Source of the DNA: Pyropia haitanensis
Taxonomy: Eukaryota > Rhodophyta > Bangiophyceae > Bangiales > Bangiaceae
Length of the DNA stretch: 64,000 bases
Direction of reading: 5' to 3'
Assembly: GCA_008729055.1 (NCBI GenBank)
Contig: SDUX01000002.1
Location: 3,561,874-3,625,873, forward strand
Part shown: positions 1 through 64,000 of the stretch, piece after piece
Layout of the letters: every line of letters starts with the position of its first letter
Position numbering within the stretch: position 1 is the first letter of the stretch
Made by a program: the position numbers and the translations under genes
The notes under the pieces: model-generated
Databases searched by the model: none
The model's input: the letters and a program-made list of their open reading frames with translations, nothing else
Told to the model about the DNA's origin: nothing

Positions 1-1114
1 GCGCCACGGGGCCCGCCCGTGGCAGCCACCCGCGCACGCAGGTCGGGTGGGCAGCGGCGCGGGGCGGGCGGGACAGCGGCAGGCGCTGCAGTCCCCCCCT
101 GCCCCTCCCGCACCTGGCCGCGGCGCTGTACCGTCGGGGTGCCCCGTCGGCGCGCCGACGACGGGGCGGCTCGGGTGGCGGCGGCGGGCGGCGTGGTGTT
201 CGTTCGGTTTTGTTTTTTTTTTCGTTTGTTCTCTGTCCGCTGCGCTGTTTTTCCTGCTCTCCGCAAGCAAACCCACACTGGCCGCCGCCCGCCCCGTGTT
301 CTATTTTGCTTTGTGTTTTTTTTGTTTTTTTTTCGTGGCCGTGGCCTTCTTGGTGGGCAAGGGCGCCTGTGGTGCGGGCGCCCATGCCCGTGTGGGCGTC
401 GTTGGACGCGGCTACGCCAGTGCACGGGGGGGTCGGATGTCGGTGGGGTGGGGAGGGGTAGGACGGGGCCGTGTTGGGGGCTCACGCGCTGCGGGGGGAG
501 GTCCTCTGCGGCGGCGGTGGTGGCCGGCGTGGGCCGGCGCAGGCGGCTCTCCCCTACTTGGTGCTGCGCGTCCTTCCGCTCTGCTCGTGGAGGGCGGGTG
601 CCCCCCCCGGTGCGCACACCCCGTGCAGCAGCGTGCAGCGCCACAGACACAGACACCCACCCAACGGGGTCCTACCACGAGCGCCTCCTGCCGCTGCTCG
701 TGCGCGGCGCCCCGGTTTGCTGGCACGCGCCCACCGACAGGCGGGCGACCTGCACCGAGCCGGCGGATCCCCGCGGATCCCGTCGCCCGCCCGGTCCGTC
801 GCACGGCCATCCACCGCACCGGTCGGTCGCCGCCGCGCCCGCTCTGCCCACCCCCCGCTCGCGCACTGGTCACCCCCCCCCTCCCCCCCCGCCCCCCGAC
901 GGTAGCCACGCTGCTCCCCCCCCCCCACCACCCCCCCGACCGCCAACGCTCCCGACCACCAACGCTCCCGACCGCCAACGCTCCCGACCGCCAACGCTCC
1001 CGACCGCCAACGCTCCGCCGTCGCCGCCGCTCTTCGCCCCCCCCCCCCCCTTCCCGCCCCTGTCCCCCTCTCCCAATCTCCCTCTCCCCCCCCCCCCCCC
1101 CGCGCGGCCCAACC
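1..1114. other. no gene recognised; T-rich islands in GC-rich DNA
   Basis: No protein family is recognisable in any frame. Two T-rich patches, about 205-250 and 300-345, stand out in otherwise very GC-rich DNA. They resemble the T tracts seen just after several stop codons elsewhere in the window, so they could be the 3' end of a gene to the left (inference). From about 930 to 1020 the short unit CGACCGCCAACGCTCC is repeated about five times. Confidence 0.4.
936..1018. repeat. short tandem repeat, unit about 15-16 bp (CGACCGCCAACGCTCC)
   Basis: The phrase CCGACC(G/A)CCAACGCT recurs about five times head to tail just upstream of the strictosidine-synthase-like start codon. It has no coding signal and probably lies in the promoter or 5' UTR. 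Confidence 0.7.
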
Positions 1115-1726
1115 ATGGCCGTCGCCGGCCGCCGCGTCGGCCTCTTCCTCCCCACCGCCGCGGCGGTGGTGGTAGCGGTCCTCTGGTCCCACCGGGGGGC
1201 CACCCCCGCCCGCCCCTCCCCCCCCCCCCACCACCGCCACCCGCGGCGGCGGCGGCACTCGACGGCGCCTGGGCGGCCGCGGCGGGCCTCGCCGCCGCGA
1301 CGACGCGCGTCGGCGCGGGCCACATCGTGTCGGGGGAGAGCGTCTGGTTCCACCCGCCCACGTGTCACGCCTACACCGCCGACGCGCGGGGGCGGCTGTG
1401 GCGGCTGCCACCGCCGCCGCCGCCGCCGCCGCCACCGCCGACGCGCGGCCGCGGTGGCGGGCGGGTGGTGGGGGTGGAGGACGCCCGCCAGCGGCCGCCA
1501 CAGCTGGTGGCACGCCTCGGCGGCACGCCCCTCGGCGGTGCGTTTTCGCGCGACGGGTCCGTGTTGTACGTTGCCGACGCGGGGCGGGGGCTGCTGCGGC
1601 TCGCCGTGGACGGGCAGACGGGGGTGCCCGTGGGCGGCGTCGCCCCGCCGGTGGAGGTTGTCGCCGCCGCCGCGCCGTTGCCCGGTCGGCCCGTCCCGGC
1701 GGAGCGGCGTGGGGGGGATGACCCGC

Positions 1727-1771
<45 letters not shown>

Positions 1772-2526
1772 ACGCCGCGTCGGCGGCCGCCGTCGACGCC
1801 GCGGCGGTGCCCGTCGCGTACGCCAACGCCGTGGACGTGTGCCCCGTCCGTGGCGTCGTCTACTTTACCGACTCGTCCCGGCTGCCGCCGCCGCTCGCCG
1901 CTGCCGCCGGCGGCGGCGACACGTTTGAAGCGTCTGCGCGGGACGCGCTGTCGGGCGTGCCGTCGGGGCGGCTGCTCGCGCTGGACCCGGCGGCCGGTGA
2001 CGCGGTCCGCGTGGTGAGCGGCCACCGCTTCCACTTTGCCAATGGGGTGGCGGTCGCCCCAGACGGGCGGTCGGTGGTCGTCGCGGAAACGTTTGGCGCG
2101 CGCCTCCTCCGCGTCTCGGTCGGCGGCGGCGCCGGCGCGGGCGCCGTCACGCGCTTTGGCCCGCCGCTGCCGGGCTTCCCCGACGGCGTCTCCCGGGACG
2201 CCTCCCCCCGTGGTGGCTACTGGGTATCCCTCTACGTGCCCGTGCCGCCCTTCCTCCGCCTCCTCTGGGCGGCACCCGCCGCCGCTCGCGCCGCGGCGGC
2301 GTGGATTCCCGCCGCCGTGCGGCCGTACCGGGTGCCGTACAGCCTCGTGGCGCACGTGACGGAGGAGGGGAGGGTGGATGGCGTGTGGGGGGACCCGCAG
2401 CGGCGGCTGGGGCTGGTATCGTCGGTGGGGCGGTGCGTGGCGGCTGGGGGGGCGGTGACGCCTCTGTACTTGGGCATCCTCCACGGGGATGGGGTGGGGC
2501 GCGTGGATGGGGGGGGGGTCGAGTAG
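1115..2526 (+). CDS. strictosidine synthase-like six-bladed beta-propeller protein
   Basis: Related to the strictosidine synthase-like / SMP-30 beta-propeller family; most members are membrane-anchored esterase- or lactonase-like proteins and are not alkaloid enzymes. Family signatures include YANAVDVCPVRGVVYFTDSS, GRLLALDP, FANGVAVAPDGRSVVVAET, LPGFPDGVSRD and the C-terminal LYLGILHGDGVGRVD. The start at 1115 (aaccATGg) gives a positively charged residue pair followed by a hydrophobic stretch, a signal anchor typical of the family. This N-terminus is in a different frame from the propeller; the frame changes at the C12 run 1218-1229, where one missing C (or two extra) would join them. A (GCC)n tract at about 1726-1770 inserts a poly-Ala loop. 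The real substrate is unknown. Confidence 0.75.
1726..1770 (+). repeat. (GCC)n microsatellite encoding poly-Ala
   Basis: Uninterrupted GCC triplets inside the strictosidine-synthase-like coding region, translated as about 15 alanines. Similar trinucleotide tracts occur in most long genes of the window. Confidence 0.9.
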
Positions 2527-2548
2527 GGGGGGGGGGGGGGGGGGGGGG
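2526..2548. repeat. G23 homopolymer at a stop codon
   Basis: The run begins with the last base of the TAG stop of the upstream gene. Runs of this length are the probable source of frame changes in the window. Confidence 0.9.
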
Positions 2549-5346
2549 TCGCCCGCCCCGCGGCTTGGTTGCAACGGCCGGCCCGCGCCGACGCGGGGCC
2601 ACCAGCCGCTGGCGCCGCGGACGGACGCGGCGGGCCGGGACGCTCGCTGGGCGTGGCCGCCGCGGCACGGGCGGCGGCGTTGGTGGACGGGTGGGGCGGG
2701 GGGAGTGTGGCGGCGGTGGGGGTGGGGGCCGCGCGCCGCCCGCCGCGCGGCCGATGAGCGGCGCTGCTGGCGGCGGCGCTGCGGGCGTCGCGGCGGCGCG
2801 GCGGCAGCCGCAGCGGCTGTGCCAGACGTGCGGCCGGCTGGGCTGCCGCGGCAGCCGACGATCGCGTGGTCGTGAGGTCCCCCGTCCCCGCCTGGAGACG
2901 GTTTCGCTGGTCCCGCTGCCCGTCACCGCCGCGCAGACGAGGCGGCGCTCTCGGCGGTGCGTGGACGCGGCGCCCGCCGCTGGACCCGTCGGCTCTGCGT
3001 GGATCCCGCGTCTCTCGACCGACGCGCGCGCGGCCGCTCGTCCGGCCGCCGCCGCCGCGGCTGGGGTCGATCGCCTAGCGGCGCGGCGCCGCCGCCGCCG
3101 CCGCCGCCGCTGCGGGGCGTCCCGCTCGGCCACACGGGCGGCGCTCGCCGCCGTGGGGCGCTCCCGCCAAACCCAACCGCCCGTGTCCGTGGCAGGGACA
3201 CCCCGCCGCCGCTCCCTGCCGCCCGCCCCGACGCCCAGCGGTGGGCGCGCCGCCGCCGGCAGGCGCGCCCGCCGCGGCGTGGCGCCGGCGGGGGCGCCGC
3301 CGGCAAGGGGCGGCGGCGGCGGCGGCGGCACCAACCGCGCCGCCAGCGTCGGCGGCCGCGCCGCCGGGAGCCTCCGTTGCCCAGGTTGTCACGCGTCGAC
3401 GGCCGCCCCCCCCCCCCCCCCCCCCCCCAACGCGGGTGGCGTGCGCCGCCGCCGCGTCCACGGTGGGTGACCGCGGCGGCAGCGCCGACGGTCCGCCGCG
3501 TCGGCGGGCCCGCCGCCGCCGCCGGTGGTGCGGACGCCCCCGCCGGCCGCCGCGGCCAGCCGCCGCCGCCGTCGCGAATGGCACCCCCAGCCGCCGCCGC
3601 GTCGTCCGCCACTGGTGGGGGGCGGCCACCGCGGCGGCGGCTGGGCCATGACCTTGCCGTCAAGGTCCACAGCGGCGGCCTGCGCGGGGTGGTGGGCGCG
3701 GATGCCATTGGGGGGGGGCGACGTGGCATCGCGCTGGGGGTGTGCTGGCGGAGACTCGGCGAGGACCGCCATGAAGGGCGTGTCGCCGGATGTGAGTAGC
3801 GGCCGCGGCATCGACGGTAGGGTCGGCGGTGGGGTCCGTGCGAGCGTGTGCGAGGGCGGAGGCGTCACACGGTTGAAGGCTTGGCCACCCTGGTGATCTC
3901 TGCCGGCGTGTTGCTTCACCCACAGCGGGTATCACAAACCTGCTGGCGCTACTGCAAGGCGCGTCGTGTTCGTAAGCGTGCAGCAGGATGGCGAGACACA
4001 AACAAAACAATCTGGACAAATGAACAACTGTCCTTCTTGGGGACGTCGTGCTCGTCGACTCGAGAGCATGGCAGCCGCGTGTCATGCTCGAAAGCGCAGA
4101 ACAAGTTTTCACGTGGCATTGCACGTGGAAATAGTCGTGGTTGCATGGCGACTACAAGATATTTCGAAAGTGGCTCGCGCAGCGTGCGCCTCTTGGATCT
4201 CCGAGGCACCACCACACCTGGTCGAGCGCCTCCCACGACAGCTCATTGGCCACCAAGTGTCGGGGCTGACGCTGATTGGTTGACCTGCGACCACAAACTT
4301 CCCGAGCACACGTGCAAAAAAGGGTGGAGCTCTGGTTGGAAGGGCCCTGGCCGCCGCGGGCTTCCACATCCCGGGCCGAGCTGCCATCCGACGCTCGACT
4401 GTTGCTGCGTGCCCGCTGCAGCCACTCGGCGGCCAGCAAGCTGCACGGTCCACTGGTCCTGCCGCACGAGCGGCGGCCGGCCCCACGCCCCCCCATCTGT
4501 GGCGCGTCTGTGCCTCCATTCGGTTTCGAGGCCGTGCGCTCGGCGTGCAGGCTGTTCTGCGCTTCTGCGCGTGGCCCGCGGGTCCGAGTGCGGTGTCTGG
4601 GTCGCTGGTCTGCTTCCCTGGCTGTGGCATTGATTTACAGATTTTCTCGGCTAGCCGCATCTCCCTCCTCCCCCCCCTTCACCGCTGGTTGCGTGCGCGC
4701 GTCACGCGCCCTGACCAAGGCGCTGCGCATCCCTGTCGACGGGCGGTGTCGGCGCGACCGCCAGTCTCAAGGCCGAGATTCCCGTCACGACTGGCGCTGT
4801 TGGGCGGACTGGTGTGGAGGCGGAGCGCGAACGGGTCACGCCAGCGCACTTGCGTTCGTGGTGGCACGTTGCTGCTACAGCCGCGCCGCGTGCCCAGCCT
4901 CGCGCAGTTTTTGCGGTGTTGGTCTGTGTACGAGCCCTTTTCGTCCTACTTGTGTCGTGCCGCACGATTACGTTGGCGTTTGCCATAGGCTTCTTTTTTG
5001 GCGTTCACTGCCGCGGCCGCCATCCTTTTGCCACCACCAAGCGGTGCTGCTTCCTCTTGTTGCCACCACCTTTGGCAGTTTTGGCGATTGGACGGGGCTG
5101 GGTCCCTGTCGCGACGTCATGTCGCCCGGTGCGTCGTGCTTTGTCGCTGCCCCGCTCGTCTCGGCTACTACGTACGCCAGATCCCCGGCGGGGGGGTTCA
5201 GCGGCCGCGTCCCAGTAGCAAGGGCGGCCATCCCCTGCTTCAAGGCACCGAGTTTTTCGGCTCGTCAGTCCCTCGCGGTGCCATGTACATTCCGTGTGTG
5301 CCCCCGCTCTCCATCTAGGCTCCACGACCGGCGGGTGCCCCTATCC
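2549..5346. other. intergenic; GC-rich low-complexity part then normal-complexity part
   Basis: From 2549 to about 3850 the DNA is GC-rich and low in complexity with open frames on all strands; none resembles a known protein. At about 3880 composition shifts abruptly to mixed sequence that probably holds the promoter of the gene starting near 5347. An open frame runs from 4276 into that gene, but its upstream part has no protein-like composition. Confidence 0.4.
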
Positions 5347-6636
5347 ATGGCCACCGCCCCCGCCGCCCTTTCACACAGCGCCCGCGCAGAGGCTGCCGAA
5401 GCGCGGCTGCGGGGACGGGCGGTGGTGGCGCTGCGTGCATTTGCCGACGGTGCCGCCTGCACGGTGCTCCACGAGGCGTCGACGCGGGGCACCACGCTGC
5501 TGCCTGGAGGCCTCCCCGAGGCGGAGATGCTCCTGGGCGCCTTTTTTGGGCTATGGACCATCGCGGCGGCGGTCCGTCGGCTGGCCGCGGCGCGCAACCA
5601 GCACAGCCGAGCGCTCATTGCGGACAGCCTACACCTGGCGTACGCGTGGACTGTGGAGCCTGAGCCAGCCGACGCGGCAGCGGTCGCGTCTGCTCCGCTG
5701 ACACTGGTGGACGAGGAGGTGGAGCTGGCGCTCGCATGGCTGATCATGCTTGATGGCGAGGACGGCATGACCTCTGCTGGTGCGGCGCAGCTGCTGTGGA
5801 CGTACGCGCGCTCGCCGGTGGCGGTTCACCGGCGACGGGTAGCCACTGGGCTGGCCTCGTTCCCCGTTCGGAGCAACGCGGCGGTAGCGGTGCTGCACTA
5901 CCTGGCTGCGGATGATGTAGGTTTTGTCGCCGCAGCCGCCCGCGACGCGCTCGATAGTTTTGTGGAGGCGGGTGTTATCCCGCCGGCAGTGGCGGCAGTA
6001 GACACGACGCCCGTGGCGGTGGCGGCGGCGGCGGCGGCGGCGTCGGCGGTGCCAGCCGCCGAGGCGGCGGATACGTGGATGGTGCCCCGTCGGCCGACCA
6101 TGACCGACGCGCACAGCGATGATCCACGAGCTTCCCTAACGCGGCTGCTACAGCTGTCGGACCCAGGCGCGGTGAGTGCGTCCATGGCTGCTGCCACCCG
6201 CGGCCGCGGTGGTGCTGAGTCGGCGGCTTTGGCGGCTCGCCGACAGGCGCCCGAACCGTCGTCACCGGTGCAGCCACCCCCGCCTGTCGAGTCCCCCTGG
6301 TCGGCCCAGTCAGTGAGCTCCGCATGGGCCGCGTGGTCCGCGTGGTGGGCGACCACCCATCTGCGGCAGCTGTGGAGGTTCCCCTCCCCAATGCGGGCGG
6401 CCCAGGTGGTCAAGGCGCCGGTGGTGTCAGAGCTGCGCTCCCCCGAGCTGGTGGGCCTGGTCTCCCTTGGCTCCACTGCCGTCGCGTTTGAGCTGTACTG
6501 CATGGCCGGGGCGGTGGACTCGCCGTTTCGGTTTGTGGCGATTGGGCTGGCGCTGGCTGTAGGCGGGCTGGTGGCCTACCCACGCTCGACGGGTGCATGG
6601 CGGCTGGTGGAGCGGGCGTGTGCGCTGCAGCAGTGA
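5347..6636 (+). CDS. unknown protein with two C-terminal membrane segments (429 aa)
   Basis: I do not recognise this family. The chosen start (tccATGgcc at 5347) has a good context and gives MATAPAALSHSARAEAAEARL. The N-terminal two-thirds is helical, with a regular pattern resembling Armadillo/HEAT-type packing (stretches around EVELALAWLIMLDGEDG and SNAAVAVLHYLAADDV). An Ala-rich and Pro-rich linker follows. Near the C-terminus two hydrophobic segments (around LVGLVSLGSTAVAFELYCM and FVAIGLALAVGGLVAY) look like transmembrane helices. An in-frame ATG at 5119 would add a Ser/Arg/Ala-rich leader resembling a transit peptide, so an organelle location is possible. Function unknown. Confidence 0.6.
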   Translation: MATAPAALSHSARAEAAEARLRGRAVVALRAFADGAACTVLHEASTRGTTLLPGGLPEAEMLLGAFFGLWTIAAAVRRLAAARNQHSRALIADSLHLAYAWTVEPEPADAAAVASAPLTLVDEEVELALAWLIMLDGEDGMTSAGAAQLLWTYARSPVAVHRRRVATGLASFPVRSNAAVAVLHYLAADDVGFVAAAARDALDSFVEAGVIPPAVAAVDTTPVAVAAAAAAASAVPAAEAADTWMVPRRPTMTDAHSDDPRASLTRLLQLSDPGAVSASMAAATRGRGGAESAALAARRQAPEPSSPVQPPPPVESPWSAQSVSSAWAAWSAWWATTHLRQLWRFPSPMRAAQVVKAPVVSELRSPELVGLVSLGSTAVAFELYCMAGAVDSPFRFVAIGLALAVGGLVAYPRSTGAWRLVERACALQQ

Positions 6637-7300
6637 CCGATTACGGCGACAGCGGGCTGACGCCATGAGGTGCGTGGGGCCCGCAGGTGACATTTTATGT
6701 CGGAACGTGGCTGTGAGGTGAGCCTGACATCCGCGTGCATGGCGGTCCCCTGCGTTACGTATTGCGTCGTGTATATGAAGACCTCTATATTTTTGACATT
6801 ATTGACGCAGTTTGCGGTGGAGGTGAAGCCTACTGTCTGTGGTCATATGCCGGTGTCGGAGCTCAGATTTTTTCTCTATTCTCGGTGTGGCATCAGGATT
6901 GGGACGCCGACCGATCTTGTACATCCATACATGCATGCCTGTGGCACTATTTATCGTGATCAACACGATGTAGAAGACTGCCACACGCATCGGTTGCCCG
7001 TGTGCCACGTAAGTAAAGCCACATGCGACTGCGCCTACGACCCTTGCACCCGGGAGTCCAACTACAGGCAAGCTCATCAGGAACGGTCTGCACAACCGGG
7101 CAGTGCTTGGCGCGGGCCCCGGTGAAAGACGAGACTGCGCCGTGGTCCATCACAGCGCAGGTCGACGGCCGTCCACGTTGGACAAAGCACCATGCAAACG
7201 TAACAGCCTCGCCGTCTGTCTACTCTCCCTCCTAGAAGGGGAGACACGTGCCTGCTCACCGCTCCAAAACAGACGCAACTCAATCACTATCGGTCAGCTG
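6637..7300. other. convergent intergenic region, no gene seen
   Basis: Lower-GC stretch between two converging genes. Short open frames are present but have no recognisable similarity. It presumably holds both 3' untranslated regions. Confidence 0.4.
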
Positions 7301-7921
7301 CTACTGGTCTGGCGTCCTGCCGCTCCTGCCTGGCAGCAAAGATGCAGCGTCCCGCGCCATCAGCCGCAACGTCGCGGGGAGGGCCATGGTGCGCACGGCC
7401 ACCGCGTCAATGGTAGCGTTCACCTTGGACAGCGTCGCAAGGCGCGCGGCTTCTTCCGCTGTCACGCCCGACGGTGGCGGCGGTGTCAGCTGCACGAACA
7501 AACCCACATTCGACGATAGGAGACAGAGGTAGCTGGTCTCCAGACAGATACACGGGAAAAAAAAAGGAGGTCAACACCAAGACTGACCGACAGCCTTGCA
7601 ACAGACCGACCTCGCTGGACAACCGTTTAGAGACGAGCCCCTCAGAGCGGGCTCACACATGAACGCAGCCTGCGGCGCTATACACATGAGGGAGGACACG
7701 AGTGAACACGGTTCTCAACGTACCTCAAACCGGGGTTTTGACAGAGCAGCGTCTGCATCCGTAGATGCCCCCCCCGATGGCGTCGCCGACGTTGGCCCCG
7801 CCACCAGCCGGTCGGCCAGCTCCGCCGCCTGCGCGCGGACGCCCGACGCCGCGGCCACGCCCGTGACGTAGTAGCCACCAACAGCCCCAAGAGCAAAGCG
7901 GACAACCGTGCCTCGAACCAT
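7301..7921 (-). CDS. small two-exon protein with N-terminal hydrophobic segment (about 128 aa)
   Basis: Inferred two-exon gene. Exon 1 (7724-7921) begins MVRGTVVRFALGAVGGYYV, a basic residue plus a glycine/alanine-rich hydrophobic helix. It ends at a strong donor, GAG|GTACGT-type, on the minus strand. Exon 2 (7301-7489) starts after a GTGCAG acceptor and continues in phase 0 to a TAG stop with a helical Ala/Leu-rich tail (AARLATLSKVNATIDAVAVR). The 234-bp intron size fits the other introns in the window. The N-terminus would suit a small mitochondrial or plastid membrane protein, but I cannot assign a family. The exact acceptor is the least certain part. Confidence 0.4.
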
Positions 7922-8721
7922 CGTATGCAGCGATCAAAGGCAGCACGACTGTCGCTGCCGATGCAGCAGCCCGGCGAAGACCAAGGCCGCACGATGTCTG
8001 CCCGTGTGGAGAGTGACACAATGTTGACAGCGATTAAGGTGACCGGAGCCACACGTGAAGATTTCTGCAAGAAATTAAATTGTATTTAAAGCCGCGTAGA
8101 TACGCTCCTGCAGTTTTGGCGAAGAGCACCGTCGCCGTACTGTCAGGAAGCCGGCCTCTCACGATTTGGACGTGTCCGCGCGCGGGCCGCGCCCCACACC
8201 ACAAGCGCACGGCGCGCGCGGCCGCCTTTTCCCGGCTGCCAGCACCCCCACCGCGCGGGCTCCCGACGGTGGCGTCCCGCGAACGCCCTTCCGCTCCACA
8301 ACACTTGTAACTGCCGCCTCGTGTCCCGAAGCGCGCGGCCGCCAGGTGTCGCGGACGCGGCACGCTCCTCATCCCCCGACCTTGTGTGAAGCGTGTCGCT
8401 GTGCCTACTGCGTGCGGCGCTGCACCTGGAGAAGAGGAAGCGTCTGGCGACTGAGTGGGTAGCCGCTGGTGCCGCCAGTCGCTACCCACCGCGTTGCATC
8501 GTCCGCGGCGATCGACGTGCCGGGTGGTGCGGCGGCGGTTCCGTGACGGTCGGCACCTTCATTGGAAGTGTATCCGTACGGTGAGGCGCGGCCACCTTCT
8601 CCACGTAGGCAGCTTGGTGGTGCGTCACCACGAGCCGTTGTCACCTCTGTTTTTCCCCCTTCGCCGCTTCCCACCTGTTCCCCCATTACCTTCCCTTTTA
8701 TCTACCCCTCCCCCCACCACC
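7922..8721. other. divergent promoter region
   Basis: Separates the small minus-strand gene from ALYREF. It contains an isolated AT-rich patch with TATTTAAA at 8083-8090, a candidate TATA-like element for the minus-strand gene, although no TATA consensus is established here. No additional gene is seen. Confidence 0.35.
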
Positions 8722-9543
8722 ATGTCGGCGATGAACATTGACCGGGCGCTGGATGATATTGTCAAGGAGAGCCGCGCCATGCGGCGGTCTACCAAAAAGT
8801 CTGACGCGGGTGCCTCTGGCTCCACCGCCCCACCACCGGTGGCCATGGAGGGCACCCCTGCCCGCAAGTCCCGCCGGCGGAAGCGGAGGTCGGGCGGCGA
8901 GCGGGGCACGGCTGCGATGGACGCAGAAAGCCCGCGCATGAACGACTCGCTTTCGCGCAAGGCCCCCAAGGGCGGTGGTGGCGGCGGCGTCATCAGCAAG
9001 AGGTCGAGCCGCTCGCGAGGTGGTGGCGGCCTCTCTTCGACCGCCGCCGCGGCGGTTGCCCGGGCGGGCGCCATGGAGATTGAGCGCAAGGCGGCGGTGG
9101 CGGCGGCGAGCAGCAGCAAGGCCAATGCTGGGTACAAGATTGTGGTGCACAACCTGCACCACGGGGTGACCAACGGGGACATCAATGACCTCTTTTCCGG
9201 CGTGGGCAAGCTCCAACGTGCGCTGGTCATCTATGACGGTCGTGGCCACTCGACGGGCGTGGCGGAGGTGGTGTTTGTGCGCCGTGACGATGCGCTCGAG
9301 TCAATCAAGCGCTATAATGGGGTGCCCCTGGACAATAAGCCGCTGCGCATCTCGCTGGCGTCGGCCGACAGCCCGACGAGCAGGACCGCGCCGCTGCCCG
9401 CCTTGAGCAGCCGCACCAAAGGCAAGAAGCTTGCTGTTGCGGTGGACAAGACGCGCGTGGCGTCTGCGGCGGCGGCCGCGGCCGCGGCGTCGTCGGGCAA
9501 TGGCGGGGGGTCGGGGCGTACCAAGTCCACGCGCAGCCGCCGT

Positions 9544-9574
<31 letters not shown>

Positions 9575-9678
9575 GGTCTGCTGCAGCGACGCCCGCTCGG
9601 CAGCCGCGTGAGAAGAAGGTGCCATTGACGAGCGCCGACCTGGACGCGCAGCTGGACAACTACCGCATGACCGATTAG
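8722..9678 (+). CDS. ALYREF / THO complex subunit 4-type mRNA export adaptor
   Basis: Nuclear RNA-binding adaptor that couples splicing and the TREX complex to mRNA export. The 318-aa protein has the full family architecture: an N-terminal UAP56-binding motif (NIDRALDDIVKESR, residues about 4-17); Arg/Gly-rich linkers; a central RRM (about 135-215) with RNP-like strands YKIVVHNLHHGV and GVAEVVFVRRDD; a second RGG/poly-Gly region; and a C-terminal UAP56-binding motif (SADLDAQLDNYRMTD). The start at 8722 lies after a pyrimidine-rich leader (ccaccATGt). No introns or frame breaks are needed, despite a GGC repeat near 9546-9576. Confidence 0.92.
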
Positions 9679-10699
9679 GGTGGTGAGCGGTCGAGTGTGT
9701 CTCGAACGAACATGCGCTCCTGTTCATTTTGTGTGTTTGTGCGTGCTGCGTCCCTTCGCATGATTCTCTTCTATTTGGTTTTTCTTCTTTTACATCTTGG
9801 TATCAACTCGGCGTGTTGTCTCGTCTCTCTCTTGTTATCTTTGCCCCGCCATGCACTATCATTGCGGCCCTGAAGAAAGTCACTAGGTGCATGTGTGCTG
9901 TGTGAATCGTTCACCCACATGCAACGAACCCGCCTCTCTAGGTCGCCTCCGAGCCGTTGTCGAGTATGCACGAAGCTGCGCCTGGAGAACTCAATGATGG
10001 TCACTTGCCATGCAGGCTCGATCGGCAGATGTGAAGTGAGCTCATCAGCACGAGTGGTGCGGGCATCAGTCATTGCTCGCGTCTGGAGAGCATGACCAGC
10101 GCGCGCGGGGTCCCAGCACACAGCAGGCTACTGCCACAGCAGACGTGAGACGACCACACCACGTCTTGGACGGAACGCGTCGCTCCGTCTGCCATCGTCA
10201 CTCCACCTGTTGAGCACCTGGGCGTGTATGGAATTCGTTCACAGACAATTTTACGTATCGCAGACTTGTTCACTTGAGGCCCAGGTGTCGTTTTCCGCAC
10301 AGAATTGTCTACCACTTGAACGGTCGTTTCCAAGAGTCATCCGCCACCCTGTCGGTCCGTGGAAGGCTGTCCGAACATTCCCAGATATTCCTTCCGTCGG
10401 GTCGTGTACATCGATTCGGGCCTCTCCCAGACTGACCCCTTCACTGCGCCCACAAGCGCACGGGCCGAGGTACAAGCGGCACCCGCCACCAGCGCTGATC
10501 CGCCACCACCTTCCCCGGTGCCCTCTCCCTGACCGAAACTGCCACTCTCGGCCTCTGTAGCGCCGGAGTCCACCACAGCCGTCCATCCGCTATCGTTCGC
10601 GCCGGCGACGGACCGCGGCTCGCTTGGCTGACGGCCGGAACTGTGCTGTGAAAGTGTTGCCTGCTTGTCCGTGTGTCCCGTGCCGGGTCGTTGGTGGCC
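9679..10699. other. intergenic: ALYREF 3' region and PTOX promoter
   Basis: Mixed-composition sequence with a T-rich patch about 95 bases after the ALYREF stop (9770-9795). No RNA gene or protein family was recognised. Confidence 0.4.
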
Positions 10700-11728
10700 A
10701 TGGCCTCCTCTGGGGGGTCTGTCTCTGCTCAGGTCGCGGCATTGGCTTTTGCTCCTGCCCTGTCGCTGCGTCGTGGATCCGCTTTTGTACCAAAGCCGCC
10801 TGCTTCCCCTCGGCGGCTGGCCGTGGCTGCTGGCGCACGTACGGCTCTGCCCGTTTTCCCCCCCTTCCGCGGTTCCCGTCGACGGGTCGCCCCTGTTGCG
10901 GTAGTGGCGGGTCCCGACGGGGCGGCCGGAAACGCTGGGGCCACTCCCGCTGACGGGGAGGACGGCTCGGCCGGGTCGGTGGCCCCCGTCCCGTCGCTGT
11001 TGCCACACCCAGTCCCAGCGGTGGCCGCTGACGCGGTGCCCGCCGAGCCCGAGCGCGACCTGCTGCCGGGCCCCGTCAAGTGGATTAACGGCGTCGCGGT
11101 GGGGCTGGCCGTCGGGCTGACCGACCGCCTGTTTGCCGGGAAGGAGCCGGTGCGGCGGTTTTGGGTGCTGGAGGTGGTCGCAAGGTGTCCCTACTTTTCG
11201 TACCTCTGCGTGCTGCACTGCTACGAGTCTCTCGGCCTCCGCTCGCGGTCGTCGCGGCTGACTTCCCGCCTGCGCGCGCACTTTGCCGAGGCGGACAACG
11301 AGGCGATGCACACGCAGGTGATGGAGGACCTTGGCGGCGGCACCGCCTGGACGGACCGCTTCATCGCGCAGCACGTTGCGCTCATCTACTTTTGGCTGGG
11401 CGTCGTCATCTTTGCCGCGTCCCCCGCTGCCGCGTACGACTTTAACCGCCGGGTGGAGGAGCACGCGTTCCACACGTACGATGAGTTCCTCCGCAGTGGC
11501 GCCGCGGATGCGTGGCGGGACGTGCCCGCCCCCGCCGTCGCGACCGAGTACTACGCCAAGGTGGACTGCTTGACCGCCGAGGGGCTGAGCGTCTCACCGT
11601 CGTCGGCAGAGGTGGCCGAGCTGTGTGCCCCGGTGGCCAGCCTGTACGACGTGTTTGTGCGCATCCGCGACGACGAGGCGCACCACGCCGAGTCATTGAC
11701 TTCGTACGGGCGACAGCAACTGGGATAG
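10700..11728 (+). CDS. PTOX: plastid terminal oxidase (plastoquinol oxidase, AOX family)
   Basis: Di-iron quinol oxidase that passes electrons from plastoquinol to oxygen in the plastid, relevant to carotenoid desaturation and chlororespiration. The 342-aa protein starts at ATG 10700 (ggccATGg) with a Ser/Ala/Arg-rich transit peptide of roughly 100 residues. All predicted iron ligands are present: E158 in LEVVAR, E201 and H204 in EADNEAMH, E253 in RRVEEHAFHTY, and E326 and H329 or H328 in RDDEAHH. The spacing and the DVFVRIRDDEAHH ending match PTOX rather than mitochondrial AOX. Intronless. A T12 tract follows the stop by about 50 bases. Confidence 0.93.
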   Translation: MASSGGSVSAQVAALAFAPALSLRRGSAFVPKPPASPRRLAVAAGARTALPVFPPFRGSRRRVAPVAVVAGPDGAAGNAGATPADGEDGSAGSVAPVPSLLPHPVPAVAADAVPAEPERDLLPGPVKWINGVAVGLAVGLTDRLFAGKEPVRRFWVLEVVARCPYFSYLCVLHCYESLGLRSRSSRLTSRLRAHFAEADNEAMHTQVMEDLGGGTAWTDRFIAQHVALIYFWLGVVIFAASPAAAYDFNRRVEEHAFHTYDEFLRSGAADAWRDVPAPAVATEYYAKVDCLTAEGLSVSPSSAEVAELCAPVASLYDVFVRIRDDEAHHAESLTSYGRQQLG

Positions 11729-12279
11729 TGGCGGACGGCCGATGGTGCTGTTTCTGAGCTTGTCCGTACCGGCACTCGTTTTTTTTTTTTCGCCCGAGTT
11801 GCTGATGAGGGATAGGAGTGACGACCGGTTGGGCAAGAGTCTGTTTTCATGGGGGCTAGGGTCATGTGCGCGCTTGTGCATAGCTTGTTTTGTGTTTCTC
11901 GGGGGTGATAGCGACGACAAATAGTGGGGTTGGTGACCTGCCAGTTCGCATGTGGTGTGCCCGTGCTGAACAGGCGCCGCCCATGGCTTGCACCCGCTGG
12001 TGTGGCTCAAGAGAGGGCGATGGTGACAACTGGAAAACTGTACACCACGCAAGGAAGACAGCCAGCCCCGTACCTCCGCCGGCCAATATGGCGAGCGGTC
12101 ATCGTGAACAAAAAGGCCGCTCTCCCGCTGCCCTCGGGCTCAGCCCAGCGCTCCGTCCCTCTCCGCCGCCCGCCCACACCACAGCAGACAATGCGCACCA
12201 CTGGGACACTCATTACGTGGAGGGAGTACAAGCACAGCAAGGAAAAAGAGAGGAGCCAAGTCCGCCGCCACGGGTCCCC
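11729..12279. other. convergent intergenic region between PTOX and RPT6
   Basis: Contains a T12 tract at 11779-11790 after PTOX and an A-rich patch near 12240-12252, which is T-rich on the RPT6 strand. No gene seen. Confidence 0.4.
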
Positions 12280-13581
12280 TCACTTGAACAGCTTCTTGAT
12301 ACTCATGTTGGCCTCGGAGTCCTTCCGCATGACCTTGGCCACCGCCAGGTCAAAGTCGTCCTGCGTCACGTGCACCCGCCGCTCCCGCAGCGCATACATG
12401 CCCGCCTCGGTGCAGATGGCCTTCATCTCCGCGCCCGACGCGCCCGTCGCCTTGGCCGCGATGCTCGACAGCTCGATCTGGCGCATCAGGTTCATCTTGC
12501 GCGAGTGGATGGCGAGGATGGACAGCCGGCTGTCGTCGTTGGGGTTGGGGAACTCAATCTTGCGGTCGATGCGGCCGGGCCGGAGCAGCGCCGAGTCGAG
12601 GATGTCGATCCGGTTGGTCGCCATCAGCACCTTGATGTTCTTGGACGGCTCAAAGCCGTCCAGCTGGTTGAGCAGCTCCAGCATCGTCCGCTGCACCTCC
12701 GAGTCCCCATTCCCGCTGCCGCTGCCCTGCCGCGCCGAGCCGATCGAGTCAATCTCGTCCATAAAGATGATGGACGGCGCGTGCTCCCGCGCCATGACAA
12801 ACAGCTCGCGGACCATGCGGGAGCCCTCGCCAATGTACTTTTGGACGAGCTCCGACCCCGACACGCGGATAAACGTGCACTCGGTGTGGTGGGCGACCGC
12901 CCGCGCGAGCAGCGTCTTGCCCGTCCCCGGCGGCCCGTACAGGAGCACCCCCTTGGGCTGCGCAATCCCCAGCGCGTCAAACAGCTCCGGGTGCTTGATG
13001 GGCAGCTCGATGACCTCCTTGATCTCCTTGATCTGCGTCTCGAGCCCCCCAATCATCTCGTACGTGCTGTCGGGCACCTTCTCCACGCGCATCAGCGAGA
13101 TGAGCGGGTCCACCTTGGACGGTAGCACCTTGTGCAGCGTATACGAGTCGTTGCGCAACGCGACGCGGGCGCCGACCTTGACGTCCGCCATGGCAATCTT
13201 GGGGTCCAGGTCGACCACGTACTTGCCTTCAGGGTTCACCTTGACGAGCAGCTTGGTCTTGCCCATAATCTTGACCACCTCCCCCACGTACGAGCCGGGC
13301 TCGTGGAGGAGCTGCAGCTCCTCCCGCAGCGCCCGCACCCGCGCGTTGAGCACGTTGCGCTGCGCCTCGAGGCGCCGCAGGTTGTCCGCTTTCGCACGGA
13401 GGAGGCCGTCCAGCTCCTCCCGCTTTGTCAGGTAGTACTCGTGGAGGGCGCCGCCGCCGGGCGCCGCCGCCGCGGCCGCCGCGGCCGCCGCGCTCGCCGC
13501 GGGGCCCGCACCGGCGGCGGCGGCGCCGCCGGGCGCCGCCAGCGCCGACAGCCGCGACGCTTTTAGGGTGATGGCCGCCAT
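12280..13581 (-). CDS. RPT6: 26S proteasome regulatory ATPase subunit RPT6 (subunit 8)
   Basis: AAA+ ATPase of the proteasome base that unfolds ubiquitinated substrates. The 433-aa protein has a poly-Ala-rich N-terminal tail; a coiled coil (about 50-95); an OB-like domain; and one AAA module with Walker A GPPGTGKT (Lys222), Walker [12 protein letters not shown], the sensor region ATNRIDILD and arginine fingers RPGRIDRK. The C-terminus MSIKKLFK matches the RPT6 tail, which distinguishes it from RPT1-5. Start MAAITLKA at 13581. The extra (GCC)n-encoded alanines at the N-terminus are a local feature. Intronless. Confidence 0.96.
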
Positions 13582-14141
13582 TGTTTACCGGGCAGACGGG
13601 GACAGCGGGGGCACGCCGGAACACTGGCACTGGATGGGGGGGGGGATGGCACCGCCCCCGCGTCACGCCCGCGGCGGCGGGCGACGGCGGCGTGACCCGC
13701 GGCGCGGACGCTGGAAACGACCGCAGAGACGGGGAGAGGCCTACTGCGTCGTCGGGAGCAAGGAAGCTGACGGCGGGACGATCGACAGCAGCGGGACAGC
13801 AGCGCGGGCAGGGCGACCGTCGGTGGCAGCCGTCCAAGCCGCGGTCGGCACCCGCAGCGGCAGCAGCGGGACAAGACGGCAGTCACTGGGACACCCCCAG
13901 CGCCCACGGTCCATGTCAGCGCGGGCAGCGACAGCACTTGCGGTCGCGGCCCCGCCCAATTCCACGAGCGGCCATCCAAGTTGACCAGCGGCAAGTCGGT
14001 CGGAAAAATAGGGATTCGGAAAGAGAAAAATAGATTTCGCTCTGGCACAGAGAAGCACAAAAAAAGAGAGAGTGGTGCGGCGTCCGGCCGGCTGGTGCCG
14101 TCGCTGCCGTCCCATCCCCTCCCCCCAACCCCGTCCCCCGC
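13582..14141. other. intergenic: RPT6 promoter and 3' end of the helicase-like gene
   Basis: Both flanking genes run on the minus strand. An A7 tract at 14059-14065 (T7 on the coding strand) lies about 80 bases after the helicase-like stop. No gene seen. Confidence 0.4.
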
Positions 14142-14748
14142 TCAGTCGTACGCGCCCGCCTCGGCGCCCGCCCCGTCCGCCGCGGCGGCCAGCCGCGCCG
14201 CCACCGCCGCCGCGTCGTCGACCGGGTAGCGCCCGAGCGCCGCCGCCGCCGCGGCGGCGGTGGCGGCCAGGCCGGCCACCCCCCCCCCCCCCCCCCAACC
14301 GCGGCGCCCCCCCCAGCCGGGTGCGGCGGCGGCGGCAGCGCCGCGGCCGTCGCGCCCGCAACGGCGCGGGCGGTGCGGAGGACGGCGAGCAGGTCGCCCG
14401 CGTCGACCGGCGCGGCGCGCGCGGCGGCGGTGGCCCAGCCGGCGCCCGCCGCCCACGCGGCAACGGCGGGCGCGAGCGCGGCCGACAGCAGCCCCGCCGC
14501 GGGCGGCGGCGCGCGGCCGCCGCGGCCGCCGCCGCCGCCGGCACCCCCACCACCCCCGCCGCCGCCGCGGCCGCGGCTGCGGCCGCCACCGCCGGCCGCC
14601 ACTGGGCCGCCGCCGCTGCCGCGGTCGACCGCCGCGTCGGCGTACGCGCCGTCCCCGTCGGCGACCAGCCCCGCGAGCGCCACGGTCGACAGCGGCGTGG
14701 CCGGCGGGGCCCCCCCCCCACGCCCTCCCCGCCCACCGGCGGCGGCGG

Positions 14749-14779
<31 letters not shown>

Positions 14780-15790
14780 AGCGCGGCCCCCACCGCCACC
14801 GCCACCGCCATCGCGGCGGCCACCACCACCGCGGCCGCCGGCGGCACCCCCCCCCCCCCCACCCCCCCAGCGCCAGGCGACGCCAGGTGCCGCCGCTCCA
14901 CCGCCACCAGCGCCGCCCGCACGTCCGCGGCGTCCTCCAAAAACCCCGCCGCGGCGCCGCCAAACACGTCGGCCGCGTCGGCCGCGTCGAGCGGGTGCAC
15001 CGGCGGCGGCACGGCGCCGCCCCCCCCATCCGCTCTCGCCGCCGGCGACGCCGCGGCGGCCGCCGCCGACGACGCCGACGACGACGACGACGACGACGAG
15101 GCGGTCACGACGGTGCCGCCCGCCGCGGCGACGGCGGCGGCCACCGCCGGCGGCGCCGCGTCGGCCGCAACCGCCGCGACGGCGGCGGCGAGCGCGGGCG
15201 CGGCCAGCCCGCCGACGCCCCGCGTCAGTGTCAGCACCGCCGCCGCGTACAGCGCCGGCCGCGGCGGCAGCGGCAGCGCGGCGGCAACGTGGCCGAGGAG
15301 CGTCAGCGTCAGCGTGTGCGGGGCGGGCACGGCGAGCGCGGCGGTGTCTTCGAGGACGGCCAGGACGCCGTCGCGGCGGCCGCGGCGCGCATCGTCGGCG
15401 GCGGCGGCGGCACGGTCGGCGGCGGCCGCGGCGGCGGCGGCGGTGGCGGCCGCGTCGGCGAGGCGCGCCGCCCACCGGCGGTGCCGCTGGAGGGCCTCGA
15501 TGGCGTCCGCGAGCGCCGCGTCGGGGGGGGCGCCGCCGCCGAGCGCCGCCTCAAAGCGGTGGCGGATGGCGGCCAGGCCCGCCGCGGGCGCCGCCGCCGC
15601 CCCGCCGCCGCCGCCGCCGCCACCGCCACCGTCCGCGTCCCCCTCGCGGGGGGTGGTCGCGCGGTACACGACCCGCCGCGCGACCGCCGCCGCGTCGGCG
15701 GCCGCCGCCGCCGCCTCTGCCGCGCGCGCCGTCTGCCGCACCAGCGGCAGCGGCGGCTGCAGCGGGATGCGCACGTCGTCGCCGGCGGCA

Positions 15791-15834
<44 letters not shown>

Positions 15835-16757
15835 CGCACCGCCGCCGTCATCCACAGCCGCGGCGTTGGACACCAGCTCGAGCAGCCGCCCCGCAATCGC
15901 GGCGAGCGCCCGGCGCTCCCCATCCCCGACGGGCGGCGCGGTGCCCCACGGGCGGCCGCCGGCCGCGCCGCCGCGGCGTCCCGCGGCGGCCGGCCCGGCG
16001 CGTGGAAAGTCGAGCGCCGCCACGTCGACCGCGTCGCGGAGGACGCCCGCCTCGAGCGCCACGCGGGGGGTGGCCAGCCGCGGCAGGCCGCCGCCGACGC
16101 GCTGCGCCCGCTGCTGGCGGTGCGCGTCAGCGGCGGCAGCGGCGGCGGCGCCACCGCCAGCACCGCCGCCCGCCGCGGCGGCCGCGCCAACCCGCACGCC
16201 CGCCGCGGCGGCGAGCCCCCCCCCGGCCGCCGCGTCCGCGGCGCCCAACCCCCCGGCCGCCGCCCCGTCGGCCGGGTCGTCGCTGTCAATGAGCGCCGCG
16301 TCGATGGCGGTGACGTCCAGGTCCGCCTCGTGGTCGTCCTCGACGCCGACCGCGAGGACGTCCTCCAGCGGCACCAGCGCCCACTCGCCGCGGGCGGTGA
16401 TGACCAGCGCGGCGAGGTCGTCGGCCGCGCGCGTTGCGACGCGGCCGCCGCCGCGGCTGCCGACGCGCCCCTCCCCACCGCCGGCGGCGGCGGCGGCATT
16501 GTCGTCGTCGCGGCCGCCGGCGCTCCCCCCCTCCTCCTCCTCCGCCGTGCCCGCCCCCCCTTCCATGTCGTCCACCGCCGAGTCACCCCACGCGGCGGTG
16601 GCCGCCCCGTCATCGACGCCGACGCCATCCCACAGCCCCCCAATGGCGTCCGCGTCGGCCTGCCCCGGCAGCCCACTGTCAATGACCTTGACCAGCACCG
16701 CGGGCAGCGCGTCGACCACGTCGAGCGACCCGCCGTCGCCCGTCCTGGCCGCCCGGC

Positions 16758-16794
<37 letters not shown>

Positions 16795-17876
16795 CCTCCC
16801 GGTCGCGGCCGCCGCCGCGCCGGGCGCCGCCGTGCCGGTGGTGGCGGCCAGCCACGCGGCGTCAGCGGCCGCGGCGGCCGCCGCGGCCGTCCGCGGCGGC
16901 GGCCGCAGCGCGACGACCGTCCCCGGCTCGGCGGCGCGCAGGCTCCCCGCCACCGCCGACGCAACGACCGCGTCAACGGCGGCGGCCATGGCCGCCCGCA
17001 GCCCCGCCGCGTCGGCCGCCGCGGCCGCCGCCCGCCCGTACGCGGCGAGCGCGGCCCAGTCAACGCCCGCGACGGCGGCGGCGGCCGCGACGGCGGCAGC
17101 GTCGGCGGCGGCGGCCGCGGCGGCCGCGGCGGCGCGCCGCGCCCAGCGGCGGTGGGCGGCGAGGCTGGCGCCGCCGGTCAGCGCCGCGTGGCCGTCGACG
17201 CCAAACCGGCGGACGCTGCGGAGCGTCGCGGCGTAGCCGCCGGCGAGGCCGCGGGGGGAGAGCAGCGACCCCGCCGGCGCCGCGGTGGTCGCAGCCGCCC
17301 CCATGGCCGCCGCGCCGCCGCCGCCGCCGCCGCCGCCACCGCCGCCGCCACCCCCCGGCGCCAGGTCCGCGGCGGTGCCGTCGGGGAGGAGCGACGGCCC
17401 CAAAAAGGCGGTCGCGAGGTCCGCCGCCAGCTCCACATCCTCCGCCTCCCCGTCCTCGTACAGCACGATGAGGCGGGCGGGCGCGGGGGGGGGCGCGCCG
17501 CCCTTGGCGCCGCCGCCCTTGGCGCCACCGCCCTTGGCGGCCGCCGCGCCCGCGGCGGCGGCGGCGGCCGGGAAGGCCCGCCCCGCGAGCGCGGCGGCCG
17601 ACAGGATCCCCCGCCGCCGGTCGGCGGTGGCGGCGATGGCGCCCGCGACGGCTACGACCGTCGGCGCGCGGGGCACGTCGCGGAGGGCGGCCTCCCCCAG
17701 CGCCGCGTCAAAGACGAGCACCCGGATCGCGCCGGCGCGGAAGAGGCCCGCCGCGACATCGCGCAGCGGCTGCGCAATGCCCCCGTGCAGGACGCCGACG
17801 CCCGCCGACAGGACGTCGAGAAAGACCGCCTCGGTAGGGGGGAGCCCCGCGTCGCCACTGCCGTCGCCGCCACCAC

Positions 17877-17933
<57 letters not shown>

Positions 17934-19647
17934 TGCCGCCATCGTCATGGACCGCCGAGGCGGCCATGGCGGCGGCCGCGCCGCCGACGGCCGCCTCCAC
18001 CGCCGCCGCGTCGGCGACCGCAAACAGCGGCGCGCCCTGCGCCTCGGCAGCCGCGAGCAGCGCGGAGGCGGCAACCTCCGCCTCGGCGCGCCCGCGGACG
18101 ACGAGCAGCGCCGGCAGCAGCGGGGAGGCTGGGTGGAGGAGCGCCGCGGCGTCGGCATAGTCCGCCTCCCCCGACACAACGTCCGCCAGGCCCGTCGCGT
18201 CGACGCTCAGGGGCACCAGCCCGGCCCGCGACGCCCGCGCTGACCGCACCACCGTCGGCGGCACCGGCAGCGGCGCCGTCGCGGCGTCGGCGGCGCCCGC
18301 CCAGCCGCCGCCACCGTCGGCCGCCGCCGCGGCGGCAGCGTCGCCCGCGCCCAGCAGCGCCGCGGCCGCGGCGGCAACGTCCACCTCGAGCGGCACCGCG
18401 TGGCGGGCGGCGTGGAAGAGGAACGGCAGCAGCGGCGGCGCGACGGCGGGCGTCGACGCGCCGCCGCCCGCGGCGGCGGCAGCCGCGGCGGCGTCGGCCG
18501 CGGCGGCTTTCCCCGCGCGGCCGTCCCAGCCGACAAACCGCTGCATCAGCGCCGCGGCACCGGCCGGCACGTACACCCGCGCCCGGTTGTGGACGGCCGA
18601 CAGCCAGAGCGCGGCCTCCTCCTGCTCGACGGGCGTCAGGTCCGCGGCAAGGACGAGCAGCGGGAGGCGGGAGGGCAGGCCGAGCACCGCGTCCTCCCAG
18701 TCGGGCACCTCGCCGGTGAGGACGTCCTCCAGCACCACCGCCGCGTACGCGTCGAGGGCGGCGCCGACGGGCACGTCGGCGGCGGCGGACGCGTCGCCGT
18801 CGGCCGCCGCGGCGACCGCGTCGGCGCTGGCGTCGGCCGACGCGGCGGCCGCCGCGTCGCCCGTCGCCGCCACGCCCGCGTCGGCAGCAGCTGCCGCGTC
18901 GGCGGCAGCAGCGTCGGCGTCGGCAGCGTCAGCCGCGGTGGCGGCGGCGGCGCCACCACCCGGCGGGGGCGCCCCCGCCCCCCCCACGGCATCCCCCCCC
19001 CCCCCTCAGCCGCGGGCGGCGGCGCCAGCGCCGGCGGCGGCGCCCCGTACGCCATCTGCACGAGCACGTCGGGCGTGACGACGGTCACGCCCGCGGCCGC
19101 GTCGGCCGCCCCCACCGCCATATCCGCCACGACCAGCCGCGACCGCACGCCGTCGGCGGCGAGGCGCGCCGCGGCCGTCACCGCCGCCGCCCGCGTGGCG
19201 GCCACGTAGAGCAGCCGCGGGGGGGGCGCCGCGGGCGCGGCCGGCGGGGTGCCCGGCACGTACGCGACCGCGCCGCGGCGGTCGCCGCCACCCCCCCCGG
19301 CACCCGACGCCGCCGCCGCCGCCGCCGCCGGCGTTGCCGCCGCCGCGGCGGCGGCGGCGAGGACAGCCGTCAGCGCCCGCACCAGCGGCCGCCGCGCCAT
19401 CCCGCCAACGGTGGTGTAGATGGCGGTGTCGCCGCCGACAATGGCGGTGACCGCCGCGGCGGCGGCGGCGTCGAGGCCGGGCACGGCGGCGGCGACGGCG
19501 GCGGCCGCCGCGGCGGCCGCGGGGGGGGGGGCACCCGCCAGGGGGGACGCGCCAAGGGCAGACGCGGCGGCCCGGCCGGCGGAGCGGCCCAGCCGCGGCG
19601 GGTCCGTCGCGTCGTCGTCGGCCGCCGAGGCCGCACCAGCAGCAGCA

Positions 19648-19686
<39 letters not shown>

Positions 19687-19990
19687 GTGGTGGTGGCGGT
19701 GGTGGGAGTGGCGGTGGCGGTGGCCGCCGCGGCGGCGTCCGCCGACGCGGCGGCGGGCGCGTGGCCATTGGCAGCGGCGCCCCCCCCCCCCCCCCCCCCC
19801 CACCCCCACCCGCTGGTGGCGCCGCCCCCTCCCGGCGGGCCGTCCCCAACAGCGACACGACCGCCCCGCTGTCGAGGCACACCCCCGCCGCGGCGGCGGT
19901 GGTGCGCCGCCGCAGCGCCGCCGCGGCGCCCGTGGCCGCGGCGGCCGCCGCGGCGGCGGTGGTGCCGCCCAGCCGCCGCCGCGCGGCGGT

Positions 19991-20023
<33 letters not shown>

Positions 20024-20105
20024 GGGGGGGGCGGCGGGGGGGGGGGGGGCCGCGGCTGCCCCTGCTGGGGGGACGACGCGGACAGGCGCGGCGGCAGTGG
20101 CGGCA

Positions 20106-20138
<33 letters not shown>

Positions 20139-20212
20139 GCGCGGATGACCGCCGGGGGGGGGGGCGCCGCCGGTGGTGGGGGGGGACGCCACCGCCGCGT
20201 CGGCGTCGGCGT

Positions 20213-20256
<44 letters not shown>

Positions 20257-20357
20257 GTGGTGGCGGCCGTCCGCGGCGGGCGGCGGCCGAAAAAGGCCGA
20301 CGCGGCGAGCGCGGGCGCCGCCGCGAACGACGGGATGGGCACCACCGGCGGCGCCAT
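14142..20357 (-). CDS. Ski2-family RNA-helicase-like protein with degenerate ATPase motifs, probably plastid targeted
   Basis: One very large gene (about 2,070 codons) pieced together over several frames. The start at 20357 has a perfect GCCACCATGG context and a red-algal-type transit peptide (PIPSFAAAPALAASAFFGRR). The order matches Ski2/ISE2-like helicases. First RecA-like lobe: GGDTAIYTTVGGMARR (19393-19430) where the Walker A should be; LLYVAATRAAAV; VVTPDVLVQMAYG; and VVLEDVLTGEVPDWEDA (about 18710-18740) in place of the DEVH motif, with AAD in place of SAT. Second lobe: LSAGVGVLHGGI, then RAGAIRVLVFDAALGEA. A DSHCT-like C-terminus ends GRYPVDDAAA. GKT, DExH and the QxxGRxGR arginines are not conserved, so ATPase activity is unlikely. 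Frame changes fall at homopolymers (20154-20164, 20022-20050, 19780-19801, 18993-19005, 14710-14719, 14279-14296). Poly-Ala and poly-Gly insertions are extreme. Confidence 0.65.
17869..17936 (-). repeat. (GCC/CCG)n microsatellite encoding poly-Gly in the helicase-like gene
   Basis: More than 20 uninterrupted triplets, read as glycine on the minus strand, inserted between the two helicase lobes. Confidence 0.85.
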
Positions 20358-20901
20358 GGTGGCGGCGGCACCGCCGACGGCGGGGACGGCGGGGGGTGGG
20401 GGGAACAAGGCAGCGGGTGGAGCGAGGGGGGGGGGGGGGAACAAGGCAGAGGGTGGAAGGGGGGGGGGGGGGGGAGGGAAGAGGGGGCGCGGACCAGAGC
20501 CCGGCCGCTCGACGGCCGCCGCGCTCGCCGGCGGCGGTGGGCTCGACAGACCGGGCGTCGTCGTCGTCGGTGACAAAGACCCGCGGCGGGAGCGCCAACC
20601 TCGCGCGGCCGAGGTGAGATCTTGGTGCTGGATGGGGGACGACGAGAAGGAATTGTGTGGACTGCAGTCGTGGTTGTCGCTGAATACTACAAACTCCACA
20701 TCATCCAAAGCAAAAGCAGTGGAGCACGTGTGGATGGGGTACTTTGTCGACCACCGTACGGACTGGCGATTGACGGCGTCGATCTGGTCTCGCCTCTGGA
20801 CCGCCGCTCGCCTGGGCGCCTGCCCCTCCCGCTCGTGGCGACCAAGGCACACCGCCGCTGTGCTGCGCCACGCTCGGGCGCCTTGTCGCGAGCACCTCCC
20901 G
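20358..20901. promoter_or_regulatory. shared divergent promoter between helicase-like gene and SDR
   Basis: A 544-bp gap between two start codons pointing away from each other. G runs (20434-20442, 20460-20474) give way to mixed sequence near 20600. Both flanking proteins carry plastid-type leaders, so co-regulation is plausible (inference). No defined motif is seen. Confidence 0.35.
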
Positions 20902-21945
20902 ATGATGGCCGCCTTTATCCCAGCCCCCGCTGTTGTTGGTGTCCGCCGGGGCGGCGGCGTTGGCGCCTCGGCGCGGCGGCCGGCGCGGCCGCCCGCCCGT
21001 GCGCCGCGCCGCCGCGGGTCGGCGGCGGCCCCGTGGCGGGCGGCGGCCCCCCCCCCCCCCCCCGCCCCCCCGCCCCCCCCCCCCCCTGCAGCCGCTCAGC
21101 CGCCGTCGGCGCCACACCTGTCCCCCGGCGATACGGTTGCGGTCGTTGGTGCGACGGGCGGGGTGGGCCTGCTGACGCTCCGCCGGCTGGCCGCCGCCGC
21201 GCCCGGCGGCGGGCCCTACGCCCTCCGCGCGGTCTGCCGGTCGGCGCCCGCCGCCGGGCTGCTGCCGCCGGCCGTGACGGTCGTGCGCGGTGACATCCGG
21301 CGGCCAGCCGGGGGTGGCCCCCGCGGGGGTGGCCCCGACGACGACGCGCCGCCGCTGGCGCCGCTGTCCACCTGCTTGGCCGGCGCGGCGGTCGTCGTCA
21401 TTGCCGTCGGCACGACGGCCTTCCCCACCACCGCGTGGCGTGGCGGCAACACCCCCCGTGCGGTCGACGCGGCGGGCGTGGCGGCGGTCACCGCCGCGCT
21501 CGGCGCCGCCACCACCCGCGTCGTCCTCGTCTCGTCGGTGGGCGTCTGCCGCCGCGGGCGGCTGCCGTTTGCGCTGCTCAACGCGTTTGGGGTGCTCGAC
21601 GCCAAGGCCGCCGCGGAGGCCGCCGTCGCCGCCTGGGCCGCCGGCGACCCCACCCGCCGTGCCGCGGTCGTCGTCCGGCCGGGCCGGCTGACCGGCACGC
21701 CGCAGACCAACGTCGGCACCACGTGGGTGGCGGGCCGGCCGGCGGCGGCCGAGGCGGGGGTGGTCGCCCGGGGGGACACGCTCGTGGGGGATGTCAGCCG
21801 CGCCGTCGTTGCCGCGGCGGTCGCGTGGGCGGTGACCGCGGGGGGGGCGGCGGGGCTGGACTTTTCCATCGTCGGCCGCCCGGTGGGCGCGGCCGAGGGG
21901 GGGGGGGACTGGCTCGGCGAGTTGGATGGCTTGGTCAGCGACTGA
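20902..21945 (+). CDS. atypical short-chain dehydrogenase/NAD(P)-binding protein, probably plastid
   Basis: NmrA-like/atypical SDR of the kind found in plant and algal plastids. The 347-aa protein starts MMAAFIPAPAVVGVRR (second in-frame ATG at 20905). An Arg/Ala/Pro-rich leader follows, then the Rossmann motif VAVVGATGGVG (about residue 80). Family elements WRGGNTPRAVDAAGV, RVVLVSSVGV, FGVLDAKAAAEAAV and VVRPGRLTG are all in one frame, despite C-rich tracts at 21049-21086 encoding a Pro-rich linker. Substrate unknown; related proteins act as assembly factors or reductases. Divergent from the helicase-like gene. Confidence 0.8.
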   Translation: MMAAFIPAPAVVGVRRGGGVGASARRPARPPARAPRRRGSAAAPWRAAAPPPPPAPPPPPPPAAAQPPSAPHLSPGDTVAVVGATGGVGLLTLRRLAAAAPGGGPYALRAVCRSAPAAGLLPPAVTVVRGDIRRPAGGGPRGGGPDDDAPPLAPLSTCLAGAAVVVIAVGTTAFPTTAWRGGNTPRAVDAAGVAAVTAALGAATTRVVLVSSVGVCRRGRLPFALLNAFGVLDAKAAAEAAVAAWAAGDPTRRAAVVVRPGRLTGTPQTNVGTTWVAGRPAAAEAGVVARGDTLVGDVSRAVVAAAVAWAVTAGGAAGLDFSIVGRPVGAAEGGGDWLGELDGLVSD

Positions 21946-23999
21946 GGGGGGAGGGGGGGGAGGGGCGGGGGGGGGGGGGGGTGGGCGGCAGGGGGGGGGG
22001 GGCACGCGCCCGCGCTGGCCGCGCGTCTGTGGGACGCGCCCCCGGGGTAGGGGCGGAGGCCGCGCGGGCTCCGCGCGCGCCTGCCACCTCACCGCCTGTG
22101 CGCTCCGTCACGTCGGCGCTGGCCGCCCCGCCGCCGAGCACAGCATTCCCACACACGCCCCGCCGCCCCACCCCGCACCCCGTCACCGCGGCGCGCGGCG
22201 GCGGCGCTCGCGGCGGCCGCTGCGCGGCGCGCGGCTGGCCCGTCCCCCCCCCCTTGCGCGCCACGTAGATTTCTCGACTCCATGACCCACGGTGGGGGGC
22301 CCCCCCGGGGCGGAACCGCCGGCGACCGCGTTTGGCGGCGGCGGCGGCGGCGGCGGCCGGCCGGCCGCCGCCGCGCCGGCCGCTGGCACCCGCCCCGGCA
22401 GCCGCGGCGGCAGACGGCGGTGGCGGCGCGGGCGTCCCGGCGGCGGCCCTCCCGCGGGGCTCCCCTGACGCCGGGGTGTCTGCCGGGGCGGCGGCGCTAC
22501 GGGATGTGCCACAGCCCACCGCGTCCGCCGCTGGGGGTACCCGCCGTCCGCTGCGCGCCGCCGTGGCCGCCGCGGTCCCCCCCCCCGTGCGGCGGCGCCC
22601 GCCGCGTACCGCGGCGGCGGCGGCCGCGGCCCCGCCTGGCGCGCGCGCCCGCCGCCACCGCCCCAGCAGCGCGCGGGTGGCCGCCCGCCCCACCCCGTCT
22701 ACGGTTGGGGGTGCCGGCGCCACCCACCACCCACCGGGGCCCCCGCGTCCGTAGCAGTCCCCCTTAATACCGCCGCCGCGGGCGGTCGTAGGGATGGCGG
22801 CCAGGAGGGTCGGCTGCCCCAACGGCGCGTGTGTCCCCCCCCCCCCCCCCCCCCCGCCCCCCGCTGCCGCCTCCCCGTCCCGACGCCGCCGCCGCCGCCA
22901 CCGCCACCGACCCGCCGTGACGCCGCCAGCACACGGCGTGGCGGCAACGGTGGCGCGCTCTGACGGGCGCTGCCGCTGCCCGGGGGGGGCGACCCGGCCG
23001 TGGCCGCCGCGGCGGCCCGCCCGGCGTGACGCGGCGGGGGGGGCGCGGCGGGGAGCGCGCGGCGCGGCCCCCCCCCCCACCCCCCTCCAGGCACCCCGGG
23101 CAGCACGCCCCGGATACGCCCACCCGTGCGAGGCGCGGCGCCGCCGCCGCCGCCGACGGCGGCAGCCGCCGTCGGCGCCCCCACCCGCCCCGGCCGCGCC
23201 GGCCGCGCCGGTAACGGCGGCGCCCGTCGCTACCTGGCGCGGGCGTCGGCGCGCCGTCCACCCGCGCCGCCGCCGGCCGCTACGGGTGCGTCGGTCTCTT
23301 TGGGGCGGCGGCGTCGGCGTGGGGTGCGCACGGCCGCCGCCGCGGCCGGTGCCCCCGCCCGGCCCTTCTCCCTGGCGGTTGCTGTGCCGCGTGCGCGCTC
23401 CCGCCCTGGTCCTCCGCGCCGCGACGGGAGGGGGGTGTCGCGCGCGGGGTGGTGTTGCCGCGGCCGCCGCGTCCCGCGCGGCCGCGTGCACCGAGCTGGA
23501 GTGCCGGCAGCGGAACACACAAGTTGCGGTAGGAAAGAGGCACACACGCCACCGCGCTGGGGCTGGCAAACCTTCCTAAAAGCGCCATGAGGCGGCCAGT
23601 AGGACGATGGGGACGCTCGGGCAGCACAGGGATGCAAATACATTGAGCTTCGATGGGGATCCTGCTGGACTGGGTGTGAACTTGACTTTCTGGGACGACG
23701 ACCTCGAGAAGTTGTTGTTTGTATGTTCTCTCCCTAAATCAACTACCGTGCCAGTGGCCCGGGTAGCTCATTGGTATTTAGTATTGTTGATACTTCATTT
23801 GAGAAAAATTGTGCTAGTTCATCCTCGGCTGGGTGCCATCAGCTCTTGAGGTTTGCGGAGGCCCGGTGGATCGCGACCCGCGACCTTCTGGCGACGGCCA
23901 CCGTCGACGGGCTGGCAAACAAGAACCCTGGGCGTGTGCCGGGTGCTGCACAACCGCCGGCTTGGCCCGCCCCGTAGCGTTGTCCACTCCCGGTCGACC
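21946..23999. other. no confident gene; GC-rich low-complexity block then normal sequence
   Basis: From 21946 to about 23500 the DNA is extremely GC-rich with many C and G runs (for example a C run near 22838-22856). No frame shows family similarity. From about 23500 the composition drops to mixed sequence and holds the QCR6 promoter. Confidence 0.4.
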
Positions 24000-24806
24000 A
24001 TGGATGACGATCCCGTTGATACCAAGCCGACGATCGAGGAGGCGTGCAAGCCCGGCTGCTCGCAGGTATGGTCAACCGTGCGTCTGGCCTCCGGCGGTGC
24101 GGCGTCTTGTGGTGCTGCAGGTGTCTGGTGCTTGGCCCATATTGGCGATGCTGGGCTCCGATGCGCGCGTTTTGTGGTGACAGCAGCTGGCCATTCGCTT
24201 GTTATTTCCGCCTCTAATCGAACTCTCTGTGGCTTTCTTCCTGCTATTGTCTCGGTGGACAAGAACCGGTGGCCATTGCTGTTGCGCGCTTGGGTTGCCT
24301 CGGTTGCAGCGATGGGCAGATTATGAAGCGTGCATCAAGCGCGTTGCGGCATCGGGTGATGAGGAGGCTCACTGCACCGGGCAGTACCTGGACTTCTGGA
24401 AGTGTGTGGACGCATGCGTACGTTCGGACCCTTCCCCCTCCCGTTTGTTCTTGGGCATCAGCCCGCTTGCGTTGCGCTTTGCCACCTGGGTGCTCCCCAC
24501 GACAATGATGCTTATTTCAACAACTTTCCGACCACGGCTTGAGGAAACACTTATTACTGATGTCGACGCGGCCCGTCCATGTCGACGTGCCTCAGTGCAG
24601 CTGCGTCTCTTTTCTGCTCGCTGTTTCTTTATTTGTAATCAGCTCACCTCGCTAACACTGCCGATATTGCGTCGCTGTACTCTCCCACGCTGTGTCTGTT
24701 CCTCCACGTGCGCCCCGCCATCTCCCTCTACGTTTGGGCATATCTGGTCTGTGGTGTGGGCCTGACCGATTAGGCTGCCAAGAAGATCTTTGCACCTCTG
24801 AAGTGA
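24000..24806 (+). CDS. QCR6: ubiquinol-cytochrome c reductase hinge protein (complex III subunit 6)
   Basis: Small acidic hinge subunit of mitochondrial complex III that helps cytochrome c1 interact with cytochrome c. Three exons: 24000-24065 (MDDDPVDTKPTIEEACKPGC), 24310-24417 (containing YEACIKRV and HCTGQYLDFWKCVDAC) and 24774-24806 (AAKKIFAPLK, then TGA). The introns (244 and 356 bp) are GTATGG...GCAG and GTACGT...TTAG, both phase 0. The 68-aa product has the five family cysteines Cys16, Cys20, Cys30, Cys44 and Cys54, plus Cys58, and the family's length and ending. Exons this short are easily missed by open-frame searches. Confidence 0.92.
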
Positions 24807-25488
24807 TGTGGTCGCCGAAGGCTCGACGCTGCATGTCTACTGTGCGCTGCATCCGCGGTATCGCATTGCGCGTTGTGGTGGCGGCTGCCCCGTGTGTCGC
24901 GCTGACTGGCGCTGTGGGATGTCCGAACGTTGTACATGATTGAATTTTTTTGGTGGGTGTACGACTGGTTTCTGCTTGCCTCTCGTTGCGTCGCCGGTAC
25001 TGGGCGTCCCGCCCTGGCGTGCATGCGCACCAGGTAACACATGCGGCGCGCCATGCGCCACCGATATCACGCTGTGTCGCACGTGTCTGGAAGGTGGGGG
25101 GAGTGATATCCCCCGCGTCATGTGTCTAGAAGGGGGAGGCGGGACGGATGATGACCCCCACTGCGGTGTGCGCTCGTAGCTGTGCGTCAGCTTGAGCTTT
25201 TCCCCAGCTTGGCCGTGAAGGTTGCCGTGGCATGCATGCACCGCCATAAGAACAGCATGTAAGACTTCTGGAGCTGCGAGTGGGGGACGTCAGAGGCGCC
25301 ACTACATCAATCATCCATGTGGCGCGGCTGGCTCCTGCACATCTAAACATCGCGGGTGGGGCGCGTTGCCATAGGGCCCATCCAGGCCATGTCCTCCCCC
25401 ACCCTGCATCTATCTGCCAGTGAGTGCGCGACCACCTGGTCCTGCCCATAGCAAACGAGTGGCCAGCCGTGCGCTCTAGGGTTTGGCT
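24807..25488. other. convergent intergenic region
   Basis: Between QCR6 and GNA1 stops. An imperfect direct repeat (GTGTCTGGAAGG... / GTGTCTAGAAGG...) with a small GGGGGAGTGATATCCCCC hairpin lies at about 25083-25145. No gene seen. Confidence 0.35.
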
Positions 25489-26073
25489 TCAAAAGTAGCG
25501 AACCATTTGCAGCTCCTTCGTCACGTATCCGCACCGCTCGTAGAACGGCACGTTGACCTCAGCGCAGTCCAGAATGACCTTGTAGCAGCCACGCCGACGG
25601 GCCTCGTCTGTCAGGGTGTCTACCATCCGCCGACCGAGGCCCGTGCCCCGGAACCGAGCGTCAACGACCACGTCCTCAATGTGCCCCGCGGACGCACCAC
25701 CGCGAACGAGCTTGCGCTCCACCAGCAGCGTCGCCGTCGCGGCAATTGTCGTGCCTGTGGACAAAGATGTCAGGGGCCGCGCGCCAGCAGCTGATGGTGG
25801 AACGGCGGCGGCGGCAGCGTCCGCAGATACTGGAGCTTCCGCTACCAACACCAAATGGCCAGCGGTGCAGGCATCAGCGGCGTCCACAAACGCCTCGAAT
25901 GTCGTCCTGGGAACCGACGGCGCCTTTGTCAGCTGCTGCAGCAGCTGCATGTAGTTGCTGTCATAGTCTGCGGCAGTCAATCGGCGCAACAAGAAACCGT
26001 CTGGCGTCACAAAGGGGATGGGACGAGAGGTTTGCACTGCTGGGACGGAGTCAGTGGATGTGGGAGCTGCCAT
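25489..26073 (-). CDS. GNA1: glucosamine 6-phosphate N-acetyltransferase
   Basis: GNAT-fold enzyme that makes N-acetylglucosamine 6-phosphate from acetyl-CoA in the UDP-GlcNAc pathway. The start at 26073 gives 194 aa, close to the usual size. The C-terminal half matches GNA1 closely: GHIEDVVVD (130-138), the acetyl-CoA loop RFRGTGLGRRM (140-150), GCYKVILDC (162-170), NVPFYERCGY (174-183) and the terminal QMVRYF. An Ala/Ser/Thr-rich insertion (about 80-110) replaces a shorter loop of other organisms. The open frame extends upstream of this ATG but without similarity. Single exon. Confidence 0.92.
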   Translation of the reverse strand: MAAPTSTDSVPAVQTSRPIPFVTPDGFLLRRLTAADYDSNYMQLLQQLTKAPSVPRTTFEAFVDAADACTAGHLVLVAEAPVSADAAAAAVPPSAAGARPLTSLSTGTTIAATATLLVERKLVRGGASAGHIEDVVVDARFRGTGLGRRMVDTLTDEARRRGCYKVILDCAEVNVPFYERCGYVTKELQMVRYF

Positions 26074-28613
26074 GCCGACGCATCGAAGGTGGGCCAACCA
26101 ACAAGGTGATGGCGGCAAAAAGCAGCATTGGGATATAGTATTCCAAACAGGCACCAATGTTCGGTATTGCAGAGGGCTGTCGACTCGCTGTTGTTGCACT
26201 GTACCTGTCCGCACCACGAAAGTTGGGTCTTGAAAATTGCTTTCCTCAAGGGGCCCGCAAGGTAGCACTGAACCACATTAATCTCGCCCGACACTGAATC
26301 TTGACGATGATACAGAGCTTTCGTAACAGAGGACGTTCTGAGGATTGCTTGTCTCGTGGACGAGGCACTTCCAAGTGAACGAAGGAGCAAGGGTTTCTCT
26401 GTGGGGGTGGAATCTGCGCGCATCCTCCACCCGGACCCATCGCTGTCGTCTGCTCCCTAACCAGCTCGCCTAGGTAGCCAGCACGCGTGCGAACAGCACT
26501 AGGCCGTCGGACCAAGCAAAGAAAAGTCTGTTTCGCAAGTGTTGGCACAGCTGACGACTGCGTTCAGACGGCCCGTACGGCTGGCTGGGTGGCTGTCCAC
26601 GACCACGGGAGCCACGTCCAGAACACCAACGCCAAGACACTGCCAATTGGCAACAGCGCCTGCCGAAAGTAAAGCCTTGGCGGTTGGGTGGTGGGCGCGG
26701 TGCGGTCGACCCCCGGGATAGCTGGTCGCTTGGTCCGCCGCGGGCCGACGCGGAGGCAGCCGAGGGGAAGACTGCCCCCAGTGTGACTTACATCCGAACA
26801 GGTCGCGGCCTTCTCGGGTCTACAAGCGTGCAGGAGGGGTCGAACTGGAACCGCTGGGTCACGTAGCCGCGGGACCACTCCCATCAACCAATCCCGTACC
26901 ATTCTCTGGCCGGCAGCCCGTGAAAAGGGAAGGAGACAGGAGTCTCTGCAGCCTCGCCCTCAGAGAGATGCTCATTCGTACACGTGCCGTGCCCAGTGGG
27001 ATCCACCAGAGGACCGATAGAGGGTGGTTCCATGACGGTGGACCAGGACTAGCCGAGCCTTGCCGTGGTGACACCCGAGCGCCTCGTGACTCTCGAGCGA
27101 ACCACGAGGGCCAAGCATTCGAACGACGGCGGCCAACCAGAGTACTGTAGCCAACGCTCAAAGTTGAAGACCCCCGCATGAGGACTCACCAGGGCCGTCA
27201 ACCCGGAATTTAGGGGCTGTCACCCGGAAGCGGGGACCAATCCGGAAGGCCTGCAGTCACGCAGCCGCCATATCTCGCTTCCCAAGGGTGCTCGGTCGAC
27301 CGTTCCGCGGGTTACATACGTCCAAGCCTGTTGGAAACGAGCCGGGGAATTGGACATTGTGTCGCGCGCTTTTTGGGATCCTTTTGTTTTCATAGGGAGC
27401 TCAAGCCAGCGAATCTCAAGCAGAGTACTGTGCGGTCCATGCGGCGGCAGCGCGAGAGGTGTTCTGAGGGCAGCCACGCCAGACCAATCAGCTTTGGGAT
27501 CGGATGCGGAAACCGCTATGGACCCAGCTCTGAGGTGCTGCGGCTCTCCCGCCTCAGGTGCTCTGCCCCGATTGGCCACTGCTCTCGCTCATGCGGCAAC
27601 TCACAGGCGCAAGCAAGCGGCGATCCCAGCATCCGAGCGAGAAGACGCCACGTCACGCCAGGTGGTCCCTTCAAATTGAAGTTAGCATTGCGCCTTGTAC
27701 AGGCGCCTGGCTCACGAGAGAGACAGGCTGTGTCCACTGCTCGGGCATGCTCCACCGCAACGGCCTCGTCTGCGTTGGTAACCTATCAATTCTGAATGGC
27801 AGACAAGGTGGACGGCTCAGAAAGTGTGCGGCAAAGCTCATCTGATAGTGATTGGACGCGCAGGAGCCCGTGGCATCCTTACGAAGGGCCATGACCCGTC
27901 CGCCTCCTGCGCATGTCTGCCTCCGTCTTCCGGCCGTCGTTGGCAGACCTTGCATCCAGCGTTGTCTGCGGTCGCGCCACCGGGGTTTTTCCGTCTGCTG
28001 CCGACCCAATCGTGCATTTGACGACCACACGTTTCTACTTAATGTCTTCTCCGCACTGTGGTCGTACCAACTGGGCACCTCCCCTCTCCCACGGTTGATT
28101 GACACGCGGAAGCCGAGACATCAAGAGGCTTGATTGGTGGCATATCCGCGGGTGTTTACGCGTACCACCTATGCCCACCCACAGAAACCCCCCCCCTCCC
28201 CCCGCCAATCGCCCCCTCTTCCAACCACCCCGCTGCACCCAACCATCCCTCCTTGCCAGCACTGGCCCAATCGGCTCGGGTGCTGCAGCGCCTCCGCGTC
28301 ACGCTGCTGCCGGCCGCCGTGCATGCGTGGCGCTGCGCCTGACCCGTTCCGTGGTCAGAGGGCTGTGACACTCTATGCCTGCGGTCTGGCACAAGCTTCC
28401 GCCACGCCCCGTGCCTCGGCCATACTGTCATTGCGTAGTCGTCGCGCTCGTCTGCGCCCCGCACCCCCCTCTCTGCCGCGACTCGTGCGGCCAGCCGTCC
28501 CGTTGATGACGTCCCTGTCGCGGGCGCTGCACCCTTGCGCAGGGGAGAGCACACTATCTCGTGGACACTGCGATCGTCGTCGTTAGTCCCTGTACTTCCT
28601 TCTTGTGCGCGCG
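26074..28613. other. long intergenic region of mixed composition
   Basis: Normal-complexity sequence between GNA1 and the bZIP-like gene. Apart from the weak multi-exon candidate at 26564-27379 no gene is recognised; from about 27850 on it probably includes the promoter of the plus-strand gene at 28614. Confidence 0.35.
26564..26877 (-). CDS. candidate 3' exons of a small single-pass membrane protein
   Basis: Two minus-strand exons can be joined in frame. The first, 26792-26877, reads WSRGYVTQRFQFDPSCTLVD and onwards, and ends at an AT|GTAAGT donor. The second, 26564-26675, follows a CAAG acceptor and reads LYFRQALLPIGSVLALVFWT, then WLPWSW and a TGA. The result is a short soluble part plus one membrane helix, as in small respiratory-complex accessory subunits, but I cannot name the family. 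Upstream exons would lie at about 27180-27380, where MSNSPARFQQAW starts with a plausible ATG and a GGTGAGT donor is present. The whole model is inference. Confidence 0.28.
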
Positions 28614-30944
28614 ATGGAGAACGTCTTTGGTGACGCACATCACCTGGAGGCAAACTTGGCGACCGCCTGTATGGGTGAGGGTGCCCCGTCTGGGTCGTCA
28701 CCCCATGCGTCTCCCCACCCTGGCGGAGGGGCAGCGTACGGAGAGCCCTTTCCTGGCTTGCCTGGCAACGAGCTGTATCCTGTTGCCGACGAGGGGGGGT
28801 TCGAGGTGGGCGACGATCGACGCAGCGCTGGTCGGCCTCCGGGTGTGGACTCGCCAGGTCGCAGCGCTGCTCTGACCACTGGTGCTGTACCTGCTCCGAT
28901 GCTCGGGGGTGCGGGTGGGGCTGGGGTTTTGGGTGAGCTCGACGGCCGTGCCCCGAGCCTATTGGGCTGCTCCGCGGACCAGGGGGAAGGTGGGGGCGAC
29001 GCCCCTGCTTTCGAACCGGAGCAGTGGGGCAAAGAACCGGCCCGATTCGACCCGTACTCTGGTCGCGACGGTGGCGGGGACCCGCTGTTTGGCCGTGACC
29101 TGTCTTCCCCGCCAGGTTGTGCCGAGGCGGGTTCGATGCTTGGCAACCTTCACCTTGACGGGCGGTCTACGGAGAGGCTCTCGACGGCGCCGCCGTCGGA
29201 CCCGCTGCTAGCGCACAAGCCCGTCTCACTAGGCATGGAGGAGCACATGCTGCTCGCCCGCAGCTGCAGCATCGTGAGCGCTGGTAGCTGCGACGGCGAT
29301 GCTCAACCTCTTTTACCGATGGCAGAACGAACCGTGCCTCCACCGGCTGCGCCTTCGACGCTGGAGCCGACTCCTCTAGTACTGGATGACTCCATGGTGC
29401 AGGTGGTCGATGAAGAGATTGAGGTATGCGATGACCGCAGGCAGCCACCGCGTGGGCCGGAGCTGGCCCAGTACATTATTGACAGCTACCAGCAGGACAA
29501 GGGCGTCTTACCGGCGCGGCCCATGCACAGCGCCGAGCGGGCGATGCGGTTGATGCGTAGAAATGGCTTGGTACGTGAGTGGCTGCTCCGCGGTGACGCA
29601 GGGCGGCCGTCTCAAGGGGCACTTGACAATGCCTTTGCGATGACCATGCACATGCAGTTTGTGAGCTCTGGTGTCGGGCCAGTACCTGCCGGAGACCTGG
29701 TCAACCAGCACTCGAAGCTGCTTGTGTTGCCCTTTGCAACGGTCAACGGTATTACCATGGGCTCGATCTATGGCGCGAGCTCGGACGGGGACTATGGGTG
29801 GGACGCGAGCCGCTCCAACACAAGATTTGTGTACAACGAGGCCACTGGCGAGTGCCTCACCTTCTCTTGGCACGGCGCAGTAGTGATTGTCTCGTGGTTC
29901 CACCCGCGCGACAGGTTCACGCGCCACCGGGCGGTCTTCATGTTCTTGACTCCGCGGACACAGGACGAGGAGCCACAGCACTTGCTCACGCACATGAGCT
30001 TTGTGGAGCACTGCAACTGCAAGGTATGCGGCCGTGAGAGCGACGTGTGCCTGTGCCCACGAGAGCGACCTCATCGGTCGCCGACGTCACCGGTTGACTT
30101 TTCTGGCTTTGACATGGCTGACATGCTTGGCGACTTTCGGGGCCACTGCCACACACTGGTGTACAAGGCCGAGAGCGGAGCGCTGCGACGGTCAACGATG
30201 TCGGGCTGTTGCCTATCTTCCGCAGTGGCGGTCCAGGACGAGACGCAGGCGCTCAAGCGGCAGACCTTGGACCAACTGGGCCTGCTGCTGTCGTCACCGC
30301 TCACCGACATATCCATGGTGTCGGGGCTGGTGCCCAACTATCGAGCGCTTGCTGCCAACGTCATCTCGTTTTGTTATAGCGAGGACGAGGGTGATGGCGA
30401 GGCGGGACCGGCGGGGCCCAAGCCCAAGCGCAAACGCGGTCCCCGGTCTTCTGAGCTGACGGACGCGCAGCGCGCGATGCGCGAGTTCACACGGAAGGAG
30501 CGGAACCGCCACCACGCACGGGTGTCCAACGAGAAGCGGCGGGTGCGTCAGGCAAAGACACTGCAGCGCAAGGAGATGCTCGTGGCCGCCGTCGCGAAGA
30601 TGCACAAGTACTTGAACCACTATAGGGACGTGGGCAGGCGGTTACAGGAAGCCCTGGCGGAGGGTTCCATGGAGCCGGAAGCGCAGCCGCCACCTGCGTT
30701 GTCGGGAGACGTGGATGGGTTGCCGCTGCGACTGACGGGACGGGTGGCCGACCCGATGGCGGCTTGCGTCGGGGAGAAGTCCCCAGCCAGTCACCTGCTC
30801 CCGAGTGAGGGAGTGCCGGGCCCGGGACTGGGGCTCGGCAATCCACCTGGACTGCCCAACGGCGGCGCGTCGGGAATGGGGGAGCTCTCGCCGCCGGGGC
30901 GGCCGGGGTCGTCGGAGCTCCCGCCGACGCCGGTCGAGCGGTAG
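28614..30944 (+). CDS. bZIP-like transcription factor with a large conserved N-terminal domain (776 aa)
   Basis: Probable nuclear DNA-binding protein. A basic stretch at about residues 600-645 (KPKRKRGPR and KERNRHHARVSNEKRRVRQ) resembles a bZIP basic region, N-R-x-x-A-x-x-S, except that the normally invariant arginine is Asn. A short helical segment follows (MLVAAVAKMHKYLNHYRDV), with weak zipper periodicity. The middle (about 270-500) is a well-structured domain I do not recognise, containing a Cys cluster CNCKVCGRESDVCLC. Both ends are acidic and Pro/Gly-rich, as in activation regions. Start at 28614 (gcgATGg). Codon use is more balanced than in the GC-extreme neighbours. Intronless. Confidence 0.6.
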   Translation: MENVFGDAHHLEANLATACMGEGAPSGSSPHASPHPGGGAAYGEPFPGLPGNELYPVADEGGFEVGDDRRSAGRPPGVDSPGRSAALTTGAVPAPMLGGAGGAGVLGELDGRAPSLLGCSADQGEGGGDAPAFEPEQWGKEPARFDPYSGRDGGGDPLFGRDLSSPPGCAEAGSMLGNLHLDGRSTERLSTAPPSDPLLAHKPVSLGMEEHMLLARSCSIVSAGSCDGDAQPLLPMAERTVPPPAAPSTLEPTPLVLDDSMVQVVDEEIEVCDDRRQPPRGPELAQYIIDSYQQDKGVLPARPMHSAERAMRLMRRNGLVREWLLRGDAGRPSQGALDNAFAMTMHMQFVSSGVGPVPAGDLVNQHSKLLVLPFATVNGITMGSIYGASSDGDYGWDASRSNTRFVYNEATGECLTFSWHGAVVIVSWFHPRDRFTRHRAVFMFLTPRTQDEEPQHLLTHMSFVEHCNCKVCGRESDVCLCPRERPHRSPTSPVDFSGFDMADMLGDFRGHCHTLVYKAESGALRRSTMSGCCLSSAVAVQDETQALKRQTLDQLGLLLSSPLTDISMVSGLVPNYRALAANVISFCYSEDEGDGEAGPAGPKPKRKRGPRSSELTDAQRAMREFTRKERNRHHARVSNEKRRVRQAKTLQRKEMLVAAVAKMHKYLNHYRDVGRRLQEALAEGSMEPEAQPPPALSGDVDGLPLRLTGRVADPMAACVGEKSPASHLLPSEGVPGPGLGLGNPPGLPNGGASGMGELSPPGRPGSSELPPTPVER

Positions 30945-32252
30945 GGACTCCGTCTGTACCATCTCTTGTCTCTTGTCATTGTCTGTGCTTTGTATGTCGG
31001 TATTGCGTTGTTGGGTTCGTTGCTGGGCCGATTGCTCATCTGATTCATAATTTATCTGTTGCTCTGCATGCGCGGTCCCACACGCGTATTCCAGGTGTGG
31101 GTTGAAGGAAGGCCGGTCCAGCGGGCAGTGGCGAGCGCCAGTCGCACCGCCGCTGGCGACCCGGTCCGCGGGGTTCCCCGTCGGCGACCACCGCCGCGGC
31201 CAGGGACGCCCAGCGGCGCTCCCGCCGGGTGCGCGCGACGCGGTGGCCCGCGCCGCCGGCGGCGGCGCGCCCAGCCCGCGGCCGTGGCGGCCGGCCGCCG
31301 CGTCGCGCGGGCGGCAGCGCCGGTGTGCCCATCCCCCCCACCCGCCCGCGGCGACCGCATCGCGGCGCGGCGGTGACCGACGCGCGCGGCGGTCGCCGCC
31401 GCGGCTGCCCCTGGGGGGGGACGGGAGGGGGGGAGCACCGCGCCAGGCGGGGATCCCCCCCGCCCGAGCGCCGCCCCCACGCCGCTCGCTCCCCCCCCCC
31501 CCCCCTTCCCCCCGCCCCTCCACCACCCCACCAAGACGGGCGCCGCGCGCCCGCCGTGGCGCGTCTGCCCCCCTCGCCGCTGTCACTGGTGGCGGCGGCG
31601 GCAGGCGCCCCTCCACCCCCCCCCCCCCCCCCCTCGCCGCGCGTGCGTTGCGCACGCACCGCGGGTGGCGGCGGCCGGCACAGCCAGCCGGTTGCGGCGC
31701 GGCACCGCCGGCGGGGCCGCGTGTCCAACGCGGCCACACGCCCGCGGCGGCCGCGCGGTTGCGGCCACGCACGCGGTCGGCGCAGGCGCGTTTCGCGTGA
31801 ATTTCAAACGTTTGAACCGGGGGGGGCGCGCACCCGCGCGCCGTGCGCCGACGCGGCGGTGCCGTCACACGCGGGGGCGCCGCCGCCGCCGCCGCCACCG
31901 CCCGCCGTTGCGCCGCCGCCGCCGGCCGCGCCGCGCCGCGCACACGCGCGACCGACGGCCGACGCCGGCCGGCCGCCCACATTCTTTCCGCGCGCGCCCG
32001 GCCGCGGCGGCCTGCCCTCCCCCCCCCCCCGCCGCCCAGCCCCTGCCCACCCACGCCCCTCCCCGCCACCCGGCCGCCCCTGGCCACGTACCCGCACCGC
32101 CGGCGGCTAGCCCTTCCCCCCCCCCCCCCTCCCCCCCCCCCCTGCCAGGGTGCCCACCGGCCGCGGTCGCGGCGGTCGCGGGGGGCACACGCCCCTCGTA
32201 TCCCCCCTGCCCCTGCCTCTCCCCATTCCCGCCGGCTGCCTTGCCCGCCGGT
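30945..32252. other. intergenic: 3' region of bZIP-like gene and GC-rich kinesin leader
   Basis: The first 130 bases are T-rich untranslated sequence. After about 31080 the DNA is GC-rich and low in complexity with C runs. No gene seen. Confidence 0.4.
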
Positions 32253-33007
32253 ATGGGCCACGGGGACGCCGACGCCGACGTCCCCCCCCCCCTCCCCCCG
32301 GCGGTGGCGGCGGCGGCGGCGGCGGTGGCGGCATGGCGCGCAACGGCATTCCGTCGCGGCGCCCCCCCCCCCCCCCGGCGGTGGTGGGCAGGCCACCCCC
32401 GCCACCACCGCCGCGGCGGCGGCGGGCCCTACCGCCACCGCCGCGACCACCACCACCACCTCCACCACCACCACCACCACCACCACCGCCGCCGCCGCCG
32501 CTGCCGCCGCCGGCACCCCCGTCCCCGTGCAGGTGGTGCTGCGGTGCCGGCCGCTGGCGGCGGCGGAAGCCGCCGCCGGCGAGCGCCCGGTCGTCGCGGT
32601 CGACCCGTCACGGCGGGAGGCGCGCCTCGTCTCCGCCTCGTCGGCGTGGTCGCGCAACGCCGCCGCCGCCGCCGCGGCGGCCGCTGCCGCCGGCGGTGCC
32701 CCTGCGGGTGGTGGGGGTACTGGCGCGGACGACGCCGCCGCCACGGTGCCGTCGGCGGCGCCGTCGACGGCGGTGGGCCTGCCGGCGCGGCCCGACGCGG
32801 CGAGCCGCCGCTACGTCTTTGACGCGGTCTTTGGCCCGGCCGCGTCCCAGGCCGAGGTGTACGAGGCGGTCGTGTCGCCCATAGTGGAGGAGGTGCTCAC
32901 GGGGTACAACTGCACGGTGTTTGCGTACGGGTCCACGTCGTCGGGCAAGACCCACACCATCCAGGGGGCGGCCGTTGAGGAGCCCCCAGCCGCCGCTGAT
33001 GGCCGCC

Positions 33008-33044
<37 letters not shown>

Positions 33045-34887
33045 CGGCGGCGGGAGCCCGCCGCCGCCACCGGCAGACCTCCCCGCCGGCGCCGGCATCA
33101 TCCCGCGGGCGGTGCAGCAGATCTTCTCCCACCTCCGCGCGACCGCCGACGAGTACGCGGTGCGGGTGTCCCACCTGGAGCTGTACAACGAGCAGCTGAC
33201 GGACCTGCTGGCCCCCCCCCCGCCGCCCCCCGACGGCGGCGGCGGTGGTCCCGCCGCCGCCGAGCCGCCCGCGCTGCGCGTCTATGACGACCCGGGGCGG
33301 GGCACCGTCGTGGCGGGCCTCGCCGAGGTGCCCGTCGCGGACGAGGCGGCGGTCGCGGCGCTGCTGGCGCGCTCCGCCGCGCGGCGGCGGGTGGCGGCGA
33401 CCGCCCTCAACGCCGCGTCGTCACGGTCGCACGCGGTGCTGAGCGTGGTCATCCACGTGCGGGAGGCGGCGGCGGCGGCGGGGGGGGACGACCTGCTCAA
33501 GGTGGGGAAGCTCAACCTGGTGGACCTGGCGGGGTCGGAGAGCCTCGGCCGGACGGGCGCCGGCACGGGCGGCGTGGGCGGTGGTGGGGGTGGCGGCGGC
33601 GGTGGGGGTGGCGCCGCCGCCGGCGCGGCGCGCGCGCGGGAGGCGGGCAGCATCAACCAGTCGCTGCTGACGCTCGGCCGCGTCATCACCGCCCTCGTCG
33701 AGCACCAGCCGCACGTGCCGTACCGGGACTCGAAGCTGACGCGGCTGCTCCAAGACTCGCTCGGCGGCCGCACCAAGACGTGCATCATCGCAACGGTGAC
33801 GCCCGGCTCGGCGTCGGCCGACGAGACGGCCGGGACGCTCGACTACGCGTCGCGGGCCAAGAGCATCCGCAACCGGCCGACGGCCAACCGGCGCGTCGCG
33901 CGGGCGGTGCGGCTGCGGGAGGTGGAGGCCGAGGCCGCCCGCCTCGGCGCCGCCCTCCACGCCACCGCCGCCCGTGACGGCGTGTACCTCCCACCCGACC
34001 AGTACGCCGACCTCGTCCGCCGTGCCGACACGGCCGAGGCGGCGGTCGTCACGCTGCGTGCCGAAGCGGAGGCCGGGGCGGCGAGCCGCGCGGGGCTCGC
34101 CGCGACGGTCACGTCCCTCCGCGGCGCGGCGGCGGCGACCAGCGTCGCGCTCGCCGACACGCGTGACCGCCTCGCCGCGGCGACCGCCGCGGCTGCCGCC
34201 GCGACCGCCGAGCGGGACGACGCGCGGCGGGCGGCGGTGGCGCTCGCCACCACCGAGGCGGCGCTGACCGCCACCGCGGGTCAGCTGCAGGCCGCCCTCG
34301 CGGCGGCCGTCACGGACATTGGCGCCCTCCACACCCGCCTCGGCGCGGCGGAAGCGGCTGTCGCCGCGGGCGCCGCCGCCGCCGCCGCCCACCGGGACGC
34401 TGCCGCGGCGGCGGTCGACGGCTTGCGCGGGGAGCTGGCGGCCGCCGCCGACGCGGCGGCCGCCGCTGCCAAGACCGCCGCCGCACGCGTCGACGCGCTC
34501 GTGCGGGACGCGGCCGACGCGGCGGCGGCGGCGGCGGCGGCGCTCGACGCGACCGCCGCGGCGGCGGCACGGGGTGGCGACGCGGCCGCCGCCGCGACCG
34601 CCGACGCGGCCGCCGCCGCGGCGGCGGCCGACGCGGACGCGGCGGCCGCGGCGGCCGCCGCGGCGACCGCCGCGACCGCCGCCGCCGCCGACATGGCCGC
34701 CGCCGCCACCGCCGCCGCCGCCGACGTGCGGTCCGCGGCGTCGTCAATGGCCGACGCGGCGCGCGACGCCGCGTCGGCGGTGACCGCGTCGGCGGCGGCG
34801 ACCGCGGACGGGGTGGCCGCCGCGGTCGCGGCGGTGGGCGGCCACCTGGACGCTGCCGCCGCGGCGGTGGCGGCGGATGGGGCCGCC

Positions 34888-34918
<31 letters not shown>

Positions 34919-35297
34919 GGTCCGCGGCGGCGGCGGCGGCGACCGAGGCGGCGGTGGCGGGGATGGCCACCGCGCTGCGGGAGGCGGTCGCCGCGGCGGC
35001 GGCGACGCTCGTGGACGCGGTGGCGGACGCGGCCGCCGCGGGGGAGGCCGCCACGACCGGCGTCGCCGCGGCGGCCACCACCCAGACGGCGGCGGTGGCC
35101 GCCGCCATTGCCGACGCGGCCACCACCTTGAACCGGGCGGCCGACGCGGCGGCCGACGCGGCGGCCGCCGACGTTGACGCGACCGCCCGGCGGGGGGTGG
35201 CGCTGCGGGCGGGCGTAGCCGCCGCGGCGGCCGACGCGGCGGCGGCCGCCACCACCGCGGCGGAGCGGTCCACCGCCGACGGCCACGCGGCGGCCGT

Positions 35298-35328
<31 letters not shown>

Positions 35329-36077
35329 ACCGCCGCCGCCGCCCGCGCCGACGCCCGCGCCGCCGCCGCCGCCACCGCCGCCGCGGCGACCGCCACCTCC
35401 ACCGCCGCGGTGACCGCCGCGGCGTCGACGGGCCGTGACGCGGCGGCCGCGGCGGCTGCCGCCGCCGCGGCCGCCGCGGCGGCGGGGACCACCGCCGCGA
35501 CCGCCGCGGCGGCCGCCACCGCCGACGCGGCGACCGCCGCGGCGGGCTCGTTGGCCGCCACCGTCACGGCGCCCGTCGCGGCGTTTGCACAGGGCGGCGT
35601 GGCGGCCGCCGCGGGGGTGCCGCCGCCGCCGCCGCGGTCGTGGGCCTACCCGCGGTCGCTGCCGGCAACCGCGGCGGCAACGTGGGCGGTGCTCGCCGCG
35701 CTGACGCCGCTACCACCCGAGGGGGGGGAGACGCCGCGGGGGGGGGGTGCCCCCACCCGGCCGCCGCCGCCGCCGCCGCCGCCGCCGCGGCCACCGCCAC
35801 CACCGCCGCCGCCGCGGCAGGCGCGCCGGCATCCCCGCCGCCGGTCGCCGCCGCCGCCGCGACGCCGTCCACCGCGTCGTCGGCGGTCACCGCCGACGCG
35901 GGCGGCGACGAGAACCGGCCGCCGTCCCCTCCCCCCCCCCCCCCCCCACCGCCCCATCCGCGCCGGGCCGGCCACGCCGCCGCGCCGCCGCGGCGCCAAC
36001 CACAGCCGCCGCCACCGCCGGGCCGGCCAAGCCACCCGCCACGACCACCACCCGCGACACGGGTGCGCCCCGCACCG

Positions 36078-36108
<31 letters not shown>

Positions 36109-36308
36109 TGGTGGTGGTGGTGGTGGCGCCACCGCCGCTGGTGGTGGTGGGGGGGGGGGGCGGGGGCGGGGGGCAGGCCCCGGCGGCCGCCGTTGCGGCG
36201 GGCGGCGACGGCGCCCAAGGCACGGACGGGGGTGCTGGGGGGGGAGGGGGGGGCGGCGGCCGCCCGTCGCGTGCCGCCGCCGCCGCCGCCGCGGCGGCGA
36301 GGCCGTGA
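32253..36308 (+). CDS. kinesin-5 (BimC/Eg5-type) motor protein with alanine-rich tail
   Basis: Plus-end spindle motor family. The N-terminal motor runs from about 32530 to 33870: VQVVLRCRPL; P-loop GSTSSGKT (32929-32952, a GxxxxGKT variant of GQTGTGKT); switch I NAASSRSH; switch II LVDLAGSE; and YRDSKLTRLLQDSLGGRT. The neck TLDYASRAKSIRNRP and the following DGVYLPPDQY are kinesin-5 hallmarks. The remaining 560 or so residues are over half alanine, with Asp, Thr, Val and Arg, instead of a classical coiled coil. ATG 32253 is in another frame; the change falls in the C15 run 32362-32376. Further changes near G runs 35721-35747 place the end at about 36308. Poly-Gly inserts sit in motor loops. 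Confidence 0.82.
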
Positions 36309-36835
36309 CGGCCACTGTGGGGGTGGAGGGGGAGGGTTGGGGGGGGGGGTGGGGGGGGGAGGGCGTCGGCAACGGCGGCGTGGACCGGCCGCCGCGGGTT
36401 TTTTTTTTTTTTTTTTTGTGTGTGCCGCCGATGCGGTGGTGGCGGCCGCCCCGCGCGGGGCGTGGCGGCCGGGCGGGACGCGACGGTGGCGCCGCTGGCG
36501 CCGCGGTGTTTGTGGCTTGGCGCGCCGCGGCCGTGGCGGTGGTGGTGGTGGTGGTGGCGGCGGCGGCGACGGCGACGGCGGCGTCGGCGACGGCAACGAC
36601 GGCAATGACGGTGGCCACGGTGGCCACGGTGGCGGGCCGCGTTGGCAGGCGGCGGCGGCGGCGGCAGTGAGGGGCGCGACTCTGGCAGGCGACCCCCCCC
36701 CCCCCCCCCGCTCCCCCCCCCATCTCCCCCTCCCCCTCCCGTCACCCGCCGTCTCACCAACAGCGCCAGCGGCGGCGGCGGCGGCCCGGAGGACGCCGCC
36801 GCCGCCACCCCCCCCCCTCCCCTCCCCCGGCACGA

Positions 36836-36867
<32 letters not shown>

Positions 36868-38728
36868 GCCGCGCGCACGGCGGCGGCGGCGGGCACGGGC
36901 GGCGGTGTTCCGCCGCGGGTGGGGTGGCCGGGTGGGTGGGGGGGGGGGGAGGGGGAGTGGGGGGGGGGGGGGGGGGGGAGGCGCCCCGCGGCGCGGGTGG
37001 TGACGGTGGGCGCCGCGGCGGTGTCGGCCGGGGGGTGGCGGCGGCGGGCGGGCGGCGGCGGCGGGCGGGCGGGCGGGCGGGCGGCGGCGGGCGGCACGGG
37101 GCGGGGGGGGTGGGCGCGGCCGGCGTGGCCGGCGTGGGTGGGCGTGGTGGCGTGGGGGTGGGTGCGGCGGTGGTGTGGCGGCGCGCTCGGGGGGCGGCGG
37201 GGCGGGCGGGTGCAAAAAGCAAAAAAAAAAAGCAAAAAAAAGCAGATAACCCTGTGGTCACCGACGCGAAGGACGGCCGCGCGGCGCGGCAGCGCGCGTC
37301 TCCTCTGCACCGTTGCCATGGATGCGCCGCGCCGCCGCGACGCGACGGGCCGCCCCCGCGGGGTACCCCCGCCCCTACCAGACGGACCGCCAGCCGCGCG
37401 GCGGCGGTGGCGGCACGACCCCACACGGGCGCGCCAGCCGGCCGGCCGCCCGCGCGCCGGCCGCTGCCGGCCGCCGCGGCGGCCGGCCGCCGCGGCCGAC
37501 CGCCCCGCACCGGCGGGGCGGGTTGGCCGCGCGGGTCCATCGCGGCGGCCGGCCGGCGCGTGGCGCGGCGGCGACGGCGGCGATGCGCCGGCGGGTCGCC
37601 CATGGGACGCGCCGCCTGTCGCCCCGCGGCGCGGCTGGCGGCGGCCCGGGCGGCCATGCATCGTCCGTGCCGGCTCTCCGTCCTGCCGCCCACTGCGCTG
37701 GGTCCGCCGCCGTCGGTCCGCGGCGGCTGCTCCCGCCGCCATCGCGTCCGCCGCGCGAATGGGGACCCGCCCCACCGCCGCCGCTGCGCCAACCGCCCGC
37801 GCCACCGCACCCGCGGCGTCTATGGCCCGCGGCACGGGCGAGGGTTGCGCACGCCGCGAGCGCCGGCCGACACGCCCGCCACGCGAGAGGGGGGCTGCTG
37901 GTCGGTGCCGGCGACACGCAGCGGATGGTCTTGGCCGCCGTGCGCCGGGAGGAGCGACGACCGCCGCGGCCCGTCCCGTCGGGGCCCGCCCCCCACAGCT
38001 CGACGCCCGCGACACGGCCAACGGGAGTCGGAGGGCGCGGCCGCACGGCGCGCACGCGCCGGCCAGCCGCCGCCCGTCCCCCGTGCGTCGTAGCAAAAGG
38101 GAGACCCGCTCCGCGGCAACGGGCAGCAACCACGGCGGGGGACGCCGAGCGCCGCCAAAACCCCCACCGCCATCGCCAACCGCCGCGTGCACCATCGGGG
38201 CGGACACGGGGCGCAGCAGGGGCGGCGGCAACGCGCGTTCCCCGGCGGTGAGCCCACTCCCTAGACGCAGCTTCCCCGCGCCGCCGTGCGGTGCCCCGCC
38301 CCGACCTGTTCCGAGTCGTGCAGCCCCGCCGCGGCGTGGTCCTCGACAACGTCCGCCCCGCCGCTGGGACGCGGCCGGCCTACCAGCGCCCAGGTGTGTG
38401 CACAATGCCACCTGCTGTCAAGACAGCGGAATTGGTGCTGCCCCCCGTCCGGTCCCCAAGCGGACGCTGCCACCGCCCGCAGCCCCTGCCAAGACGACCG
38501 CTGCCGCGCGCAGCTTGGCGAGGCTGACGCGGGGACACACCCGCGAGCACAGGGGTGCAGGCCGGCCCCCTTCTCATACAGGAACCGTGACGGTGGGGCT
38601 CGATGCTGGCTCCTCGGCGCTCCTCAGGCACGGCCGCTCACCAGCGACGGCGGCTGCAGGCTTGAGCAGCACCCCTGTTCTTTCGGGGGAGGAGGGCGGG
38701 AAATCGTCGTATATACTACACTCATTCG
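36309..38728. other. no confident gene; GC-rich low-complexity block
   Basis: Follows the kinesin. It has a T19 tract (36399-36417), many C/G runs and an A-rich patch with three A tracts (37213-37245). Long frames exist on both strands because stops are rare, but none shows family similarity. The last few hundred bases drop to mixed composition. Confidence 0.4.
36399..36417 (+). repeat. T19 tract downstream of kinesin stop
   Basis: Isolated T homopolymer in very GC-rich DNA, about 90 bases after the inferred kinesin stop. Similar tracts follow PTOX and DVR. Confidence 0.85.
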
Positions 38729-38816
38729 ACGTGGGGGGACCGCCACCCCTCTGGAATGGTCATTCAGGGGGGGTCCCCCCGGTCCCCCCAGGATTAGGCC
38801 GGTCCCCCCACGTTAG
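38729..38816. repeat. inverted GTGGGGGGACCG repeat cluster (left)
   Basis: ACGTGGGGGGACCG at 38729-38742 and its reverse complement CGGTCCCCCCACGT at 38800-38813 flank about 57 bases that contain two more CGGTCCCCCC-like copies. The same motif cluster recurs at 56360-56604. It is likely the ends of a transposon or a MITE. Confidence 0.65.
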
Positions 38817-39772
38817 GGCGAAACCGAAGTGAAAGTTAACACATTCACAAAGCTTCGCTGGTACTTCTCGGCACCGGACTTGCGAGGCCTATTCCCCGAG
38901 CTGGGCGGCGGGCGTGCACGCCACGCCCACGTGGTCGACCCCGTCCTCTCGTCTCACCACCCGCCGTCGCCCCCGTCCACTCGTCTCCTCACCACCCGTC
39001 GTCGGCCCCGTCCTCTCGACTCCTTCCCCCTCCCCTGGGCCTTCTGGTCTGCGGCTTCCGTGGGGTTGTGTCCCCCCCTGTCCCCTGCAGAGGCATGCAG
39101 CGAGGGCGGCTCGCCCCCCCGCGCCCCTCTCCCCCCATCAATCCCCCCCCCTCCTTCCCTCGAACCCCCCCTGTCGGCGGTCGCCATCGTTGTGCCGTCC
39201 AACAACGCGGACCCGTTTGCGGCGCTGACGGGTGGCTGCGGCTGTCGGGGGTAGCTTGCCTTGGCCGCACGTCGCTGGTGCTATACGTGGCGGCGACGGC
39301 GTGCCATCTGCTATGGTCGTCGCTCACACCGGAAACGGGAGGGGGGCAGTAAGAGAGGAAGAGGGGACGGTGACGGCCGCTGCGGGGGAGTGGGGGGGTT
39401 GGGAGGGAGGGTTGGCCGCGCTGCGGTCGTGGCTGCGCGGCTGAATCTTGCGGCGGGCGGGCGGGCGGGCGGGCAGCGGCACGCAAGCGGCGGCGGCGCG
39501 TTCGGAGGGGGGAGCGAGGGGACGGGGGGGGGTGGGGACGGCCGCACGGACGGCAGGGGTGTGCGCGGCGTAGCGCGGCGGGGGGGGGGGGGTGCGCCGC
39601 GCGCGCGTTCCCGCACTGCACGGAAGCGCCTGGACCGCAGCCGGGCGGCACACGCGACCCGCCCGCCATCACCTGCGCCGCCCCCCCCCCCCCCCGTACG
39701 CACACTCCCCGTTGCTGGCGCTCGGCGAGTCGCCGCGGCGCCCCACCCCCCCCCCCTTTGAGGCGTCCCCCC
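38817..39772. other. intergenic, 3' side of FG-GAP gene
   Basis: Pyrimidine-rich sequence with an imperfect tandem repeat of about 30 bp at 38939-39025 (CCCGTCC(T/A)CTCGTCTC phrases). Several G runs occur at 39500-39600. No gene recognised. Confidence 0.4.
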
Positions 39773-40140
39773 CTACTCGACTTCACCACCACCCGCCGCG
39801 AGGCGCCGCCCCCCAGGCGCTGCGAGCGGCGTGCCCCCCCCCCCTGTCCCCCCCCTCCGACCACCGCCGCCGCCGCGGCTGCCGCTGCCGCTGCCGCCCG
39901 AGCCCGGCGTGCTGTCCACCATCACCCCCGCCGCCGACGCGCTCGCCGTCACGGCCGCCACCGCCGCCGGCGCCTCCCCCCGACCGGGGCGGGGGCCCCC
40001 CGAGGCACCCCCACTGCCACTGCCACCACCTTCACCGCTGCCGCTGCCGCCACCGCCGCCGCCAACGCCGACACAACCCCCCTCCCCACCACCGTCACCG
40101 CCGCCGCCGCCACCACCACCACCACCACTGCCAGCCAACC

Positions 40141-40175
<35 letters not shown>

Positions 40176-41088
40176 CGCTCGTACAGGTACACTGCGCCGC
40201 GCTCGGTGTGGTAGCCCGAGCTGCCGACGGCGATGAGGCCGGCGCCGCCGCCCACCGCCACCGCCACCCCAAAGTTGTTGCGGATGCGCACGCCCCCCGG
40301 GCCGGGCTCGTCTGTTTAGTCGGGGGGGGACAGCACCGTCGGCGCGCCCCAACCGCCGTCGCCGCCGCAGTCGCCGTCGCCGTCGCCGCCCTCCTCCGTC
40401 CGTTCGTACACCACCACCCGCCCGTGGTGGCCGCGCACCCCCCGGGCGCCCACCGCCAGCACTCCCCCGTCGGCGGCGAGCGCCGCCCCCACCGCGTCGC
40501 CCGCCCGCGCGTCCGCGGGCGGCCACAGCGGGGTGGCGGCCGCCCCCCACCCCCCCCCCCCACCGGCGCGCCGCCCGCGGCGGCGGCGGCGGCGCCCGCC
40601 GCCCACCCGCCCGCCCCCGGCGGGGGCGACACCACCCACACGCCCCCGCGGCCGGCGGCGTGGCCCGGCGCGCCGACCGCGAGGGCGCCGTCCCCTGCCC
40701 AGGCACAAGCGTAGCCCGCGCCAGAGCTCCGCACGGGGGGGGTCAGCGACCCCGCCGGGCGGCCGGCCTCGGCCGCGACCGTGCCGGGCAGGTCGACGCG
40801 CGTGGGTGCGCCCCGCTGGGGGCTCCCGGCGGCGCCGCCGTTACCGCCCACCCCGCCGGCGCGGGTGTAGACCCACACGGCACCGCGGTAGGCGCCCGCG
40901 GACGGGGCGCCCACCGCCAGCGTCGCCCCGTCGGGCGACAGGCAGACGGACGCGCCAAAGCGGGCGGCGGGGGGGGCGGGAAAGGGGCGCCCCCGCCGGT
41001 GGCGCGCCGTGGGCGGTCCGCCTTCGGGGGGGGGCGCAGCACGGCGGTGGTGAGGGGGGGGGGAGCGCCGCCGCTGGAAGGAGGGGGA

Positions 41089-41119
<31 letters not shown>

Positions 41120-41329
41120 CCCCGCCGCCGCCTTCGGGGGAGCGCCCGCGCCCGCCGACGCGGCGGCGGCCGCCGCGAGGGCCACGGCGGCGGCGGCCGC
41201 TGCCGCTGCCGCCGCCGCCTCCGCCCGAGGCAACGCCCGCGGCCGCCGCCGCCAGCGCGTGCGCCGCCGCGGGGGGGGGACGCTGGGGGGGGTACGCGCC
41301 CGCCCGACAGGGCAGTCCACACCGGCCAT
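39773..41329 (-). CDS. FG-GAP (integrin-alpha-like beta-propeller) repeat protein
   Basis: At least four FG-GAP-type blades can be read on the minus strand: FGASVCLSPDGATLAVGAPS with GAVWVY; GYACAWAGDGALAVGAPG with GGVWVV; GDAVGAALAADGGVLAVGA with GRVVVY; and NNFGVAVAVGGGAGLIAVGS with GAVYLY. A plausible start at 41329 gives an Arg-rich then Ala-rich leader that could be a signal peptide, so an extracellular or cell-surface protein is likely. Blades 2 and 3 are in different frames (C11 run 40551-40561). Between blades 3 and 4, which share a frame, there is an in-frame TAA at about 40316, so the gene may end early or be decaying. Divergent from the SMARCAL1-like gene. Confidence 0.55.
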
Positions 41330-41818
41330 GGCCGCGACGGGCCGTACGAGGGAGGAGGAGTCGAAGGAGAGGGCGGGAGGTGGAGGGGGGGGAAGGGCGG
41401 GCGGGAAGGGGCGGAAGAGCAACCGCCGCCGACCTCTGTGGCGGCGTGCCGCCGACGGGGCGACGGCGCGGCCACGGGCAGGCCGACGGCGCGGTGGCGG
41501 GTGCCGTAAGCGACGGCAGCCGCGGCAGCGGCAGCGGCGGCCGCGGCGACGGCCGCGGCAGCAGCAACAACAGCCCGCGCGCCGTGTGCCGCCGACCGCT
41601 GCTGCACCCCCCCCTTCCCTACGCCCAGTCCTGGCTCGGCTGCCCGCTTGAAACCATTCCTGGTCCCCGCCGCCGCTGTCGTCCCCCGCTGCGCCGCCGC
41701 CACGGCCGCAAACGTCGCGGCCACCGCCGTCACGGGCACCCCCGCCGCCACTGCCGTCACCCCCGCCACCACCGCCGATGCCGTCCTCCTCGCCACCACC
41801 GCCGCCGGCGGCCCGACC
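41330..41818. promoter_or_regulatory. divergent promoter between FG-GAP gene and SMARCAL1-like gene
   Basis: A 489-bp gap between two start codons pointing away from each other. It is purine-rich (GGAGGAGG) on the plus strand near 41350-41420. No specific element identified. Confidence 0.3.
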
Positions 41819-42580
41819 ATGGGGGCGGCGGCCGCCGCGGACGGCGGCTCCGCCGCCGCCCGCCCGTCGGTGACGGGGGCGCTCCCCCCCCCCCGCCACC
41901 GGCGGCGGTCGCCGCACCCCTGCTGCCGGCAGCCGCCGCCGCCCCCGCCGCCACCGCCGCCCCCGCCGCCCCCGCCGCCCCCGCCGCCCCCGCCGCCCCT
42001 GCCCCCCCCACCTATCCCCCACCGGCGGTCCCGCCGGGTGCCGACCCGCCGCCGCCGAGGGATCCCCACCCGCCGTCCCCGCCGGCGGGGCGGCGATCGA
42101 GGGGGTGGTGCTCGCCACCGACGAGGTCGCTGCGATCGAGGCGGCGGTGGCCGCCGCGGAGCGCCGGGCGGCGGGCGGCGCCGCCGCGCCTGCCAAGGCG
42201 GGGAGGTGTGACGGCGACGCGCGCACCGCCAGTGAGGGGGTGCGGCCTCCGTCGCCGCCGCCGCCAACAGGCGGGCCAGCGGGGGCGTCCTCCGCGCGGC
42301 GCCCCCACCCCCCCCCCCCTCGCCACAGTGATGTTGGACGTCGCCCACGGTCGCCGCCTCGCCGCACGCGTCCACGGCGCGCTGCCGGCCGCCACCGCCG
42401 ACGCGGTGGCGGCGGCCGGCGACGTCGCCGCCGCCGCCCCCGGCACACTCACCTTCCCGGCGGCGGCGGCGCCGCGAGTGGCCGCCGCCCTGCAGGGGGG
42501 GGGGTCCGCGTCCTCCCGCTCCCGCGGTGGGTCGCGTCACTCGCCCCACAGCTGGCGCCGGGGTACACGCCGCCAGGGTG

Positions 42581-42615
<35 letters not shown>

Positions 42616-43395
42616 TGCCGCCGCCGGCGTCGGCGGCGGCGGCTTCCGCCGCGCGCGCGGGGCGGCGCGGGTGCCCCCCGGCGGGCACCGCCGGGGTCGG
42701 CGTCGACGCACCGCCCCGCGCGCCGCTTGCCCTCGCCGGCGCCCCCCCCCCTCCCCCTCAGCGGGCGCGGCCGCCCCTCCCCCCCCCCCTGGGCGGCCGC
42801 CCTCCACCCCGACGTTGTCGGCCGGCTGCTGCCGCATCAGGCGGCGGCGGTCACCGCCGGCTTTGCCCGCGGCGGCCGCCTGCAGCTCGCCGACGCGATG
42901 GGCCTCGGCAAGAAGGCGACGGCGCTGGCGCTGGCAGGCGTGTACCACACGCCGGCGGCGCCGACGCTGGTGCTCGCGCCGGCGTCGTCGCGCGTGCCGT
43001 GGGCGCGTGCCGTGCCCGTGTGGCTGCGGCCGGCCAACGCCCGCCGCGCGCCGCCGGTGGGGCGGGGGGCGGGGGGCGGGGGGGGGGGCGCCGCGGCGGC
43101 GGCGGCGGCGGGCGGTGGCGTGCTGGGGGCGGCCGCGGGCAGTGGCGTGCTGGGGGCGGCCGCTCCCGCCGGGGGGGACGGCCGTGGGGAGGAAGGGAGG
43201 AGGGGGGGGGGGGAGGGGCCGCCGGCGGGGGCGCCCCCGCCCCCGCGCCGGCGGCGGCGGCGGCCACGGCGGCGGCCGCCGCGGCGGGCATCCACGTGCT
43301 GTCCAGCGCCGCGGCGGTTGCGTCGCTGGTGGCGGCGTACGAGGCGGGCGCAACGGCCGCCGCCGCGGCCGCCGCCGCCGCGGCACGCCCCGCCC
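41819..43395 (+). pseudogene. SMARCAL1-like SNF2 annealing helicase, 5' half (interrupted)
   Basis: Start at 41819 (gaccATGg). A Pro/Ala-rich leader is followed by a HARP-like segment (MLDVAHGRRLAARVHGAL and LTFPAAAAPRVAAAL, 42340-42490). The first SNF2 lobe follows: LHPDVVGRLLPHQAAAV, LADAMGLGKKATALALAGVY and TLVLAPASSRVPWARAV. The nucleotide-binding DEMGLGKT has become DAMGLGKK, losing the Thr and the preceding Glu. The frame changes several times at homopolymers. Protein similarity stops near 43395 in an Ala-rich stretch and resumes at about 55490, after 12 kb of foreign sequence. With the gene split and key residues altered, I call it a pseudogene. Confidence 0.65.
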
Positions 43396-43614
43396 GAAGG
43401 GCTCACCGCTGGCTTCGCCAGACCCGGGATTGGCCTTCCCATTGGCTAGTCTCATCTCGGATCGGATCCGGACTCAACTGACAGTGGTTCTGTAGTGTAA
43501 GACCAGTCCGCGCCAGATTGAGTCTGCACGAGAAGAGGAACGCAACCCATCCCATCCCACAAAGCGGTCCTTTGAAACCCTTTCTGGCGGGAGCATGTAT
43601 CCAAGGCCTTCGGT

Positions 43615-46600
43615 ATGGCCGTCTCGACCGTCCGTTGCGCTGGTCGACGACGTTGCCGGCGTTGCCGGCCTGTTTACCGGCGAGTGTGCCATCATGCTGG
43701 CGCCCGCCAGAGTGTTCACCTCTTTAGTGCTCCCGTCGAGGGGGCTCCACCGACGACGAGGGACCTGGTCGCTGCCATGGCGCCGCGAGCCCGACGTGCT
43801 GCGCGCACTCTCCGTGCTGGAGCTGCAACCCGAGGCGCGCCTGCCACCCCTCGCCGCGGTGCCGTTACCCCTCCCGCCTCCGCCCCCCCCCCACCCCTAC
43901 AAGCCGGAGCCGTCCCATCTCTTGGCGGTGTCTGCCCCCCCCCCTACAGCAATGCCCTCCCTCCCCCCGGCGACCCAGGCTCCCCCTCTCGCGGTGGAGC
44001 TGTCCTTCCTTTGAGCGGTGTCACCCCTCCGCATCGATTCGGAGCAGACATTCCTCCTGGCGGCTGCACTCCTTCCCCTCGTCGCGGAGCTGTCGCGCCT
44101 CCCGCCGGCGCTACCCCTTCCCGTCTCGGCGGAGCTGTTGCACCTCTGGCCGGTGCCGCTCCTCCCACTCGCCGCGGAGCTGTTGCACGTACGGCGAGCT
44201 CAACTCCTCCCTCTCGTGGCGGAGCTCCTGCCCCCCCAGCCAGCGCCTCGCCCCCCCCACGTCGAGGATCCGGCGTGCCTCCCGCAGGCGGCAACCCTTC
44301 CCGTCGCGGCGGAGCTGTGACACCTTTCGCCGGCATTGCACCTCCCCCTCGTCGCCGAGCCGTCCCGCTTCCAGCTGGCGCCGCGCCTCTCCCTTGCGGC
44401 GGAGCTGTGGCACCTCTCACAGACTCCGCGCTTCCCTCTCGCGGCGATGCTGTCGCACCTTCCGCCGGAACCGTGGCTCCCCCTCGACGCGGATCTGTCG
44501 CACCTCCCGGTGGCGTCAACCCCCCCCCGCTCGGCGGAGCTGTTGCACCTCCCACCGGCTTCGCGCTTCCCCCTCGCGGCGGTGCTGTGGCACCTTCCTC
44601 CGGCACCGCCGCTCCCCCTCGTCGCGGATCTGTCGCACCTCCCGGCGGTGCCCTCCCTACGCGTGGCGGAGGTGTCCCCCGACCTGAGGCCCGCCGCTCG
44701 TCTGGTGGGCGGGCAGTACTTCCTCTTGGCTTTGCTCTTCCTTCCGGTACTCCCGCACGTTCATCCCACGCAGGAACGCATACGAGCGCAAGGAGCCATG
44801 GCGCCAGTTTAGGCACCCAGGTCGCTGCTGAAAGCGCAGCGGGCAACAGAGGCAATGGAGCACCTGACGCCATGGAGGCTTTCATGCGCGCTTCAGTGGA
44901 CACCTGGACAGAGGCGGATGGCACAGGTGTTTCCGTCGCCGCGGTGAGCCCCTACCTAGCTCCAGTGTCGCTTGCGCTTCTAGAGAGCCCTGAGACGCAT
45001 CGTCTTGAGCTTCTCGCTCTGTGCGAGGCGAGAGCTCTTCCCGTGGACGCCAACGCATCGAAGGCGGCGTTGCGCGCCAGGCTCGTGTCATTCAACCTCT
45101 CAACGCGCAACGTGTGGTGCTCCCGTGTGCAGCTGCTCGCCAAACACGTTTGTCACGATGCGCTGGTGGACAGGGCGCACATGCTTCCCTTCCAGGCCGC
45201 CATTGCACACCGAGCGCCGGTCCCTGCTTCTTTCGAGGCTCCTTCCTCGGTCTCCCGGGACCCCCCCCCTTTTTCTTGGGCACCTTCTTTGTCAGTGGGC
45301 ACGTCGCCCCCCGCTTGTGTACCGCCCACGCCGATGGCGATGGCCGCTGTACCGGCCGAGCAGCGGCCAAGTGCAGGCGCGGGAGCTCCGTCTTCCTCAC
45401 CGCCTCCTCTGCCGCCTCCTCCTCCTGCTCTGCCGCTGCGATTGCGCCCTCCCCTTGGCACTACTGCTCGACCCACTCCTGGACTACATTCTCCAAGCGC
45501 TCATCTTGGTGCACCACCTACGTCCTCGCTCTCGCCTGTAAGAGAGGTCCCAGCGTGCACGAGCGCGGCGGGTCCAGCGCAGTTTGCTTACGAGCTGGCG
45601 CGGAGCCTACACGAGCGCGACGTGCAGACGCAGCGGCAAGAGCATGTGGTGTCTGCTGGGCTTGAACAGCTACAAGCGGCTGTTGTCAACCTGGGAGGTG
45701 TGCAGCAGTCCGCTGCGTACTCGCAGACCGTCCAGCTGACAAGAATGGAGCACACGCTGGTCGGTCTCGAACGAGCAAGGACTGGCGCCATGGTGCGCCC
45801 TCGCTCGCCTTCCCATGCTGGAATGACCCAGAAGAAGAAGCGGCCCAAGCGTGGAAGTGCTCGAGCAGTGGAGCTGCTGACTGAAGCGGCTGGTCCTGCT
45901 CCACCTCCTGGTGCAACTCGTGTTCCGCCGGGCCCCAGTGCCGCTCGTGCTGACGCCTCTGGACAAGCAGACCCTTCTTCTGCTGGGGCACCCGCACGGC
46001 CGACCAGACTGGTGTTCATCCCTCTGGTGCACGGCCTCATGATGGAGCCGGAGCTGTTGAGCGACACAATGGGTACGGCCCCGCTGTTTACGCAGCTGAC
46101 GTACATCTTGCGCCTGGCGCACGTTTCGCCCGGTGAGCCGGGCATCTTCGGTTCGTACGCTGTCAAGCGATTGCACTCCGTTGCTCAGGGTCGGGTGGAG
46201 GAGGACGCTGCTGCTCGTGGGGAGCCGTCGGGAGTGAACCTGGAGAAGGCGGCCAAGATTGACAACGTGATTGCAAACAAGGCGGACATCTACATGCGCA
46301 TCTTGTGGTGGGTGCACGCCGTCCTCCCTGAGAAGCTTGGAGGAGAGGCGCAAGCGGGAACGGCTGAGGTAATGCGAGCTATCACCCTCGGACCATCTGA
46401 CGTGGACAAGCTCTCCGCTGCCCTTGACGAACAAACAGCGTTTTTGTCCAAGACAGGATTCAAGGTGCCTGCCAAGATGACGTACAGTGCGTTGCGCAAG
46501 GTGCTCAACAAGCTTGCCGTGCACGACCGCGCTGTGTCCCGGGTCGAGCTCATACTTTCTTCTTCGCCATTCAAAGAGAGGCTTGCAGCGACGGTGCATA

Positions 46601-46644
46601 ACATTGGCAGCGCGTATCTTGAGCCTACTGCTCCTCCGCAGTAA
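43615..46644 (+). CDS. SAP-domain protein with 15-residue tandem repeats (mobile-element gene)
   Basis: Unrecognised family with three visible parts. Residues from about 100 to 350 are some 15 tandem 15-residue repeats of the form RRGAVAPPAGATPPP. A SAP-like DNA-binding motif follows near 44990-45090 (HRLELLALCEARALPV then SKAALRARLVSF). The C-terminal third is a structured helical region (FIPLVHGLMMEPELL, HVSPGEPGIFGSYAVKRL, ADIYMRILWWVHAVLPEKL) after a short basic patch KKKRPKR that may be a nuclear signal. ATG 43615 opens the frame; ATG 43777 (gctgccATGg) has a better context and may be the true start. The SAP and basic motifs suggest binding of nuclear DNA, perhaps the element ends (inference). 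Confidence 0.65.
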   Translation: MAVSTVRCAGRRRCRRCRPVYRRVCHHAGARQSVHLFSAPVEGAPPTTRDLVAAMAPRARRAARTLRAGAATRGAPATPRRGAVTPPASAPPPPLQAGAVPSLGGVCPPPYSNALPPPGDPGSPSRGGAVLPLSGVTPPHRFGADIPPGGCTPSPRRGAVAPPAGATPSRLGGAVAPLAGAAPPTRRGAVARTASSTPPSRGGAPAPPASASPPPRRGSGVPPAGGNPSRRGGAVTPFAGIAPPPRRRAVPLPAGAAPLPCGGAVAPLTDSALPSRGDAVAPSAGTVAPPRRGSVAPPGGVNPPPLGGAVAPPTGFALPPRGGAVAPSSGTAAPPRRGSVAPPGGALPTRGGGVPRPEARRSSGGRAVLPLGFALPSGTPARSSHAGTHTSARSHGASLGTQVAAESAAGNRGNGAPDAMEAFMRASVDTWTEADGTGVSVAAVSPYLAPVSLALLESPETHRLELLALCEARALPVDANASKAALRARLVSFNLSTRNVWCSRVQLLAKHVCHDALVDRAHMLPFQAAIAHRAPVPASFEAPSSVSRDPPPFSWAPSLSVGTSPPACVPPTPMAMAAVPAEQRPSAGAGAPSSSPPPLPPPPPALPLRLRPPLGTTARPTPGLHSPSAHLGAPPTSSLSPVREVPACTSAAGPAQFAYELARSLHERDVQTQRQEHVVSAGLEQLQAAVVNLGGVQQSAAYSQTVQLTRMEHTLVGLERARTGAMVRPRSPSHAGMTQKKKRPKRGSARAVELLTEAAGPAPPPGATRVPPGPSAARADASGQADPSSAGAPARPTRLVFIPLVHGLMMEPELLSDTMGTAPLFTQLTYILRLAHVSPGEPGIFGSYAVKRLHSVAQGRVEEDAAARGEPSGVNLEKAAKIDNVIANKADIYMRILWWVHAVLPEKLGGEAQAGTAEVMRAITLGPSDVDKLSAALDEQTAFLSKTGFKVPAKMTYSALRKVLNKLAVHDRAVSRVELILSSSPFKERLAATVHNIGSAYLEPTAPPQ
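43990..44690 (+). repeat. 45-bp tandem repeats in SAP-protein gene
   Basis: About 15 diverged 45-bp units, with the phrase CGGAGCTGT(T/C)GC recurring at the unit boundary. They encode the Pro/Ala/Arg 15-residue repeats. Confidence 0.75.
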
Positions 46645-46802
46645 AATAGCCCCTCCATGGGATGCACGTGCTGGACGAGTAGAGTGGGGCGTCAAGGTAG
46701 CGGTGGCTCGGTTTGATGCATAAAACAGGACGGGGCTTTATAGCAGTTCATCTAAACTCGTCCAGGCATGTGTTATGCACACACGCTCTATCAATGCCCA
46801 CA

Positions 46803-49141
46803 TCACTCGCTCCCATCGCCGTCGTCAACCGCACCTGACCCGTTCCGCAAAACAAGCGTGACCTCACAAAGCATACGGGCCAAGCCATCCACGGCCTTGC
46901 GCTCGTACGCTGCAACTTGCTCATAAGAAGGGCCCTCGTCGCTCGACTGCACAATGTCACGCAACTGTCGGAGGTTGGACAGCACCCACTCGCTGTGCGC
47001 CTGAGTTACTTGAGCGACGGTCTGCATCACCGCGTCAACGTGGTAAGAGCGCAAGGTAGAGCGTAGGGTTCCGCGAGCATGCATGTTGGTGAGGTAGACC
47101 AGGAAGCTGTCGCTGTTGGCCTTCCAATCGCCCAGACGCATCACCAGCTCGTAATCACCGGTGCGGTCGAGCAGGTCCTGCGCACCACCACGTCGAAAGC
47201 CGTACATACGGCAAGGCCGCTGTCCGTTGACTCTGCTCTCTCCAATACGAGCACTGTCCGCGGCAAAGCGGGTGTGAATCTCATTCTCGGACATGGGCTT
47301 GATAGCCCCAACAGCTCCACGGCGAGTACGTGCAGTGGTAGAGGTGAAGAGCGGGGTGTCGGCAAGAACGAGAGGGTCCATGGCCACCAACGGGTGCTCC
47401 ATCGCCAAGCTGACGAGACCTTGATACAAGCTCGGCAGGTTCACGTGTTGCGCTGAACAGCGGACGACATTGGAGCGGCCCAGCTCTTCCACCTCCTCGG
47501 CTGCGACCTTTGCAAAGCAGCTGTAGATTCGAAGCACGAGCACGTCCGACGTTCTCGTCATGCTCTTCGACACTCGGACGACCACGTTGATGAATCGATG
47601 ATGCCCATGGCTGCGAGAGACAACATAAAAAGAGTACAAACGCGTGGCGAACAGAAAAAAAAGAACACGTACGAGGCAGCCTCAACGTCAGGGAGCAGCT
47701 CTGATAACACAGACCGCGAAAGAATGGACAGGATAGGGACTCCCTCCACCACCTCAACAATCATGACTTACATGTTCATAAAGGACTGGTTCTGGGGCAG
47801 GCCGAGGTCAGGCAGGGAGACGTCCTTGTGCTTCATGCTGATGAGGGAGAAGGGTCGCGCGAGCGTGGTCCAAGCAAAGGCGTACAGGCAGTACACAATA
47901 AAGTCGCACTTGGCTAAGGAGGAAGGGACCTCGGCGCGTTCGGGAGGCCCAGTCCCCGGTGCTGCACCGGCTGCATCAGTCGGCGTCGTAGAGCCTGCCG
48001 CAGCACCAGCTCCGGGAAGATAGGACATGACCAACGTGGCATACAAACGGTGCATCATGGCCATAGTGACTGGAGCCGACGTGACTGACTGCTCCCCGTT
48101 CACTCTCGCGTCCTTCTCAGCAGCGCTCTTGTACCGCTTGACGACGTCAGTATGCATGGGATTCCCGATCATTGTGCCCGGCTGCTCCCGAACCTTCGAT
48201 TCCTCGGCCCTCTCCGCGACGCCCTTCTGCTTCCACTCGGAGTGCCGCTGCTCGCAGTCGGGAACAATCTTGGGACCACCACAGGTTCCCTCCATCAAAG
48301 CCTCCCCGAAAAGGAAGACAAGCGCCGACGAGTAGTCCTCCAGAGTCAACACAGTGATAGGAGCTGAAGAGCCGGCCACCGGGTAACCACGCCGACGCGC
48401 CTCCAAAAAAAGTGTGATGTAGGACCGGGTGTCGGGTGTCATACAACGAAAGACCCGTTGCACGCGGCGGTCGAGCTCCCCTTGCGTCGGCGGAGGTTCA
48501 TGGGGGTCGCGGCACACAGTGCGACTCAGGAAGTCGGCGAAGGATATAGCCGTTCGCCGGCGAGTTGCCCACGTCTTCACGGTGGCGTTCGTCCCCTCAA
48601 CACACGCGGCCGTGATCTCCTCCTCGTCGGCATCGATGTCGCGCCTTGTCTTGCTGTTGGACGCCTGCGGCCACGTCGCCACTGCTGCTCGCATCCACGC
48701 GCACGTCGACTTGTTCTTGTTTACGCGCAGCTGGGCCAGAGTAGGCGGCCTCTGGTGCTTGTAGCCCATCTCAATCGTATTACCACCCGTCCCGGCTGCT
48801 GGCATGAAGGAGGGTGGCGCCCCTGACGCGTTGACGACACCATCTCTGCGTCCAGGTCGTATGACGCCGTTCATGCGTTCAGACGTGTCCGGCACCGGTG
48901 GGGACTGCTCAACTTGCTGCTGCTCACCGACAAGCCCACCACGGAGCTCTTGACCTTGCCCATCGCGGGGAGGATCGCGGTCCTCTCTTGCGGCCTCTTC
49001 CGTGAGTCTTTCAGCCAGCTCCGCAGCTTGGAGCAGAGGGGAGATAGGGATGCCGTGCACACTTGCCAAGGACGCTGAAGCCAGATCCCGGCCGGCCTCA
49101 TCAAGCAGGGAGCCCATCGCAGCATCGCTTTCCGGCTCCAT
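46803..49141 (-). CDS. tyrosine recombinase of the mobile element (two exons, 725 aa)
   Basis: Site-specific recombinase/integrase fold, inferred to move the element. Exon 1 is 47772-49141, exon 2 is 46803-47610; the 161-bp intron (GTAAGT...CGCAG) joins in phase 2. Catalytic-domain landmarks: the first Arg R429 in FAWTTLARPFSLISM; the second box MYGFRRGGAQDLL, where the usual His of HxxR is Tyr593 and the Arg is R596; the helix MRLGDWKANSD with Trp619 replacing the second His; and the nucleophile Tyr629 in SFLVYL. A SFRRGGA plus GRWKSD pattern like this is known in many Crypton-type and phage-like recombinases. The N-terminus is acidic and low complexity, then a core-binding domain (about 200-330). 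ATG at 49141 chosen. Confidence 0.82.
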
Positions 49142-51676
49142 CGCAAACGATAGTCGCAGCCCAGCGACACCGCGCAGCAGCCAAAAAGTAGTAGGCAGGC
49201 AAAGGTGGACGCAGGCAGCGTGGCCTCCTGACCAGCCGCAGTGAGAAGCCAATCGTATCGAACCCCCAGGCAGCTAGCGAGCACGTCAAACTGCGGGCAG
49301 ATGCTTGCGATTACCACAGGGGCGCCGCACCGGGGGCGGCAGCAACTCGTGTCCTGGGGGACTGGCGGAAGGTGGTCGGGGAAGTGGGGGGAAGGCGAAC
49401 AGCCGATGGCTGGAGAAGCAGACGTGCGCAAGCCTCACCGCCCGCTCAGTCAGCGGCAGCGGCGGCAGCCGTCCACCGCCGACTGCACACGGGCCTCAAC
49501 GCGGGACGCAAGCTCGCAGCTGGCCAGCTGCCTGCTGCTGTTCCTCCGGCATGCCCTCTCCGTCGAGCCGCCACCCACCAGTAGCAGTGACGAGGGCACC
49601 TGCCGCGGCCCCATGGCTGCATGTGGGTGCACGGTGGCTGCAGTACGTGTGGGGTGAAAGCAAACAGGGTCGTACGCATGGGGCGAGCAGCTGCCGCCCT
49701 GACGACCGTCACGAGGGCGATGAGTGGGGACGTGCCCTCCGAATCACAGGTTGGGAACTGTAGATGGGGAGGAGGACACGAGAACGGTGATCAGCGCACA
49801 AAGGGGCACGACGTTTGGCTGTCTGCTGCGGTTGGGCGGCCGGCGCCCTCCGATGAAGCGGGCAGAGAAAGGGCCAGCAGGCGGTCAGACAGCAGGATTG
49901 GTTAGAACAGGTCCGGTCGAGACGCGGGCGTGCATGCGGCGCTGGTACCCGACGGGTGCACGGGTCACGCGAGGGCCTCTGTGGGGTGGTGGACGCAGGC
50001 AGTAGTGCACCATTGCCGGAGGCAGCGCGATGGATTCCCGTGCGGCGTCGACGTAACAGCGCCTGCGGTCCCACTGTCGGATCGTTGAACGTACTTGAGT
50101 CATATCTCCGCAGCGGCCCAATGTCCTATGCGCCACCGGCAGCTCTCCTCCTCGGGCGCGGGGAACGGGACAACAGAGCGCCTCGAAGCGCGTAACCGGT
50201 AGATCGAACGGTGCGGGCGGAGGCCGAAGTGGGGGCTGACGCTTGGTGCAGATTCTCCCCGCTCGAGTCAACGCGTGGAACCGGCCGCGATTGAGGCCTT
50301 ATGGCAGAGTGAGCCCGGCACACCGCAACCTGGCCCACCACACAGGTGGGATGTGACAATCCAATCTTTGGCCGCGGCCACGGCTCTCAGCAGCCGCTGT
50401 GATGGCGTACTGCTCTAAAAGACGCCTCTTTTTGAAAATTTGGACGGATTGCATGGCTGCTTGATGCACTTTGAACGGCTGACGTTCAAGTCGCAGTACT
50501 GGCCACCGATGTTGACCCTTGCTCGACCTCACATTCCACGCCCGCGACCATGAGCGCCCTCAAAGCGGGCACCTGGACGTACGGCAGCATGATCATTCTG
50601 CCACATGCCTTTGGAGGTACTCATGATCACATTCTCAGAAAACTAATGAGCGTGGGGCGTGTTGTGTTGACTCGCACCCCACGACGGCATGTGGAGCGCG
50701 CGCCAAGTGACATTCCTTCCGATGTCCTACCTGATAGCGGTCGCGCTTGTTGTCTCAGATGGTGCAGTGCGCTGCGTCTCCTGGTGCGCTCAGTTCACCG
50801 CTGTCCCACAGAAACACTTCGACCGTCACGCGCGGCAGAAGGCGGCTCTCCGACAGCACCAGCCGGCTCGAGGGGGGAACTGCTCACATGACGACAAGTG
50901 CATTGCAGTACCGCTGGACATAGTGCGTCGATCACTGCTCCGCGAGAGACCGAGCCATCCTTATCTGTGCACATTCTCAGTCGTCTCGATCACCTGCACC
51001 GGAAAGAGACGACACAGACACCTGTCCACGCCGGTGGGGTTGCAGTGAAACGCTGAAGGCTGTGGTGTTGCTCATAGCAGTCTCCATGCCGAGCCTGTCG
51101 CGCCTGGGCACAGTAGAGAGTCGCTTCTGAGCGCCGTTGCTACATGAGAATAAAAAAGCAGCCAGGGTTCGCAAAGAAAGGGTGGTAACCGTGCACTGAA
51201 AGACCTATTGCGGTGGCTCATGATTCTGACGGAAAAACCGCTCACTTGGCTTCTCCTCGGACTGTCATCCTCGTTTGAGTAACAGGACCTACCGACCGCT
51301 CCGGAGTCGAGGTGGTCTCTCCTCACGACGTCCACAGCCACGGTGAACCGAGAGAGCTTGTCCGAACAGTCTGCATACAATCCCCAAGAGAGTTACTGTG
51401 CACCGCGAGCAAGTTCTACACCACACAAAGTCCTGCTAGGACAGAAAGTTAGATGACTTTTCGCACCGATAGCAACCGGACACGCGGCATTCATTGCCAC
51501 GAAGAAGACTACTGATCTGCTGCGTGATGCACGTGTCACTTGGGGGTGCCCGCGCAGCCCATTGGCATTGCACGCTGCCCGTCCTTGATGCCCGCCCGTT
51601 CTCGGCCTTTCCTCTCCACCAAAGCTCCGCAGAAGGTGTTTCCCGTCTGTCGCACACTCTTCCTAGCATCCTGTTC
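49142..51676. other. non-coding interior of the mobile element
   Basis: About 2.5 kb between two divergently oriented element genes. Mixed composition, only short frames without similarity. It presumably contains both promoters and possibly regulatory or recombination sites. No clear repeat found. Confidence 0.35.
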
Positions 51677-52498
51677 ATGGCTGTTTGCAACAATGATGCC
51701 TATGGACTGGCAGGAGTCGCAGCAGCGGTATGCGTGGTAGCGGTTAGCTACGTCGCCGCTCGCGCGGTTCTTTCTCTAGCAACTCGAGCGCGGGCAACGT
51801 CTGTGGCGGACGCAGCAGCGTCTGTGGAGGCGGTGCCTGGGTCTGTGGCGGCGGCGCCGGCCACTCTGGCGGCAAAGCCTCCGTCTCTGGCGGCGGCTCC
51901 TACGTCTTTGGCGGTAGCGCCAGCGCCATTGGCATCCGCGCCTGGTCATTCAGCTGTGAGAGCTCCGGCTGCCAGTCTGGCTGCTGCGGGTCGGGCTCCG
52001 CCGCAACGTACCGCTGGGGGCCATCGAGCTGCCCAAGTCGCCGCTACGGATGGCAGCAGCTCTAGTGGAGCAACAGACGGACGTGACAGTGGCGAGCAGG
52101 CTGGTGGGGCGGCGGGGACGCACTCTGTCTCGGTGTTGCTGGACTACGACACTCTTCATGACTTGCGTCGCAAGCTGTGCTTCGTTTGTCCTTGTGAGGT
52201 CCGATGCTTCAACCGACGACTGTCGGAAGAGATCGAGCGCGTGGTATGGGGCTGCTTCACCCATCGGGGCTTGGTCAAGATGTGCTTGCGCGGGCTGGGT
52301 TGTCCCGTGTGTGAGGAAGCTGGCCCTGCCCCGCGCGCTCTCGTCTCCTTCAAGAAGCTCATCCCGCACATGGTCAACAACTTTTGGATGGACTGCTACC
52401 ACAAGAGCAACCGTGAGGAGCACAATGTCTGCTCCGAGCATAGCAAAGCAGGCTTCAATGACCACCATCGGCATCGTACCCACGCGTTGATTGATTAG
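51677..52498 (+). CDS. Cys/His-rich protein with N-terminal hydrophobic segment (mobile-element gene, 273 aa)
   Basis: Unrecognised. The start at 51677 gives MAVCNNDAYGLAGVAAAVCV and a single hydrophobic helix (a signal anchor or membrane segment, about residues 10-33). Six 7-residue repeats of the type SLAAAPT follow (about 49-90), then a Ser/Gly-rich linker. The C-terminal 100 residues look folded and rich in Cys and His: CFVCPCEVRCF, CFTHRGLVKMCLRGLGCPVC, CYHKSNREEHNVCSEH and DHHRHRTH. This suggests metal binding, possibly a treble-clef or zinc-finger nucleic-acid-binding module. It sits tail to tail with the PIF1 gene, 95 bp apart. Role in the element unknown. Confidence 0.55.
   Translation: MAVCNNDAYGLAGVAAAVCVVAVSYVAARAVLSLATRARATSVADAAASVEAVPGSVAAAPATLAAKPPSLAAAPTSLAVAPAPLASAPGHSAVRAPAASLAAAGRAPPQRTAGGHRAAQVAATDGSSSSGATDGRDSGEQAGGAAGTHSVSVLLDYDTLHDLRRKLCFVCPCEVRCFNRRLSEEIERVVWGCFTHRGLVKMCLRGLGCPVCEEAGPAPRALVSFKKLIPHMVNNFWMDCYHKSNREEHNVCSEHSKAGFNDHHRHRTHALID
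51821..51946 (+). repeat. 21-bp tandem repeats (six units)
   Basis: Units of the type TCTGTGGCGGCGGCGCCGG encode the 7-residue Ser-Leu/Val-Ala-Ala-Ala-Pro-x repeats of the Cys/His-rich protein. Confidence 0.8.
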
Positions 52499-52593
52499 AG
52501 CTTGCGTAAAGGTTGTGCGGCGTTGTACTCATTCTGCATTGTGCTGTTAGGATGCAGACCCGCTACGTTGATAGGAACAGCTGTTTATAAGCA

Positions 52594-54585
52594 CTACAAA
52601 GCGGAGAGAGAAGAATGGAAAGAGAGCGCATCGGGGCTCACGAGGATCTTGGACTCATCGAAGCCCACTAAGAAGTTGTCGCACAGACGCCGTGTACGCG
52701 ACAGTGCAGACAGCACTTGTCCAGGCGCAAAGGCTTCACTCAGGTCTGCCGCAACTCGCTTCAGGGTCCACCCCTGCGCGCCATGGACAGTGGAAGCCCA
52801 GGCAAGCACCAGAGGAAGCTGCCATCTCGTCGCAGCCTTTGAAACCCCGTCGAAAGCCATGACGCGGGCCTCAACAGGGCCAATTACAATATGGCTCGTA
52901 CCCCCTCTCGGAAGCTCAAACTCCACCGTAGGTAGGCGTAGGTGCCCAACGAGAGAGAAGGCTCGCACTGTCCCACGTGACCCAGCGGCCACACCTTTTG
53001 AAGAGAGCACGTTGGATGACACGACTACCCGGGCACCCACCCGCAGCTTGAGGACACGTACCGACTTGGTCGCATTGTTTAGCAGGTGCGTTGCCCGAGT
53101 CTTGTTGAGGTACGGTGCAATGCACCGGTCGACTGCTTCAAACGTCTCATCTGGCCCCGGCAGCCTCTCCAGCTCCTCTTGGTTTTTGTCGGCAGCCGAT
53201 GACTTCAAGCAGAAGAGCCACACGCAGTCGTCAGGGGGCTTGATGAGAGCCTGTCTAGTTGCCAGACGGGCCACGTCGTCCTTTGTGTGCTTGCCCAAGC
53301 GCAGTCTGAGCAGCAGCCCTAAGTAGTCAGGGTCTCCAGCCTGTCTGTAGTGCGACTTCAAAAGCACGGCGCGGCGTCCAAAGACGCGGCCCCAGACAGC
53401 ACTCTTGAACGCATAGTCGCCGCGGGGGGGGCAAACCTGCAGGAAGTCTCCCGCAAGAAGGACGACGAGACCGCCAAACGGTGACCGGTCTCCGCGCACA
53501 TGCTGCAACACCTCGTCTAAGCGACAGTAGAAGGCTGCCGGTAGAGTTGTTGCCTCGTCAATGACGATGACTTGAGCGCCCGACATGCGCGCCTTAGCCG
53601 CACGTGGGATGACCTGGTTCAGCACCACGGCCAGAGGGGAGACCTCATCGTTGTGCCCGTTACGAAACCCGGCCCAAGCGTGCGCCGTCACACCGTCGAT
53701 GAGCGCGGCGGCCGCACCTGAACTCCCACAGACGGCAACGCTCAAGCCCGCCAGTAGAAGCTCCTGCTTGACCTCGTTCACAACATGCGTCTTCCCGCAG
53801 CCCGGCGGTCCCGTGAGAAACACGCTGCGCTTGGCATGGAGCATGTTCAACACGTGCCGTGCGGGGAGGGAGAGCAGGGCGCCGCTGGCTGTCGATGTCA
53901 GCGGCAGGGGAGGTCCTGCTGTCGTCAGCCTTGCTCTCTTCGCAGGGGACTCGTACCTCCACGCCACTGGTTCCGGCTGCGCTGCAGCAACGGGCGGGAA
54001 GGGCTCCACCGGCTGCCAACAGAGTGACTCTCCTAGCCGTGTCGCCACCATCCGAGGGCTCCCTCCCGTGCAACTGCGCTTGCTTGTTGTCCGACTCGCC
54101 GACACTGGGACCACCTCCCCGTCGCTCTTGCCCCTCACGCCTTTCACGTGCCGTCGGGCTGCGGAGCCTTCAGATGTGGCTGCGCTCAGCCGGCCAGATG
54201 GCAGTCCAGCCTGACGAACCGCTGCTACCAGGACACCTTGCAGAGAGGTGTCGTCTGCGACGGAGCGCAGGAACAGGATGCAGTCAGCAGCGGCGGCGAG
54301 ATCAAACAGTCGTGCGCCCGTGGCCAGCTCAGCTCGAATCACTCGACCTTCTTGGGGAAGGAACAGAGACGGCAGTGTACCGTCGTCGCTCGGTCCGGAT
54401 ACACCGAGTGCCCATCGGTGTGCACGACGGCCAGAAGAAAAGGTGCGCAAGTAGAGAGACCATGGTCTTAAGATGTGACGCATCAGGTTCCCAGCCTCTT
54501 GACGACCGGGTCCGCTCAGAGTGTGGACCAAAGAAGCGGCTCGGACGTTCGGGTAGCGACAGCTTATGAACAGTGGTGTACACAT
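52594..54585 (-). CDS. PIF1-family DNA helicase (mobile-element gene, about 663 aa)
   Basis: Superfamily 1B 5'-3' DNA helicase. All motifs are present: I, GPPGCGKT with Lys265; II, VIVIDEATTLPAAF with Asp343-Glu344; III, LAGDFLQVCPP; IV, LLKSHYRQ; the PIF1-type LKLRVGARVVVSSN; V, WASTVHGAQGWTL; VI, GQVLSALSRTR. It ends FDESKILVSPDALSFHSSL like PIF1 proteins. The start at 54585 (MCTPLFISCRYPN) is chosen because upstream of it the frame runs through G-rich low-complexity DNA; the frame itself extends to 55122. Rep, nuclease and OTU domains typical of Helitrons are absent. It could support replication, recombination or resolution of the element; it could also be a captured host gene. Confidence 0.85.
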   Translation of the reverse strand: MCTPLFISCRYPNVRAASLVHTLSGPGRQEAGNLMRHILRPWSLYLRTFSSGRRAHRWALGVSGPSDDGTLPSLFLPQEGRVIRAELATGARLFDLAAAADCILFLRSVADDTSLQGVLVAAVRQAGLPSGRLSAATSEGSAARRHVKGVRGKSDGEVVPVSASRTTSKRSCTGGSPRMVATRLGESLCWQPVEPFPPVAAAQPEPVAWRYESPAKRARLTTAGPPLPLTSTASGALLSLPARHVLNMLHAKRSVFLTGPPGCGKTHVVNEVKQELLLAGLSVAVCGSSGAAAALIDGVTAHAWAGFRNGHNDEVSPLAVVLNQVIPRAAKARMSGAQVIVIDEATTLPAAFYCRLDEVLQHVRGDRSPFGGLVVLLAGDFLQVCPPRGDYAFKSAVWGRVFGRRAVLLKSHYRQAGDPDYLGLLLRLRLGKHTKDDVARLATRQALIKPPDDCVWLFCLKSSAADKNQEELERLPGPDETFEAVDRCIAPYLNKTRATHLLNNATKSVRVLKLRVGARVVVSSNVLSSKGVAAGSRGTVRAFSLVGHLRLPTVEFELPRGGTSHIVIGPVEARVMAFDGVSKAATRWQLPLVLAWASTVHGAQGWTLKRVAADLSEAFAPGQVLSALSRTRRLCDNFLVGFDESKILVSPDALSFHSSLSAL

Positions 54586-55489
54586 GGTCGGTAGACAGTC
54601 GACGCGTAGGCGGGAAGGAACGAGGCAGATGACGCAGGATGATGCGGAGTCGAGGCGGGGAGAGCCGGGCAGGCAGAGCGGGGGGGCGAGGGGGAGTAGG
54701 GGGGGGGAGGCGGGGAGTGGTAATGAAGGAGCAAGTGAGCGGGGAAGGGGGGGAGGGGGGAGGGGGGGGGGTGGGGGGGGGGGTGGAGGGAGCTCGGTGG
54801 AGGGTGGTGCAAGGGCGAACGAAGGGGACGAGGCGAGAGGAAGGGCAGACGGACGAGGGGTTGGGAGGGCGGGAGGGGGATGGGGGGAGGGGGCTCGAAG
54901 ACGGAGGCGGGGAGGGGATTGTCCAGCCAGCCAAGGAGTCATCGGCGACAGTAATGGACGGGCGGAGCCCGAGTGGTGCCGCGGCGAGAAGGGCCAGGTC
55001 AAGGCCAGCGGTGCCATGCCAGCGAACGGGGCGGGCGTAAGGGCGCGCACAACGCACCAAGAGGCGTGGCGCGGGAAAGTCGGGGCGGGCGTCCCAGCAG
55101 CAGTGACGCGGTTGCGCGCCACGGGCGGTAGCGCGCTGCGCTTCTCCGACCGGCCGCGTACGCGCCAGTCCTGCCATCAACTGGGAAAAGGCGGGCAGCT
55201 GGGGGGTAGGGACACCTGGCCGGGCAATCATCGCTGCACATGTCCTGGCGCCATGGGACAGCTGACCCGATCGACCGGGAGGTATTGAATTCATACAGGA
55301 TGTCCGCGGCTGTCCAAACATTGGAGTTGCGAAACGTACCTATCTGGGTGGGAACTTCTTGTACGAGGGGGTGCTACCATCTCCGTGGCCTGGCAGGGCG
55401 GATTGCCATTCTACCCGATCTGACTCAGACTGACTCCAATCTGACTGTTCCCGCCGGGACTGACGGTGCCCTGCGACGGCGGCCGTTGC
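54586..55489. other. right end of the mobile element, no gene
   Basis: Upstream of PIF1 is a purine-rich (on the plus strand) GGGGAGG stretch at 54650-54910, then mixed sequence. Close to the host junction there is a cluster of CTGACT phrases (55413-55450: ATCTGACTC, ACTGACTC, ATCTGACT) that could be recombinase-binding repeats (speculative). Confidence 0.35.
55413..55465. repeat. clustered CTGACT direct repeats at the right junction
   Basis: Four spaced copies of (A/T)CTGACT or ACTGAC occur within about 50 bases immediately before the GC-rich host sequence resumes. Confidence 0.5.
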
Positions 55490-56330
55490 GGCGGCCACGG
55501 CGGGGGGCGGCGGCGGGCGGCGGCGGCGCCCCCCCCCCCCCCCCCCCCCCGGGACCGGTGATCCCCCCCCCCGCCGCGGTCCGCACGTGGCGATCATGTC
55601 GTACGAGCTCGCCGCCCGCTTCGCGGCCGCGCTCGCGGCCGTCCCGTGGGGCGTCGCCCTCGTCGACAAGGCGCACGAGCTGCGGCACGCGGGCACGCCG
55701 CTGACGGCGGCGGCGGTGACCCTCCTCCGCCGCGTGCGCGTGCGCGTGCTGCTGACGGGGACGTCCGCGCTGGCGCGGCCGGCGGAGCTGTTTGTGCCGC
55801 TGGCGCTGATCTATCATGAGGGGGGCGGGGGGGGGGGAGGAGGGGTCACCGGGCGCGGAAGACGGCGGCGGCGGCGGCGGCGGGGGTGGCGGTGGTGGCG
55901 ACGGCAACGGCGGTGGGCGTGGCGGTGGCGGCGACGACGACGGCGGCGGCGGGGGGGACGACGCACTGGCGCCGGGGGAGGCGCGCCGGCTGCTCGGTGG
56001 TGGCTCCCTCGCGCCGGCCGCGGCCGCCGCCGCGTTGCTGCCAATGCCGCCGTCGCCACTCCAGTCGCCGCCGCTGCCGCCGCCACCACCTCCGCCGGCC
56101 GTCGCGTCGGCCGCGGCGGAGCGCGGCGCGCCCTGCGGCGTGGCGCTGCACGACGGGTCGTCCGCACCAGACGCGGCCGCGGCCGCGTCTGCGCCAGCGC
56201 CGGGGGGCGCTCCGCCCGCGTTGCCCGAGCGGGCGGCGCCCGCGCCCGCGCCAGCGGGAGCTCCCCGCTGCACGCTGCCGTGCAAGCACCTCCTTGTGCG
56301 GGCTGGGGCTAGGAATTATATGATCTTCGG
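55490..56330 (+). pseudogene. SMARCAL1-like SNF2 helicase, continuation of the interrupted gene, 3' truncated
   Basis: Picks up where the 41819-43395 fragment stops. HVAIMSYELAARFAAALAAV is followed by WGVALVDKAHELRHAG, RVRVLLTGTSALARP and AELFVPLALI, matching the SMARCAL1 order VIIDESH, LLSGTPAMSRPAELY. The DExH motif is DKAH, so the Mg-binding Glu is lost. Sequence after about 55820 is Gly/Ala low complexity and the second (helicase C) lobe is absent. GC-rich host-like DNA ends near 56330, just before the GTGGGGGGACCG repeat cluster. Confidence 0.65.
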
Positions 56331-56359
56331 CCCGTCGAACGGATCCCGTCAGTGTTGAG

Positions 56360-56604
56360 CCGGTCCCCCCACAGCTGTTCCGACTTTTATTCCCTTTTAT
56401 CGGCTGTGGGGGGACTGTAAATGTCGTGGGGGGACCGCCGGGGGGACTGTCAGGACTCGTTGACGGGTACTCTCGACCCGGAAGTGGTTCTCAAGTATTT
56501 TGAGGGACCGAAGCAAACAGGCTCCGAAGGAGGTGTGCTAAGGTTCAAAATCTCCTTACACCGCGTGAACAAATCTACAATTTACCTGCCGGTCCCCCCA
56601 CGCA
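56360..56604. repeat. inverted GTGGGGGGACCG repeat cluster (right)
   Basis: Three motif pairs are visible. CGGTCCCCCCACAGC (56361-56375) faces GCTGTGGGGGGAC (56403-56415). CGTGGGGGGACCGCC (56425-56439) faces GCCGGTCCCCCCACG (about 56588-56602) 178 bp overall. The latter pair has the outline of a small MITE. Matches the cluster at 38729-38816. Confidence 0.65.
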
Positions 56605-56650
56605 CATAAACCTTCTCTTCCTCCCCTAGCTCTAGTGTCTATTCTACCGA

Positions 56651-56687
56651 CCGGATCATTTGATCCTTTTCGGATCAAATGATCCGG
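56651..56687. repeat. subterminal hairpin, left end of the TIR element
   Basis: Arms CCGGATCATTTGATCC and GGATCAAATGATCCGG (16 bp, perfect) separated by 5 bases; each arm is itself nearly palindromic. Confidence 0.9.
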
Positions 56688-58120
56688 TTTTTCAGTGTCT
56701 GTTTTCTTCTAGTTCCCGCCACCTGCCGCCTTTTCTGAGGCCAGAAACGAACTCAGCGCCGTCTCTTTGCCCTTGGGGGAGCTTGGGTGCATCCAAGCTT
56801 GAGCAGAAGATGAGTTTGGCGCGCTTTTTGTCGAGTGCCCGGGCCGGTGGCGCTGCACCTGGGATCGCCGCCCGCGGCACCATGTGCCAGGTCTTGCGCG
56901 CCCGCCGCGTGCCGCGGACGCACAGAAGCAGAGAGAGCCTGGCGCGTGCGGGTTCCGCACACCAGGGCCGAGCGCAGAGGGGGGGTCGACGACGGGAAAG
57001 GCCCCCTCAGCCGAACGGTTGCCAGTTTACTCCTCCTCCTTCACAGGTCTTCCCCTCTGCCCACCCCCGCGCCACGGCGGCGGCGGGTGCCCCGCCGGCA
57101 GGGGGCACCCCCCAGACGCCGGCGCGGGCGGGGGCGGGCGCCGCCCCGGTGGGCGGCGGCGTCCCCAGTGGCGGCACGCCGACGCCGGGCGGCGGCGGCG
57201 GGGTGGTGGCGGCGCCGCCGTTTGGGGCCACCCCCTCGACGTATGGGACGCTCTTTGTGGTGCGCCTGCGCGGCGGGGCGGCCACCCCCGGGGGGGGGGC
57301 CTTTGGGGGGGCCCTGCTGGGGGGATTTCGCTTTGGCGGCACGCCCCCCGCGGCGGCGTCAGCGAGCAGCGTTGCCGCCGCCGGCGGCAACGGCAGCGGC
57401 AGCGGCAGCGGCAGCGGCTGCGGCAACGGCGGAACGCCGTCGCGCGCGGCAGCGTCGCCGGCGCCCGCCGGCAGCGGCCGCGGCAGCAGCTGCCGGGTGT
57501 TGGCCCCACCGGCAGCCGGAAAGCGAAGAGGGCCGTCGCCCTTCCCGCCGGCGGCCTTCTCGCCCTTTTCGTCGCTCCTGCCGCCGCCGGCGACGGCGAA
57601 GGGGGACGGGGTGGGGGTCTGGCCTCCGGCGGAGGCGCCGTCGCCTCCGCCTCCTCCGCCGCGCAGCCGTCGCCGTCGACGCCGGCGTAAGGGTCGGAGG
57701 CGGCACTGGCGACGGCGGCTGTGCCGGCGACGACGCCGCCGCGGCGGGGTGGGGGCGCAACTCCGACGCCTCCGCCGGCGGGGGCGCCGCGGGCGCCCGT
57801 GTTCGGCGCCCTCCCGGCACCGGGCAGGGGGCTGTGGTGCTGGCCGTGGCGCGGCCGTCGTTTGGGGCGCCCGGTCCATGCGCACCTGCGCTCGTTGCGC
57901 CGGGCGCGCTGGCCGCCGTGGCGGGGCCTCTGCCTGCCGCCCCTCTCGTGGCGCCCCCGTCGTCGCCTTTGTGGTCGTCTTCGCCGGCGCTGCGAACGGC
58001 GCCGCGGCCGCCGGTCGCCGCGGGCGCCCCTCAGGCTGCGTCTGTAGCTCTCCGTAGCCTGGTGGAGGACAAAAAACCCTCTCAGATGCATGGAATCGAC
58101 GATTTCTGGTCAGGTCAGGC

Positions 58121-58160
58121 GAGGATCAAATGATCCTCAGGTGAGGATCATTTGATCCTC
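58121..58160. repeat. subterminal hairpin, right end of the TIR element
   Basis: Arms GAGGATCAAATGATCCTC and its exact reverse complement (18 bp) with a 4-base AGGT loop. Confidence 0.9.
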
Positions 58161-58186
58161 ATCTCCGGTAGAATAGACACTAGCTC

Positions 58187-58604
58187 GTTCATCCCCTCCC
58201 TTTTCATCGGGACGGTGGCGGGTGCTGCTCTTGACCAACGATATCAAGAATAGCTACGAATTGGTGAATTTAGGATCAAGCAAGAGAGTGTGGATTTGGG
58301 CGCAGTTGTGGACTTGAACCGGGACTGACGCTGGGGACTGGCGCCGCCGAGCTCAAACCGGATCGCCGCGCAGCGCATCGAGGCGCCGCACCCTCTTCCG
58401 CCCCCGCCAGACCCCCCCGCCAAGGGTCCCGACCCTCCCCCAGCCCCCCCCCCACCACCGACCACCGCTCCCACCCTTGTCGTCGTCCACAGGTTCATCC
58501 CCCCCCCCCCCCCCCCCACCCTTTACCTTTGTTTCTTTTCTTCGTCTTTAGCGCTTCACCCTTCCCCCCTTTGTCGGCGCTCAGCCGCGCCCCCTCCTTT
58601 TCCC
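58187..58604. other. intergenic; DVR promoter and leader
   Basis: Mixed then pyrimidine-rich sequence with a C run near 58499-58517 shortly upstream of the DVR start. No gene seen. Confidence 0.4.
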
Positions 58605-59914
58605 ATGGCGGACGGCCGGCACGCCGCCTTTGTGGGCGCCGCCCCCCTCTCTGGCCAGCACCCGCCCTCCTCCGCCGCGCGGGCGTGTGGCGGTGCGCAG
58701 AGGCCCGCCGCGGCCCTGCGCCCGCCGTCGGCAGCTGCCGCGCTGCGCCGCCGCGGCGGCTGGACCCCCCCCAGCCGCCGCCGCCGGCGGTCCCCGCCGG
58801 CGCCAGCCGCCGCCACGGCGGCGGCGGCGTGACCATGGACGCCGCCGGCGCTGGCATCTACGCGCCCGACGCGTCGCCCGGCACCACCCGCGTCGTCGTC
58901 TTTGGCGCCACCGGCTACATTGGCCGCTACGTGGTGCGCGAGTTTGTCCGCCGCGGCTACGCCGTCACCGCGTTTGCGCGGCCGCGGTCGGGGGTGGGCG
59001 GCAAGCAGTCCGAGGCGGATGTGGTCGCGGACTTTCCGGGCGCCCGCGTCGTTTTTGGCGACGCCACCGACCGGGCGAGCGTCGCGACCGCCTTTGCGCC
59101 GCCGCCGCCGCCGCCGCGGCCAGACGCGGACGGGGGCGGTGTGGTCGCGGCGGCGCCTCCCGCCGCGACGGTGGTGGTGTCGTGCTTGGCGTCCCGCACG
59201 GGGGGCATTGCGGACTCGATGGCGATTGACTTTGAGGCCACGGCGGGGGTGATGGAGGCGGCGCGCGACGCGACGGCCGCGACCGGCGGCGTCCACTTTG
59301 TGCTCCTGTCGGCGGTGTGCGTGCAAAAGCCGCTGCTCGCGTTCCAGCACGCCAAGCTGCGGATGGAGGCCGCCCTCGCCGCCGCGGCCGAGGCGGACCC
59401 GACCTTCTCGTACGCCATCGTCCGGCCGACGGCCTTCTTCAAGAGCCTTGCCGGGCAGGTAGCGCGCCTGCAGGCGGGCAAGCCGTACATCATGTTTGGC
59501 GACGGCGACCTGTCCAAGTGCAACGCCCTCTCCGAAGCGGACCTCGCCCGCTTCATCGCCGACGCGGCGGCGGAGCCGGCCAAGCGCAACGCCGTGCTGC
59601 CGGTGGGCGGCCCCGGCGCACCCGTGACGCCCGCCGAGCAGGCGGCGATGCTCTTCCGCATCCTCGGCAAGGAGCCCAAGTACACGCGCGTGCCGATTGG
59701 CGTCATGGACGGGCTGATTGGGGTGCTCGGCGCGGTCGCGGCGGTGGTGCCGCCGCTGCGGGACGGGGTGGAGTTTGGCAAGATTGGCCGCTACTACGCG
59801 ACGGAGGATATGGTCGCGCAGCCGTACGGGGAGGATACGCTCGAGCAGTTTTTCCGGGACGTGGCGGAGAAGGGGCTGGAGGGGCAGGAGCTGGGCGACG
59901 CGGCGGTGTTTTGA
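58605..59914 (+). CDS. DVR: divinyl chlorophyllide a 8-vinyl-reductase (N-type DVR), plastid
   Basis: NADPH-dependent reductase of chlorophyll synthesis that reduces the 8-vinyl group of divinyl chlorophyllide. The Rossmann motif VVVFGATGYIGRYVVREF is followed by AFARPRSGVGGK, FGDATDRASV, SCLASRTGG, QKPLLAFQHAKL, YAIVRPTAFFKSLAGQ, KPYIMFGDGDLSKCN and the hallmark ending EFGKIGRYYATEDM with GQELGDAAVF. ATG 58605 starts an Arg/Ala-rich transit peptide (MADGRHAAFVGAAPLSGQHP) in another frame. The switch to the enzyme frame would fall at the C8 run 58765-58772; if that run is correct, translation would start at ATG 58835 (gaccATGg). The last 35 bases of the coding region are partly duplicated downstream. 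Confidence 0.92.
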
Positions 59915-60337
59915 GGAGCGTGGGGGAGGGGAGGGGGGAGGGGGTGGTGGCCCCGTGTGGCTGCGCTCAAAGTAGTTTTTTTTTTTTTTTTTTTTCCGAG
60001 ACGGAGGCTGGGCGGGAAGGGCAGGAGCTGGGCGACGCGGCGGTCTGTTGAGGGCGGCGCGGCGATGGGCCCTGGGTGGTGCCGTCCTCCCCGTGTGTGC
60101 CTGCGCCGGGACTGGCAGGTGGGCGGCCCCTGTCGCCATCCTTTGCTTTGCCGTGCGCCTTTCTTTTGGGGGTTGTCAGGAGCGGCGCCTGGCGGCGGCG
60201 GCACGGGACAAAAGGGAAGAGAGACGACAACAGACAAGAAAACACGCCTCTTTCAAAGTGTACACAGACGAGACCACAGGCGCCCACACTGCGGCTCCGC
60301 GTACGTCCCCCTCCCCCCCCCCCCCCCCACCCTACTA
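59915..60337. other. convergent intergenic region with duplicated DVR tail
   Basis: Contains a T20 tract (59976-59995) and, at 60017-60054, a near copy of the DVR 3' end. No further gene seen. Confidence 0.5.
60017..60054 (+). repeat. partial duplicate of the DVR coding end
   Basis: GGGCAGGAGCTGGGCGACGC and onwards matches 59881-59917 almost base for base, including the stop region (would read GQELGDAAV). It lies 137 bp downstream of the original. Confidence 0.8.
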
Positions 60338-61494
60338 CTAGACGCCAATAGGCGCCGGCAGCACCTCAAACATCATCCGCGCCGGGTCGGGCGTCGGCAG
60401 CAGGTGCCGCGGCAGCGCCGCGGGCGCCCCCCCCCTCGCCTCAAAAAACGCCATCACCTCCCCCCGCCGCGCCCGGAACGCCGCCACCTCCGCGTCGTAC
60501 GCCGGGCGCCCCCCCCCCCCCCCCCCCCGCGCAGGTGCGTCCGCGCGAGGCGGTCCACCCACGCGGGCGCGGTGACCCAGTGCGTCACCGCCGCCAGCGC
60601 CGCCGCGGGCGAGCCGTACACGCCCCGCGCGGCGGCCATGGCCGCCGCGTCCGCGCGGCGCGCCGCGCCGCGGCGGCCCGCGGCGGCCACCTCGGCGGGG
60701 AGGGCCGCCTCGACGCGCCGGTACGCCGCCGCGGCGGCGGCGGTGAGCGCGTGGAGCGCCGCCCAGAGGGAGGGGAGGAGCGCGTCCGCGGCGGCGGCGG
60801 CGGCAACGCGCGCCCAGGTGGCGGCCGCCGCGGTGAGGGCGGCGGCGAGGCGGGACAGGGCGGCCGCGACGGGCGTCGCCGCCGCCGCCGCCGCCGCCGC
60901 CGTCGCCGCCGTGCGCGGCGCCGCCGCCGCGGCCGCCGACCGCGCGTCGGCGGCGGCCACCCACGGCCGCCACACGCGGTCCGCGAGGAGCAGGTACAGC
61001 CGCACCGAGCGGGCGGCGAGGACCCACCGCTCGTGGAGCACCGCCAGGTGGTGGCCGGCCAGCACGTACCGGTTGGACTGCATCGACGCCATGATGGTGT
61101 GGAGGTCCCGCAGCAGCCCCCGCCCGGCGTTGCCGTGCAGCACAAAGACGTCGCGCGGGCGGCCCGGCACGTCGACGCCGTACGGGACGGTGGCGAGGAC
61201 GGGCTCGCACAGGCGGGACAGGTCCGTCGGGGGCGTCACGTAGTGGGCGAGGCTGTCGGGCGCGGCGAGGACAAAGTCCGCCTCGGCGGCACGGGCGGCG
61301 GCGGCGGCGGCTCGGTCGGCGGCGGCGGCGGCGGCGGCGGCGGAGGAGGAGCGCCGGCGTCGCAGGCGGGAGGCGCTCGACCGCCGTGGCCGCGACGCCC
61401 GGGCGGCGGGCGCGGCGGGGGTGGCGGCGGGGGTGGGGGTGGCGGCGGCGGTGGCAGCGGGGGCAGCGGCGGCGGCGGCGGCGTCAGAGGCCAT
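60338..61494 (-). CDS. unknown Ala-rich helical protein (about 385 aa)
   Basis: Family not recognised. ATG 61494 (ggccATGg) begins an Ala/Thr/Arg-rich leader. The well-structured core is at about residues 75-165 (AAPDSLAHYVTPPTDLSRL, GVDVPGRPRDVFVLHGNAG, IMASMQSNRYVLAGHHLAVL, ARSVRLYLLLADRVWRPW). A long Ala-rich helical segment follows, then AAPAWVDRLARTHLR-like sequence. The frame changes at the C20 run 60509-60528; beyond it reads YDAEVAAFRARRGEVMAFFE and the end MMFEVLPAPIGV. The alternation of Ala-rich amphipathic helices suggests a structural or lipid-surface protein, but this is speculative. Confidence 0.5.
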
Positions 61495-62754
61495 GGCCCA
61501 GAGCAAAGTCGGCGCGGAGGAAAAGGGGACGGACGAGGGGGAGGGGGGGGGTGAGCGGGGCGGCTGGTTGGTGGGCCGTCCACGGGCGGGGACGCGCCAG
61601 ACGGAGCGAGGCCAGGCGGGCGTGTGGGGGCTGCGGATGGTGGCGGCGACGCTGGACGTGCGCGGTGCGCGTGCTGGACGAGCTGGCCGACAGAGGGCGG
61701 CCAACATCGTTGGCGGGGGGGGGACCTCTTGTAGCGCGCCGCCGCGCCGCCGTGCCACCGTGCCGCCGCGCCGCGCCGCCGCGCCGCCGCGGCACGGCAC
61801 GACGCGACGCACACGGCGGCGGGCGACGGCGCGCCGGCGGCGCGCCTCACCGGTGCGCGGCGCCACCGCGGCAGCCGCGCCGACCGCCACCACCGCCACC
61901 GCCGCCCCCACCGCCGCCGCCGCCACCGCCGCAACGACGGGCCGCCACGGGCGCTCGACACGCGGCGTGGCACCCCCCCCCCCCTTCCCTCCCGCAAGCG
62001 CCGTGCCGTGCACGCCACCCGCCGCCCGTCGACGCGACGACGCCGCCGTCGCGGCGGCGGCGCCATGGCCGCCGCCACCACGAAACGGCGGCGGGCGGAA
62101 CGGCGGGGGGTGGCGCCGACGGCCGCCGCCGCGGCACACGGCACGCCGCGGCGCGGCGTGGCGTGGCGCGCGGCGCTGGGCAGGGGGGGGGCGGTGGCAC
62201 CCGCGGGCGCACCGGCCGCGCCGGGCGGGTGCGGGAGGCGGGGCGGGTGGCGTCCGCGGCGGGGAAACCGACGGGCGGCGCGCGGTGGGGTGGCGGCGGC
62301 GTGGCGGCGGCGGCGGTGGGGGGGGAGGGGGAGGGGGGGGTGGTGGTGGAGGTGGTGGTGGTGGTGGTGGTGGCACTCGCGGCGGCGGTGAGGGGGGGGG
62401 GGGGGGGAGGGGGGGGGGACCGCCGCCGCCGGCAATGGCAGCGGCCGTGTGGCGGCTGCCGGCGGGACGGCCGCCGCGCGGCGCGCCGTCGCGGCGGACG
62501 CGGGCAGCCGGTTGGGGCTACCGCACCATGGGGGAGGGGGGGGGGGGGGGGGGGGGGACGGGGGGTGCGGACGAGCGACGCGGCCGACCGAGGCGGCAGC
62601 CCCCCCGCCCGTGCCGCGGCGAGCGTGGCACGGCGGGCGCGCCCAAAGGGGGGACCCGCGACCGACCGCCGCCCGCGCCGACGGTGGCAGACGACGCGGC
62701 GGCAGCGCCGGCGGCGGCAGAGCCCGTCCCGATCCGACAGACCAGCGTGTGCTT

Positions 62755-62791
<37 letters not shown>

Positions 62792-63309
62792 TCTACGCAG
62801 GGCCATGGGTGCCGCGGGGAGGCCCCGACTCGTGGCCCGCCATTTTTTTTTTTTTTTTTTTTCGTGGCGTCGCGTTGTGGTCGGCGCTCGATCGGCGCGC
62901 GGCCGGTTTGTCGACCGAAATTGGATGGGAGGCCGCATCGGAAGCGGCCGGCCTGGGGGGGGTCGGCCCCGCCGCCGACAGCCGGGGCCCCGCCGCGGTG
63001 GCCGGGCCCGCCGGGTCCGCCGGTGGCCGCCCGCCCGCTGTCGGCAGCCGCCGCCGGTGCACCGCAGAGCCACCAACCTGACCGCCTTGGACCGCCCGCT
63101 GCCTGCCAGCCCGGTTCCCTCCCCCCCCCCCCCCCCCACCCGCTCCCCCCGCCCCCCCGCCGTCCTTCCTCTCTGTCGACAGCCCCCCTTTGTGTCGACC
63201 TGCTTCGCCTTCCCCTCCCTGCTCCCCTCCCCCCTGCCCCCACCGCCCCCCCCCCTCCGCCTCCTCCCCTTTTGGTGTTCCCCCCCCTGTGCCCGCTGCG
63301 GCTGGACGG
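61495..63309. other. no confident gene; GC-rich block with A32 and T20 tracts
   Basis: Low-complexity GC-rich DNA with long G runs (62391-62420) and triplet repeats (for example GGTGGT at 62340-62370). An A32 tract (62757-62788) and a T20 tract (62843-62862) lie 54 bases apart. The pyrimidine-rich part from about 63110 is probably the PRA1 leader. Confidence 0.4.
62757..62862. repeat. A32 and T20 homopolymers separated by 54 bases
   Basis: Exceptional A/T runs in a GC-rich block. Being complementary they could pair, giving an imperfect hairpin with a GC-rich loop. Confidence 0.85.
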
Positions 63310-63993
63310 ATGGCGGCCTTTACCGCCCTGTCCCTCGACGGCGCCGCCGGCGGGGGCGCCCCCCCCCCCCGGCGGCCGTCGGCGGGGTCCCCCCCCCCCC
63401 CCCACCGTCCCCACCAGCAACGCCGCCACCCCCACCACCAGCCCCGCGTCCGCCACCGCGTCGGCGGCGGCGGCCGCGTCCGCCCTGTCGGCCGTCGCGG
63501 CGGTGCTGCCATCGTCGGACGCGGTGCGGGCGGGGCTTGGCGCCGTCTGGGCCGACGCGCGGCCGTGGTCGGAATTTTTCGCCGCGTCGGCGTTTGCCAC
63601 GCCCACGCCGGGGGAGGTGGCCGAGCGGCTGACCGAGAATGGCCGCGCGTTTGCCATGAACTACCTGACGCTGCTGCTGGTGTTGGGCGTGCTCACGCTC
63701 CTCGCATCGCCGCTGTCGTTGCTTGGTGGAGGGGCCGTCGCGGCGGCCTACTGGTGGCTGTTTGTGGTGCACGCGGGCGTCAAGGTGCGGGTGGGGGGGG
63801 TCGAGTGGGGCAAGGAGGCCAAGGCCGTGGCGATGGCCGTGGGGGGGGGGGCGTGCTGTGGGCGACGGGCGCGGGCGGGACGGCGGTGAGCTTGGTGGTC
63901 GTCGGCGCGGTCCTGGGGGGGGCCCACGCGGTCATGCGCAAGCTGCCGGGGGAGGCGGACTTTGAGTCGGGCTACATCCCGGCGACGGTGTAG
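63310..63993 (+). CDS. PRA1 family protein (prenylated Rab acceptor)
   Basis: Small membrane protein of the ER/Golgi that interacts with Rab GTPases in vesicle traffic. Start at 63310 (ggATGgcggcctt). The core matches PRA1: RPWSEFFAASAFATPTPGEV, RAFAMNYLTLLLVLGVLTLL and ASPLSLLGGGAVAAAYWWLF. A second hydrophobic pair follows (GTAVSLVVVGAVLGGAHAVM), then the acidic ending ESGYIPATV. Three reading frames are needed; changes fall in the C runs 63359-63370 or 63389-63403 and the G11 run 63841-63851. Confidence 0.85.
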   Translation: MAAFTALSLDGAAGGGAPPPRRPSAGSPPPPHRPHQQRRHPHHQPRVRHRVGGGGRVRPVGRRGGAAIVGRGAGGAWRRLGRRAAVVGIFRRVGVCHAHAGGGGRAADREWPRVCHELPDAAAGVGRAHAPRIAAVVAWWRGRRGGLLVAVCGARGRQGAGGGGRVGQGGQGRGDGRGGGGVLWATGAGGTAVSLVVVGAVLGGAHAVMRKLPGEADFESGYIPATV

Positions 63994-64000
63994 GCGGCAC

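Follow-up and report, generated by a model that had tools for sequence, protein, structure and literature searches.

A 12,083-basepair block of DNA in the bangialean red alga Pyropia haitanensis is, in our judgement with high probability, an autonomous DNA transposon that belongs to a multi-gene family of tyrosine-recombinase elements. The block, one copy of a family that we call f1, lies in a stretch of 64,000 nucleotides (‘the window’, whose numbering is used below unless another contig is named). In the assembly used for the genome searches (52.9 Mb in 136 contigs), the window falls within contig C11. The element encodes a predicted tyrosine recombinase and a PIF1-family helicase, as well as two other proteins; in the literature searched we found no known mobile element for which this gene combination had been reported. 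The family is best read as a multi-gene and probably new group of recently active red-algal tyrosine-recombinase DNA transposons.

The initial annotation of this DNA had proposed that a large mobile element encoding a tyrosine recombinase and a PIF1 helicase is inserted at positions 43,400 to 55,460, and that other loci with the same gene set might be found. The insert is real, and both expectations were borne out by further copies, a base-exact empty site and a related family (f2, described below). Use of recombinase exon 2 as a genome query returned 15 matches, three of which are identical and correspond to the window, to contig C8 and to a second place on C11, so that two more full-length f1 copies are present. 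Alignment indicated that the three copies are alike from GCCCGAAGGGC (43,392) to GGTGCCCTGC (55,474) and that the sequences outside these points differ; the first 201 bases and the last 275 bases, each used as a query, were found at exactly three places with 100% identity. The two additional copies at unrelated sites therefore fix the ends of f1 (Table 1), and the recurrence of the same ends at three unrelated sites excludes misassembly of the contig at 43.4 or 55.5 kb.

Table 1. Features of the f1 element and its insertion site in the window
Feature	Position	Strand	Details and basis
Whole f1 element	43392..55474	+	12,083 bp including GC at each end; both boundaries recur at the two other, unrelated sites
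f1 left end	43392..43446	+	starts GCCCGAAGGGC; three-copy alignment
f1 right end region	55200..55474	+	ends GGTGCCCTGC; 275 bases, three places at 100%
ORF1	43615..46644	+	1009 aa; proline-rich 15-residue repeats, conserved C-terminal part
Predicted tyrosine recombinase	46803..49141	-	725 aa; two exons, 49,141-47,772 and 47,610-46,803; residue order, fold of a relative
Recombinase intron	47611..47771	-	161 bp, GT-AG; unchanged in three copies
Cys/His-rich ORF	51494..52498	+	334 aa from first TTG; open frame, probable homology to f2 and L039
PIF1-family helicase	52594..55122	-	842 aa from first GTG; Pfam PIF1 E 2.3e-19, PDB PIF1 chains E 5e-43, relatives
Putative SNF2-like host gene, left part	~42886..43032	+	profile positions 22-76, frame 1; E 0.15, below Pfam cut-off
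Putative SNF2-like host gene, right part	~55593..55796	+	profile positions 108-173, frame 0; E 0.0093, below Pfam cut-off

The three copies share approximately 99.8% identity (100% at both ends) within unrelated flanks. The copy in the window and the other one on C11 are each 12,083 bp long and differ at 22 positions; 26 positions vary among all three copies, counted up to position 53,909 and with the C8 copy compared without a 1.3 kb stretch at its helicase end. The spread of f1 is recent. The C8 copy also holds a nested LTR retrotransposon of 7,367 bp, at the point matching window position 50,656, whose 861-bp repeats are identical and which has a 5-bp duplication (GTGGG).

The initial annotation had also called attention to a different base composition within the insert. 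That contrast exists, but stretches of ordinary genes at 4–13 and 24–31 kb of the window have the same 58–69% GC, and composition is therefore no evidence for insertion. Two other stretches of the window (13,700–23,000 and 31,000–43,000) are unlike these ordinary-gene stretches: their GC content is approximately 72–87%, and open frames of great length overlap on the two strands.

The C8 copy was inserted into a repetitive sequence, for which 22 near-full-length matches, 90–99% identical, occur at other places in the genome. We joined the flanks of that copy (200 + 200 bases, with one GC kept) and used them as a query for the empty site. The joined sequence matched 22 other places over 400 bases (399 in one instance) and a 23rd over 305, some of the matches differing by a few bases in length; of 27 matches in total, the remaining four were the filled site, matched as its two halves, and two short fragments. 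Eight of the 22 places were read over 80 bases around the junction, and all eight were free of gaps, with zero to three differences and with GC at the junction. Insertion at C8 thus added the element and one GC, with nothing lost, and insertion of f1 is precise at this one site. At most the 2-bp GC could be counted as a target duplication; the presence of GC on both sides of all three copies favours a shared recombination core instead. The C8 target repeat itself, seen at C8:1,233,810-1,234,027 and 1,253,458-1,253,663, is perhaps another transposon.

At the window site, the gene split by the insert had been described as SMARCAL1-like. Collinear SNF2-domain matches are indeed found on the two sides of the insert, although nothing beyond SNF2 was recovered, and these weak matches (Table 1) would make the interrupted gene SNF2-like. 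Removal of 12,081 bp (leaving one GC), which is a multiple of three, keeps frame 0 open across the join. The SNF2 block to the left, however, is read in frame 1 and that to the right in frame 0, so that an intron or a base-call slip in the GC-rich sequence between them must also be assumed, and the open-frame test therefore lends weak support. The usual reading at one position of SNF2 proteins is DEAH. The right half of the gene reads DKAH there, and the host gene may accordingly be decaying, or have diverged, independently of the insertion.

Four genes had been proposed for the insert, and four are found: ORF1 adjoins the left end, followed by the recombinase (on the opposite strand and split by an intron), the Cys/His-rich ORF and, adjoining the right end, the PIF1 helicase (also on the opposite strand). 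The label that found no support is that of a SAP-domain protein for ORF1, which gave no Pfam match to a SAP domain at E values up to 1; nor did pieces of the f1 and f2 ORF1 proteins at E values up to 10. The recombinase has residues of catalytic type in the order R429, K472, Y593xxR596, W619 and Y629; set against the R-H-R-Y tetrad these supply R429, Y593 (at the place of the histidine), R596 and Y629, with K472 and W619 in addition. No significant sequence match to it was found in Pfam, PHROG or the PDB. A partial fold model of one of its relatives resembles Cre and Xer with modest scores, and tyrosine recombinases account for 25 of the 50 structural matches listed for that model. In a Pfam scan of five ORFs at E 1, no match to a DDE transposase, Rep, Helitron, reverse transcriptase, capsid or polymerase family was found.

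Two further families are recognizable in the same genome. Family f2 is represented by four left and three right ends, and CGG begins every one of the former and closes every one of the latter. Its genes are those for ORF1, the recombinase and PIF1, together with a probable homologue of the Cys/His-rich ORF. In the f2 element on contig C40 (~17.75 kb), ORF1, Cys/His and recombinase genes lie on the same strand and PIF1 on the opposite one, an order different from that of f1, so that genes have been rearranged between the families. A ~10.8 kb locus on contig C6 retains the f2 genes, with the recombinase partly missing and PIF1 in two frames; another on C6, with ORF1 and recombinase genes, stops short at the end of PIF1; and a more diverged C6 locus has ORF1 and recombinase but gave no match to PIF1 across 30 kb of sequence. 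C6 also carries a 2.8-kb f2 derivative with both ends and an ORF1 remnant containing a stop, and without recombinase or PIF1, which either transposed at this reduced size or was truncated after insertion. The Cys/His ORFs of f1 and f2 are likely to be homologous, as judged by a shuffle test in which 0 of 2000 shuffles equalled the comparison with an intermediate (L039, described below) and 90 of 2000 the direct comparison with f2.

Family f3 consists of a related recombinase at seven places, six of them with a 671-residue frame, together with six left ends, one of which is partial. No match to ORF1 or PIF1 was found in the stretches searched at three f3 loci, one of these searched in part. The sequence CCCATTGG is common to the left ends of all three families, located 47 bases from the end in f1 and f3 and 46 in f2. 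A 671-residue tyrosine-recombinase-like frame of f3 was also noted at L026:7867-9876, within a repeated region, and an f3 locus on contig C7 is adjoined by an element similar to the LTR retrotransposon nested in the C8 copy of f1.

The genes of these elements are linked. All eight ORF1 matches listed (among at least eight in the genome) lie in element loci, one being the deletion derivative. PIF1 has at least 27 genome matches, the first six of which represent five loci at 48% identity or more; these five best loci among the matches listed (the three f1 copies, the C40 element and the C6 f2 locus) all bear a recombinase. The next five PIF1 matches extend over approximately 400 residues at 30–31% identity; the remainder cover less, with identity reaching 54% over 46 residues. 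Beyond this genome, relatives of the recombinase occur in Pyropia yezoensis (genes I4F81_000042, I4F81_011795 and I4F81_011879) and relatives of the helicase in Porphyra umbilicalis. In outside data a recombinase relative and a PIF1 relative were twice reported with a longest contig of equal size (11,042 and 9,869 bases), which suggests that the two genes share a contig. A contig from another assembly (L039, JAHDHX010000014.1) carries ORF1, Cys/His and recombinase genes in the f2 order; it is filed under a Candidatus Gracilibacteria MAG and is probably a misbinned algal contig.

DIRS-type retrotransposons combine a tyrosine recombinase with a reverse transcriptase. The f1 element has the former in common with them (PMC3212892) and differs in that its five ORFs gave no reverse-transcriptase match and that all three genomic copies retain the intron of the recombinase gene, which argues against an RNA step. 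In its manner of working f1 is like a Crypton or a Starship. As Cryptons are characterized in PMC3212892, they too have a tyrosine recombinase, no long terminal or inverted repeats and no long target duplication, and insert precisely at a very short common end sequence; the inverted arms of f1 are at chance level. Cryptons are moreover diverse, perhaps with several origins, and some carry a C48 peptidase (PMC3212892), so that their earlier description as recombinase-only was too strict. It is conceivable, if doubtful, that f1 is a large Crypton that gained passenger genes. It differs, however, in having four genes, including a PIF1 helicase, over 12 kb or more, and in direct repeats of 2–3 bp (GC in three copies of f1, CGG in f2) as opposed to the 4–6 bp given for Cryptons in that source. 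Its recombinase has no significant match to any Pfam family, and the recombinase relatives gave no Pfam match to DUF3504, the profile that alone stood for Crypton recombinases in our searches. The retention of ORF1 and PIF1 across diverged families is also unlike what would be expected of chance passengers. Accessory helicases are found in other DNA transposons (RecQ in Academ, SNF2 in Inton and Enton; PMC3627910), and f1 resembles these in having its own helicase beside a mobilizing enzyme; the helicase families are different, and the mobilizing enzyme of f1 would be a tyrosine recombinase.

Size, a recombinase with partner genes and precise insertion are also what an algal counterpart of the fungal Starships, with a captain-type recombinase and cargo, would display (PMC12134995), and the captain family DUF3435 is the sole Pfam family touched by the recombinase relatives. 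Those matches, found for two of five relatives and none of the other three, have E values of 0.17 and 0.26, below the cut-off and not significant. In that source the captain is the leading 5' gene, whereas the f1 recombinase is internal and not first at either end; the other f1 genes look like a fixed set and not like variable cargo; and the Starships described there come from Pezizomycotina, not from a red alga. We consider this reading improbable. Still less probable is a decayed endogenous virus, for example one of Polinton-like type from which the capsid genes have been lost. Tyrosine recombinases are present in some Polinton-like viruses (PMC4642659), but the capsid and DNA polymerase genes that mark Polintons and such viruses had no Pfam match among the five f1 ORFs; two pattern-based scans of viral contigs confirmed no relative, a search of viral structure models with a weak query model gave none at E 0.001, and the near-identity and open state of the copies are not those of decayed sequence. 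The least probable is an unusual Helitron with PIF1 as its motor and the recombinase as a passenger. A PIF1-superfamily helicase and the lack of a long target duplication are Helitron traits (PMC6431247), and the f1 helicase matches the Helraiser chain in the PDB at E 5.8e-17, but it is far nearer to PIF1 chains (5e-43), is a separate protein, and stands beside a recombinase, with no Rep (HUH) or Helitron match in the five ORFs scanned; f3, in turn, combines a related recombinase with a left end that is similar, and gave no PIF1 match in the stretches searched at three loci, one of these searched in part.

For an autonomous tyrosine-recombinase transposon, the recombinase would most likely cut both element ends, using Y629, and the element would be released, probably as a circle. 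It would then be joined to a short core of matching sequence in the target (GC for f1 and probably CGG for f2), and joining at such a core would make insertion precise, with no target-site duplication of greater length. Conserved partners in this process appear to be ORF1, PIF1 and the Cys/His protein, probably in end binding, unwinding or copying of the excised DNA, with copying the inferred part for PIF1 and end binding that for ORF1 or the Cys/His protein. More tentatively, and with rather less than even confidence, we suggest that these elements form a superfamily of their own among eukaryotic DNA transposons; the recombinase would excise the element, and the element's own PIF1 helicase would drive copying of the circle before reinsertion. 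If that is true, neither reverse transcription nor a Rep nuclease or DDE transposase would be needed for copy number to grow.

Tyrosine-recombinase transposons of eukaryotes are few and little tested. A recent and apparently intact four-gene element with exact ends, an empty site and a helicase partner makes both movement and multiplication of such elements open to study, and the f2 deletion derivative could act as a test substrate. The family adds a type of mobile element to those of the nori-group seaweeds.
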